A stretch of DNA of 64,000 bases from Antedon bifida (lineage: Eukaryota > Echinodermata > Crinoidea > Comatulida > Antedonidae): contig OY727097.1 in the NCBI GenBank assembly GCA_963402885.1, positions 27,955,401-28,019,400 on the forward strand, in the 5' to 3' direction. Of the stretch, positions 1-64,000 are shown in pieces; position 1 is the stretch's first letter; each line of letters starts with the position of its first letter. The position numbers and the translations under genes were made by a program. The notes under the pieces are model-generated. The model did no database searches and was not told where the DNA came from. It was given only the letters and a program-made list of their open reading frames with translations.

Positions 1-735
1 CTTTTATTAAGGTGAAGATTAATTAGTTGTAATACGAAGGGTTTCCTTATTAAATTAAAAGTACTAACCAACTATAATTATCCTTGTACATAAAACAGAA
101 GGAAACATTTAATTGGAAGGGGCTAAAAACATACTCAAAATCTTCGCTTTGTGAGCATTGAAAAGCAACCTTCTGGAAGTTGTTCGGGAAAAAAAAGAAT
201 TTTTCTGGGAAACCTTCCGAGCCTAGGGATTGGATGTCATTAAAAAGTTAATTTAATCATAGAATCATAGATGAAGATATCCAGGGTAAAAGAATGCAAC
301 ATTTCATGGGTGTCTGCCAGGTATAGAGGCTTTATGAAAAAAACATGTTGACTACAGTGCCACTATCCAAACAACTTTACAAAAAAAATGATTATCACTC
401 GAGTCGTTATATTTGTCATCTCCTGCTCTCTAAAATGCAATTTCTTCTGATTGTTGATAAACAAAAACAAATATCCCAATGTTTACGAAATTATAGTTTT
501 TGCTACTACTAGGCTCATAATCAGTAAGATCTTTATAATTAATTCATGCGTTGTTTAATATGCGAAATAATGATTTTTCGGCCTTTAGCACGCACACGTT
601 TATTATTATATTATTATTATTATTATAGATTTCTTTAGATTTATAATAGCTCCCTCTGTTGTTTGATATATTGTCAACATTTCGATCAACTTGCGATCTC
701 TCCAGGTATGCTACAATAATGTAATGTTGCTGCAA
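1..735. other. AT-rich sequence without recognisable gene
   Basis: No splice-bounded reading frame or family match was seen on either strand. It includes a short TTA/TAT-rich run near 600-625. It may be intron of the phosphorylase kinase gene that continues to the right, since that gene must have many upstream exons outside the window. Confidence 0.5.
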
Positions 736-1027
736 AGGCCTCGACATTGCAGTGCCAGCCTTATGTTTACGGAATGTAGAATTCCTTCTTTTTATGAATT
801 GTTAAGAAAATCAATATATGGCCTGATGGGTAGACTAAATGCAAGCGAAAATGTTTTAGTCTCAACGATTATAAGCAACGTCTTAGTTAAGTCGAAGATG
901 CTCTCCAGGTGGAATGCCATCCTGAGATGAGTAGTAGTAATTTGTCTTGTTTATTTTATTTCATTTATATGTAATTTTTACTTTATGGACCAGAGATTCC
1001 GAAATAAAAGATTGAATGAATGAATGA
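736..1027 (+). mobile_element. 3' end fragment of a non-LTR retrotransposon (LINE)
   Basis: The frame ending at 930 encodes a segment with the pattern R-I-P-S-F-Y-E-L-L-R-K-S-x-Y-G, followed by R-L-N-x-S-x-N-x-L-V and L-S-R-W. This resembles the extreme C-terminus of LINE reverse transcriptase ORFs in the CR1/L2-like group. A stop codon is followed by about 80 bases of AT-rich 3' tail and then a short TGAA repeat (about 1012-1027), a typical 3' end for L2/CR1-like elements. Everything upstream in the element is missing, as expected for a 5'-truncated insertion. Clade assignment is inference from memory of the family. Confidence 0.6.
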
Positions 1028-1240
1028 ATTTCATAGGACCAGCTATAGTTTGGACTGCTTTCATGTTTTCCACGAGGAGAATACCCTCTTTTTACGAGCA
1101 TGTTGCAAGTGTGTCTATGGTTTTAGAATAAGAGTTTTGAATAGTGAAAATGATCGTGTTAGGTGTACTACGAACTGTCTGTTAAGATCTTCAAATCTCT
1201 TCACTAAATAGGAGAAAATCCTATTTTATTTTATTCGTTT
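1028..1240 (+). mobile_element. Second, frameshifted LINE 3' fragment
   Basis: Immediately after the TGAA tail of the previous fragment, the sequence again encodes the same C-terminal reverse transcriptase signature in broken form. R-I-P-S-F-Y-E is in one frame near 1078-1100, then C-V-Y-G-F-R-I-R-V-L-N-S-E-N and L-L-R-S-S-N-L-F-T-K in another, ending at a TAG near 1209. The frame change and degraded residues show an inactive relic. It is related to the neighbouring fragment, so the pair is either two insertions or a nested insertion. Confidence 0.55.
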
Positions 1241-1644
1241 TCTTTCAAGTATTGTTTGTTGTGATTGTATATGGAATTGTTATAATCAATAATACCTCCT
1301 GATATTTCATTTGTTCATGTCTAATTACCATTTCTGAGAACATGAAATAAGTCCTTATCCAAGCGTGTCTGCCCTCACCATACTAGCACTCCTTATGTCA
1401 CAAATATTTAAATCTTTACTGAATTGTGTGTCACAACCTACTTATTTTTTTATTAAAACCATACACTGTTGGTATGGAGTTAAATTCATTTTTTAGTTTT
1501 CTTTTTAATTTGATGGAAGATATTCATCATTCACACTATGAGGCAGAAATGTTCTGACAACACAACTTCCAAGACTCTTAATTTTATGTTGAATATTTTG
1601 TGTATTATATGAAAAAGAAAAAAAAACAATTCTTTCAATTTCAG
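1241..1644. other. Probable intron, no feature seen
   Basis: AT-rich sequence leading into a polypyrimidine tract and an AG acceptor at 1643-1644. No coding signal was recognised. Confidence 0.5.
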
Positions 1645-1815
1645 ATGATGTCAAGGAGTGGAGACGCTAGCAAACTTGACCTTTCCAAAGAGTCTATAGA
1701 AGACGAAGTATTTTCTGAGAAATCGGGACAATGGCTTCGTAGGAGACGTCTTGATGGCGCACTCAATCGAGCACCAAACGACTTTTATCCAAAAGTCTGG
1801 AGAGTTTTAGAAAAA
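1645..1815 (+). CDS. Phosphorylase b kinase regulatory subunit alpha, third-last coding exon
   Basis: This exon encodes 57 residues of the regulatory alpha subunit of phosphorylase kinase. The holoenzyme activates glycogen phosphorylase, and its alpha subunit restrains the catalytic gamma subunit. The segment contains the conserved [11 protein letters not shown] block, then [14 protein letters not shown] and F-Y-P-K-V-W, which I recognise from animal PHKA proteins. The exon starts after a pyrimidine tract ending CAG at 1644 and ends before GTATGT at 1816, in phase 0. It joins in frame to the next exon at 4537. Upstream exons (the large glucoamylase-like N-terminal part) are outside the window or not recognisable here. 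The two vertebrate paralogues, PHKA1 and PHKA2, cannot be told apart from this part. Confidence 0.93.
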
Positions 1816-3360
1816 GTATGTATTTTATAATCATCATTATTCTTTGGATTTTCTCTTAGAAGTGGTTACTGACACTTCTGTTACTCATTCCATACCACAG
1901 TATCATCTCTCCACTTCTTCCTATCTTCGATTCTCATACATACAAGTGAGATGTACATTACAATTAAGATATAAATTGATCTTTACTTACAAAACATGTG
2001 TTTTTGCAAAGATTTTCCTTACAGTTGCATATAAATATTCTATTAGAAAAATATTTTGTCTTCAGTAATTGAATGATGACTGTGTAGTGACACTTCTTGG
2101 CAACTGTTGACATCAGTCAGGCGCCACTCACATAGCCGCAAGAATGTTTTACTTATGATGATTTATTGATATGTTTAGAATTTTTTATATTTTCCTAGGG
2201 TGTGTTTTAAGTTGTACGTTTCTTTTTTTAAAGTACTACTTACCTTGCCAAGAGAGACGAAAAGTAAATGTTAGGTCTTATTAAATCGGATCATAGCATC
2301 CGCAATTCAGATAGTCTTTGCTGTTTATATATTCTCCAAACTCACTTACGATTTTAGGCTCCTGTCTAGTATCTTTCTACAGAAGTCTAGAAATGGGGAA
2401 AAAAAATTGTAAAATATATGTGGAAAAAAAGTAAAACTGTACTCAGTTGAACTTAGGCTGGGGCGCTGAGTAAAAGGCCTTAAAATAAACTTTCGGCTGT
2501 ATGACACATGTTGAAAGTGGATTTTCTCACCCACCTCATATATTTTTCTTATTAATATTTTTATTAGTAATATTATTTTATACACATTTCCATATACACA
2601 CGTCCCTCATTATTACATAGGAAATCATTTTTGTATCTTGAGCTTGATTATACATTTGATAATCCGATAATTAAAAGTGGAAATTAACTCATAACTCCAA
2701 TTGTGTCAGGGTTGATACTTATAAACTTAACTTGTTTTAAAGGTCAACTCATTCGCGTATAAATTAAACAAGGCAGCCAATCATCTTCTATATGCTAAAG
2801 CAAGTTTTGATGTTTAGCACATGTCTTGACGCATCATGACGTGATTGATAGGCCAAAACTTGTCATACTGTATAATATTATAAGCATACATTAACGACGT
2901 GGAAAGACTGTTTCCCTTGTCGACCTTGTCTGATCGTAGCTGCTCGCAAAATCCGATGTTATAATCGGTTCATCACAACACATTAATATTCAACACAAAT
3001 GGCTGCCCAAATTACAATAAAAACGAAGAGTTTAATGTATAGGTTTATTAATAATTAGGAAAGCGGTATTCTATAGCACTGTAGTCGGAATACAATCCTT
3101 GTCTTCCACTTGTATATCAAAAAACATGCCACACAAAGCATATGTAAATGAAGTCATGGTCAGAAAGATGTGTAGTGTATTGTGGATGAAAATGAAACAC
3201 TTGGAAAGTTATAGAAACAGTGATATCGGATGAAAAGTGTGGAAGAAGGAAGAGGCGGTTGAAATAGATAAGATGTTTTAAGAAATGATGAAGATGAGCT
3301 GGTGATGAGAATTCAGAAATTAAGAAAAGAGGAACGAAATTAAGTGCATGATTGAAAGAA

Positions 3361-3513
3361 TTAAGCTTTGTCTACACCATCAAACATATGATGTGCCCAT
3401 ATATGGACATGATGATGTCATATTACTACCGTATTTGGGAATATCACTACCATATTTGAACACATCACACTTTTTTTGTCAAACTTGTTTAATAGTGTAG
3501 ACCGAGCTTTAAG
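3361..3513. mobile_element. MITE, family A
   Basis: Non-autonomous palindromic element about 150 bp long. The left end reads like AAGCTNTGTCTAC and the right end is its reverse complement (GTAGACNGAGCTT), with ATATGG/CCATAT and TGACAAAAAA inner segments. At least eight other copies occur in the window. TTAA flanks both ends here, which could be a target duplication, but other copies do not show it consistently. Confidence 0.8.
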
Positions 3514-4189
3514 CAACTAATACTTTATTTTATTTAGTCATTTAATTTAGAGAGTTGGTATAGCAGCATGGGACTAGTGATGTAAAAGGGGGAAAAAAGT
3601 CATGTTTTGCTGTTGTTAGTCTCTGTAGAACATTCTTACTTCCTGAATAGGAGGACGTAATGTATGTAGTGATATGCTTTGTGAGATAACATAAAATTAA
3701 GTGTTTAACATTTAACCTTATGATTGATAAATCAATCAACGCTCAATTCACCAACTGGGACGATTGGATAATTTCACTTTATATGGCACCAATGGTTCTG
3801 TTCTAACATATAGACTGAACACTATATTGCGGAATACTCCTATGAATAATATTAACGGAATTTAATTTAACCGCAAGTCTGATGAAATTGCGTGAGTAAC
3901 CAATAGACGACAGGATAGGAAGATTTAAAAATGGTAGTATAGCAACTAAACCGGTATAAGTTCTTAATTTATCTGGCAGTAATTTTCTTTGAACTAATGT
4001 TCAATCAAATTTTTCTTTGGGACGTGACATTTTGCTTTTATAACTATCTCTCAAATTTTTGATATGTCTTGGGAGGAAGTGATTTATTCTGAGGAATTAA
4101 AAAGGTTACATCAACATTTTTCGAAATTTTTGATTGAATAATGTATTTTAAAAACCAATAGATGTACTGATTATGTTTAAATAAATCTA

Positions 4190-4287
4190 GTGTTACACTA
4201 TCAGACTAGTTTGACAAAAATAATGTGCTGTGCTCAAATATGCCCTTTTTTTGTCACATAAACACTGATAGTGTGGACAGAGTTTAA
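4190..4287. mobile_element. MITE, family A, internally deleted
   Basis: Ends CACTATCAGACTAGTTTGAC and CACTGATAGTGTGGACAGAG match the family A termini. The centre is shortened to about 100 bp in total, having lost most of the repeated ATATGG core. Confidence 0.7.
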
Positions 4288-4536
4288 CAATAACAAGAGG
4301 AAAGGCATGATTTCAATTTCTTTATTTGATCATCATCAGGAATGTCATCATTCTTAAAGGAGGTACTAAAATCATCCATTTTTATTCCAACACAATGTTT
4401 TTACCATAATGTCTAGCATTAAGATAATACTGTGCTGGGCATGACAAAGGTTTGTGGCAGCCTAACCCAAAGTAAGCCCAACACTGCTCTGGTCTCTACT
4501 ATCAAAATAATTCTTATAATGCTTTGTCTCTTGCAG

Positions 4537-4794
4537 TGCCATGGTATCAGTATCAAGGGAAACTTCTTGCATCAAAGCCTGACAAGAGAGATGACCGCTG
4601 GTGAGCTGAAGTTTGCATTGGCAGTTGAGACCGTTCTTAATCGTATACCACAACCTCAGTATAGACAGCTGATGGTTGAGGCTCTGATGGTGCTAACATT
4701 AGCAGTGGAGAATGACTGGTTTCAGAGTCTTGGTGGCACTATCCAAGTTGATAAACTTGTAGCCGATGCAAATGATCTCTTCCTAGAAGATCAG
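4537..4794 (+). CDS. Phosphorylase b kinase regulatory subunit alpha, second-last coding exon
   Basis: Eighty-six codons continuing the PHKA C-terminal region. The exon opens C-H-G-I-S-I-K-G and carries T-R-E-M-T-A-G-E-L-K-F, V-L-N-R-I-P-Q-P-Q-Y-R-Q-L and V-E-A-L-M-V-L-T, all diagnostic of the alpha subunit. It closes A-N-D-L-F-L-E-D-Q. The acceptor CTTGCAG ends at 4536 and the donor GTAATA starts at 4795; both junctions are phase 0. The R-Q-P-E-Y-like block and the absence of beta-subunit wording favour alpha over the related PHKB. In the family this region binds the gamma subunit and lies near calmodulin-binding segments; that role is family knowledge, not visible here. Methionine codons upstream of 4537 belong to the intron and are not starts. 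Confidence 0.95.
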
Positions 4795-6322
4795 GTAATA
4801 TATTTTTTTTTATACAACATAAAAAATTTAATTTTATAAAATACAATTTAAATTGTACACACATCAAATCTCGTCTCCATCTTTTTGGCCCAACCTCAAG
4901 CTCTCAAGCCAAAGATATGTTATCTAGCACATTTTCACCAATCGCGATCTTTATTTGATTAAAACAAAAAACAAAACTATGTTTTATCATGCCTAGAATC
5001 AATGATCCTAGGCCACAACAAGCAAAGCAACGTAAAGTTTGTTAATACAGTAAATGGAGAAGGAAGCTTAAATGTTGGCTGAAATTTCCTGGGCTAACTA
5101 TAGATTTTTTAAGCGATTGTGGAGGCAACCAAATTATTTGTGTGCAAAACTGTATACCTACATGATACAATATGATACTATATACTGTATATTGATAGTA
5201 TAATACTGTATCATACCCTATATAGTATAAATATATGATATTATATAGGCCTACAGTAAAATACTGTATAAGTCTATACTATAGCATATAGTAAAATACT
5301 ATAGGCTTATATATATATACAGTAAAATATATGATATGATTCTATACTGTATAGAGTATACTGTAATTTAAAAACAGATTAAATGTTATGTACAATTATT
5401 CATGTGTAGTTTATTTTAACATGAAAAAAGCAAAAGCAAAAAAAGCAAAATTTTCCAGTATTCATTGAGATTAAAAAATTTACAACATATAACGCTATTA
5501 AAAAATATTGTGAACTCACTCATCCAGCCACTTTGTGGTTTATTTAAAGTATGTTAACAGTAATTTGTGTGGCATTTGACGAAACACTGCAGTTGACCGC
5601 TAAATTTTGCGTAATGGATAATATCCTGTGGTACCGTCGGCCGAAATTTAATGTCGGAGCTTAAACCTTGCATTGTCATGCAATTCACATACACGAATAT
5701 GACTTGCGTTTTTTGCTGACTTTGCGTAACAAAAAACGTATTATCAAATTAAAAATAATATTATTAGGAAATGTCTAATTGGTTAAAATGATTAGTTATT
5801 GAATTTTTATAAAATTTGTGTAGAATATACCACAGAATTTCCTTACAGATTGTGTATAGGAAACTTATTCTCTTACATATGTATATGTGTTAACATGTAC
5901 ATGACGTAATCGCTAATCTGGTGACTAACGTATGATTTCTGTGCGTTTACTCAATGACGTGACTCATTTGGGGCTTTTAGGGTTGCAGCCTGGATTTCAA
6001 ACGACAGACAAACAGCCCTGTGTTTTTAAGCTATTGGGAATTTGCCTGTTATGTAAACTTGACCGTTAACAGTTTTAAACTGCCAATTAATTTTTCAAAA
6101 TGGTGTTATTCATATTAAAGATGATATGGAAAAATAATAATTTCTATTGAAACATATTAAAAGTATCTCTGACAAATATGATAAAGTTAAATTTAGAATG
6201 TTTCTCCTTGACTGACCTTAAAGTTAAATTTATTATTTTATTAATATCAAGAAAACAAATCTAGTGAAAACTAAAATTTAAACAGTTTAGATTATGAATG
6301 TGGCCATCACATTTTTTTCCAG
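4795..6322 (+). other. PHKA intron with AT-rich palindromic tract
   Basis: Intron from GTAATA to TTTTTTCCAG at 6322. Positions about 5155-5370 form a low-complexity run of interleaved TACTGTAT, TATAGTAT and TATATA words that can fold on itself. Nothing coding was seen. Confidence 0.85.
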
Positions 6323-6550
6323 AGAATTCACAATGGAGATTCAATGTTATGCTGTGCAGGACGCACAGAGGCGCAACGATACGATCCATTAAGGTGCAGC
6401 GGAGTTGCCGGCATTTGTAGCCACTTCTACGACAGCGCCCCCAGCGGCCAATATGGAACAATGACTTATCTAGCTAAAGCGGTAGCTAATACTTTGAATT
6501 TCCGACAGGAGTTTGGTATGAATGATACCGCTGAATGTAAACTAAGTTAA
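6323..6550 (+). CDS. Phosphorylase b kinase regulatory subunit alpha, terminal exon with CaaX box
   Basis: Seventy-five codons plus TAA at 6548-6550. The first part ([12 protein letters not shown]) is variable linker. It is followed by the strongly conserved block [13 protein letters not shown], then [11 protein letters not shown], the hallmark C-terminal motif of PHKA. The protein ends E-C-K-L-S, a CaaX motif. Mammalian PHKA ends in a farnesylated CaaX (CAMQ), so lipid attachment is probably conserved here, with serine at X favouring farnesyl transfer. The acceptor is TTTTTTCCAG at 6322, phase 0, matching the preceding donor. The 3' half of this exon is repeated in decayed form immediately downstream (6551-7072). 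Confidence 0.93.
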
Positions 6551-7072
6551 CGGTTTATTACGGATTCTAGCAGTTGTAGGCATCATTTATACGACAGCAG
6601 ACGAACACATGGCTAAATCGGTAACTAAAACTTTGAATTTCCGATGGTAGACACATGGCAAAATCGGTAGCTAATACTTTGAATTTCCGACAAGAATTTA
6701 GTGCAAATGATACCATTGAATGTAAACGAAGTTAGAAGTTCATTACGAATGCTAGCAGTTGTAGGAATTTCTATGACAGCGAGGGCAACCCGAAACAACG
6801 ACCTATCTAGCTAAATCGGTAATTAATGCTTTGAATTTTCAAACAGAAATTTGGTGCAAATGATACAGTTGAATATAAACCAAGTTTATTGATTAGTACG
6901 TATTCTATCTAGCAGTTGCAGACATTTCTATAACAGCGGGACCAACACGAAACAACAATCTAACAAAATCAGTAATAAATACTTAATATTTTCGACAGGA
7001 ATTTGGTACGAATGAAACCGTTGAATGAATTCTAAGTTAGCGGTTTATTAATCATTACGGATACTAGCATAA
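6551..7072 (+). pseudogene. Decayed tandem copies of the 3' half of the PHKA terminal exon
   Basis: Starting at the stop codon, the segment equivalent to about 6392-6550 recurs in order. Copy 2 is about 6551-6650, with an internal 46-bp duplication running to 6735; copy 3 is about 6736-6886, copy 4 about 6887-7040, and a stub of copy 5 ends near 7072. Anchors are GCAGTTGTAG, CTAAATCGGTAA and TTTGAATTTCCGACA-like words at 6493, 6632, 6678, 6830 and about 6983. Spacing between full copies is about 140-153 bp. Part of copy 2 still reads L-N-F-R-Q-E-F and ends E-C-K-R-S-stop, keeping a CaaX-like end. Copy 3 has a frameshift and Cys to Tyr; copy 4 has lost the Cys to a stop. An AATAAA at 6974-6979 lies in copy 4 and could serve as polyadenylation signal, so the array is probably transcribed as 3' UTR. 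Confidence 0.88.
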
Positions 7073-7829
7073 TTTAAGAGGCTAGATGTAAGGTGCATGG
7101 TAATTGAAGGCAAACGACAGCAGGATACAGCAAACAGGCCTGATTATTATTGTTTATAGTATTTTATAGAAGCTGCATTCAAACTAATTAATAACAGTCA
7201 CAAACTGGTGATTAGATGGGAGTGCGTAATTAGCCTGAGATAAATCCATTAAATCATGAGTGAAACGATGGGACAATCAGGAAGACAAAAGAAGATGGTT
7301 AAAGAAAGGTGACCTACAAAACCTTTATAGATATATTGTCCCATAGGCCATTTTAATGACGCATAACAGTTATTCACCAAAAATTGAATCAATATATATT
7401 CTCATCTTATCGTTTCAAATTAATTAAATTTCAGTATATCACTGGGCAGTTTAGAATTAATGTTCTTTGCCTGTTGTGTTTATATATATATATATAAATT
7501 TTTCAGTAATTTTCCTTTGGATTTATATATATATATATATGTATATATTTTACCTGATAAAACAATAATTTGAAAATAAGTAAAATATATTTTGTCTTTT
7601 ATACGTGAAATTATTTTTGTTGTTTTTTGGAAGCGGAAGTGAATAATGTAATGTAGTAACTGTAAAATGGCCTATTCATTTATTTCTATATAACACACTG
7701 TGTAATCTCTGCACATAAACTGTGAATAGCAAACATTTATTCTAAACAGTAAATATGTAAATTGTAATTTTCATAGCAGTGGTGAACATTTTACTGTCAT
7801 ATTACAGAAATGCTGCAAACTTTCCAGTC
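7073..7829. other. Intergenic, with (TA)n runs
   Basis: AT-rich. Two alternating TA tracts at about 7481-7497 and 7524-7548. No gene recognised. Confidence 0.6.
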
Positions 7830-7984
7830 TTAAGCTCTGTCTACACTATCAAACTTTATGTGACAACAAAAATGTGATGTGCACATATATGGGCATAATG
7901 ATGTCATATCGCTACCTTATTTAAGCATGTCACTACCATATTTAGGCACATCACAAACTAGTTTGATAGTGTAGACAGAGCTTA
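7830..7984. mobile_element. MITE, family A, well preserved
   Basis: Near-perfect terminal inverted repeats: left AAGCTCTGTCTACACTATCA and right the exact reverse complement, each flanked by TTAAG/CTTAA. The inner part carries the ATATGGGCATAATGATGTCA core and the repeated CACTACCATATTTA words. The symmetry is good enough for this to serve as a reference copy of the family. Confidence 0.9.
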
Positions 7985-8194
7985 AGATAGTGTAGTATTA
8001 GTTAAATTAGGCTTACCTTGAAATCTTTTTCCATGGAACGATTCCAAAATTTATTCATTACATAAAGCCGTTGGCCCAAGTTAATATGCAATATAATTTA
8101 CATAGATTAAACAGTTGGAAAGAAATCAAATCTTAATTGTTGGATATTAGATTCTGAAAAGTGGAAATTTATAAAATCTTCAAAGTTGAAAAAG

Positions 8195-8500
8195 GGATAT
8201 TTTAGGTTGAAGTTTTAGTTTGATGGTTTAGGTCAAAGCTTTAGTATCCAGTTTTCGGGTTTCATGTCTTTACTTTGGGATGGTGCTCTGGGGTGTTTTA
8301 GTTATATGTTTTAGGCAGGTCGTTTAGAATGGAGCTTTCATATCCAGTGTTCAGTGTTGATGTCTTTGGAAGATCATAATGTTGACGTGTGACTTGTTCT
8401 GGAGTGTTTTAGATGTTTTAGGTTGAAGTTTTAGTTTGATGGTTTAGAATGAAGCTTTCATATCCTTGGAAGAGACTGTAACTTGTTCTGGATGTTTTGT
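8195..8500 (+). repeat. Degenerate tandem repeat, about 107 bp half-units
   Basis: TTTTAGGTTGAAGTTTTAGT followed by TTGATGGTTTA occurs at about 8200 and again at about 8416 (216 bp apart). A related half-unit (GTTTAGAATGGAGCTTTCAT) lies between them near 8328. The words AAGCTTT..TATCC and CTTGTTCTGGA recur in each unit. Function unknown. Confidence 0.65.
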
Positions 8501-9601
8501 TTTTATATTTCTTATTGTTTGTAAATGAAGACTTATCTCAGTATATTTGATGATGTGAGGCAATATTACTATAGTCAGTGAGACAGTTTTGTTATTCTTT
8601 TTATTATAAAAGTCTGTTCCAACTGAATACACCTTTCAGCATAATGCGCTATATCAAGTACCAGTTATTATTTTTATTATTATTATTATTACACTTTTCA
8701 AAAACATTGATAACAATAAGTAAAAAGTGATGCTGCAGGATTTTTTATTTTACGATGCTCGTTCTTCTTTACTGCTGACAAATAATAAGTACGGTAATTA
8801 TTATCTCCGATTGAGCTGAAACTCTTGACCAATAGTACAACTCATGGAGTATTGAAAGCGTAGGGTCAAAGGTCACACAATTCATATGACTGGGTTTATT
8901 TTCTATTGAACATAGTTTCTCAATGTTTTTGGTAACGTTTATAATATAGAATGCTATTCATTTAGCCAACCCTTTAATTCCTGGGTTTGAATCCAACAAT
9001 GTCATTAAATGATAGTAGCTTTTACTCCACTCATGTTTGCTGCATGTTTCCATGATGCTACTAATCCCCTTCCAGTCTCGAGTCATTGGTTCGAATCATG
9101 ATGTAATTATGCCTAAATAGGAAAGATCTAATGGCCTTATTGTATTAGTAACTCAATAATCAAATTCTTATTAATAGGATACTTTCCCATGACTAAAAGA
9201 AATATTACTACCATTCACCAAAGCATCCTGTGCGTGTAGAATCATAAGATACATCGAATTAAAATTAATAATAATTAATATGTTCTGCTTTTATGTGACC
9301 CGCCTCATATCATTTAGTTTTAATTGTAGTAATTTTAGCTCCAGGAGAGTTTTTTTGGTGAAGAATCATTTTCTATGATAGAGTAGAGTTGTGGGTATTT
9401 GATAGCAATACTGACTAAAACTACTCCTGTCAATCGCACTGTATTCTATATCCCAGCCACCTCTCCGGCTCCCGGCCATCCCTCCTCCTCCGCCGCCTTC
9501 CTTCCTTTCCCTCTTGCTTTATCCTGCAAGTCTTAACTTCGTAAAAACTAGATTTAGAAGTAGTGAAGTGCGTAGATGTTAATCAGAAATCGTCTTTAAA
9601 G
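8501..9601. other. Intergenic; pyrimidine-rich tract at about 9455-9530
   Basis: No gene recognised. The plus strand has a C/T-rich run with CCTCCTCCGCCGCC near 9480-9500, unusual against the AT-rich background. It could be a regulatory or replication-related polypyrimidine tract, or simple sequence. Confidence 0.45.
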
Positions 9602-9836
9602 CTTTGTTTCCACGAGGACGCTGCGCAAGAATGTACGCGCTTTTTACTTAATTAAATTTGACCAATCATCTGAATTTTCGCGTGTCATTAGTAAAATTAC
9701 GTTGCGCGTGCGTCCTTGAGTGAGAATAACGCAAGCACGTAATTTGACCACTCACGTCAGAACTGTCGCTTGTGATTGGTCAACTCGCTTGAGTTTTTCT
9801 TAGGTCTTGCGTTGCGTCCTAGTGAAATGGATTACT
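9602..9836. mobile_element. Palindromic element, family B (inverted CCAAT type)
   Basis: Begins TTTCCACGAGGACGC and ends GCGTCCTAGTGAAA, imperfect inverted repeats. It contains TGACCAATCA near 9659 and GTGATTGGTCAA near 9771 on opposite arms, plus GTTGCGCGTGCGTCC. CpG-richer than its surroundings. Related copies lie at 12.7, 15.0, 17.2 and 37.7 kb. Confidence 0.7.
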
Positions 9837-10539
9837 TCATTGCAAAGAAAGAGGCGATTTAGGTTTATTTTGTGTGATCTTCAAACGTTCCTAGAAACAA
9901 GGAAGTTGTAATAGTGTGCATGCAGTGTGTTGATAATCAAGTAAGCATGGGTTTGTAGGGTGATGATGTTATTTTAATGAGAGTATTTCTGTAAACGTAC
10001 CAAGTTCAGAATTGTTACTAGTCAGAGTGAGTATAACGCTACGCACTAGGAAATACTTAATTCACAGTGTCACATCGAATTGGGTGTTGAAACACCTAAC
10101 ACAACCTGCCACATGTTATAATAGTAGTACTATTGTATAGAGTATAACTAATCTAATCACTCAGTGTTTCCATTACTGTAACATCAAGAAACGTTCTCAA
10201 ATCCGCTACTAAAGCTTTGAATAATTTAAGCCTATTTAGCTATGGTTATTACTTTTTAATTTTGTTTATAGTGTAATTATTTTATTATTGATAACACGAT
10301 TGAGTCAGCCATTTTGGTGCAATAAAAAAAACGATTTTAAAATAAAAGCTTTATAAAACTATTTTGGAGTGTCTTGATCTTTTGTGTTTTTTTTTAAATT
10401 TCATTTTAGCATTAATTATTAAAATCGCCTTAAACAATCGGACCACACACAAGCATTCTACATTTATGATTTTAAATGCGCAGAATGTGTTTAGATACGA
10501 TAATGCCGCGTCGTAAAATCAAAAAGCCCTCTGTCGCGC
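9837..10539. other. Intergenic, no feature seen
   Basis: No conserved reading frame or repeat family was recognised. Confidence 0.4.
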
Positions 10540-11110
10540 AGACAACAAGGGCAACAACCGTCAATGAAGTGTCGACTGAAATGTCGCCAGTTAATCGTCT
10601 CTAGATAAATTAGGTCACACCCTTGTTTGCATCGATAAATCTGTCAGTGCCCCACCTTTAAACATGTCACATGATGCTAATTTTGTAACCAAACCCATGT
10701 TGTCGCATTGTCGACAAGTGTTTGAACTTAATGTCAATTAATAGTTCCACACCTTTAAAATGTCACTTAAGATGATGAGTCAATCTTTTGAGGACATTTA
10801 CCACACCTTTTGTCGCTTGACTAGAATAAATGTCAACTGAGCGCCAGTAAGTTGTCGCACACATAATGTCACATGTGTCAATCGTATACCGCACCACACC
10901 TTTTGGGTTGTGTCGCATGGACGAACATAAACTTCCACGTCATTCAAAATGTCATGGATAAGGTAATCAATGGGTTAATTGGACATTTAAGTCGGTACGC
11001 GGCCTACGTAATAATGCGTATGACAATCACCGCACGGATTGTCTGTACGTGCTCGCGTCGGCTTTTGTCACTCTTTATTGTGGTTAGTGGTGTCAAACAC
11101 AAGTGTGACA
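10540..11110 (+). promoter_or_regulatory. Dense cluster of TGTCA/TGTCG and CACACCTTT motifs
   Basis: The plus strand carries about eighteen to twenty TGTCA, TGTCG or very similar words within 570 bases. They are interspersed with four copies of CCACACCTTT or CCCACCTTT (about 10650, 10750, 10805, 10893). The strand bias is obvious. TGTCA/TGACA is the known core for TALE homeodomain factors (Meis/Pbx/TGIF) and CACACCT resembles a T-box half-site, so an enhancer is possible. Decay of an old short-period repeat would look the same. Confidence 0.3.
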
Positions 11111-11717
11111 CACATAAGGTGTTGTTCAATTTCAATTTAATTATTTCCTTTTTAAATTTTTTATGATTATCATAAAATTAATTATGGTTTTAACAAAATG
11201 AATCGATTCCGTCGCGAATGATCGTCGTGGTTGAAAGGTTATTTTAGCTCATACAGATCTTGCCAAAGTTTACAACCTCATTATATTCAATAAGTATTTA
11301 GCCTAGAGGTTGAAATTGCATAAAGTATCTCAGATATGTATTAGTTTAACCATATTGGATATAACCAATTGGGAGACCGCCTGCCCCCGTTCCCCCTCTA
11401 CAAATTCGAATGCCAAAATTATACATAATAGATTTAAACAAATTGACTTTAAATTGAATTACTTAGAACAACTTTACATAGAATATAAAAACAGATGATT
11501 TTGTCATTTTAATCTTAGTCTATGTACACGTGTATTGTAATGTAAAGAGGATATTGTTTAAGAAAATCGCAAAGAATGCATAAAAATCTAATTTTTAACT
11601 TAACCTGTTTGCCTTGACTTTTACCCTGTGCTAACGTAAAAGAGCTGATTTGATTTCGATGGAGCATTGCCTGGGTGAAATTAAGAATAGGCATAAAGTG
11701 TGTTGTAAACCTACTGT
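11111..11717. other. Intergenic, no feature seen
   Basis: No supported gene or repeat. Confidence 0.4.
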
Positions 11718-12304
11718 GATTTTGAATAGGTTTTATTTCGTGATAATTATAAGCGAACGAACTCCAATCCAGGGAGGTGGAAAACCAGAAAGGAGCGATA
11801 CCATTGTGGAATCGATACCATGGTGGAATCAATGTCTTCGTCACTTTGGTATCAAGAGTTTTATGGTATCTGTCCAATTTACTATTGGGAGGGACCGAAA
11901 TCCTGTGCCACCGTAAACGAGAGTTTTATGTTTAAAAATAATTTCGAAAGATTATGGCGTTTGGCAAGAAGTATAACTTTTATCTCGTTTTTTTCTTGAA
12001 TTTGATTTTGAATAGATTTTATTTCGTTATATTCATATTATATTATTATTATTTCATTATAAGCGAACGAACTCCAAGGGATGGGAACCCCCCTCCCCCC
12101 AGAAACAGATCGATACATTGTGGAATCGACCATTGTGAAATCGATACCATGGTAATGGTGGTCAAGGAAGAGTGAAATTCGCTCTTCCTTGCTTTGGTAA
12201 ACTTTGGTAAACTTTAACTGGATACCGAAATCAGAGTTTTTATGTTTAACAGAAACTGATTTCGAAAGATTATAACTTTTATCTCGTTTTTGCTTGAATT
12301 TGTC
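11718..12304 (+). repeat. Direct tandem duplication, about 286 bp period
   Basis: Copy 1 starts at 11718 and copy 2 at 12004, both with GATTTTGAATAG and TTTTATTTCG. They share ATAAGCGAACGAACTCCAA, ATTGTGGAATCGA, CGATACCATGG, then TTTCGAAAGATTAT and AACTTTTATCTCGTTTTT. The copies differ by small insertions, including a C-run in copy 2, so the duplication is old. The open frames across it are chance. Confidence 0.85.
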
Positions 12305-12639
12305 AAGGAACTGAATAATAGTATGATCGTTCCATGGTTCGAGGATAAATGCATTGTGGGATTACAAATTTAGAAGGTCTAAATATTAGTCTGAGTAATG
12401 GAATATCCCTTGTATACCCCACTTACCCTTCCCGTAACATAAAACAGAGAACTTTATCAATTAAGACGGAACTCAAACTCATTTCCTTCATTAACGTTAA
12501 TTAATGTTAAGTTAATAAAGTATCTGTTTCAGTAATTATGTAATAATGATTTATTTTAGTTTGTGGTGATGCATTTTTGTTCCATTTCTCCCAAACGTCG
12601 TTATTGTTTTTCTGACGTCAGCCTCTTGGATGCTCTCAT

Positions 12640-12906
12640 TCTGAACATGGCGAGTTGACCAATGACAAGCGACAGTTCGAATAATCTATCGCTTGTGATT
12701 GGTCAAATTACTTATGCTTGGTTTCACCAGAGACGCAACGCAATGACATAAGCGCAACGAAAGCGATTTGATCAAACACAAGCGATGGATTATACATTGG
12801 TAAACTCGCTTGCGTTCCGTAGCGTTACGTTGCGCCTCAGTGGGAACCTAGCGTCACTTTGCGCTTACGTCCTCGCGTTGCGTCTCTATACCGGGGAACT
12901 AAGCAT
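12640..12906. mobile_element. Palindromic element, family B, composite copy
   Basis: A partial arm (TTGACCAATGACAAGCGACA to GTGATTGGTCAAATTACTT, about 12653-12713) is joined to a full copy. The full copy runs from GGTTTCACCAGAGACGCAAC (12719) to GCGCCTCAGTGGGAACC (12848), followed by another arm ending GCGTTGCGTC..GGGGAACTAAG. This looks like a nested or recombined insertion. Confidence 0.7.
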
Positions 12907-15027
12907 TCGTGTCGTTGTAAAACTATTATTACTATTATTTAACCTTCAATTTGTTACGTTTATTTTTATATTACATTTGCTTTATTGTCAAAGCCTCTTA
13001 TTCTGAAAAAAAAGTGTGAAAGTGAAAATCCTGACCGCAGGGAAGCCGGAAACTAACTCGCGTGCGAATCAAGTTAGGCTATCTGCTAAACCGGAAAATG
13101 ATCAACCAGCACTTAACAAGACCCGTTAAAAACCCGAGACAACTTGATGTCAATGTAGGTTTTATTTCATGTAAAAATACTCTCTTGCGGTTCACAGTTC
13201 TTTTAACAAACATTGTTTAATGCATACTATGCATGGTTTGGTGTGGTTTTGATGTTAGCGCGAATAAACCATCAGTTTCCTACGCAAATTTTAAATCACT
13301 TTAGTTTTGACAGTCTCCGCCGATTTAGAACGAATTTGTATTCTTCCGCCGAGTTTTTCCGGTGTATCTTTGAAATGCTTTGTACACCATCAACCATGCC
13401 CCACCACCCGCTAAAAAAACAGAAGAAAAAAAAACGCCGAAAACAGAATTGATTTTATTTCGATACATTTTACACACAATTTATTCAAATTTGAATATTA
13501 AATATTTTAGTATTAGTATTTTAGTATTTATTCTTTTTTTTAATATGTACAAAAAGCAAATTTTGTACAGATTGTAATTTATGTAAATATAATGAATATA
13601 TTAAATTAACAGTCTTATTGGTCGTTAAATAGAAATATTATTTAGTCCTATAATATTTCATGTATGGTCAGTGCTAACGAATGGTCTTCAATTAGAGGAA
13701 ATAATCTTAATTGGACATGTCCTTAAGTTGAACTGTATTTAATTGGGAGAGACGGTTATCAATCAACAACAATATGATATGCTTGTGACATTGGTATTCT
13801 ATAGGACTTATTCAATTACCAACTTGTTATTAAGCCTATACTAAATAATAATGAATTATATCGTGATTAAAATACCTTATCACCAGCTGAGTGCACTTAT
13901 AATTAGACTGATAACTGTTTTAAGGACGATATAGAACCAAAATGCAATCTTTCATCAGTAAAAATGATGTATTTTTTATCTCGATAAATGTGCGCGCGGC
14001 ATATAATGATATCCTACCGTAGTATTTAAAATCAAATTGTAAAATGTTCTCGTTTAATTTAGTTGAAATTTTAAAAAAAATCGTTGGGACAGCTACAGTT
14101 GATAACTGACCAACAACTGTGAAATTATACAGCAATATAATGAATAGATAATAATTATACCATGGACATACGTTTGTCCATGGCAGTACGTAGTAGTTAC
14201 TGATTGTGTTGCGATGAAGTCCGCCTCCTATCGACAGCTTCGTTTTTTGTCTCCCTTTCAACACCAGATATAATAATTCCCAACATCTATGAACAATCAT
14301 GTCAGGAAACGGTGGTAGCCGTGCAACATACACCATTAATTATTGGAATATGCCTATGTACAAATTTAAATTCCAAATTGCGACACCCTTTTCTTTCCTC
14401 TTTTCTTAGTGCTTTTTTCCTCTAAAAGGTATTTTACCCATCCTCACATTAATATACTCGAAACCCCTCTTTCTGTCTCAATTTTTAAAATGAACTGGGA
14501 TTTGTTGTCTTTGGTTTCAAATTATAATCTCCTTAATTGGGCTGACGTCATTTACGTTTGATGATCGAAGAATAAGTAGTGGGTAATTAACATTAGAGAG
14601 GCTCTTTAGAGGTCGTTATATCTAAGATTATGCATTTACTTTTCGAAGGCTATATTCAATTTATATTTTACACATATTAAGCGTTTTTATAGTACAGTTT
14701 TAGTAATTTTTGTTATATAACCGAAGTGTTTCTCCATGGTCATACAAAGATGTTAAGTTTTTGCCAATTTTCTCAAGTCTTGCTGTTGGTTCCGGTTGGT
14801 TGTCCCTGCCTTCTTATTGGTTGCAAGTATTGAGCCTACTGCCCCGTAGAATTGCGATTTGTACACCAGGTCAAGGTAGCATTAGTCGAGGCGTTATAAG
14901 TTATATATAAGGGTTTTTTATGACAAACTTCCAGCCAAATTATCATTTCAAAGTTAAAATCTTTAACTTTTTTCCTAATTTTTAGCAGTTGTTGGTTCTG
15001 GTTGATTTACCCCCGTCTTCTTAAATG
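12907..15027. other. Intergenic, no feature supported
   Basis: Longer open frames here (for example minus strand 13920-14336) have low-complexity translations with no family resemblance and no splice context. AT-rich. Confidence 0.45.
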
Positions 15028-15175
15028 GTTCCCGGCCTAGGACGTGACGCAGTGACGAAAGCGCAACTCAAGGGAGTTGACCAATGACAAGCGACAGTTC
15101 GAATATTTCAGCGCTTGTGATTGGTGAAATTACTTGCGTTGCGCTTACGTCCTTGCGTCACGTCCCAGCGGGAAC
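15028..15175. mobile_element. Palindromic element, family B, intact copy
   Basis: Left end GTTCCCGGCCTAGGACGTGA and right end TCACGTCCCAGCGGGAAC are inverted repeats. The inner arms carry GACCAATGACAAGCGACAG and CGCTTGTGATTGGTGAAAT. About 148 bp, the best-preserved copy of the family with 17236-17388. Confidence 0.8.
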
Positions 15176-17235
15176 TTTAGTTTTGCTGTCGCGAGTAGAC
15201 AAGGCGAATCCTCAGAGACACGTTAGCTTGGCTCACCAGGTCAAGGTAGCCTATCGAGCCGTTCTAAAATAAAAGGGTTTCTTTCCAATCGTGTCATGAT
15301 TCAGATGGTATCAAGAGTGTGTTTTAATTAGTTTAATTATCCACTTAATTTTATCGATAGGCATATCCCTCCGCCTTGGTTTTAATGATAGGCCTAAATC
15401 ATATGTTTAGGCTATCAATGTGTAGACTAAGTTACTGTATAGGAGGTTTTCTAACTGTCATACCCACTGTAAGTTTGTTCTTCCTTCTTCCCGCAGACGG
15501 GTAAAAATACAGCCTAAGCCTGTAGCCTAATTGTCTAGAAACACCACTCTAGGGTCAAAATTATTCAACCTACTGTACGCTGCTCTGTGGCGTTTAAGGG
15601 TATGTTGTACGTAACGCCAAGGGCGTGGCGTTGTGAGTTTAGTTAACAACCGCCACTGCCTAGTTCACGTCAGTCTTACGCTGTACGTGTGAACATACCC
15701 TAGAATACAGTAAATGCATTTTTTTTGCAACAGCGAAAAAATATTCTATACACAATAAATAAAGTTTCTGGGTTCGATCCAAATCCTTGATTTAGTTTCG
15801 TGAGTGGGCTTGAGCTTGACGTGTTATGTACACATTTATGTCTTATTAATTATTTACTTTGTGAGATACTTAGGCCTACACATCGCGTAATTTGGTTCAG
15901 AAAGAGCAAGTCAATGTCCTGGAATTATTTTAAACTAGGCTTACTTATTTATGATTATGTGACCTGACCTTCACTCGCTCTACCATTTTTTTTGCGATAA
16001 TGGGCCATGTGTTCGATTATTTATTAATAAATAGTGGTTGCTTTTATCGAGGGCTCACGGATAGACTTATTAAATAAGAAAATGCAGACCTACACTTCTT
16101 TGTACTGTTTATAATGGGGTTGTATACTACTTAATATTCTGCTAAATGTTGGCAGGAACTTCCTTATTTGAAGATGTTAGATCTGCAGGATTACAATACT
16201 TATATTTGGCATATGAGATGTTGTTTTACATATAAACATAATAGCCTACGATTTATTAATATGTTTGATCATACGAAGAAACAAGCACGTTAACGCGCCA
16301 TTTAGTCGCCTGCATGTCATACACACAGCAGCATCAAGTGTTGCCTGCCAGTTTGCATTCAGTTCACGCCAATCTCAATACAATAATTCTCTAGTCAAAT
16401 TCTCAGCGTGCAATCTGACGGACGACGAGGATATCGTGACCGGTTGGAATTGGAATTGAGTTAAAATATCGCGCCTTCTGTCTGCTACCCTCTTCGGGTT
16501 CGTTGAGTGACAAACCCACATCACTGTTCCTTCCAGTAGTATCTCCAGTACTATCAAAGTTATCATGATTTATATGATTTTATTACTTCTCTTCTGTTAT
16601 CACTAATTGCAACAATTCCGATGTGTTTGATCGGCCGCTTCGACAGCAAAATAAAACGTGCAATATAATGTGTACGCTATGCTACACCCTGCATTGTCTT
16701 CCTAAAAGATATAGATTCAACGAACTTTAGCCCACCCCTCAAACCTTTAATGCCATCGATTCGTCGACCCGCGTCACCAGTCAAATATATCATGCAAGAT
16801 TTATGTCTTTTTCCATCACGAAAATGGATAATCATCTAAATAATTGTGATAGTCGAGGTATCCATAACGGTGACCCTTAACACTCCTTGTACACGTTTTG
16901 AGGCACACTAAAGTACTTATTACTCCCTGTGTCCTAGCAAATAATACGCATATAACTCCTTTGTATTGTGCGAATATGCATTTACCGATTATTACCATCA
17001 TCGTTAACGTAAATACACGAACCAGCGGTAATACACTAGTTCTCTCGACAAATAAAAGTCTGATATAAATACGATAATAGCTGCGGAGTTCACACGCCTA
17101 ATTAAACGCGCATAGAACGTATTAAGCTGATCCGAATCATCAGGGTTATATCCAACGCCACCGCTCGTGTGTGTGATCGGATAGCTTCGTGTCGTTCAAC
17201 AACAATGTACCGCCAACATAACTTGGCGGAGTTAA
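15176..17235. other. Intergenic, no feature supported
   Basis: No recognisable gene. GGTTCGATCC at about 15771 resembles a tRNA B box, but there is no A box or cloverleaf around it. Confidence 0.4.
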
Positions 17236-17388
17236 GCTTGGTCCGGTTCCCACTCTAACGGAACACAAGGACGTAAGCCGTAACGTAACCAATCACAAGG
17301 AACAGTTCGAATGATCCATCGCTTGGATTGATCAATTCGTTTACGTTGCGGCTTACGTCCTTGCGTTGAGTGCTAGTGGGAACCAAGC
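17236..17388. mobile_element. Palindromic element, family B, intact copy
   Basis: GCTTGGTCCGGTTCCCACT at the left mirrors AGTGGGAACCAAGC at the right. The arms contain AAGGACGTAAGCC and GGCTTACGTCCTTGCG, with ACCAATCACAAG near the centre. The terminal repeats are long and CpG-rich. Confidence 0.8.
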
Positions 17389-19666
17389 ATTACTTCCGAT
17401 TTAACGTAATCCTAGACGACGCAGAACAAGTTAACCCGATTTATTTAACTCCGATAGAGAAAATAGCGTGTAAACATTGAAAAAATACACCGGAAAACAA
17501 AATTGATAATACATTAATTTATGTTTTATTGTCTGTAGGCTTTTTGTGCCAACATTTAAATATCCAGACAACATATAATCTACCATCTCTTGATGGTAAA
17601 TTCACTTCTCACAAACTATCTTTTCTTCCACTATATTATGTAATAAATTAACTTACGTACAAAAATATCTCATAATAAAAATATATCGCATAAATATTTA
17701 CTCATTATAAATACGCCTCTGCTGCGGACAAAGACTATTCTATACACATTTTACAATTGTTACAATATTCAAACTTTTCAAGGCGAATTGCTTTAAAACA
17801 CATGGTAACGGGAATATAGATAAAATATCATAATAATAATATATATAATTATTATTATAACATGGCACATATTGAACTTTTTATGCGCTTTTTATATTAA
17901 GATTATTTGTAGTTAAGCGCTCATTTTAAACTTAATATGGACTAACAATCGGGTTGACTACTGACGAAATGATGTAAAACTGACGCACGCGTACGAAAGC
18001 TCGTGTCTGTTCCACGTTTTCAAATTAATAGCGAATCAAATGTTGTGTCAATTCGTGACGAAAAGGCAGACGCGCCCTGTTAATAAGAAAGTGCAATTAT
18101 CAAATACAAACATTAGGCCTATTTTATGTCTAGGCCTACTTCAGTTATAGTTGCTGTAGCATTTTATCAAATAAAAACACTTGGAAATGTTTCCTTGTTG
18201 GGATTAATTACCCGTCTATAGAACAGTTAGCCTTGGTAACTTATTAAATCTACGAGTAAGATTTAAAACATTGCGTGCATTGCGATGTAATTGGCTACAG
18301 TAGTTATCAGTCACTCAAAGTAGCAAAACATGTTTTGGAACAAGTTCATTAAAGCTGTTGTTAATAACTTAGTACTTCGATGTCCCGTTCGATGTCATCA
18401 TAATAAAAGGAATTTCTCTAATATAGAATTGATAGTTTTAAAATTGGATATCTAAAGTAGGTTACTTACTGAGTCTTAACAAAATGGAACAAATACGCGC
18501 ATTATTGCTTTGCATTGTGCGAATACGTATTGATTATACCAGTGACATCATCACTAAAAGACACAACATTTGACCCGCGTACTGTGACGTATCACCATTT
18601 GTACGCAGCACCTTCCGTGTGTTTCACTAAGTATTTATGAATACAACTTTTATAGATTCCCTTAATATAGAATACTGTATTGCGTAAAGCTGTTTTGACC
18701 TTTGACATTTTAACAACGTTAATTATATATACTACTAGAGGCTTTATATAAACACAATCAATTTTGTACAATCTAAATACTTAATATTCTAAAGTAACAG
18801 ATACAGTATTTTGATCTTTATACCAAACTATTTCATTTCATGATATATAACAAAGATCCTCCAGAAAATAGTTATGAAATAATCATGAAAGAAGGAACTC
18901 ACGATATTTCAGAGCCATTTAGACAGGATAATCATTGGAATAGTCTAAATTGAGCAAAATGTGACCTGATTAGATCATCGGTGACATCACGGACAGACAC
19001 TAATTCAACGCGGCGCACAACAGCTGTGCCATTTTCATCCGCTTTTTGGCGCGCGCATTATATAGGCTGCTACTGTGTCCTCTATGGATTCACTGAAACT
19101 TCCATCACAATTTTACTGGGGGGTTTCTTTTTTGGTGTAAATTTAAAGTACAGTCAATATTAGAACGTTTTTGTGTCAAAAGCAGTTTGAATTTAAAATA
19201 AATATTTAGATGATGCGATGAGGAATATACAGATGAATTACTAATTTCTCTTAGAGAAACATTGTCCAAATGCATATTCAAGCAGATTACTTTAATTTTC
19301 GCAGTAATTAGTTGCCTATAAATAATTGAGTGTACAGACTGAAAAGCATTGGCACTAAAAGGTAGTCTAAATTAATGTGTACTGTAAAAGGTGTTTTATA
19401 ATAAATCCCACAAATGTTGTTTAGGCCACCAAGGATCTTGAAAATACGGTACCGTTCTGCAGATGTAGCGACCGTTCGTTAGTGACCAAGGGAGTGACAT
19501 GACCTTTATGCCTTCGTGAATCAAAATGAACCCGTTTAGCTTCGTTGTTTACCCGGGAAAGTTGGCGACACGCCCACCACCAACGTTAGCGATAATTGAC
19601 CAATGAAACCAACTTACACGGGTAAATAACTAAGACTGTCCAATGTCTATCACTGACATGTTTTCA
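17389..19666. other. Intergenic, no feature supported
   Basis: AT-rich; no gene recognised on either strand. Confidence 0.4.
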
Positions 19667-19810
19667 TAAGCTCTGTCTACACTATCAAACATTATGTGAC
19701 AAAAAATGTGGTGTGCCCATATATGGACATGATGATGTCATATCACTACCATATTTAAGCATATCACTACCATATTTGGGCACATCACACTAGTTTGATA
19801 GTGTAGACAG
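19667..19810. mobile_element. MITE, family A
   Basis: Starts TAAGCTCTGTCTACACTATC and ends GTTTGATAGTGTAGACAGA, with the ATATGGACATGATGATGTCA core. The right terminal AGCTT has been lost. Confidence 0.88.
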
Positions 19811-20604
19811 ATATATAGATAGATAAATACTGGCGAGAGTTGAACCCCATCATGTTATTGTGTATTTGTTGCCGAAGCAGCCAGCTGCAGTAATGAAATC
19901 CGCAATAAGCAACCCAAAATTGAATAAATATACTTTTTTTTTAAACAGTAACTGAAGGTATGGACCTTTCAAATCGCCTACCACATTACTTTGTATACCA
20001 CACTCTTTGGTAATTCGTAACACAACATAGGTGTTGTTACTTAAGTATCACGGCCATATTTTTTTCGTGGACACTTTTCGCAGTTTCCATGAACTAATTT
20101 ATATAATTTAATATTAATTGATAGCACACACAATTGCATTTATGATTCGTTGTGACTATTCTACTTACTGGCTGGCTCATTGTGTTCTTTTATATCATCG
20201 TCCTTTAGTGAATTCAACAATCTGAACACTTATAACGTCACTATAATGCTGACAAGAAAAGTATTATAGTGTTTTTCTGTTAACCACTTATATTATTCAA
20301 CATTGCTACTATGTAGCCTTTCTCCTCGAGCTGTCTGATGATAGAATATAGTCGCTCTAAGTTCTTGAGAAAGAAACGCTTCCAGCAAAAGGCACTGTTT
20401 GAATTGTACCAACTTCTTTACTTCATTTTTCTAAGCGAAAGACTCTGGCAGAACACTCTGCGACGACATTAACGCGTCGTCTAAGCGTCCGCAGACGCAA
20501 ACGACGCGTCACCACGAGTCTAAAAAATTCACTTATGGAACGTCACGTATGTTTTGTTCGTGAACAGGAATGTTTAGGGTGTTTTCTAAACGCTAGTCCT
20601 AATC
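19811..20604. other. FGF 3' flank or UTR, with hairpin
   Basis: Downstream of the minus-strand FGF stop codon. Contains a CpG-rich double-stem palindrome at 20472-20509 (listed separately). No other feature recognised and no clear polyadenylation signal singled out. Confidence 0.4.
20472..20509. repeat. Nested CpG-rich hairpin
   Basis: ACGCGTCGT (20472-20480) pairs perfectly with ACGACGCGT (20501-20509). Inside it GCGTC pairs with GACGC around CGCA, giving two stacked stems in 38 bases. It lies about 100 bp past the FGF stop codon, so it would be in the 3' UTR if the transcript extends that far. Confidence 0.7.
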
Positions 20605-20856
20605 TCACCGTGATTTCGATTTCTTCTTTTTAACGTCCATTGTTAAGAATCTCGTACTCCGTTTTTTCGGATTTTCGACTTTAGCATTTCTGGGGCTACC
20701 GTCCTTATTCAATGCTATCATCCAACCTTTGCGTTTAGTTATTCCCCGACAAAGATTACTTTTTGGCGAGGAAGAAGGGTAAGCACACGATGAAAATGAC
20801 GTCCAGCCGTCGTTTCTATAGTGCTGCTGGAAAAAACATTCTCCTGTGGGTATTAT
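20605..20856 (-). CDS. Fibroblast growth factor, terminal exon
   Basis: Eighty-three codons and a stop, read on the minus strand. The core G-E-C-F-F-Q-Q matches the FGF signature around the conserved Cys. The sequence then has W-M-I-A-L-N-K-D-G-S-P-R, the beta-strand and turn shared by FGFs (W/M-x-V/I-A-L-N-x-x-G-x-P), and K-R-S-T-R-F-L-T-M-D-V, equivalent to the usual HFLP-like end of the trefoil. Basic residues before F-L-T and the K-K-K-K-S-K-S-R tail suit heparan sulfate binding. Odd points are a longer loop with two additional Cys (C-A-Y-P and N-L-C-R) and Trp where the signature has Tyr. The exon follows TTCAATTGCAG and starts in phase 0. A second AG (CCCACAG) 13 bases inside gives an alternative phase-1 start. 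Wording is closest to the FGF7/10/22 group, but I would not assign a subfamily. Confidence 0.88.
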   Translation of the reverse strand: MIPTGECFFQQHYRNDGWTSFSSCAYPSSSPKSNLCRGITKRKGWMIALNKDGSPRNAKVENPKKRSTRFLTMDVKKKKSKSR

Positions 20857-23800
20857 CTGCAATTGAAAATAATGATGTTTTAGTTTGTAAAAGTAAAAAC
20901 ACAAAACCACCAAGCAATAATCAGTGGCGTAACGCAGAGGCCCGATGCCCCTGGCTTAGGAACCCCAAGTGGCCCTCCAACGATGGAGGCCTCGGGTGTT
21001 TTTTAGCCTTTTTCGAAACTCCGTATTGTATAATGAATATACCCGGAAATAAAATGAGAGATTAAAAAAAGAAAATTACGCGGCGTAAATTATTAATGCA
21101 TCATTTTTCCAATAATAAAGTTCAAATATTCCTTTCACGTCAGGAGAAAGTTTCAATTATATGGAACCACTATTATATCATTTTAAATCATTATTTTTGT
21201 TATAATTACAGTACTATAATTTCAATGAAAACTTACCGAGCCGTACAGATGTCCGGTCGAATTGATACACAGGTACAACGATGAAATATGTCCCTTGAGT
21301 TTAACAAGACTTCTCATCGATGGGCCTGGTGAAATTTCAATAATTGCTAAAAGACAAAAAAAACCCCAATTTATTTATTTGTATCGTAACGAAGTACGGT
21401 GTAATAAAAACCGTGTAGTTCTGAGAAACATCATACCGTTTCGACCAAACCGTCTTCTGATGATAAATAGACCTAGAATAAATTATCTATGTATATTCGC
21501 GTTTGTATCGGTACGGTATTTTCATTTGTAAAGATATGATCATGTCATTAATTTTAAAAAGTTTACTGACGAAAACACTGCGATATAATAAATTAAATGC
21601 AGTACAAATAGTTTTCGTTGACCAGTGGAACAAATTGAACATCGCGCTTTATCAGGTGTACTGTACATGATGCCAATACTAGCTGTACACAACGTAAATG
21701 CGTTTAATTTGGCGGTGCGTATTTTTCCTGATCTGCATTATTGACGGGTGGGATAGAGAGGCGGGCAAGAGATTCTTAATACCAACGGGGCATTTAGAAC
21801 CTCGCATACCGAAGTGTTAGGGACTGTCTCGCCTGTATCAAAAGCGTACCACTTCACCGCTGGGTTTCATGTCCCAACACACGTGTTGTTAGAAATTACT
21901 TGATATAAATTGACAAACGCTGCATGGAGTATAAAATGCGGATCCTGGTGCTACCCAGAAAGCTTTATAAATAGAAAAACACCAGAGACTTGAATTTGAT
22001 CGAAAAATACGGTACGCGAACACTCCATAGCCGCATATTACGAAACGTGACGAATGGGAATCCGTAGATATTCCGTAGGCCTTACTGGTTAATGTAATGT
22101 AGGTCTACCGTAAATTCGAATGCGAAATGCTTATTTCATAGCGGGCGAGCTCTAGTTTTTAAAATAATAATTATGCTACCCTAGATTTCGAGCCTACAGG
22201 TACAACCGTACTTTGAAATATTAACAAGAATACGGGCCTCCGTCATAATGTACTATGATGTGTCAGTGAATTCAAATTGTCAATTTTAATCTAAATGATA
22301 TCGTATGAAGATTGTTCGTAAACAATTTACAGAGAAACGAAAACGGAAACTTGAATCATTATAGGAAATCTAAAAGAATTAAAATACCTGGTATATATAC
22401 ATTGCATGCCTGATAGCGTGTCTGCTGGAGGAATACCAAACAAATTATTTATGTACAGTTTGCGATAGTGACATGCAGCGAAACGTAAAATGATGAGGTT
22501 TAGAATAACCAGTTAATTACCATAGTGTATTTGCCTAGAATATTGCATTTGATTAAATTGTGCTCTTGTTGACACGTTAAGCCGTTGGTCTGGGCATTGG
22601 TCTAGGTTGGAAATAACACATGTGCTAGACTAGAGAATACACCGTGTTTCCGTGTGGAAAGATTTTGTTATATAAGATATGATTTATATTGATATATCAC
22701 AAGTTGTATACTATACTATTACTAAGTCCTCTAGATGATACTTTAAGCCGTTGGGTTAAAATAAACCTAATGAAAATAGCAAAGGGATTTGATCGCCATT
22801 ACATTTATAAACATTTGTCAAATATCATTGACAATACCAGATATTTAGGTTATGACGTTAAGCCGTTGGTCAAGGTACAAAATAACCTAGAAAGTCGGAG
22901 GGATTCGATTCTCATTGCGTTCAGATCCAAAGAAGGGTTGAAAAGTAAAGTTTGAGCATTAGATAGAAAATGTTATTTCTGTATTGTTAATCCCAAAAGG
23001 TATTTTTTGACAGATTAGGTTAGATAGATTGAGCAGTCTGAAGATTGGCCTACGATTAAAGTTGAAATCGCACGCTACAGAGCTTTCGGGGAAGAACGGA
23101 ACGGTGTATTTTAGAACTTTATACCCATGCGCATATTAATATTTTGTATAGAATTGCCATCTCATTCATCTATGAGAAATGGGAAGAAACTTTACTGCAA
23201 AATGAATGTAAACTGCAGTCGTTGTGCGGAATTTGATGTCGAACTAGTTTAGGTGTTACGTGTCAATTGCCGTTTCAAACAGAATGTCTTTTGAAACAAA
23301 TTTATTAATCAAATTTAAATCGATGATTGAAATAATTCGATTCGTCCGGATGTGGAAATGTTCCACTATGATCAAAAGTAATTGTCCATATAAAAAGAGT
23401 TTATGTGGGGAAATGACCCAGCAAAGATCTGTTCCATGACGCATGTGTGTATCATAATATATGTATATAATTCCGTGACATTATTACACCGTGAAACTTA
23501 AGTACGGCTAATAGCTGTATGCTATTCAACTATGTTTATAGGGAAGTTCTTTTAACTGTCCCGACACTAAACTCCTGTGTCAAAATGGAATCGACTAAAA
23601 CGACCCGTGGAAGCAGTTTGTTTGTGTTGACAACGGACTACAAATACTTATATGTTTAGGTGGCGTTAAGAGAATATATATTATTATTAAACGTTAAAAT
23701 GATGATCAGTCCTTGTCGGATTTGGATAGCCCTGTATGACGTCGAACTTGTCTAAAAACCAATTTACAGCAGAGATGGATAGCTTGCTTCGTTAGGTTTC

Positions 23801-24785
23801 ATGTCCGTACATGTATATTAAACCAAACAAGTTTTTAAAGGTCATGCCTAACTAAATAAATCTTGATATGTGTTTGATCGAATAATAAGTATATCCAGGG
23901 TCCACGCGATTATAGTTAATACCAAATCTATAGTAGTAGGCCTAGTTTGTTCCTTGCTGATGAAAATATACTATAAAGTGTTTTGTGCGGAGCGCAGCTA
24001 AACATCGTGTTTGAAAATACTTGTTTCATTATTCAGGTCCGTCGAATATTTATAGTATCATATTATTATTCGCGGGTAAGATTACGCTGCGCACCCGTAC
24101 AGCACACGTGCACGTTCACACCATCACAATGCTAATTCAACAAAAATAAGATTGGCATATGTCATTTATGTCTGAGAAGGATAGAGCACTTCCGATGTTA
24201 ATTATTTGGACTTAATCGATTATCGTGCAGGACCTCTGGAGATTTTGGCAGGTAAAACCGATGCATTTGTCGGCCCTCTGTGAAAACATAAATAAACAGG
24301 TAAAGCGAAAAGATGGAAACTATCGTGGTTCTTTCGACTGACCCATACATCGACCTAAATCCGTTATATGTCCGAGCCAATCATGCCATACAAATTGACA
24401 AAGCCAGGCGTATGGCGGTTCTTTCTGACGCAGCTGTGAAAGCCCCACCGTTAAAATTCAATAAAATACTCTTTCGTTTCGTAATCTTATCGTTACCGGC
24501 ATTAGTCTACCGTGGTGCTTTTTGAATGACTAGAGACACTTCGATCACTCATTCCCGGTACAAAATGTGTGTACAATCACACGACTTTACACAAATACTA
24601 ATTAATGAAAGCTAAGCATGCGTCGTTAATGAAGTCGATAACTTTCTATTTAAGGATACGTCTCGAAGTTCATCAAACTTCGATACAAATGGTTACAACA
24701 ATAAAATGTTAATTAAATTGCGGTATACATTAAGATTATCATTGAGGTAAAGTGGAAATATAACTATACAGGCATGAACAACAAC
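20857..24785 (-). other. FGF intron 2
   Basis: Intron-like DNA between the FGF terminal exon and the candidate middle exon. It contains short tRNA-like repeats at about 22576-22935. Open frames here (for example 21262-21531 plus) are not recognised. Confidence 0.6.
22576..22935 (+). repeat. Three copies of a GTTAAGCCGTTGGTC repeat, tRNA-derived SINE-like
   Basis: GTTAAGCCGTTGG or a one-base variant occurs at 22576, 22742 and 22857, each followed within 30 bases by AAATAAC or AAATAAAC. The third copy also has GGATTCGATTC at 22901, like a polymerase III B box, about 40 bases after the TGGTCAAGG stretch that resembles an A box. That spacing suits a tRNA-derived SINE head. The cloverleaf is not convincing, so a degraded SINE is inference. 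Confidence 0.4.
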
Positions 24786-24898
24786 ACCAGAGCCGAACGG
24801 AACAGTTCCATTTGCTGATTTGAATAGTGCAATACATCGGCAGACTTTGTTTTTCGCACCTTGTCGCACACCGGTCTTGATGAGCCTGGAAAATCTAC
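24786..24898 (-). CDS. Fibroblast growth factor, candidate middle exon
   Basis: Found by looking for the short central FGF exon between the two clear ones. On the minus strand, AG at 24900-24899 is followed by 113 bases reading R-F-S-R-L-I-K-T-G-V-R-Q and then C-I-A-L-F-K-S-A-N-G-T-V-P-F-G-S-G. The last part parallels Y-L-A-M-x-x-D-G-x-L-Y-G-S of FGF1-like proteins. Start phase 1 matches the exon 1 donor and end phase 0 matches exon 3. Length is close to the 104 bp usual for this exon. Weak points are a poor donor (GTTGTT) and acceptor, and loss of the usual Tyr-Leu. An alternative donor one base pair of codons earlier (GTGTTG, phase 1) would need the internal CCCACAG acceptor of exon 3. GC content is above that of the flanking intron. 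Confidence 0.5.
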
Positions 24899-27703
24899 CT
24901 TATTAAGTAACTTTAGTTGAGGAGTTGTGATTCACAGATTTCTTTCTTCATTGACATATCTGAAGTTATTGAAGATAGTCATAATCTATTTCCTTTCTAT
25001 TTTAATGACTTTGAGAAATGCTTTTTGATAAGTACGGTACTTTATATGTCAATTTTGTTACTAAATATTGCGTCGATCTGTAGTATTAATAGTATGTTTT
25101 TCGTGTGTCCCCCAAAAACATGAAACATTAATAATATAGACTTTAAATATGCCATTTTGCAATTCTAATAAAGTTTTTTTACTTCCGTGGAAAAAAACCA
25201 ACAAAAAATAGCATAGGCCTAATGATTTCACTAATAAAAAGACAAAATAAAAGGTTAAATTTAAACAAAACCGATTGTCTGACAAAAGAAGAAAGTTTTT
25301 CATTTTTTAAATCTAATTTTGAGGTCAAACTGAATAAGTATTTTATGACATTAAAATGGCATATTAAAAACAATTCCAGGCGGACAATATATCTTCTGTA
25401 AAGTACATTGTCATTTAAATCTTTCTCTTATTATTACGTCACTGATTAAAAAAAACATTATCCAGTACATTTATCCCAAGTTCAGATGTTCTCCTTGGGG
25501 TACAGTTTAGGTTCCAGTATTATGTGCACTTTAAAAACAGACCTGCTGTGCTTGCTATTGTTATTATTTTTGCCTGAGAAAGAAATACCACAATATCGTT
25601 CACTCCTCTGTCCAATTAAGCCTTTAATTCTAACACAACGAGTTCCTATCTATTGCCAACTGCGTGTCAAGATAACCGTTTTATGAGGTAGAAGTGAAGT
25701 TACGCAAGGGTAGCGTATTGTCTTTATATTCGTCTATCCAGGTACTTGTGCCATTGTTTTTCCATTGTTGGTTTCCTGATTATTGGAGTTAGTATGCAAG
25801 GTTTTCAACGAAACTACAATAAAATGCAATCATTATATATTCAGCCACACCATGAAGTTAACGCGCGCGTGCAAAAAAATACACGCGCACATGGTAGTGA
25901 CCGGTTTGTACGTGCATATAAAGCCGCTTTATGATATTTCAACGTATTTCAAGCAAAAAACATTTGTGTCGAGCTCAGCTATCATATTTACCGGTGCATG
26001 ATTGCATGTTACACACATTTATGACAGGTGCAGGGTGCATTCCTCTGAAACTTGTTTTGGCAACATCTAACATATTAAATACCGTTTAAAAAAAAGTAAT
26101 AATGCTCGATTTTGTAGTTTTGTAAGTTAAAACTTAGCCTACGCTTATTATTATTGCGCGCAAAGTTGAAGCCTTTTAAATGTGAATGTGGTTTTTGAAG
26201 ACCTGGACCTAATCGCTTGCCCTATTATGCCATTGTTATCCTGATCGTTCCAATTAACTAAACGATAATGAAGGCTGGATAATCATTGGAAAGATTTAGA
26301 CGTAAAAGTCGGTAGCCACTCTAGTCGGTAAAGATCATAAACGGTGTAATTAATTATTTAAGGGCAATTATAAGATGATCGGGTTAGGACACTTAATAGC
26401 CATACCTTAAAACGTTAAGCAGACAACACATATGTACCTATCAAAACACTTTTCATTAAAATAAATGTATTATTATGGTAGCATTAGCAAAACAAAGGTA
26501 GCCTGCAGTACACTGACACAAATGCTTGAAACATGTTAACGTCCATTTTACTTCTTAAAATGGTTTTATTTTGCACATAAGCCGGATCATACACGCTGCT
26601 GTTTTCTGCAGCGTTTAGCTTATTCCCAAGGGATCGACCGGCTGACTATCATGGAAATATAGTATATTTCTTTGACAAGGTCGCACCTTTGCTCGAGTTT
26701 ATCGTACCTTGTTGTATAAACTGTTGTTGTACCTATGCTATAATACCGAAAGAATAGTTGGCCGTTAAGCCAGAGGAAATCTATGATTTTACACTTATAT
26801 GTGTAAAAAGTGCATCCAGATAGACCTGAGTCATTATATCAATTTAATTCATCTTGTCGAGATTTGCCGATTAGACAATTTCAGAAACAAGTTCCTTTCC
26901 ACAAATGAATAACATTTATATGTGTGAAGAAACCGGTCTTTCTGATGATGTACCGGTAACAGACAGAGAACTGAATGTCCATGCACAATATTCAGAATAT
27001 AAATGCATGACTTTGAAGAAACCCGTAATATTATTAAGTCTAGAAAATAGTAGTACTAATTTTGTAATATTAAAATGCCGAACGAATAATTCAATTGTCG
27101 TCATTATCAATATTATTTATCCTATACTGTATAATATACTACAGTATTTTAATTAACTAAACTGTGGTGCGAAAAGTGGAGGTCTCGCGTGTTTTTTGAG
27201 TTCGTATGAAAAGTTTTCGATCGAAGAAACCTTTAATTTAAGTTCTAACCACTTAACACTTTTGAAACGGCATAATAGAGGCCAATTAGAACAGCAATGA
27301 ACAGCAAAGATGTGTGAATGTGACTAAGGAACTTACAGATCTCTTGTATTTTGTTATTACACGTTGCTTACGGTTTACTATATACTATATTATTCAAGAT
27401 AGAGTTCTGCCAATTTTCTTAAACTCTGGGTTTGATTGAACACTTTAAAAGAAGACGAAAGCTCCAATGTGGTTATACAAACAACACAAATCAGGTATAG
27501 GTATAAAATGTGTATATCAATGGTAACCTATATATTTTGTGCCTTATTTATGATTTACAGTCACATGTATATAAACATAGACCACTTACCGAAGGTCGAT
27601 AGAGTAACCAAAATATTTTACCGGTCGCAAATCAACTTACCGGCAAGGTTGGGTCAAACAGTTACCCGTAAAAAACAAATTGCAAACTGTAAAATATACT
27701 TAC
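24899..27703 (-). other. FGF intron 1
   Basis: Bounded by the GTAAGT donor of exon 1 (27703 downward) and the proposed acceptor at 24899. No other coding segment of FGF type was recognised in it. Includes CpG-rich alternating purine-pyrimidine sequence (CGCGCG..CACGCGCAC) near 25862-25890. Confidence 0.5.
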
Positions 27704-28229
27704 TATTAACATCGTTCCCGGCATCTGTTCCATAAACTTTACCATCCTTATCAATAGCAAGCAGAAGCTGCCATTTTGAGTAAATTTGTTTAAGTTTGTG
27801 ATGAGCATTTCTTACTCCTCTCTTGTTGCCTTTTTGGGCTTCAGCTGCCCTGGCCGAACTTGGATGCCTGATTGCCATTTTGGGTTGGGTCCCCAATAAA
27901 TCAATAGGCTTACTTGTTGGAGAAACAACACGTTTGTTTTCGTTCGTATTATTATCCTCTGTAACAGCGTTTACTTTTGTTGTTGTTTCTTTATTTGTTT
28001 CAATTTCTGTGTTTTGTGCTTCAGAGCTTTGTAATTTCAATGACTCTGTCGTAGTCGTCACCGTGCTGGTGGATGTCGTTGTTAATTCACTTTCTATCGT
28101 CCTTCTGTTTAAAGCTTCTGTTGTTACAATATCTGTCGTATCAAAAGGAACACAATCTGCATGTTGCAGAAAATTTACAAGCAAAGTAATGTAGAGAAAA
28201 AACCGCGATAATGCAATAACAAATTCCAT
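27704..28229 (-). CDS. Fibroblast growth factor, first coding exon with signal peptide
   Basis: Begins at ATG 28229-28227 and runs 175 codons plus one base to a consensus GTAAGT donor. Residues 1-26 form a signal peptide (M-E-F-V-I-A-L-S-R-F-F-L-Y-I-T-L-L-V-N), so the product is secreted. About 75 residues rich in Thr, Ser and Glu follow, likely O-glycosylated and unlike compact vertebrate FGFs. Then comes a basic stretch (K-R-G-V-R, a possible processing site) and L-K-Q-I-Y-S-K-W-Q-L-L-L-A-I-D-K-D-G-K-V-Y-G-T. That is the first strand pair of the FGF trefoil (L-Y-x-x-x-x-x-L-x-I-x-x-D-G-x-V-x-G-T). The exon stops just after it, where FGF genes normally have an intron. FGFs signal through receptor tyrosine kinases with heparan sulfate as co-factor. 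The frame is open upstream to a GTG at 28262, but the first ATG gives the signal peptide at the right place. Confidence 0.85.
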
Positions 28230-30608
28230 TTTAAAGTATATCTTCCAGTAGTCCAACTGCACGTTGATTTCTTAATATGTGTCTTCTTTTGCTTGTTGCA
28301 AATTCAATATTTTACAACTATTTCTAGCAAAATCCATGCAATGGACAGACTTTGATAAAACAACAGCTATGTTTCAATCTTTGTACTGTCGAGTTTTCTT
28401 CCTTCATAAGGTTTTCCTTAAAAGTGATAATTCCCTGTTACTGTATTAGTGAATGTAGGCTATTCGGACGAAGAGAGCTTATTCACTCAGTAGGCCTACG
28501 GTTGTCCCTGACAATTGCTGAATTCAAGAAGATTAGCTTCTTTTTGTATGCTCACTATTCTCAACCAATCACATTCGTAAGTAGGCGGGGCTTAAGCTGT
28601 GCGGCCCTGAACGTGTATTACGTTAAAGCTAACTTCTTTACAGTACGTACTTCAGTTGAACCACAGAGTTCACAGTTTCTTTACATGTGTTTTTACATGT
28701 GTTTAAAGTAATCAGAATTCTGTAAAATCAACAAGAGAAGTAATTCAAGATTATATTTCAAATTTTAGTTAAATTATTTTATACAAAAATCTAACTGAAT
28801 TTAACTAACTAACTCCACATTCTGACACACAAATCTATGGATCTCAACAGTACTTTATATTGGATTGAGAACCCGGCTTGCGAATACATTTCTCGGACTC
28901 GAATATACTTCTACGTATAATGCATCATAGTGCTGTACGATGACGTCATAAAGCGCTTACGTAACCGGTTTCAATGGTCACAATGTGTACCCGTATTCTG
29001 ATTTTAAGGGTGCAGACCCTGATCCCCAGGGTACATTAATTGAGAGCTTATTACCATCTTTACACAGCTCTGATTCATTCAAATTTACTCTGTCTCTCTA
29101 GATGCCATATCTATATGGACGTAGGCCATCATGTTCTGCCACAATTTCTCGCTTTCGTTAATTATTAAACAACAAAATTAATTTCGGATTATTTCAATAG
29201 AGAAAGATATAGCCAACACCCTTTGAATAATAAACTCATGTTAACTTACTATTTAATATAGGCCTACAGTACATTCTCTGACTGAAGAATATGCTTAATT
29301 TTTGCATATGGTGCGCCAATGAATTGTTAGCGTTGTTCAGTACGTCGTTGGAAGGGTGGTCTGATATTATGATAGTAAAGGTGCATTTTATTATATCGGA
29401 TGAGCATTTCGATCGATAAAGGTGATTCCAATTCTAAAAATAAATCTGACCAATAATTACGCAATATATTGTGAAATGCATATTGTGCTGATGCTTGAAC
29501 AGACTTGTCATTGTTCTATCGATTGGTTGAGTGCAAATATTGGATCATTTGTCTAAAGATGCGTTTAGTTAATAATATTTGTCTAACGTAGCGTATATTT
29601 GTCTTTACAATAAAGAATGGAGAGTAGAGCACAAAAGATGACCAGTGCTTTAGTCATAAAACAAAAGCGCAATAATCAATTGTTTTGTATTCCGGTATTT
29701 TAAAGTAACGCCACGCCAGGTACGGTGTGCGGTTTTTTTTTTCGTACGATAGTTCCACATAATAATCGGATAATATCAACTCCAAAGCTCTGTATACACT
29801 ATCAAATTTATGTGACAAAAAAATGTGATGTGCCCATATATGAACATGTAGTGTCATATCACTACCATATTTGGGCATATCACTACCATATTTGTATACA
29901 CTTTTTTTGTCAAACTAGTGTAGACAGAGCTTTAGTACAATAATAAATATGTATACTAATGCATTAGTGCAGTTATTTTTACAAAAACTCTTCCATTGAG
30001 TGCATCCTACTTAAACGACCCGGATGTTGAGAAAGTTTCGTACGGAACGATGACCATTATTCTAGTTCATTAAATTGAAATTGTTTTTCCAACAAGATTT
30101 AGTATCCGAATATAATAGACAAACACCTGGTTAAATCATATGTTTTTCTCTAAACATCTGCCGTATACAAACACCTGAGTGAACTGTGTGATTTAACAAA
30201 AAAAGCGAAAGATTATGCAACCATCGGTGATCCGGTTGTTAATGTTGTCTTAATTATATTTTTTTTAAAGGAGAAAAAACACACACGGATCTCTTGATTA
30301 TTAGTTAAGATACGTGCGCGTTCATAAATTGATGCCTGAATGCATGGAGTAAAGAATTTACTCCATGCTGAAGGCCTACAGCTTGTGCGCAATTCAATGG
30401 CAGTTTCTTTTTTTCCTTATGAAAGTTGTACCAAATAATCTAATAAAGATGATTGAACCTAAAAAACATGTTTTAATCTGTCCCACAATATTATTGTAGA
30501 TTAATATTGATTTTGTGTAAAAAAAAAGGGCAAAATTTTAAAAATGTGCGCGAAACGATTTCATAAAGCACATGTGCAATGACCTTTTCTATTATTATCA
30601 ACATCAAA
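28230..30608. other. Intergenic region between two divergent genes
   Basis: Lies between the start of the minus-strand FGF and the plus-strand exon at 30609, so it should contain both promoters. I could not single out a TATA box or initiator with confidence. One family A MITE sits at 29784-29934. Confidence 0.5.
29784..29934. mobile_element. MITE, family A
   Basis: AAAGCTCTGTATACACTATC at the left and CTAGTGTAGACAGAGCTTT at the right, with the ATATGAACATG core. Part of the right arm (GTTTGATA) is deleted. Confidence 0.85.
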
Positions 30609-30821
30609 ATGGCAGCTCAAAGATTTCGGAATGTTTTGAAATATTGTGGCCTAGCTTTTAATCGCTTTCATGCTTCTGAATCGCGTAAAAAGGTATCAAA
30701 AATTGCAGTATGCAGTTTTTTCACTACAAGTGGACTGTGGTGGCTACATAAGCACGGATATATCATGACTTTCGTAGCTCCAAAGCTACCCAGTGTTGCT
30801 GCCCTTGATGTAGAACGAAAG
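30609..30821 (+). CDS. First coding exon of an unidentified, probably mitochondrial protein
   Basis: ATG at 30609 in context AAAATGG opens 71 codons ending at AAG before the donor GTAGGC at 30822 (phase 0). The N-terminus is rich in Arg/Lys and hydroxylated residues without acids for about 20 residues (M-A-A-Q-R-F-R-N-V-L-K), typical of a mitochondrial targeting sequence. A hydrophobic stretch A-V-C-S-F-F-T-T-S-G-L-W-W-L, flanked by basic residues, could be a membrane segment. I do not recognise the family. The arrangement recalls the start of mitochondrial calcium uptake (MICU) proteins, but that is only a resemblance. No following exon was identified in the remaining 33 kb, so the first intron is very long or later exons are too short to see. 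An in-frame ATG at 30579 exists; the second start gives the better targeting peptide. Confidence 0.6.
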
Positions 30822-33320
30822 GTAGGCGACTAAAACCATTTAATCTCCGCTAGGATTTGACCCCAATCTGATGCTTGATTAGGCCTAGCCTAAAATCTTT
30901 TAAAACAACTCTGAAATGCTAAAATTGCTTACATACTAATAATTATTAAGTGCATATGTCTATTTATATAACAGTTAACTAGCCTATCCAATTATTATTT
31001 CGGTTTAATTCCTCTTTTGTGTACTTTTTTAGTTTTAAATTGTATTTATAAGGCCTAGCTAGGCTAGTTCTAGTAATTTAGACTTAGTTTATTAAGACAA
31101 AAATTAGAGGATGGAAATCATGTATTGCTCTATAGATACTGTGTTTGATTGATAATGACTTGGCCAACATACTCAACCCCCTAGCTAGTCTAGGTTTTTT
31201 GTTTTGTTTTGTGTAAGAGTATTTAAACAACATGCATGATTTATGTGTAATGATCAACCTTTAAATCTAAATAATGTTGATTCAATATTATTATGTTTGT
31301 CAAATAAAATTGAAATGAATTTCTTTGTTGTGCTTATTTTGTGCTTGTTTTATTGTAACATACAGTAAACTTTAATATCCTAAATGTTCATTTTTGGTGA
31401 TTTTTTGTTTTTTTATTGATATCTTCATTTATCACAAGAAACGTTATATTATGATCATTATTCAACATCTAAATGACATTATATCAAACAGGGGTTTAAT
31501 TGATTTAAACGACAAACAAAGCTCTTTCCATTTTTTAGAAGCTTCTAATTATATCACAGGAATATAATTTTGACGGATGTAAACATCCCCAATTTTAATG
31601 TCTTCTACCTAGCTTGTCTGAAGCATAGCTTATTATTGGCATATACAGTATTAGCATTGGCTTTCCACCCAACCTAATATCAACACAGCACCCATGTTTT
31701 TTCCTTACCTATTAATTTATTTTTTAAATTTCACCAACATCTACAGTACTGTAGACTTTTCTAGATACCTGTATTCACCATATTTAGAATATAACTATGA
31801 CCTTGTTCAACTTGGTGGTTTTTTTTTTTTTTCTTACTAAATGATTCACAAGAAATTAATTATTTATGCATAATTTAGGTCAAATTCGTCAGCTGATTTT
31901 AGTACAGTATTAATTTATAAAGTCTAAAGGGACGTGACCCCAGGTTTAAAACCAGTACAATTATTAAAAACGAAAGTAGTACCACAACCTGTTCCAACTT
32001 CAGGTAGCTAAATGTAAACTTTCATATTGTCTGTGAATTTAGATAACTGTAACATTGGCTACCTCTGTTCAGGGGATACCCTATAGGGGACACATTGTTG
32101 GGTGTTGATGGTGTCCCCTGAATGGAGGTTATACTGTATACAGTATTACTACTGGCAGGATATATAGTATATAATCAATTAATATAAATAAAGAAAAGTG
32201 TAATATAAATCAGATTCTTTGAGCAGTATTACAGAGTCAATATTTACACTTTAAGGGTTACTGTATGCCGTCCAGTGTATATTGAAAAACAATATACAGA
32301 ATAGAGTTTTAAGTATTATAAATCGGATTCATAAATTGAGATGAAGAGTCAATATTTAGAATTAATTTAATATTTATTTCAGTTTTAAAGATACTCTTTG
32401 TTGGCTCGCTAAGTGGTTCTACTGTACTGTAAAAAGAGAAATCGGATTTATAAATGAAGATATTGAATAATGTATTTAGTTTGAATAGGGCTTTCACTGT
32501 ATACTCCTATCCAGTATACAATAATAAAGAATAAAATCAGATTCTACATACAGTATTATAGAGATATTAATATTTTTCTAATTCATATTTGTTCATGTCC
32601 TTGTTCCACTATGCATTCTTTTTTTATTTTTTTAACTTCTCACTAAAATGCATATAGAAAAGACAAAACACATATTAGTGAAAGGTAGGACCAACAGGTG
32701 GTAAATACCTCTAATACGGTCCAGTCCCATTTAGACAATGAAAACGTATAAATAAAATTATAATAAAATACTGTATAATGGCCTATATAGCATATTATAG
32801 AAATTAGTGATCTTAAGCTGGTCGACATTTACAGCATTCTAACAACATTCTAAAAAGTTTTGATACAAGCTCTATTAAATCTATGATGTCTCAGATTTTA
32901 AATCTACTATTAGCTTCAGGTATTAATATGATTACAAAGTAGTTTTTCCTGTCAGCTTTTCTATGATAAGAAATGTACTGTACATACCTATTGGACACAT
33001 CCTATTAATCACAGGATGTATACAACGTTATTAGGTATTACCAGAATGAGCTTTCTAACTTGGAGAAAAATATTTAGCTGTTGATAATTTAATCAAATTA
33101 TCTACAAATAATCTTTACTCAGACGTACAAAGTATAAAAGTTGATTATACTGTAGAAAGTGTACAGTAATTATGATATAAAATCATCTATAGTACAGTAT
33201 CATAATTTAGAACATACCTACTTTAAACTATTTCTTAAGTGTATTTTTTTTTTCAATGTAATAGCACTAGTAATATCTTCATTTTGTTAATATTTGGGAG
33301 ATTGGATGAAAATTTCGGAT
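30822..33320 (+). other. Intron-like sequence with many TACTGTA/TACAGTA words
   Basis: Follows the donor at 30822. No coding sequence recognised. An inverted pair, CCTCTGTTCAGGGGATAC and GTGTCCCCTGAATGGAGG, spans about 32062-32127. It belongs to a repeat also seen at 34.27 and 59.24 kb. The heptamers TACTGTA and TACAGTA are strongly enriched from here to about 34.3 kb. Confidence 0.5.
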
Positions 33321-33644
33321 GCTCCTAGCGAAATCGGGAGGCTCCCAGAGAAATCAGGAGGCTCCCAGAGAAATCAGGAGGCTCTCAGAGAAATCGGGAG
33401 GCTCCCAGAGAAATCAGGAGGCTCCCACCCAGAAAAATCGGGAGGCTCCCACCCAGAAAAATCGGGAGGCTCCCACCCAGAAAAATCGGGAGGCTCCCAC
33501 CCAGAAAAATCAGGAGGCTCCCACCCAGAAAAATCGGGAGGCTCCCACCCAGAAAAATCGGGAGGCTCCCACAGAAATCGGTAGGGTCCCACAGAAATCG
33601 GGAGGCTCCCATAAAAATCGGGAGGCTCACAGAGAAATCGGGAG
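33321..33644 (+). repeat. Minisatellite, 15 units of 20 or 24 bp
   Basis: Units read GCTCCCAGAGAAATCGGGAG. Five 20-bp units (33321-33420) are followed by six 24-bp units carrying an additional CACC (33421-33564), then four 20-bp units (33565-33644). The central 24-mers are nearly identical, the flanking 20-mers more varied. Because 24 is divisible by three and the unit lacks stops, several frames on both strands stay open and translate to repetitive peptides. I regard those as by-products, not genes. Confidence 0.95.
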
Positions 33645-35361
33645 GGCTAAAACGTCTGATGTTTCTCTTTTATATACAGTCATTTTATACGGTAGCTTGT
33701 GTTTCAATGTTACTACTCTGACCTAGCTCCTTCTTTAACTAGTTTATTAGTATGTCAAGTAACTTCCTGTAGAGACTTCAATTCTGTTGATTCCTCGTTT
33801 GGATCAAATTATCATTAATTTGCAACACCCCGAGTGAGACACGCAATTCATGCAAAAGGCCTACTGTACACGTCATTATCGCTTCTCCAGAATCTCTCTT
33901 GATAATCTTAACTACTTCATTCTTTAACCAAATTTTAAAGTGCGTTCTTTGTTTGAGATGACTGGCTAAGCGCTCTTCCACTGTGAACGGTAGTACAGTA
34001 GTTAAAAAAACTAGTTTTAAAAACTAAAATATGCTGTACAATGTATTAAAAAAAAATAATAGCCTCCAAATTATGATTTCAAATGTATCAACATTTCCTA
34101 ATAGGCTACTAAACAACATTTGAGTAGTAATTGGTTAGTAAAATTATAGTAGAGGAGACACTACTGTATATAATAAGGACCCAAAAAAGTATTCCTTATA
34201 TGGATGTACTGTATACTGTAAGGCTTGGCTGTAGTGTTAAAAAAAAAATCCCTAATAATTTCACAGAAAAATGTCCCCTTAATAGAGGTGTCCTCTGAAC
34301 CGGGTGTTCCAAACAAAAGGTTTGAATGTATTAAAATAAGAAAATAAGAACTTTTTTTCTATTCAATATCAAGTTTTATATATTGATGTATTAATTTAAT
34401 TTATAATACTCTGATTTCTTAACAGTAATCACTCTTGTAATATTAAACAAATACAAAATACTGCTTGCATAAATATTTAGTTTTTAGTAATTACTTTAGA
34501 TTAAAATCTGCTTAGTATATTTTTCAAAAACTAATTGTGAATTTTCATTGACAACAGGAAATATATGGAAATCAAGGGTGCATCAAAATTCAGTATAAGT
34601 TTCACATAAGCCAAACATAATTATTTTTTGATCTGAATTTAAAACATAATATATACTTCAACAGTGGTTAAAATAAATTATAGTTTGTAAAGCAAGTCAA
34701 GGGAACGTCAATAGATAAGAAAAAAGAATATCCGTTACGATTTGAGTGAAGTGGCGACAGTTGGGGCAAAATATTTTAAACAGATAAATAAAACAAGTCT
34801 TTCGACTTTATTGAAGATTAAAATTATTTAAATCTTTATCACTATCAGTGCTATTACAATTACATATCTGCCATAACTTGACTTTAAAATAATACTTTTT
34901 AAAATTCAGTGGCAGATCTAGGAGTCAGAAATAGAAAGGCATGGGCTTAAAAATTGTGAAATTGATGTAGGCCTACTAAATATGTCTACAGCTGTACAGT
35001 AGTCAAAAGTAGGCATTCCTTCACTTGCACATCCAAGGGAATGTTTTAGAATAGTCAAATGTTTCAACATGTTCATATCATATAATAACATCTGTTATCT
35101 GATCGTTGTAATGATTGAAATCCGTTTTAGTTTGAGTAAATTCCAGATCCAGGATTCTGAACTCCAACATGCTTTACAACATACTACACATGTGTTCATT
35201 GCACTCGATGTGTTTTTAAATTTCAAAAACTTGGGAGACATTTTATGATTGGTTGGTACCTGTACACTATTTCTATAGTCTCTGTTTTTTAGCTACAGTG
35301 TTGTTTATTATTCTTTCTTTATGCTATCGCTTTTAGTACTGCATAGTGTATTTCACAAGGA
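33645..35361. other. Non-coding, repeat fragment at about 34262-34310
   Basis: Contains TGTCCCCTTAATAGAGGTGT (about 34270), a fragment of the same family found at 59.24 kb. No gene recognised. Confidence 0.45.
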
Positions 35362-35502
35362 TAAAGCTCTGTCTACACTATCAAACTATTACTAGTATAT
35401 GTGACAACAAAAATGTGATGTCATATCACTACCATATTTGGGCATATCACTACTATATTTGGGAACATCACACTTTTTTTTTTCAACAGTGTAGACTGCC
35501 TG
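35362..35502. mobile_element. MITE, family A, degraded right end
   Basis: TAAAGCTCTGTCTACACTAT at the left; the right end reads CAACAGTGTAGACTGCCTG. Inner CACTACCATATTTGGGCATA words are retained. Confidence 0.8.
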
Positions 35503-35741
35503 TATAAGAAAGTAATGAATTGAATATAAAAGTAATGTTATTGAAAACTTAAAATAAGTATTTTAAAATTAAGAACATTTTTAAAAGCTACTGTAAAATG
35601 GACACATTTTTAAAGTTGGTTGTTGTTGTTACAAAGATTTTTTTTTAATTTGGTAGGTACCAAATACTACTTATACTCATCATACTGTATATTTTGTATA
35701 CCAGTCTCTGGTCTCATATGATGACATTTGTAATCCAAATA

Positions 35742-36294
35742 TTAAAGATGTATTGTCCCTTTGACTAATTCCAAAAGAATAAAAAATAACAGATTTCGAA
35801 AAAAGGTGGGTCATTTTGAAGTATCTTAATAGTTATTAACTATCACAAAAAATTTGTCGAAAAAAAAATCATTTAACTGAAATACAGACGTTTTTTTGTT
35901 TAAAAAATAACTTTGACTTCCAGTCAAAGTTTTCGATCAAAACATATCCCATAATGAAACGCGCTTGTTTGGCTACTCTATATGCATAATCATAAAACTT
36001 CCTCATGATCTGTGTGAAAATACCTTCTCAACTGTGACGAGTTGTAAACAATCCTAATTACCATATACATAATGCGTACTCGTGGTTTGAAATCTTTGTT
36101 TACTTTTGCTCACAACGATTTTCCAGACGAAATGTAATCAAACTAATTTACCTGTTAATTACGTAAACTTGTTGCTTTTGGCTCGAATTTTCGACTTAAA
36201 GTGAATAACTTTAATATTACTTTGATATGGCCAATTTAAATTTAGAATATTTTGATTTCATTTTTTTGTGTTTCAAGGGACAATACATCTTTAA
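35742..36294. mobile_element. Inverted-repeat transposon, family C, about 553 bp
   Basis: Left end TTAAAGATGTATTGTCCCTT and right end AAGGGACAATACATCTTTAA are reverse complements of about 20 bases, with TTAA at both outer edges. The interior has no transposase, only AT-rich sequence with small palindromes such as GACTTCCAGTC. This is a non-autonomous DNA transposon. TTAA ends suggest piggyBac-like mobilisation, but the superfamily is inference. Confidence 0.8.
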
Positions 36295-37734
36295 ATTATT
36301 ATTTTAATTTTTCAGTTAATTGATAATATTGAGATGCAAGATTGTGTGTTTAGAAGGACAGATCTATTTCTATGTACAGTATTGTATGAAATGAATTTTA
36401 AAATGTCTGTATTTTGGAAGGGGAATTTCACTATGTCATCGATATGATTTTAACATTACTGTACATTGTAGTGTGTATCAAGGTAGCGTTATTGTTGATT
36501 TTGTTGTATTGTATGTGCATGATAAGTTTAATGGTTGAATGCAAAATTAATTGCATCTTTCAAATATTTACTAAATTTTGAGTTAATGTTTACGTAGATT
36601 CAACTGTTAAAAGCGAAAAAAAATTAATATTTTATAACAATCTAACAACAGGACATTAAACTTGACTTGCCAAGATAGGAACTCATAACAGTCATTTGAT
36701 CTTATATCTGGCTGCGAAAATTACCGATATTGTACTATGTACAGTACATATTCTCCGTGGCGCACAGTGCCTGGCGTGGAACTGATTGTGTTGTAGCCAT
36801 AGATAAACCCTTTGATCTCTGGAGCTCAGCATCCTGTTTTTCCTTGGTATAATCCAACCTCTAAGTTTTGTCAAATTACATACCCAGGCCCTCTTGGACT
36901 ATACTTTGGTCATACTGGATACCTTGATCATGGGCGTGTACTGTCTCACCTAGTTTTTAAACAGTAGTGATGATGACCTTTTGACCTGAAAGCCTTCCTG
37001 CAACCCTTACTGTAATAGGTTGTAAGTGTGTTACAAAAAAGACTGTCCATTTGCAGATCTGTTGTATGTTACTATTTATTGAACTTCCTCTGTACCTTGC
37101 ACAGACTCGACCTCCTTCTATTCTAGGAATGGGGGAAAAAGTGGGTGGGGGAGTTACAAAAGTATGAAGAAAGCTAGGAGGAACAGGGAGTTAGGCCAAA
37201 ATATAATGTATAGTATGTTTGCATGCTTTTATAGATAATGTTGAAGAGTCTACTGAATGTTAAAATAAACCTTTGCATTTACCATGCATGATTTTAGGTC
37301 ATACAGTATGCATGAATGGTTTTCAAGGCACTGATTTCATGCATGATTGATTTTGTGACATGTGGATGTTTGTTATGTCTTTTGTGACATTTTGCAAGTA
37401 TGTTATTCTTGTCTGATAGTTATGTTTGAATTTAGTATAAAACGCTCATTCTAAGAATATTATACAGACGAGCAGGAATATAGTGCCATCTCCCTTTTGA
37501 CAAATATCCTTTACGGGGTGACCTTTCATTGAGTCTAGGGTCATCTAAACTTTACCAGCAGTCCCATAGGACTAGGGTTGATGTGAGTAGAAGTATCATG
37601 AATAAGGTGCTTGAGATGGCCTACTTGATATGTCTAAAATAAAACGTCCATTTCTTGTCTTCTCATGGTTTTATTCCAAAGTTTACAGTCATATACTTCA
37701 AGATAAAAGTAGTTTGAGCAACAGTCAGATCTGT
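36295..37734. other. Non-coding stretch with GC-richer islands
   Basis: No gene recognised. Segments at about 36700-36960 and 37480-37620 are less AT-rich than the surroundings and might be conserved regulatory elements. A G-rich run (three runs of three to five G) lies at about 37130-37152. Confidence 0.35.
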
Positions 37735-37792
37735 TGCTTGTGATTGGTCAGTGCATTACCTTTACCTCCTTGTGTTGTGTCCTAGTGGCACT
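37735..37792. mobile_element. Family B element, single arm
   Basis: GCTTGTGATTGGTCAGTGCA followed by TACCTCCTTGTGTTGTGTCC and TAGTGGCAC matches one arm of the family B palindrome. The other arm is missing. Confidence 0.55.
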
Positions 37793-40700
37793 GTATGTAC
37801 TCCCTTTTGGCTTTAGCCATTCGTTAGGACAGATTTTTTTCCCAAAAAAATGTATTTTTTAAAACCAATTTCACAATCACAGAGAAGTCATCATGAATTC
37901 ACTAATTAAATGGTGCTAAAACTGATATTTAGCTGTAAGTATCCCACAATGCAAAGTCTACGTTCATTGACAATTGTATTTGCAAGTGTTTTAAGTCATT
38001 CTTTTTAGGTTAGATTTCATTTTCAAAGTACTGTACATAACATTGAACTCAGAATTAGTAAATCCAATGCTAATTTGATTATCCAATTTCAAGTAGTCTT
38101 TTCCTTGGCTGTCAGGGAATTTTTATTTTACAGTAACAAAAAAAAATATTATTACAATTTTTAAATATTTGAATGATAGGTTAAGTACATGTACAGTGTG
38201 TATTTAAAAAATGGAGTAATAATAGTGGTTTGAGCATTATTTATTTGTTTTTTAAAATAGCTAAAAATATTCTTTTTTGACCAGACAATCCTGAAAAAAA
38301 ATGTCTAGGATTTAAGTAAGCTTTCCTGAGATTATCTAAATCGAAACGTTAATATTTAACAATTTACATATTTTTTTTATATATCTGTGTAAAATTATGT
38401 AAACTTATAAATAGGAACAGTAAAATTTAGCAAATATTAAAGTAAATATTATAAATCCTAGGTTTTAAAGTTACAGGGAATAAAAAACGAGAAAAGATTT
38501 ATATTTTTGTACTGCTACTGGGAAAAGTGCTATAAATAACCATAATATTAATAATAATGTTATATGTAGTTACCTAAATCTCTCATAGACAACTTAAATT
38601 CCATTTCATGCCAAGCTTACCTGGATAAACCAACATAGACCTTTTGTCTTCCAAGAGAAGAATGTATATAACAACTTTTGCACTACCACTGACTTTTATG
38701 TATAATTGGCCACTAGCTCCAGTAAATTTTAAGTTTCCCACAAAATTGTTGGTCAACTTTTTTATCCTCTTTATTTAAAAGTTACTTCTGTTAATTAATA
38801 CTTATATCGAAGTCTATATAAACAGGACAAATTGTATGCATGAACACAAAGGGCAAGTATAAGACCTAATTCAACAGCTAAAATATCAAGTTTTATTTAA
38901 GTTAATCTTAATCTTTACATATGTAGACATACAATGTGTTTTATATTTTCATCAATTTAAAGGTAGCCAGTTACATGCTATAATTTGCTTAAGTAATCGT
39001 GCATTTGACTTAACTCCATATGTCTCTAATTATATTGTAATAGTTTCCAAATACGTAATACTTAAAATCAATCTCTGAAACAAAGGTTTAGTTGTTATAG
39101 TAAACAAGAACACAAAGAGAATAAAGTTTGGAACGTGCAAAACGAGAACAGCTATACAATTGCCGATGTCTGGTGTATACCATTAATATATGGTTGAAAT
39201 TAACCCTTAAAGCTAATTTTATTAACCCTTCGACCTCCACTTATAAGTAACATTAAAACTTACTTACAGACAGACAGTACAAAACATTACATAGTTTTTG
39301 TAGTCCCTATCGTTAGATACCGCAGGCGGTAGGACGTAAAAGAACTACATAACTGCGGTGGGTAAAATACACTAGTATGTTAAGTACACTGGGGAATCCC
39401 TATAAAAGTTGTATCATCTGTTTACACTAAAGAGTTATGAGGAGTGGATTTACCACACAAACACAGTATTAAAACAGGATTTTACAAGGTAAAGAAAAAT
39501 AGTGAGGTCGCCTGTACCAAAATCTATAGATGCATGTTTGTAAGATGAACTTGAAAGGAGGTCATTAAGAATATACAGTATTTTCACTTATTCATTTTTA
39601 ATCATAATAAATTCTTATGTTGCTGAAAGTATGACAATTGAAAAAAGTGTCGACTGGTCAGATATTATATATAATTATTTTATATAATTTTGTTTTGTTT
39701 TTTGTGGACATTTTGACATAAAACAACCAACCAAAACTTTTTATTGTGTTAAAATCTTAAATAATAATAGAGGGCGATATAGAAAAATCACTCATGCATG
39801 TAAGAAAGGTTTAGCCAGTTTTGATTACAAAATAATTTTTATAAAATTTGTTTTTTCTCAAATACCAAAATCAAAAATCTTTAAGATTTTTAGTCAGTCA
39901 GCTTAGGCAGAATAACTGTTCGTTTTCCACAAATTATCATGTGGACTAGCAAAAGCAAAACATGTGAGCTTTGAGAAAATAAATTCGAGCTTTGAGAAAA
40001 TAAATTCAAGCCCTAGAAAACTAGCTTCATTATTGGTGATTAGTCATCCAGTTATCAATTAACTTTAATTGATGGGCCATCAGTTTTAATTGATAGGTCA
40101 TCAATTGTTGCCTAACAATAGAAACCAAGTGTGAACCATTGTAGTGCAATGTGTCGATCTTGATTAAATGATTGACTAATTAATGTCCCATCACATAACT
40201 ACTATCACTTAATTGCCTTCTTCAATTTGCACTTCTGGACATGTTTTTTTCTCTTTCTTTTGTTTTGTTAATCTACTACTAGAAAGATATTTTGATCTAT
40301 TCTTCAAAAAGGTGTGTTTGAATCGCAAAATGTTTGTTCATATCAACCTGTACTACTCTTGAAATAATGATCTATGTTTATGATCTTTAAGTTTAGTTTG
40401 TGAATGGATCTATATGGTTTGCAGTTGTTGTTTGCTGTTGATTTTTAGTTTCATGTGGATTCTATCAATATTTTTTTTAAATTCTGATGCTTTAATACAG
40501 ATACATGCTCAACTCCCCACCCTCGACCCTGTTTTCTAGATTCCGGAATCCATCCCTGATCCGTTTCAGAAAGGTGAACATTGCTAAATGAGCTAGTTCA
40601 AGGTATATGCAATTTAACCCAGTATTCTACAGCTATTTTGCTCAGTATTTGCTTCCTTTTCTTGTATGATTGAATGCGTATTGATTGCTGGGGTATGGGA

Positions 40701-42693
40701 GGCCAACAGACCATACGTACACACCTGTTACTCTGGTATTTGCAACTTTATTTTCATTCCATAATCGGATTATTATTGATAGTTTTCTACATGAAATAAT
40801 GTTAATCTGACTTAAAACGATTTATATAAATTATTAACAATTATCATTGACTTCATTTTCTGTATTAACGCAATGAAAACAAGGTTTGACAAATGCATTA
40901 AAATGTCCATAAAGAAAGCCACAATACATTCATTATTACGCTTCACTTGGCGCACGATAGCTCGAAGGTGTTTAAGAATTAGGATTGAGGGTAACGAACA
41001 GACTAACTGTCTGAAATAATTGATACAACCTTTTGAACATTTATTGTTATTGAAGTAAACCGTTTTAACAAATGCTGCCAAATTCTTTACGAAATTGGAT
41101 AAGTAACTGCCATACTTCATAAAAAAAAAATTATTTTTTGACTTAAATCGAAGTTTGCTTATAATAATTTTACGCCCTTAATTCATCGTTACAGTAAGCA
41201 GGCTTATGTCGCCCCTTGTGACCCAATTTCAATGCAAAGCATCTGACTGCCAAATAGTAATACCCTGGAGTCGCTAAATGTGAGCGCCCTTCAATTCAAA
41301 GAAAGTAGAGAGTCTCCATTTGAAGGGTAATGCTGAATGAGATTCAAATCAACAAGTTGCAATGAAATAAGGATAAAGGCCAATTTACACAAACAAGTGG
41401 TAACAGTAATAAAAATATAGAATCTATGTTATTTCCTATGACCATTTACACAAAGCGTGGTGCCAACGGATGTTTTTTTTTCGATGAGGATAGATACAGA
41501 TTCTACACGGGACAAGCTACGCGGTTTTCCATTTACTGTTACCTCTCTACTATGTATAAATGTAAAGGGAGATCTATTGTAACCATTTCTACTGTACATG
41601 GTTGTTTTCAGTTGCGCGAATATGGTAGACAGGAATTAATGCTACTAATGTGGCTAATTAAGTTATGGTGTTTAATCTAGTTGCAGAATGATAAAAGCCT
41701 TGTTACTTGTGTTTCAAGGAGGTGGAGGGGACGAAGATAGGACATCAGATTAAGCTCAGCACTTCATTACACCATTTTTATGCCCTGCGCCCCACTATTT
41801 TAAAATTGTGGATCCTCCACTGCTTGTCAGATCGTATCATTACCATAGTTGGCTACATTAAAAAGGTTTTTTATTTTGCGGTCATTCTTTGAGTCATTGC
41901 TGTATCTTTCACCTTAAAAAGATTTTACATTGTAACCCTTTATTAATGTTTCCTAATTCATGTTCAATACAGCAGTAACTTATAAATTATTAAAACATAA
42001 CTGCTGTTACCATTTGTAATCCCTCATTGTGCAAAACTAAATGAAACATTTTTCAGATCATACGTTTAAATGACTAGCCAGGTGCCTTTAATAAAGTAAT
42101 ATGTACTTAATGAAAAAGTATTGATACGATTTGTAGTCTGTTATAACTTATATTGAATTTCCGGTTTGTTATAGATTCTTTAATTGCTGCTTTATGTACA
42201 CTCCAAGCTGTATAAATAATTATTAGATAAAGGATCGCTGATTTTGTTTCTTCATTAAGTTTTAACTGAACGAGAAAAAAATGTTATACATATAGCAAGA
42301 TTGAATGACAAATGTTTTACTAATTTACGTGCATGTGTCTTCCCTTCTCAAATTTATTTTTTCCCTTTTCCCTCTCCCCCCCTTTTTTATATTTATTGGT
42401 TCTACAAAAACACTTCCAAATTCTTATTATTCAAAATTACCGTATTTAAAACCAAACATATTGGATAGCCCAACAGTGGTTTATGGAGAGGTGAACAATG
42501 AAAGAGAATGTTTAAAATGCCAAATTATTGTCCATTTTTGGTTGTCGGTTTAGTGAATGGCCCGGACCTAGTTTTAAAATCATTTGATATGTATACAATG
42601 CCTAAAGGTTCGGTACCTTCAATGCTTACTATAGCCAAGTCAGACCTGTGGCACACCTCAATACGGAAAAATATATAATGATGTACGTCAGTG
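37793..42693. other. Long AT-rich non-coding stretch
   Basis: No confident gene. Small items: a minus-strand open segment 38621-38774 next to a consensus donor; a 22-base word at 38609 shared with 47580; and a 21-23 bp direct duplication (GAGCTTTGAGAAAATAAATTC) near 39970-40010. The rest shows no pattern I can support. Confidence 0.4.
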
Positions 42694-43017
42694 CTATACC
42701 GCATTCTCTCCATATCTTGGCATCCTTCTCCTAATTTGTTCTGCGGCTTTTGCTTCTTCTATAAAGTCATCCAAGTTTCCATCAATCTGCGTTTGCAACA
42801 CTTCATCAATTGTGAATCAAGCACGTAAACACGTTGAGTGATTGTTTACGGCCTCAGGAAGTTTGTAAGTGAAGATGGGTAGAAACACCAGGGAATGTTT
42901 GATAAAGACGGCCAGGACGTGGATTCGGTCAGTTTTGAGGAAGCCCATGTAGTCGGCATACTCAAATAGCCTAGGGTGTGACAGACAAGATGTGCCGTTT
43001 CTCTTAAGTATCCGGCT
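42694..43017 (-). pseudogene. Interrupted coding-like segment, family unknown
   Basis: On the minus strand 107 codons stay in one frame with a single internal TGA (42817-42819), then TAG at 42694-42696. The translation looks protein-like: L-F-E-Y-A-D-Y-M-G-F-L-K-T-D-R-I-H, a hydrophobic stretch L-A-V-F-I-K-H-S-L-V-F-L-P-I-F, then an acidic helix I-D-G-N-L-D-D-F-I-E-E-A-K-A-A-E-Q. GC content is above the flanks. I do not recognise the family. The 5' edge follows an AG but lacks a good pyrimidine tract. A shifted frame stays open further downstream to 42525. A decayed gene or processed copy is the simplest reading; an exon with a polymorphic stop is possible. Confidence 0.35.
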
Positions 43018-43694
43018 CTAATCATTTTAATTCATACCTCTGTCATGACAAATTAGGTCTTTTGACTGACATTCAAGCATGATATAATTGACAGTTTTTG
43101 TTGTACTAGTTTTTGGTTGATAATAATAGTTCATGATCTTTTCGATTTAAAGACATACTTGTAGACAAATTGGGTAAAGCTCGGAGCAACGGCGGATGCA
43201 GAGAATCAACCGATCTTTTAGAAATACTCATGTTCTGTTTATTTATGTAATTAAAACATGTTGATATCAAAATTGGTGTACGCACCCCGCTAGGATTATT
43301 TGAGTAGGTGCCAGACAACACTGTGAAACTGAAACAAACATTGTTTAGGAAATAATGTGATACCCATAACATGAATAATAATTTCTATTGTTGATAATGT
43401 TCGTTATTATCCAAAATAATCAAGCATTATTTTATGCTCGGAAAATAAAACCACATAAATTGCATGTTGCTAGTTAGTCATTTCTTCCAGACTTTCGATA
43501 AAATATACAGTACATTATATTATTTTCTATTTGTCTTAAATTAAACCCACTTGAAAAATCTTTGAAGAATTTAATTTAGTTTCTAAGAAATAATTAGCTT
43601 TTCAGAAAAACACTGCAACATGCTCACAAAATATCCAACATTGAAAAATTTGAAATTATGTATTTATGTATTTATGTATTTATTTAATGTATTG
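43018..43694. other. Non-coding, no feature supported
   Basis: AT-rich with a short TATTTATG repeat at about 43660-43685. Confidence 0.4.
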
Positions 43695-43945
43695 ATCTTT
43701 TGAAGTTAATATGAATAAAAGTAGTTGCACAAAAGAGAGAGAGAAAAAAAATTAAACATTGATCAATTGTCCAAGTCACAAGAGGTTTTGAGTTCCTTAT
43801 GGCAATTCTGTCAACTGAATCTTTTGAAGTTAATATGAATAAAAGTAGTTGCACAAAAGTGAGAGAAAAAGATTAAACATTGATAAATTTTCCAAGTCAC
43901 AAGAGAATACAGTAGGTTTTAAGTTCCTTATGGCAGTTCTGTTAA
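43695..43945 (+). repeat. Direct tandem duplication, 124 bp period
   Basis: ATCTTTTGAAGTTAATATGA begins at 43695 and at 43819. Both copies continue through AAGTAGTTGCACAAAAG, a GAGA run, TTAAACATTGAT, CCAAGTCACAAGAG and GTTCCTTATGGCA. Similarity is high, so the event is fairly recent. Confidence 0.9.
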
Positions 43946-45140
43946 CTAAGTCCAAAGTTGTTTAATTACATTTTTTCTATTTCAAACCTTAACAATTCTC
44001 TCATTTATGTTCTTCAAATGCATATCTTCAACATAAAAAATAAAATTTGTTTGCGCTGCTTCTTTAGCCAGTTAGATTCAAGAGGATGGAAACAGTTACC
44101 ATGCGGAAGCTTATAGTTTACCACAGCTGGAAAATGGGTATTTGGAAACTTGGACTGGGCATGCACACGTTTGAGGAAGAGACTTGAAATAGGAATTTGT
44201 AAACTCCAACTAGGCATGGGCACTAAGAGTGTGTTAACCTACTGTATGTTCAAATGAAATAGAATATCAATTAAAAAAAGCATCATTTAATGAAGAAAGA
44301 ACAAAAAATAAAACTGTTACGTCAAAAGTCGAGCAGCATTTTTTTCGGTAAGAAATATTTCTTGTTTAATAACCGAAGTAGGACGGTGCAGTGTTGTACT
44401 TCTTATCACCACAGGATTATGTTCTAATACCCAGAAGCACACATTTTTCTTATTAAATCAAATGACATGTCTTGACATTTCACAACATTGTGGATCTCCC
44501 TTCCACTAACTTTAATCATCCGTCCGTCCATTGGTAAATGTTTCCAGTTGCAATCTGGTTTAAATAAAGTTAGACATTAATATGAAATCCATATAATAAA
44601 AAAAAAATTCACTAAATTTATTGTGCGGCACTTTTGGAAAATCTAAAATATATATTTTTCAAATTTTTTTTCCAATTTTATTAATCATACTTACTAGACC
44701 AGCCAATACTAGCTTATGAGTGAACAAATATATTAAATTAAAAAACAGATAAAAACATCAAATGATATAACCACTATTTACAAACATAAAACACATGAGT
44801 ATTGACCAAACAAGCAAAGGACTATTCTTTAAATTACAATTCAATATTGTATAATGTTTTCTTTCTAACAACAGTTATATAACATAACATTTCATTTCAT
44901 ATATAAAGTATATATTTTCTTGTTTTGTCAACAAAATGAACATTGCAGAAAAAGGAGGGAAAAGAAGTTAAACACTCAACTATTAGTAAAATATAATTAT
45001 TTGACATACAGTACCATCAATTTATATTATTTACAGTTAGAATTTGAAATCAAAATTAATTAATTAATTAATTTTATATACTGTTTTGGCCACAACAATA
45101 TACAAAGATGAAAATGTATATATACTGTAGGGTCATAATA
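43946..45140. other. Non-coding, no feature supported
   Basis: AT-rich; a short (AATT)n tract is at about 45055-45073. Confidence 0.4.
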
Positions 45141-45306
45141 TTAAGCTCTGCATACTATCAAACTAGTTTGACAAAAAAAGTGTGATGTGATGCTCAAATA
45201 TGGTAGTAATATGCCCAAATATGGTAGGTAGTAATGTTACATCATCATGTCCATATATGTGCATATCACATTTTTTGTCGCATAAAGTTTGATGTAGACA
45301 TAGCTT
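45141..45306. mobile_element. MITE, family A, opposite orientation
   Basis: TTAAGCTCTGCATACTATCA at the left, ATGTAGACATAGCTT at the right. The inner words read TGGTAGTAATATGCCCAAAT, i.e. the reverse of most other copies. Confidence 0.85.
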
Positions 45307-46110
45307 GAAATATTTATTTTAAACTTTTCCATTTGTGCATTACACATGTATATCAAATACAAATGAAATGATCATACTAGTTTGTTGATTTTTGTTGATT
45401 GAAATTTCATTGTCAATTCCTTACATACCTTCACACCATAGAGGTGCCAGTCCATATTACCGACAAATTAATATAGGAATAAAGTTGAGATGACCTCACG
45501 CAGACATTAGCGTAGGCCTCCTAAGCACATTCTCATTCTAGGTGTCTATTAAAGGCCCTCGCAGTGTTTTTATCCTGAGGCAATGATCTTGGTGTTAGCC
45601 AGACAAGTTACTCCCATCAGATGTAAAACTTGTAAATTGAATGATTTGTTTTCTCATTGGGGTTTTTAAGAGTGATTAGTTTTAGTTTTTACCTGGGGCA
45701 AGTTGAAAAAAAAAAATGTTCATATTGGTAAATGTTGTGTAGTGTACACAGATGTATGATTATGAGTTGAATAGAGAAAATATTTTCATGCGTTTGGAAA
45801 ACTCTAATTATTTTAACTGCTGTCTCTCAATGAAATGAATATAGCACAAAACATTCATTATTTGTTTTATAATACACCTACTGTACTGTCCTCAAGCAGC
45901 CATAAATACTGCATATAATGTACATTAATTTTCGATTGCATTATTCATTGACCTATCCCATGGTACAAAAACCTCTGACCATTGAATTATAGAACCAATA
46001 GAAGATTACCATGCAATAATGTAACGAAATGACCGACTCCCTTATATATGAAGTCAACCAATGAGATAACAAGGATATACTTAGGTATCATACTAACAGT
46101 GGAACTGTAG
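45307..46110. other. Non-coding, moderately GC-richer part at 45430-45660
   Basis: No gene recognised; 45430-45660 is less AT-rich and might be a conserved regulatory element. Confidence 0.35.
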
Positions 46111-46285
46111 TGTTCAATCGTGAGCTTAGTGTAAGAGTTCAATCGTGAATGAGCTTAGCGTCAGCGTTCAATCGTGATCTTAGTGTCAGCGTTCAATCCT
46201 GGCCGAATGTCAGGGTTCAATCCTTGCCTAGAGTCAAGGTTCAATCCTTGCCTAAGGTCAGGGTTCAATACTGGCCTAGTGTTGG
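46111..46285 (+). repeat. Minisatellite, seven units of 24-29 bp
   Basis: GTTCAATC-led units begin at 46112, 46137, 46166, 46191, 46215, 46239 and 46263, typically GTTCAATCCTTGCCTAGAGT plus four bases. Early units have GTGAGCTTAG where later ones have TTGCCTAG, so the array has two sub-types. Confidence 0.93.
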
Positions 46286-47769
46286 ACTCAAGACTCTTTC
46301 TACTCCACTCTATAAAGCCTTAAATTTAAAAATATTAACAGAGTATTGGAGAACGATTGTCACCATCTGTAGCTTCACCTATTTAAAACTTTACAAGTAC
46401 TACACAAGTTTAAATTTATGAATATTATATGCCTTATATGAATTTGTATTATTTTAAATTTGTTCCTTAATATTTACCACTTATTATTGCAGCACCCAAC
46501 TGCTCAGTGTTATTTTTATACTGCTATGTCGTTGGCACATTCTTTGAAACGATTTATTTACGAATTTAAAGAAGAATCGTTATTTTTAGCTTTTGTTGAC
46601 CTTCCTCCCCCAGTAATTTGTCATTAATTTACAGATTTGGATTGTTATTACTAGCTGCAATCATTAACTTAAATTCTCAAATTAATTCAACCACTTAAGT
46701 AAAATAATAACAATTATAATTCGAAATCAAAATAACATGTGTATTTTGTGTAGAACGCTAGTTAGACCCCTTGTTAAGAGGTACCTTATTACAGCATGGC
46801 CAGTAGCAATGTTGGCTGGATCTACCAAGATACAGTTGGTTTACCCTGACAGGTAGGATGGCTAGACTTGGCACCTGGACTTAACTATACACCCAAGTAT
46901 AGCTTACAATCCCTTGAGGCATCCCTCTTAAGTTTTCGTTTATACTAGAAAGGTGTTATTCAGCTGAGCCTACCTGAGCTGGATGTCAGTTTGCAAAAGG
47001 CCCAGTTGGGTAAACACGTTTGACCCTAGGTGAATGCTAGTCGTGTCCTCCAGGCATGCTTTTCTCAATTGCATTCCCTCATAATTGTTTGTGATAGTCG
47101 CAATTGTTACAAGATGTGACATGTTTAAAGTATAATTTGGGTTATCATTTCAACATCTAATCACTTGTAAATTGAGGCCAATTGCCAAATTACTACATGT
47201 CTCAATAATTGATTCAAATTTTTAACTTTGAAAATTGCGATTCAATGCAAATTGAGAAGGAAGGTTTGAAGTGTCAAAATTATTTCTAACAAAGCCGAGA
47301 TCTTTATAATAAATAACAATTACTAATCTATTTTGTGTTTGATTGGTGTTCGGAGACGACTGACTGCAATTTTTATCGAGTATCAATGAAATGTGTGGTA
47401 ATTCTATCTGCCTAATTTGATCAATTTCAAAAGAGTTCCAAAGTTCTTTTAAGAATAAGTTTTTTGTTCAATAGTAATACAACTGGTATAGTACAGTACA
47501 TCAATTTTGCAGTGTGGTATTCAATTGAACAATTATAATAGAATTACTATAATATAAATAAATAATAATGTCTATTTCGTGCCAAGTTTACCTGGATAAG
47601 CATTCAACCACGCCCCCACATGGGCACGTGCCCACGTCCCAACATCGCATACAAAGAAAACATGATAATGTTATCTTAATGAAGGGATGTTTCATCTTTT
47701 TATAAATACATTTTTTACAAATAGATAATGCAACTTGAAGAGGCCTTAGAGATATAAACTCCTACAATT
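46286..47769. other. Non-coding; GC-richer block at about 46750-47060
   Basis: No coding frame recognised. The block 46750-47060 differs in base composition from the AT-rich surroundings and may be a regulatory element or the remnant of an unrecognised repeat. Confidence 0.35.
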
Positions 47770-48120
47770 TTATGATTATTTGGTATACCAAGATCATACA
47801 GATAAATAGCTAATTTAATCTATTCTGAAGATATAAAAATAGAAAGAGATAACTCTAAATCAGATATAAAGCTTTTTAAATTTAGGATTAATAATCTAAG
47901 AATACAGATAAAAAGCTATTAAAAATTACTATACAGACTATGTTTATCCAAAAGATATAGGAATTAGAAAAAGATTACTTAACTAAATAAATCCTTTTAA
48001 ATTTAGGATTACAATTCTAAGATTACATAGATTAAAAGTTATTAGTATCAATAGTATGTTAAATCCTTTAGGATTTGCTATACCAAGAATACATTAGATA
48101 AAAAGCTATCAATTCTTATA
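47770..48120 (+). repeat. Degenerate AT-rich tandem repeat
   Basis: Words like CCAAGAATACAGATAAAAAGC recur near 47787, 47895, 48017 and 48080, with TTTTAAATTTAGGATTA also repeated (47874 and 47996). Unit length is about 110-120 bp, the last one shortened. Confidence 0.6.
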
Positions 48121-51100
48121 AATTTGTCTTCAGATGATCCTTTAGAGTGTTTATGTAAACATAAAGTAAAGTATGATGTGTTTCTGATTGTATTTTAATA
48201 TATTTGATGTTTTGTCTATTGTTAAATCTACTGAAGTTAAGGGATTTATTAAATGGCAATTCAGTACATTAAGTTCCATACGCCCTAACAATGCTATCAT
48301 TTCTATACTACTACTACATATTACTAGTTATAGATGACATTCAGACTCAAATCATTACTCTTCCAAAAATTCTATGTAAGACACAGAGTTTGTGCCGACA
48401 GCCATATTGCACATACAAAAACGTTTAATCTCTATAACAACATGGGGTGAGAATGCAAAGCCTAAATTTATTAATCAAATATCTAGGCTATCAGACTGGA
48501 AAATAGCTATGTGTTTGCCCCTTCACCTTTATTCTTACCCTTCTCACATTTTGTTTCGAATATTGAGCGGAGATCAACTACTGTACATAAATGCGTTATT
48601 TTTTTTTTTTTACTGTATATTTGTCGCATTCATAGCCAGTTTTTAGATCATTATCATTCTGAGGAAATCGTAAAACAGGTAAAATAAGAAGGCTATGTTC
48701 AAGACATTGTGTTAAAATATGTAATTTAAGTTATAGCGTCTGTTGATAGCGAGCCGACAACAAATGTTCAACATTCATTTTGCACAAAATGAAAACTGTG
48801 TAACATACATACAGTAGAACCAAATGTTTTTCGCTATGAACAATTTGTAAAGTAAAGATGATTTTAGAATATTTCACCTATAATAACCAAAATAACCAAA
48901 ATTAACCATTATATATCTAAATGTAACATTACCAAATAGATAAACTTAAAAATTCCATGTTTCCATCATGGTATATTAACCATTATATAGTTTCTCGTAC
49001 GCTAAGTGTACTTAATTGTAACTAATTATAATATGACCTAGTTTTATACAGTCAGGTTGACTTGAATTATTTGTAACTTTTCGTTCCGCTTTAATTAATC
49101 CACTGTAAACTTTCAATCACAAAAAAAAGTTGTGTGATATGATCTTAAGGTACTTTTATAGTATTTAAGGCAATAGCCGAAGCTGGCACCAAGCGTTCAA
49201 TCGCCAATGGCAGTTTCCACCCAATTTGCTAGATTTTCTAAACCCTAGATAACCCTTTGAGAGATCTACAGTATGTACATGTTAAGTAGCAATTACATGC
49301 ACTCAAGTATAAATACTAAACAAACTTACAACTATTTTTATCCTCTTGGAATCATGTAAGTCATAGTAAGGGGTAAAGGGTAACAGAAAGTTTTACAATC
49401 AGCAATTTTCTAGAACTTTTTTTATAATTTTTTTTTTTTTTAATGAATACTTGTAAAGTGACAGATTGCTTTGGTTATCCATACAATTTATTCTCCATTC
49501 CTACACTTTATATGCTCGTTATTAGTAAATCTTTTGAAGATGGTATTTATATCAGATCATTATACAGCATAAACTTGGGCCTATATTTATAGGTAGAGTG
49601 GTTTTAATGTTCTTCTTTGACCTCCTCATAAAGGTTGTTCATATTTGTATCCAGGAGTACAATCTTGCTTTCCTTTTATCTTTAAAAGATATTCATTTAA
49701 CCAATGATTCCACCATCATATTCCATCCAAGGCATTTTGACTTGATCCACCAATTAATCAGTTATTACCCTCACTCCATTAAGCAGTAGTTGCATATCTT
49801 ATGAATCAACTCTCTCAAACCATTTAGGCTTGTAAAAAGTCTGTTACTTTTCAAAAAGCATGATACATAGTAGGCCTATTATAAAAGCATTAGAAACCTT
49901 TTGGACCTTTTAAAATTAAGAAAACTTTTGTTTTAGAGAGTCCATTCAGCCTAGTGAAGACCACTTTTTAGAATTACAGTACACACATTGTATATCACTT
50001 TCATTCAATAACTATTTGTTGTGTATCAGGATTTCAGTTGCCTACAACAATTTGCCCTGTGGGTGTGCCAATGTATCGCTTGTTATATCATTTGTGAAGT
50101 AAGCTGAAAAGTAAATTGTAAACTACTTTTACAATTATATTAGACTTAGTGACTAGACTCCCCTAAGAAGCATTGTTAGCAATGTATAGAGCTATAGACT
50201 AGGTGTTTTCATTGGCTTCTAATCTGAAATGATAGATCCACTTGAAAAGTATCGGAATGTTAGTTTTTATTGTAAACTGTGGAGAGAGTATTAGTGTCAA
50301 TTTCTTCCCAAGTGACACAACAATTTTAAAAAAGAATTATAAAATCGTGAAAAGTAAGTTGTCGCTGATTTACTTACAAAACAGTTGACAAGTGTATGTT
50401 TTGTCTATATCCAGGGTTTGAAATTCACACCAGCAAACAAGCACATTTGTTACTAGGTTTTCTTAATTGCTTGTTGAAAATTTAGTCTTTTTTTAAAGTA
50501 GCAAATGTTTGTGGATGGATACAAAAAAATTCTAGCTCTAATATCTTGATGATATTAGTAGAACATAATTTCATCGTGTTTGTAATATACAAACTTATGA
50601 TAGTTATCTATAGGAAAAAGTTAACTTTGCAGATAACTGAAATAAAAGACTAAAAATCTATCGATCAATCAATATAATAAGATTGTATTTTGTTTAAGCG
50701 TTTAGGAAACTGATCCATGGAACCTAAAAGCAAAACTTAAACCCACATAACCGCATTCCGTTATTAACTGCATTTCAATTTAAGGTGCAAGGCTTTTTAG
50801 ATATGACGTTATTGTTAAGTGACGCCATACAGTAAATTAAAAAAATGTTTTTATTAATCATCTTTGAAATCCTTACAAATCAAATTATAAAAGTAGAAAT
50901 TGTTTTGTATTTTAAGAAGAATAGAAAACCTCTATTTTAATCCTCCTTATGTTAGTAAGGTATCAACAATTCTTTTACATTTTTATAACATATATTTATT
51001 TAGATTTTAGATTACAAAAAAGGTAAATAAAAAAATGACTTGAACCACAATTATTTCTCTGATATTTTAAAGAATTAAAATTTAATTAAAATCATTGTAT

Positions 51101-51531
51101 TTAAGTAAGTTTAAGTTGGAAAATACATAAAAACTCCCACACACATTATGATGTTTGAATTGAATGCTTCCCATTAATAAGGTTAAGTAAATATTGGAAT
51201 TAACCCATATTTAAAGTTTTACAAACTTTTTTTTAATGGGAATAAAATTAATTGAAAAGTTAACATGTGAAGACTGGAAACGAAGATATTCCTACCATGG
51301 TTGGGGTAGAGGTCTAAATCATTATTATTGTTATTTTCATATTGTGATCTTTAATTTATTAAATAATGGTTAATATAATGTACCTTACATCCCTTGATAT
51401 TATAGTTTGAAGTTTTGGGATGTGGAATTAACAGTTAAACTTGTTTTACAAACTAAAAATTGACTTTTTTATTCACTAGCAGCCCTTCTAATCTAATTGG
51501 CAAAATTAGCAACCCATCAAGCAAGAAAAAC
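48121..51531. other. Long AT-rich non-coding stretch
   Basis: No gene, RNA or repeat that I can support. Confidence 0.4.
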
Positions 51532-51867
51532 AATATTTTGATATAATTATTAATAATTATGTGATAAAAAGATGCCATGTGCCCATATATGGACATGATG
51601 ATGTCATATCACTACTATATTGGGCATATCACTACCATATTTGGGCACATCACACTTTTTTTTGTCAAATTAGTTTGATATTGTAGACAGAGCTTTATAA
51701 ATATTTTGATATAATTATTAATAATTATGTGATAAAAAGTTGTGTTGTGCCCATATATGGACATGATGATGTCATATCACTACTATATTAGGAAATATCA
51801 CTACCATATTTGGGCACATCACACTTTTTTTGTCAAACTAGTTTGATAGTGTAGACAGAGCTTTATT
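51532..51867 (+). mobile_element. Two family A MITEs in a 168-bp tandem duplication
   Basis: AATATTTTGATATAATTATT starts at 51532 and 51700. Each is followed by AATTATGTGATAAAAAG, the ATATGGACATGATGATGTCA core and the right end GTAGACAGAGCTTTAT. Both copies lack the left terminus (CTCTGTCTACACTATC) and share the same flanking sequence. A truncated insertion was therefore duplicated together with its flank. Confidence 0.9.
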
Positions 51868-52768
51868 ATATGTGTCATAAATCAAAGTAATAAAAAAATA
51901 ATTTAATGATTTGCAAAAAATCAAGGTTATATTTGTGATTGAGTCTGGCGAATATTATATCATGATTTTCAAAATCAAATTTTCAACAAAAATTATGCAA
52001 CTTCTGGAAATAAGATAAATATGAAGGTCATAACTTAAAGTTATAGTTGTCACATTGATGTGAAATTCACATGTATATTTTTATTAAAGAAGGTTACAGA
52101 TCAAATTTACAAAGATAACTTTATAGAAATAATCAAAAACCGATTATGATATGTCGGGGAAAATTGAGAATCAGTCATCTACATTTTTTAATCAGATGTC
52201 GAAAAAAGGGATGATTTTAATAAAAAATATTAGCTTGTTAAAGTGAGTCTTTATCAATAGTTTGCGTGACATCCATAGCATTCCCACACATGTTGTTTTT
52301 ATCGCAGATATCAGATAAAGACGTTGTATGATTGAAACGTTCAGAAGACCACTCCCTTAATGTGTGAAGCTGCAGTTATATACTTGTGTTAATAATGCTA
52401 CCGGTGTGGTTTAAAATTACTGTGGTGGAAAGATCGGTTTACAAACTTCCGTAAAAATTGGAATTATTGATCGGTTATTCATTAAAAAATGTATTCTCTA
52501 TATTAAAGGAGACTTTTATTTGTTGATTACTTTAGTAGTTATGTTACGTTGTAAGTTCTATATTATAGACACATGGTTTAATTGGTGGCAGTGTTAAGTT
52601 GTGATAGCTCAAGTTCTTAACCAACAACTTTGTGTTTCCTTAAAAGAATTTGCACTTTTTTCTTCTTAGGTTTTGTAGAAAGTTTATTTCTAATTTGTTA
52701 AATCCAGTTATAAAAGAATTCTACAGTACATAGACTACATAGAATTTAGAAACATATATAGTTCACTA
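51868..52768. other. Non-coding, no feature supported
   Basis: AT-rich. Confidence 0.4.
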
Positions 52769-52815
52769 TGTCGGTCGGTCGGTCGGTTGGTCTGTCGTTC
52801 TGTCTGTCGGTCCGG
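52769..52815 (+). repeat. (TCGG)n microsatellite with TCTG variants
   Basis: Four clean TCGG units then TTGG, TCTG, TCGT, TCTG, TCTG, TCGG. CpG-containing simple repeat in an AT-rich background. Confidence 0.9.
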
Positions 52816-55800
52816 TATCACTATGCATTGTAGCACGCGACTTAATGGCTGTTGGCCTTGTTTATACAAATTTCCACTTTTTCTGTTGAAATTTCTTTCC
52901 AATTAAAATTTACTCCTAATCCTATACTCTATGATACTACCGTACCTTTCTGTACAAAATCCTAAAACTGATTCTAGATTTCAAACTGCAATTAAAGGAC
53001 CACAAACAACAGTCTAAAAAGTTGTCAACAATGTAATTGGCAGATAAATATTAATGTTAACATTGAATTGAGTTTGAATGTAATGTTGTTCATTGCAGTA
53101 CAGTTAGTAATATGTTACCCTAAGTAGGTATGTTGTGTGTTAATATTAATAAACAACAGATTGTACAGTATGTAATACCTGCTGGTTAATCAAATTAAAA
53201 AGTTTATCTGAAAACATATTTATTGGCCACGTTGACTTAAAGGCCAGCTAGTCGCATGTCTCGCGGTGGGAAGGTTTGATTTCAACATGGAGTTTAATAT
53301 GTTCCACCTGTCCGCAGGGATAATGTTTAGAGATCCAAGCAAGAGATCAAAGGGGGACCGTGACATTTGACACCTTTGTGACCCCAGACCCCAGTGAGTC
53401 TTAAGTAATGTAAGATTGTCGTTATTAGTATGGTGTTGGTATAAGATCAGAGGGTGCCAAAGGTTTTGTTCACCTCGGTCACCAGGGTCGTTATACTCGG
53501 TTGGATTTTTTTGTTGTATCAACGATTAAGATCTTTTAAATTGCTACGATTCAAATTATTTATAGAGACATGTATCGTCCATGTCGATCAGCACCTCTGG
53601 CTGTCACCTTTTATTCACTACCAATTTGTAGTTACAATTACTTTACTTCAATTCAAACTTTATATATACCGAAAACGTCATAGAAACAAATAGGGTGCCT
53701 GGACCACCAGGACAATCCAGATTGGCATAGACCTTGTCTGGTTTAGTTTAATACTTTAAAAAAGGTAAATGATATTGTAATATTTAGTTTTTAAGAAAGT
53801 TATTTATCATCCTTATCACTAGTTGTATATTCTTGATTGACAAAAAATGCATCGTTATCCCCAAAATAAATATTAAGCATAGTTTCTATGCTTTCAATTA
53901 TATTTAATAATCACAGTATCATCTGTGTAATAATTTATTTGATCTGAGCAAGTTTTGAAGTTGAAGAGAATTCCCTTTTAAGGAAGATGGTTTTGAAGGG
54001 AAAGGAACTTTTCCTTTCTTTCCTAGTCATGTGACCCGTTTCACCTTATATAGAGACCTCTGGCCAATATCGATTAATAATTGAAAAATATTGCTGTACG
54101 GTATATGACCGATACTGTATAAAATAAAAATTTGTGAAAATTATGAAATGAAATTATACATGGCAGGGAATAATTTCGCCAGTGTAGCATAGCAAAAAGC
54201 TATACAAAACAACCTTATTGCTACACATTTCTAAAATTGTGTAGCAAAAAATACACTACAAAACTATGTTTCTCGACTCAAAAATCATTTTGAATAGCAA
54301 TATTGCTAAACAAAATTTTAAAATGAAATTTTTCCCTGCATGGTATATGGTACAGTTGTATTAAATTATAATACACTTTGTTTTTTTATTTATAATTATT
54401 ATAATTATTTTGAAAATGAAAGTTTAAAATTGCACATTGATGTGACGTTGGTAAGTGTAAAGTTACCAGATCAGAATGTCAACCTTTGAGTAGACAAATG
54501 GTCACAAACCACTCTCATTGAAAAAACTTAAGTAATTAATTATTTTGTAAGAAGAAAGTGAGATGAACTCAGTGGGTATGACACTGTATTTATAAGTAGA
54601 ATAGTATCAGTAGCATACATACTGAGTTACAGCAACATTCTAACAGCAACCTTACGCCCTTTGATGCTGAGAATACGCCACCAAGCTCAAACGGTACTTA
54701 ATTCAAACTAGAGTCTAAAGAAAAGTAAGCATCTGGTCTTACTAAACAACTTAAAGTGAGTACTCCGACGACGGTTTAAGCCAAAGTTTGTGGTAGCGTG
54801 CCGCTAAATAGCCTTCAGGGCTTAAACTGCATTTGAACTCATAAACCTGTTGGGCTTTCTAGTTAACGCTTTTGAATCATAGTTTTAAATGGAAATAGAA
54901 AGTAAACCGTCTGTGGTCAGAAAATTAATTAAAAGTTAGGTTTATGTGTTTTAAATTAATACTAACAGTACACATGCAAAATAGAAAAAGGAAAAAAATT
55001 GTTCATTTAAAAAAAATATATAATAAATAATTTAAAGAAAAGTAATATTTATCATAATGATATACAATCATACAATATTATTATTTTTTAAATATTTTTT
55101 TCTTTTAAATTGAATTTTCCTAGCTACATCCTCGATTGCAATAAATATTAATATTTTAATAACCAAATAGAGACAGTTAATATATCTCATTTTGAACATT
55201 TATAATCCTAATATAATCTTTTCGTACATGAGCATTTTATTATCCTGTTTATAACATTTTATACTGTGTTTTATTTTATCATATCATCACACATTGTCAA
55301 CACCTGACATACTTGGCATTCTTTCCTGCTGTTTTCTTTTACATTTTAATTTTAGGTTTTTTTGCATTAGTTAGTTTTTTTCTTCTCATAGCATTATTTT
55401 CCTTTAGATCTTATTTTAAAGAAATATTTCTACTGTGTTGGAATATTTTAAATTTAATGTTTATGTAACTATAAATCTCCCACTTTTGACCAAAGTTCAT
55501 TGAATATTTTTAATTATAGTAACTTCTTATAATATTGGCCTAATTTTTGTTATTGTTAATCTAACAGTATTTGATTGACCCTGCTGTGTATGACCTAATT
55601 TTTAATTACTTATATTTTGATAACTGTTCAGAATGTTTAACATCTTTTTAGTGACTTTATTAATGTATGCTTTAATCTATATGTTTTATTTGATTACATC
55701 GTCCCAGCTGTGACCTACTTACAGCATTTCATGTTTTAATAATCACATAGTGACTATGTTTAACATGCCATTGAGGAGAACATGATACTGTAACACCGTA

Positions 55801-57782
55801 TACATAACACAAATGACATACATGCTGCTTAGAACCACTGCAAACCATGTGCAAATTACCAAGTGCCTTTGATTGTTGTCGTGACGTCAATAACAAATAA
55901 GATGATTGGAAGTAATTTGCCTTGTTGGTGGTGACGACGGACTTCGTCGGCTCCAACTGAGACGATATAGTTTGTTGAGCTTAGTACGAAATGTTTATTG
56001 GTCTGGTCTTGGTGAAAGTTTTTCTTGTACTTTACTAAGATGAAGTTTCACAACTTGCAAATTTGTTATTTTTCGTGCATTAATATTACAATTTTTGCAA
56101 AATTTAAGTTATTGCAATAATTGATAAATTTATTTACAATAATTGATCAAGATTTTTACCATAATTAATTTTTTAAGATAATTAATCATAAAATTGTTAT
56201 TAAATTAAGTTATTATGACAATTGATAGATTTATCATGAATTGATAATGATTTAATGATAATTGATGAAATTATCACAATATTTTATAATGTTAATATCA
56301 TTTTTTATAAAGTTATCACAATAATTCATAGTGTACGAAGGAACTTACTGTATATTTTGAATACAGAAATATTGCAACAAAAAGTTACAAAAATTAATGT
56401 CTAAAAATAAAACAACATAAATGTATTTGTCATTTCGTTCTATTTTATCATTTTCAAGAATCAGAACATTACAAATTATGTAAATTTTGTCATAAGGCTA
56501 GCTTTACATTTGATATCTGCTGTTAGAAGGGTCAAGGAGCCTCCATTCCCATGTCTCAGTGCTTTTTATAAAGGGTGGGAAACTTTCGTTTCTCGTACCA
56601 TCCATAATCCCATGTGTCCTGTCTTTATCATTGGGATGACTGTGTCTTTTTAGAAGTCAGTATTTACATGTTTTTTACTCAAAGAATTCTTTCAAAGTAT
56701 GGGGAAGGTTTTGCCAGCGTAGCGTAGCACAATGCTACACATTCATAATATGGTGTAATGTAATGTAAAAAATGCCGTACAAAATTATGCTTCTTCTTTA
56801 TGCAGGCTGTTGATCGATTATCAATTATTTCTGTTCAAACATATCAAGCAGTTCTGAGAATTCGGGTTCGAATCTTTTCGTATTTTTATTCTGACAGATT
56901 AAGTTCCTTACATTCACCTTCTAAAAATAATTTTCGGTATACTGTATCACTGAGTGGTTTAAATTAATACATGTATAAACATTTTTTTTTTCCGAGATCT
57001 TGTTTATGATGTATAAAAGTTTATTTTGTGCCAGTTTTGCTCTGTTTATTTGTGATAAAGTTTGAAAAAAAATATTAGTATTTAACCTAATGTACTACCC
57101 ATCTGTTTGGTAACACAATGAGAATAATACATGCAGTCTGTTGCATATTTCTGGGGGAAAAAATGTAATGTTGTTCTGAAAGAAATCACATACCATTGAT
57201 TCAGAACAAAAGACAATTATACCTTTCATTTGAAATCTTTAACACATCTGGTTATACAGTTTTTTAAAGCGTATGTTGGTGAGAATCCAATTTTAATACT
57301 TTAAACAAACTTGAAGTAATGCGCCACAGATGATATATGGTTTTGGGTTGAGTAGTGTCTTTATAGGAAAAGTATTGTGCAATCTTAGTAAATCGTAGAT
57401 AAACATGCAGCAACATTTATAACAAATGTATAGCACGAAACATTGATGTAATGTTGTTGGGTGATAGGTCTTCACATTATGTTGTCTGGGGCAGTTGTAC
57501 TAAATTAGCCATAGAGCGATGTATCATGGCAAACCTTTCTTTATTAATCAGAGACAATTGGTAGATTGCAATGCATGATTGGTAATTTCAGGTCCCAACT
57601 GAAAAAATTTAATATCGGATGACTTTATAAATCATGGCTAACACATAGAGGGTGCTATGATATTTACAAAATACTTCCAAATATAGAGCGCTAATTTAAA
57701 TAATCTCAGTCATCGGTACCTATAGTAAACAATTGGTATTCTAGAAACTTCCAAATTGTGGCATATGTGCATTGTGGAGCAT
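52816..57782. other. Long non-coding stretch with small GC-richer islands
   Basis: No gene recognised. Segments at 53220-53480 and 56520-56640 are less AT-rich and may be conserved non-coding elements, but the open frames across them (for example 53220-53522 minus) have no family resemblance. Confidence 0.35.
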
Positions 57783-58356
57783 GCGTCACCAATGCATGTT
57801 TCACTTTAGTTAAAACTAAAAGGGCCTATTAGGACTAAAGAGATTATGGTAAATTTATTCAGATCAGTAGAAACTGCATCTTCAGGAATCCAAGAGATTA
57901 TTTTAAATATCTGGAAATTCCCAAAGTTTTTAGGAGACTTTGAGGATCAAGAGAATTTTATTGTACATTGTGATGCGTCACCAATGCATGTTTCATTTTA
58001 GTTAAAAATAAAAGGGCCTATTTGGACTAAAGAGATTATGGTAAATTTATTCAGATCAGTAGAAACTGCATCTTCAGGAATCCAAGAGATTACTTTAAAT
58101 ATCTGGAAATTCCCAAAGTTTTTAGGAGACTTTGAGGATCTAGAGAATTTTATTGTACATTGTACATTGTGATGCGTCACCAATGCATGTTTCATTTTAG
58201 TTAAAAAACTGAAAGGGCCTATTAGGACTAAAGAGATTATGGTAAATTTATTCAGATCAGTAGAAACTGCATCTTTAGGGATCTGAGAGATTACTTTAAA
58301 TATCTGGAAATTCCCGTAGTTTTTAGGAGACTTGGAGGATCAAGAGAATTTTGTTG
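57783..58356 (+). repeat. Three tandem copies of a 192-199 bp unit
   Basis: GCGTCACCAATGCATGTTTC starts copies at 57783, 57975 and 58174. Each copy runs through AAAGGGCCTATT, GACTAAAGAGATTATGGTAA, CAGATCAGTAGAAACTGCAT and TTTTTAGGAGACTTGGAGGAT-like words to GAGAATTTTATTG. Copy 2 ends with a small extra TTGTACA, explaining the longer period. The third copy is truncated near 58356. Confidence 0.95.
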
Positions 58357-59239
58357 CTTTAAATTAAACGTACAAATAATAGAGATTAAAGTTGTCGTTA
58401 ACATGGGTACAGATTGCAATGAAAATGGAATTTTTTTCTTGCATAATATTAATGTTGTCTGGGGCATTTGCAATACATTTTTTAAAACAGTAATATCGCC
58501 TTGTTGAGTACTGTAGACTTTAAATTCATCTTGGAGTGGATGACCCAAATTGCTAAGCCTAAAATGAGACTTATTTATTCACTAAAAGTAAATTCCTTTC
58601 ATTAAATGATTAAAAATTGAAAAAATTTGTCATTGATCATAGTTGATGGTTGTGGGAATGTCCCGGTATGTAACCCGACCTTTCTCTCAGCTCAGCGACT
58701 GACCTGCGACCAATTCCGCATAGGTTGCTGGAACCCTACTGCTATTTTCAATTGTATTGTCCATCAAAATGTGGTAGAATGTAAATGGAATCGGCACATA
58801 CGATCAGAATAGCTCATATGTATATGAAATGTCAATATTAAATGTATCCTGCTGTTTTTATACTATTGTGGAGCACAGTTAAACCATTAAATGTTAAATT
58901 TAATTGACATTATGATAATTGCCAACTCTGTTATATAATAGTTCATCGGTTAATTGCCGTCGTCACAAAGAAGTTGACGTAAGATCTTAATTTGTCATTA
59001 TTTCCAAATTAATTAGTCTTATCTCATTAATTTATTAACACTTAACCATCCCATGATTAATTTAATGTACATTTAATGACAGACAGACAAACAGTATTTT
59101 CATTTATAATATATATATAAAATCTATCAACAGTTGAAAATGGAATTACATTTTTCAAAGTACTAAAGCCTTGTTCACACTAGACTTAAAACTTGACTTA
59201 AAAATGTTAAATTTAACCAAAGTTAAACTTTTAGAACTC
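58357..59239. other. Non-coding, no feature supported
   Basis: AT-rich; the open frame 58627-58812 is unrecognised and lacks splice context. Confidence 0.4.
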
Positions 59240-59345
59240 AACAAAGTGTCCCCTTAATAGAGGTGTGTCAACTAATTAAAGTTTAAAACATATATTGGCC
59301 CTTAATAAGGATATCCCGTGAATAGAGGTGTCCCAAAGTCCTACT
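59240..59345 (+). repeat. Repeat family with CCTTAATAGAGGTGTC
   Basis: GTGTCCCCTTAATAGAGGTG at about 59247 and CCGTGAATAGAGGTGTCCC at about 59317 are two related units. Further members lie at 34.27 kb (same wording) and, as an inverted pair, at 32.06-32.13 kb. Probably fragments of one transposable element. Confidence 0.6.
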
Positions 59346-60598
59346 GTTCTACTGTATAGAATACAAAATTCCTTTATCTTACACAATATCTTGAAACTTT
59401 ATAGGGATACCAATTCTCATTGCTAAGTGTGCAATCAATGCGTCCACACTGTGATGTAGACTTACGCTATCTCAAGGTTCATCAGTGCAATAGCATTATG
59501 ATATAATAGAGCAATTATATATTCATTTATTCTAATAACACAGGTGTCACTACAATCAATAAGTTCATCATTTTATTAAATACTTATTATTGGAATTGCA
59601 ATTTAATATTCCCTCCTGGCGAACTTCTTTGAAATTCAAATTCTATTTGCCGCTCATTGTATCAGTTTTGATTTAGTTTATTCTATATAAACTCTTGAAG
59701 AGTTTAAGAAGTTAGAAATATTATTAAAAGTAAATTTTAACCAGTCAAAATCATAGGAAACCAGTAAATATAATTCATTTCTTAAATGTGCTACTGGTAT
59801 TTTTTATTTGAGTATTGAAATTGAACCATTGGGATATTTAAACCAATTTGAGCATTAATGATTCCATTGCCGTGAGCTTCTAAGGTAGTAAAGTATAGGG
59901 TTCAAATATCAAAATTGGTAGCTTATCTTTATCGTAATAGTTTAGTTACACAGGCACGTGATCTCTATCTTTTCGGTCCTTTTCTTAATTTCTTCTCTCT
60001 CTTTTGATTCTATTCTTTCTTTTTTTGCTTACAGTATTTTTTGCTTCTTTTTTTGGTCTTGACCCTCTTTATACCAATTTTTTAAATTTTTTAAAAAATA
60101 ATTAATATTTTTTAAATAAAATAATACTTTTCAAGAATTGTTGGGCTTTTAGCACTTTGAGACATTCAGTAAACAGCCCTTTATAATTATTACTCTTCTT
60201 TCCTACTGAAGAACTGAAACTAAATATTTTATCTGTCAGAGAAAGTAGAAGATAACAGTATACATAACGTAAGTTTAGCCAAACAATAGAGCTAAAAAAC
60301 TATTTTTTGACTTGTTTAATTTGTCTAATTTTCAAGTGAATGCTTCAGGGTAAAAAGTAGGACGTATTGATGTACATTCTGAAAACACTGTTTAAACTTT
60401 GTAAGTGTACACTTTCAATACTTAAATATTTAGAGTCTTCCAACAGCTTATTAAAAACAGCAACTGTTTCTATGTTGGAACTCGGGAATTGTTTATACAA
60501 CCTCTGTTGACAAGCATTGCCAATTCTATACAGTATTACTATATAATATAAAAGGAGTATTAGATAGTTTGTATACAGCCACCCAAAAGTACACATAC
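59346..60598. other. Non-coding, no feature supported
   Basis: AT-rich. Confidence 0.4.
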
Positions 60599-60655
60599 CC
60601 TTGTAACCTAAGCACAGTCTTGCTAAGAAGTTGTGTGGAACATCGTCGGCGGCCA
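60599..60655 (-). CDS. Candidate 57-bp exon, unidentified
   Basis: On the minus strand, an acceptor-like CACCTGTTAG is followed by 57 bases coding A-A-D-D-V-P-H-N-F-L-A-R-L-C-L-G-Y-K with phase 1 at both ends, then a donor GGTATGT. The peptide is compositionally protein-like in an AT-rich region. However, the plus strand is also open across it with CAG/GTGGGC at its end, so strand and status are uncertain. No family recognised. Confidence 0.2.
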
Positions 60656-63600
60656 CTAACAGGTGGGCCTCTCACTGTCTCCTAATTCAACGGTAGACTC
60701 ACCAGTATCTGTCTATCGATTTCTTACCTAGGCTACTGATTAATCCGGTTATTGAGTAATTTCTAATAAAAGCATTGAGAAACATAGCAGAAATACTTGT
60801 ATGGACCATAGCAGGCTAGTCACATGGTGGGAACACTTAGCATCTTGTTGCTTTTTTTTTTGTCGGCAGTTATATTTGGAATCTTTCTTTGTTTTTTATT
60901 ATGATAAATAAACTTTAAATCCAATTAAAATGTTTATATTTATTACTTGTTTGCATGCGAACCATTGGTATTTGGAAAAATCGTTTAAAACCAATCAAAA
61001 TACTTCACATGTGCTATAGTATCAGTGAGTATTAGTTGTTGTATTGTTTGCTTTGGGATAATTTACCAATATTTGTATTCACTTTAAACTGACTAGTTAT
61101 TTTTAAAAATAATCTTTTCATTACAAAATTGTAATTTAAGAAGTTACTTTATGACAATCATTTTAGTAACATTATACACTTAAAAATGATCTAAAAATAT
61201 AGCTATATAATTGTATGATAAGTAAAGTTTTACGTATTATATAATATTAACCTTGTTGAATAGCTATTGTGTTTAAAATCTTTAGTATACAAAGTTGTAT
61301 AAGAAATAATGCCTCCTTGTTCTCCAACGTTGGACTTATTCGACAAGTAGTTTGTTTTAAATTTATTTGACTATTATATAAATATGTTTACCTTCTAGTT
61401 CCTTTATTAATTTTTACTTGCCTTTGTAATTTTGACTCTGTGAATCAAATTTGAAACTAAAAACAATTGTATACTAAAAAGTGTAAATTTTAAATAATTG
61501 TATTTAGGGAGAGACCATAAAGTGTCTTTTTTGTTTACTGAAACAATTTTTCATTATTACATAATTTTAGACACTATAACAATTTCAACAGAAGCTTAAA
61601 TTTATTTGAATTTAGAAACTATTTAAACTATTTTCATAATGCAATATAAGATATTCTATTCAACTGTGAAAAGAAACTTATTTTATCATTTTTCATCAAA
61701 CATCCGATTACTCCCATGTCAAATTGATTAAGATTCTATAAAGATAAAATTCACAAATTTTCACTGGCCGACCTATTTTTAAAGAATGCAATAGATTCCG
61801 GTAATGGACCCCCCTTTAGCATCTCTAACTATCTAATAAAAGATTTAACTTGAGCTAATTCCCATCAATGACCATGCTAACACATTCTGCCCTCACATGT
61901 GGACATAACCAAGGGGACATCTTAACAATTTGGCCCGTAAAATAATTCAAAATAGAAGTTTCAGGAACATTTACTATTCACGTAACATGTATCTCAGCAG
62001 ATTTTGAGAAGAATCATATTTCTAAGAGTTTTTTGTTTTTTGTTTTGTTTTTACAGTATGTACTTTACCTTTTTTTTTATAGAAACAATTATTTTCCATA
62101 TTACAAAATACATTGTACTCTACAGTACAATTAAACTTTACGGGAAAATCAGTTATTTTGATTACCTTTAAAATGTAAATAAGAATATTTTCCTTTAGTT
62201 TAAGAAATGAATTAAACAAATTAATTATATCTGTATGAGATTTCAGACAGCGTTAAAAATATTCAAAGACCAATTAAAAAAAAATTTTTTTTTACTTGTT
62301 TGAAAATAATGATAGTCTATGATTTTCTTACCTTTTTTATGAACTTAAAACATCATTACTAGTTTGCAAAGTAAATTTCTAGTACATTTTATTTTCCTAA
62401 ATCTCCAATTTTTAATTATAAAATCACTGAGTATATAGTTATGCATATTTAATGTATCCTAACTTTACATAGGTGATCCCTAGGGTGGAATTACCAGGTG
62501 CCATTTGAATGTCATCTCAATATTAACCTGTTTAAAAGGTTTCATATCTGGAAAATGACACCATATCATCAAATTATAAAAGGACAAATTAAGACCAAGT
62601 GGCAACATTGTGCAATTTCCTTTAGAACTTCACCAGCATGGTTTATCGGCATGGCTCCCTCACTTACAACGAGAAAACATGTGAATACATTCTCGGGCAT
62701 TATTGGTTTCCAGAAATGCTGTATAAATATCCTGTTTCGTTGTTTTCCACTCTCTCGTTCCCAGGAGGTTGTTACAAAGTGGTTAACATTAACACAACTG
62801 TAATTGTATCGTTTAAGAAATTGCTACAGGAACTACAGAATAAAGTACAAATAAAGCACTAATTTTTCTTGTGAATTACATACAAATTAATTCCTATCCT
62901 ACTAGTGCTTTGTTTCTCAGACTCTTGTTTTTACAAAAGCTTTCAATCTTATTTGTTCTTATTCTTTGCAGCTTTCTCTAATGCAAAGTCTGATGTCCAT
63001 ATTTAGCTTGAATTACTTTATATACTCTGTCAATTCATATACAATAAATCTTTTTTTCCAATATATATTTTATTTTGCATGATTTGTTGTTTTTCTTAAT
63101 TGTCTTTTCTTAAAATTTTGTTTACCTTCTAAGATTTCAAGCAGAGTGTTCTTATAAAAAGTGTGTATTTGCCCAGTAGTTTGATTATAGATTTGCTGTC
63201 CAATCAGTAAAGGTATTTATCCCTGAGTTTGCATTCCTGCTGGGAATACGCAAATCCACAGTTAGTATTATTGATTAAACCATCTGCTTTCATTTGGCTT
63301 CATAATAATTCAGGTTAAGTGGCGTTAATCTAATACAAATGATTTAAATTATTTGCATGAATCTAGTACATTTCATAGTAAGCAAATGTAGAAAGTGTTG
63401 AACTCTTGAAATTTGATTTTCTTACCTAAATTACCTAACCGAGGAGAAATTGCTTTATTTTGAATCTAACTTTGCAAGGTTTGAGCTTAACCTATTTCTT
63501 TTTCCCCTAATTTTTTTCCATAATTTTTTCCTTCTTTTCTTGTTTTGGCATTTAGACAGTTCTAGTTTAAAATAACATTCACAGAGCATTCTTTTTAGAA

Positions 63601-64000
63601 CACAAAGTTTTGTATTTTTCATTAATGGTATAATTTGAAACTTTCTTCTTTTTTAAAAAATAGTTAATTAATTATTTCCAGATTTAATGTACCTTTATGT
63701 TTTTGCCTTTTTAATATCCTCAGCTTTTTTCTAGTGACTATTATATGAATTGAAAAGGCTGTCTCCATTATTATTTGTTGCTAGTGGAAAATATTCGTCA
63801 ATAATACTAGTTATTCAAAGGAGAGCCGACATATTTCGGCAAGAAAGGGCCAACAAAATGTAGACTTAATTACTGTTATGAAACAAGTCTGATAATTACT
63901 ATTGGAACAGACTTGGAATTAAACTTAGTTTGATATGAAAACAGCGAGCTGCTTTTTCTATACAGACATTTGTTTTTCTAGTTACAGTAATAACAAACAT
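60656..64000. other. AT-rich non-coding end of window
   Basis: No gene, RNA gene or clear repeat recognised. The open frames at 62498-62862 are short and lack resemblance to known proteins. Confidence 0.4.

Follow-up and report, generated by a model that had tools for sequence, protein, structure and literature searches.

The PHKA gene end and other features of the window

The window, that is, the whole 64-kb stretch of Antedon bifida DNA analysed here, contains the end of a PHKA gene with tandem copies of part of its last exon behind it (Table 1). Three stretches of the + strand match, in order, the muscle alpha subunit 8jfk_M of the PDB, which we take to be the human protein: positions 1717–1815 (residues 1049–1081), the penultimate coding exon in the same frame, and the PHKA-like last exon, which lies in another frame and aligns to about residues 1179–1210 (phmmer, E 2.8e-07). 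The penultimate exon ends with GAT CAG before the GT and the last exon starts with AGA ATT CAC, so that the two join in phase 0; the start of the terminal exon was placed by its acceptor and phase. The two upstream exons together scored 110.1 bits against the alpha chain versus 57.6 against the beta chain, and the last exon 33.5 versus 15.5 bits, placing the gene nearer to alpha than to beta in sequence similarity. Pfam KPBB_C matched the frame of the upstream exons (E 1.3e-21), and no Pfam match was found in the remaining two frames, including that of the last exon. The first-pass annotation had assigned the terminal exon to PHKA, and both its alpha-chain match and the ordered upstream exons bear this out. 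Its frame ends in ECKLS with the stop codon at 6548–6550, and the C-K-L-S end places a cysteine at −4, but a lysine at the first 'a' position of a putative CaaX motif. The C-terminal CaaX of the PHKA alpha subunit is reported to be farnesylated in the human and rabbit muscle enzyme (PMC10978961).

Table 1. Positions of the PHKA exons, the units of the array behind them and two further tandem arrays of the window
Feature	Position	Strand	Basis
Penultimate PHKA coding exon (matched part)	4528–4794	+	phmmer, residues 1079–1166 of 8jfk_M; donor GT at 4795, phase 0
Terminal PHKA exon, begins RIHNGDSM	6323–6550	+	translation; phmmer to 8jfk_M; acceptor AG 6321–6322 after T-rich tract
c0, source stretch: exon part, stop and ~20 nt of 3' flank	6411–6569	+	repeat search, local and multiple alignment
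c1, copy with internal 46-bp duplication; 26-codon ATG frame ending ECKRS in right half	6570–6754	+	repeats, alignments, translation
46-bp sub-duplication in c1 (6605–6650 / 6651–6696)	6605–6696	+	direct-repeat search
c2, copy with broken frame: 7-nt gap and 1-nt insertion relative to exon; stop codon position altered	6755–6911	+	translation, alignments
c3, copy with 7-nt gap in the alignment columns of that of c2, in-frame stops; AATAAA at 6974	6912–7073	+	translation, alignments
168-bp tandem array, 2.0 copies, 94% matches	51532–51866		tandem-repeat search
192-bp tandem array, 2.9 copies, 93% matches	57781–58352		tandem-repeat search

Several other features were recorded in the window. A short element at 7828–7987, which has identical 28-nt terminal inverted repeats and contains AAGCTCTGTCTACACTATCAAACT, looks like a MITE. 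BLAST within the window gave relatives of it at 3361–3509, 19664–19822, 29785–29893, 35364–35472, 45138–45306, 51557–51695 and 51725–51863, the last two lying one in each unit of the 168-bp array, and a 42-nt match at 4246–4287. The 192-bp array carries an open frame of 113 aa on the − strand (57998–58339), for which no Pfam family reaches its cut-off. Also on the − strand, an open frame at 20605–20955 has a Pfam hit to FGF (PF00167; E 1.6e-08, 35.1 bits, cut-off 24) and probably represents the terminal exon of a fibroblast growth factor gene. A 205-aa open frame at 27654–28271 of the same strand has a hydrophobic start and QIYSKWQLLLAIDKDGKVYGT, which resembles the beginning of an FGF domain; this frame could represent the first exon of that gene. 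No Pfam FGF match was obtained for it, and we took as chance its one match, below threshold, to an unrelated family (E 0.019, 15.4 bits, cut-off 25). A minisatellite occupies 33317–33645; its units are of 20/24 bp (GGAGGCTCCCAGAGAAATCG), and long open frames run through it.

A tandem array behind the stop codon

The 3' part of the last exon (roughly its last 46 codons), the stop codon and about 20 nt of flank recur head to tail behind 6550. This was the common result of searches for direct and tandem repeats, of shuffle-controlled local alignment and of a BLAST comparison of the region with the window; the tandem array behind the PHKA stop codon is real and well defined. The copies have the same orientation, regular spacing and significant similarity to the exon: the best local scores were 106 for c1, 116 for c2 and 94 for c3, against maxima of 26, 24 and 27 respectively in 300 dinucleotide shuffles each. 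A self-comparison of the exon with the downstream sequence had been proposed as one check on the array, and each unit passed it by this wide distance above the shuffles.

The first-pass annotation had described growth of the exon end past its own stop codon, as four tandem copies starting from 6392 and spaced at about 140–153 bp, together with a 46-bp sub-duplication and one copy keeping LNFRQEF and ending in ECKRS. The growth itself, on which the searches, alignments and BLAST agree, stands, as do the tandem copies behind the stop codon, but their number does not: there are three units, and the apparent fourth is the 46-bp duplication, which lies within c1. The start-to-start distances of a 40-nt core were 139, 46, 152 and 153 bp, of which the 46 bp is the sub-duplication and the other three are near the spacing given. 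Translation identified the copy ending in ECKRS as c1. The start had been set too far upstream, as local alignment puts it at about 6411.

The flanking stretches did not match the exon above chance. The intron stretch 6100–6322 aligned to the exon at chance level (88 of 300 shuffles reached its score), and so did 7074–7240 (score 20, equalled or exceeded by 38 of 300 shuffles) and 7241–7440 (score 18, equalled or exceeded by 119 of 300). We considered an older fourth copy behind 7073 on the basis of a 24-nt match between 6390–6413 and 7089–7112, and rejected it, as the alignment of 7074–7240 was at chance level and located elsewhere. When 6323–7440 was compared with the 64-kb window by BLAST in a search for dispersed copies, matches outside the region itself had E values of 0.059 or worse.

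Differences common to the copies and coding constraint

A site count gave six positions at which c1, c2 and c3 agree with one another against the exon (6414, 6424, 6479, 6511, 6519 and 6531). At 6479 the base of the copies is derived, because the alanine (after lysine) that the exon encodes there also occurs in the PDB alpha subunit, and this derived base is present in both halves of the 46-bp duplication. The residue that the exon encodes at 6414, the isoleucine of GIC, is likewise conserved; this position is the fourth base of the unit, at its edge, and the difference could derive from the junction instead of from a mutation. Position 6424 falls where c1 aligns poorly. In c2 and c3, a 7-nt gap in the part encoding SAPSGQY occupied identical columns in four multiple alignments, three of them made with different gap settings, and breaks the frame. 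Pairwise alignment with the exon splits the gap differently (5+1+1 in c2; 6+1 in c3, plus 3+1 further on), so that the reading of one and the same deletion in c2 and c3 rests on the multiple alignment. At this site c1 is shorter still and cannot be scored.

Over 25 codons of its right half, c1 differs from the exon by eight nonsynonymous and three synonymous changes. Simulation without constraint (5000 runs) gave an expected 8.3 nonsynonymous changes, and the frame would remain stop-free in 0.66 of the runs. Thus no constraint was seen by simulation on c1, the best-kept copy; c2 and c3 were examined through codon positions only. An excess of differences at codon position 3 reached p<0.05 in one of the six unit pairs, c0 and c3 (16/43 at position 3, 15/83 at positions 1 and 2; p 0.028, uncorrected for six tests), and c2 and c3 lean the same way (p 0.069, uncorrected). 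The bias in these two pairs, which we regard as weak, could point to a period spent as coding sequence. Overall, the copies resemble non-coding sequence that has decayed, and the duplication was probably neutral.

Origin of the array

We consider it likely that a single duplication produced one copy and that this copy, having ceased to code, was later amplified into the array. A local tandem duplication of ~160 bp, from about 6411 inside the last exon to about 6570, ~20 nt past the stop codon, would have left the original stop intact, with a second copy following it. This copy would have been free of coding constraint because translation ends before it, and would have gained a frame-breaking deletion and other changes. 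The decayed copy may then have been amplified to three units by unequal exchange or slippage, with the 46-bp duplication in c1 arising later and the original exon still encoding the C-terminus. We infer that the copies probably lie in the PHKA 3' UTR today, as non-coding sequence. Judged from the sequences, the bases common to the copies and the gap of c2 and c3 favour, although they do not prove, one founder amplified after loss of the frame; homogenisation between copies would also yield shared bases.

If instead the exon end had been duplicated repeatedly, with each new copy laid down adjacent to it, distance behind the exon would reflect age, and the copies would form the relative age series that the first-pass annotation had seen in them. 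In the better-aligned part, with 99 compared sites, identity to the exon does drop from c1 (82%) through c2 (79%) to c3 (75%), and c3 was farthest from the exon in 0.70 of 2000 bootstraps. However, the full order c1, c2, c3 was retained in just 0.48 of them, so the age series does not hold up, and over the full alignment the identities were 72, 78 and 74% respectively. The bases that the copies have in common unlike the exon, and the gap common to c2 and c3, also speak against serial duplication, which we regard as unlikely. Tree analysis did not single out a branching order: four-taxon parsimony sites split 3:2:2, and the three splits of the unrooted tree were found in 1038, 635 and 327 of 2000 bootstraps with no clear winner, the commonest (c0 with c3, c1 with c2) failing to pair c2 with c3, which counts against the reading favoured here. 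That the whole array is an assembly artefact is scarcely credible; although tandem arrays are prone to misassembly, the units differ mutually at 22–34% of compared sites, far above sequencing or assembly error.

Two further readings would give the copies a role. As alternative terminal exons they would exchange one C-terminal tail of the alpha subunit for another. We translated the AG sites of the array in phase 0, as set by the donor following 4794. Some gave partially PHKA-like peptides: for example, the AG at 6780 gives one with TTTYLAKSVINALNFQ, ending in WCK, and those at 6736 and 6999 give peptides with NFYDS and EFGTNETVE. However, none of the 35 AG sites in 6551–7100 yields the whole conserved tail with its cysteine at −4, and the best of those in the array has 11 pyrimidines, compared with 13 of 17 at the true acceptor. 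With none of the AG sites fitting and the frames of c2 and c3 broken, the copies lack what each tandem alternative exon would need, an acceptor that can be used and an open frame compatible with the rest of the gene, and we consider this use of them highly improbable. The other reading starts from the probable place of the copies in the 3' UTR. No AATAAA or ATTAAA occurs between the stop codon and 6974, a gap loosely consistent with a 3' UTR spanning most of the array; the AATAAA at 6974 is a match that is frequent by chance in DNA of 33% G+C. It is very unlikely that the PHKA mRNA has kept the array as a 3' UTR element with a putative regulatory role taken on after coding loss, be it as a binding array or as a downstream ORF, for which the 26-codon frame of c1 is the candidate.

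The PHKA array resembles known systems in part. As in partial (intragenic) tandem duplication and tandem exon duplication, exon-derived copies lie head to tail beside their source exon. In contrast with these, the PHKA unit consists of only the 3' part of a terminal exon, the stop codon and some flank, has no acceptor, and its copies lie behind the stop codon. The period of ~150 bp and the few diverged units are also those of a minisatellite-like long-period repeat, from which the PHKA array differs in having a source unit that is recognisable as a functional coding segment. Divergence among its units is greater (TRF, 76% matches) than in the 168-bp and 192-bp arrays. The presence of these two arrays in the same 64 kb indicates that duplication at this scale is background and not special to PHKA. 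None of the titles listed in a weak search of open-licence literature describes such a case, which does not show that none is in print.

Thus the PHKA array is a local duplication of an ordinary, known kind in an unusual place, behind the stop codon of its own gene. Where a tandem duplication takes in the stop codon, it can start out harmless, as the gene keeps its old end while the copies drift behind it. Without any function of the array being implied, this may be one route by which 3' UTR sequence grows from coding sequence.
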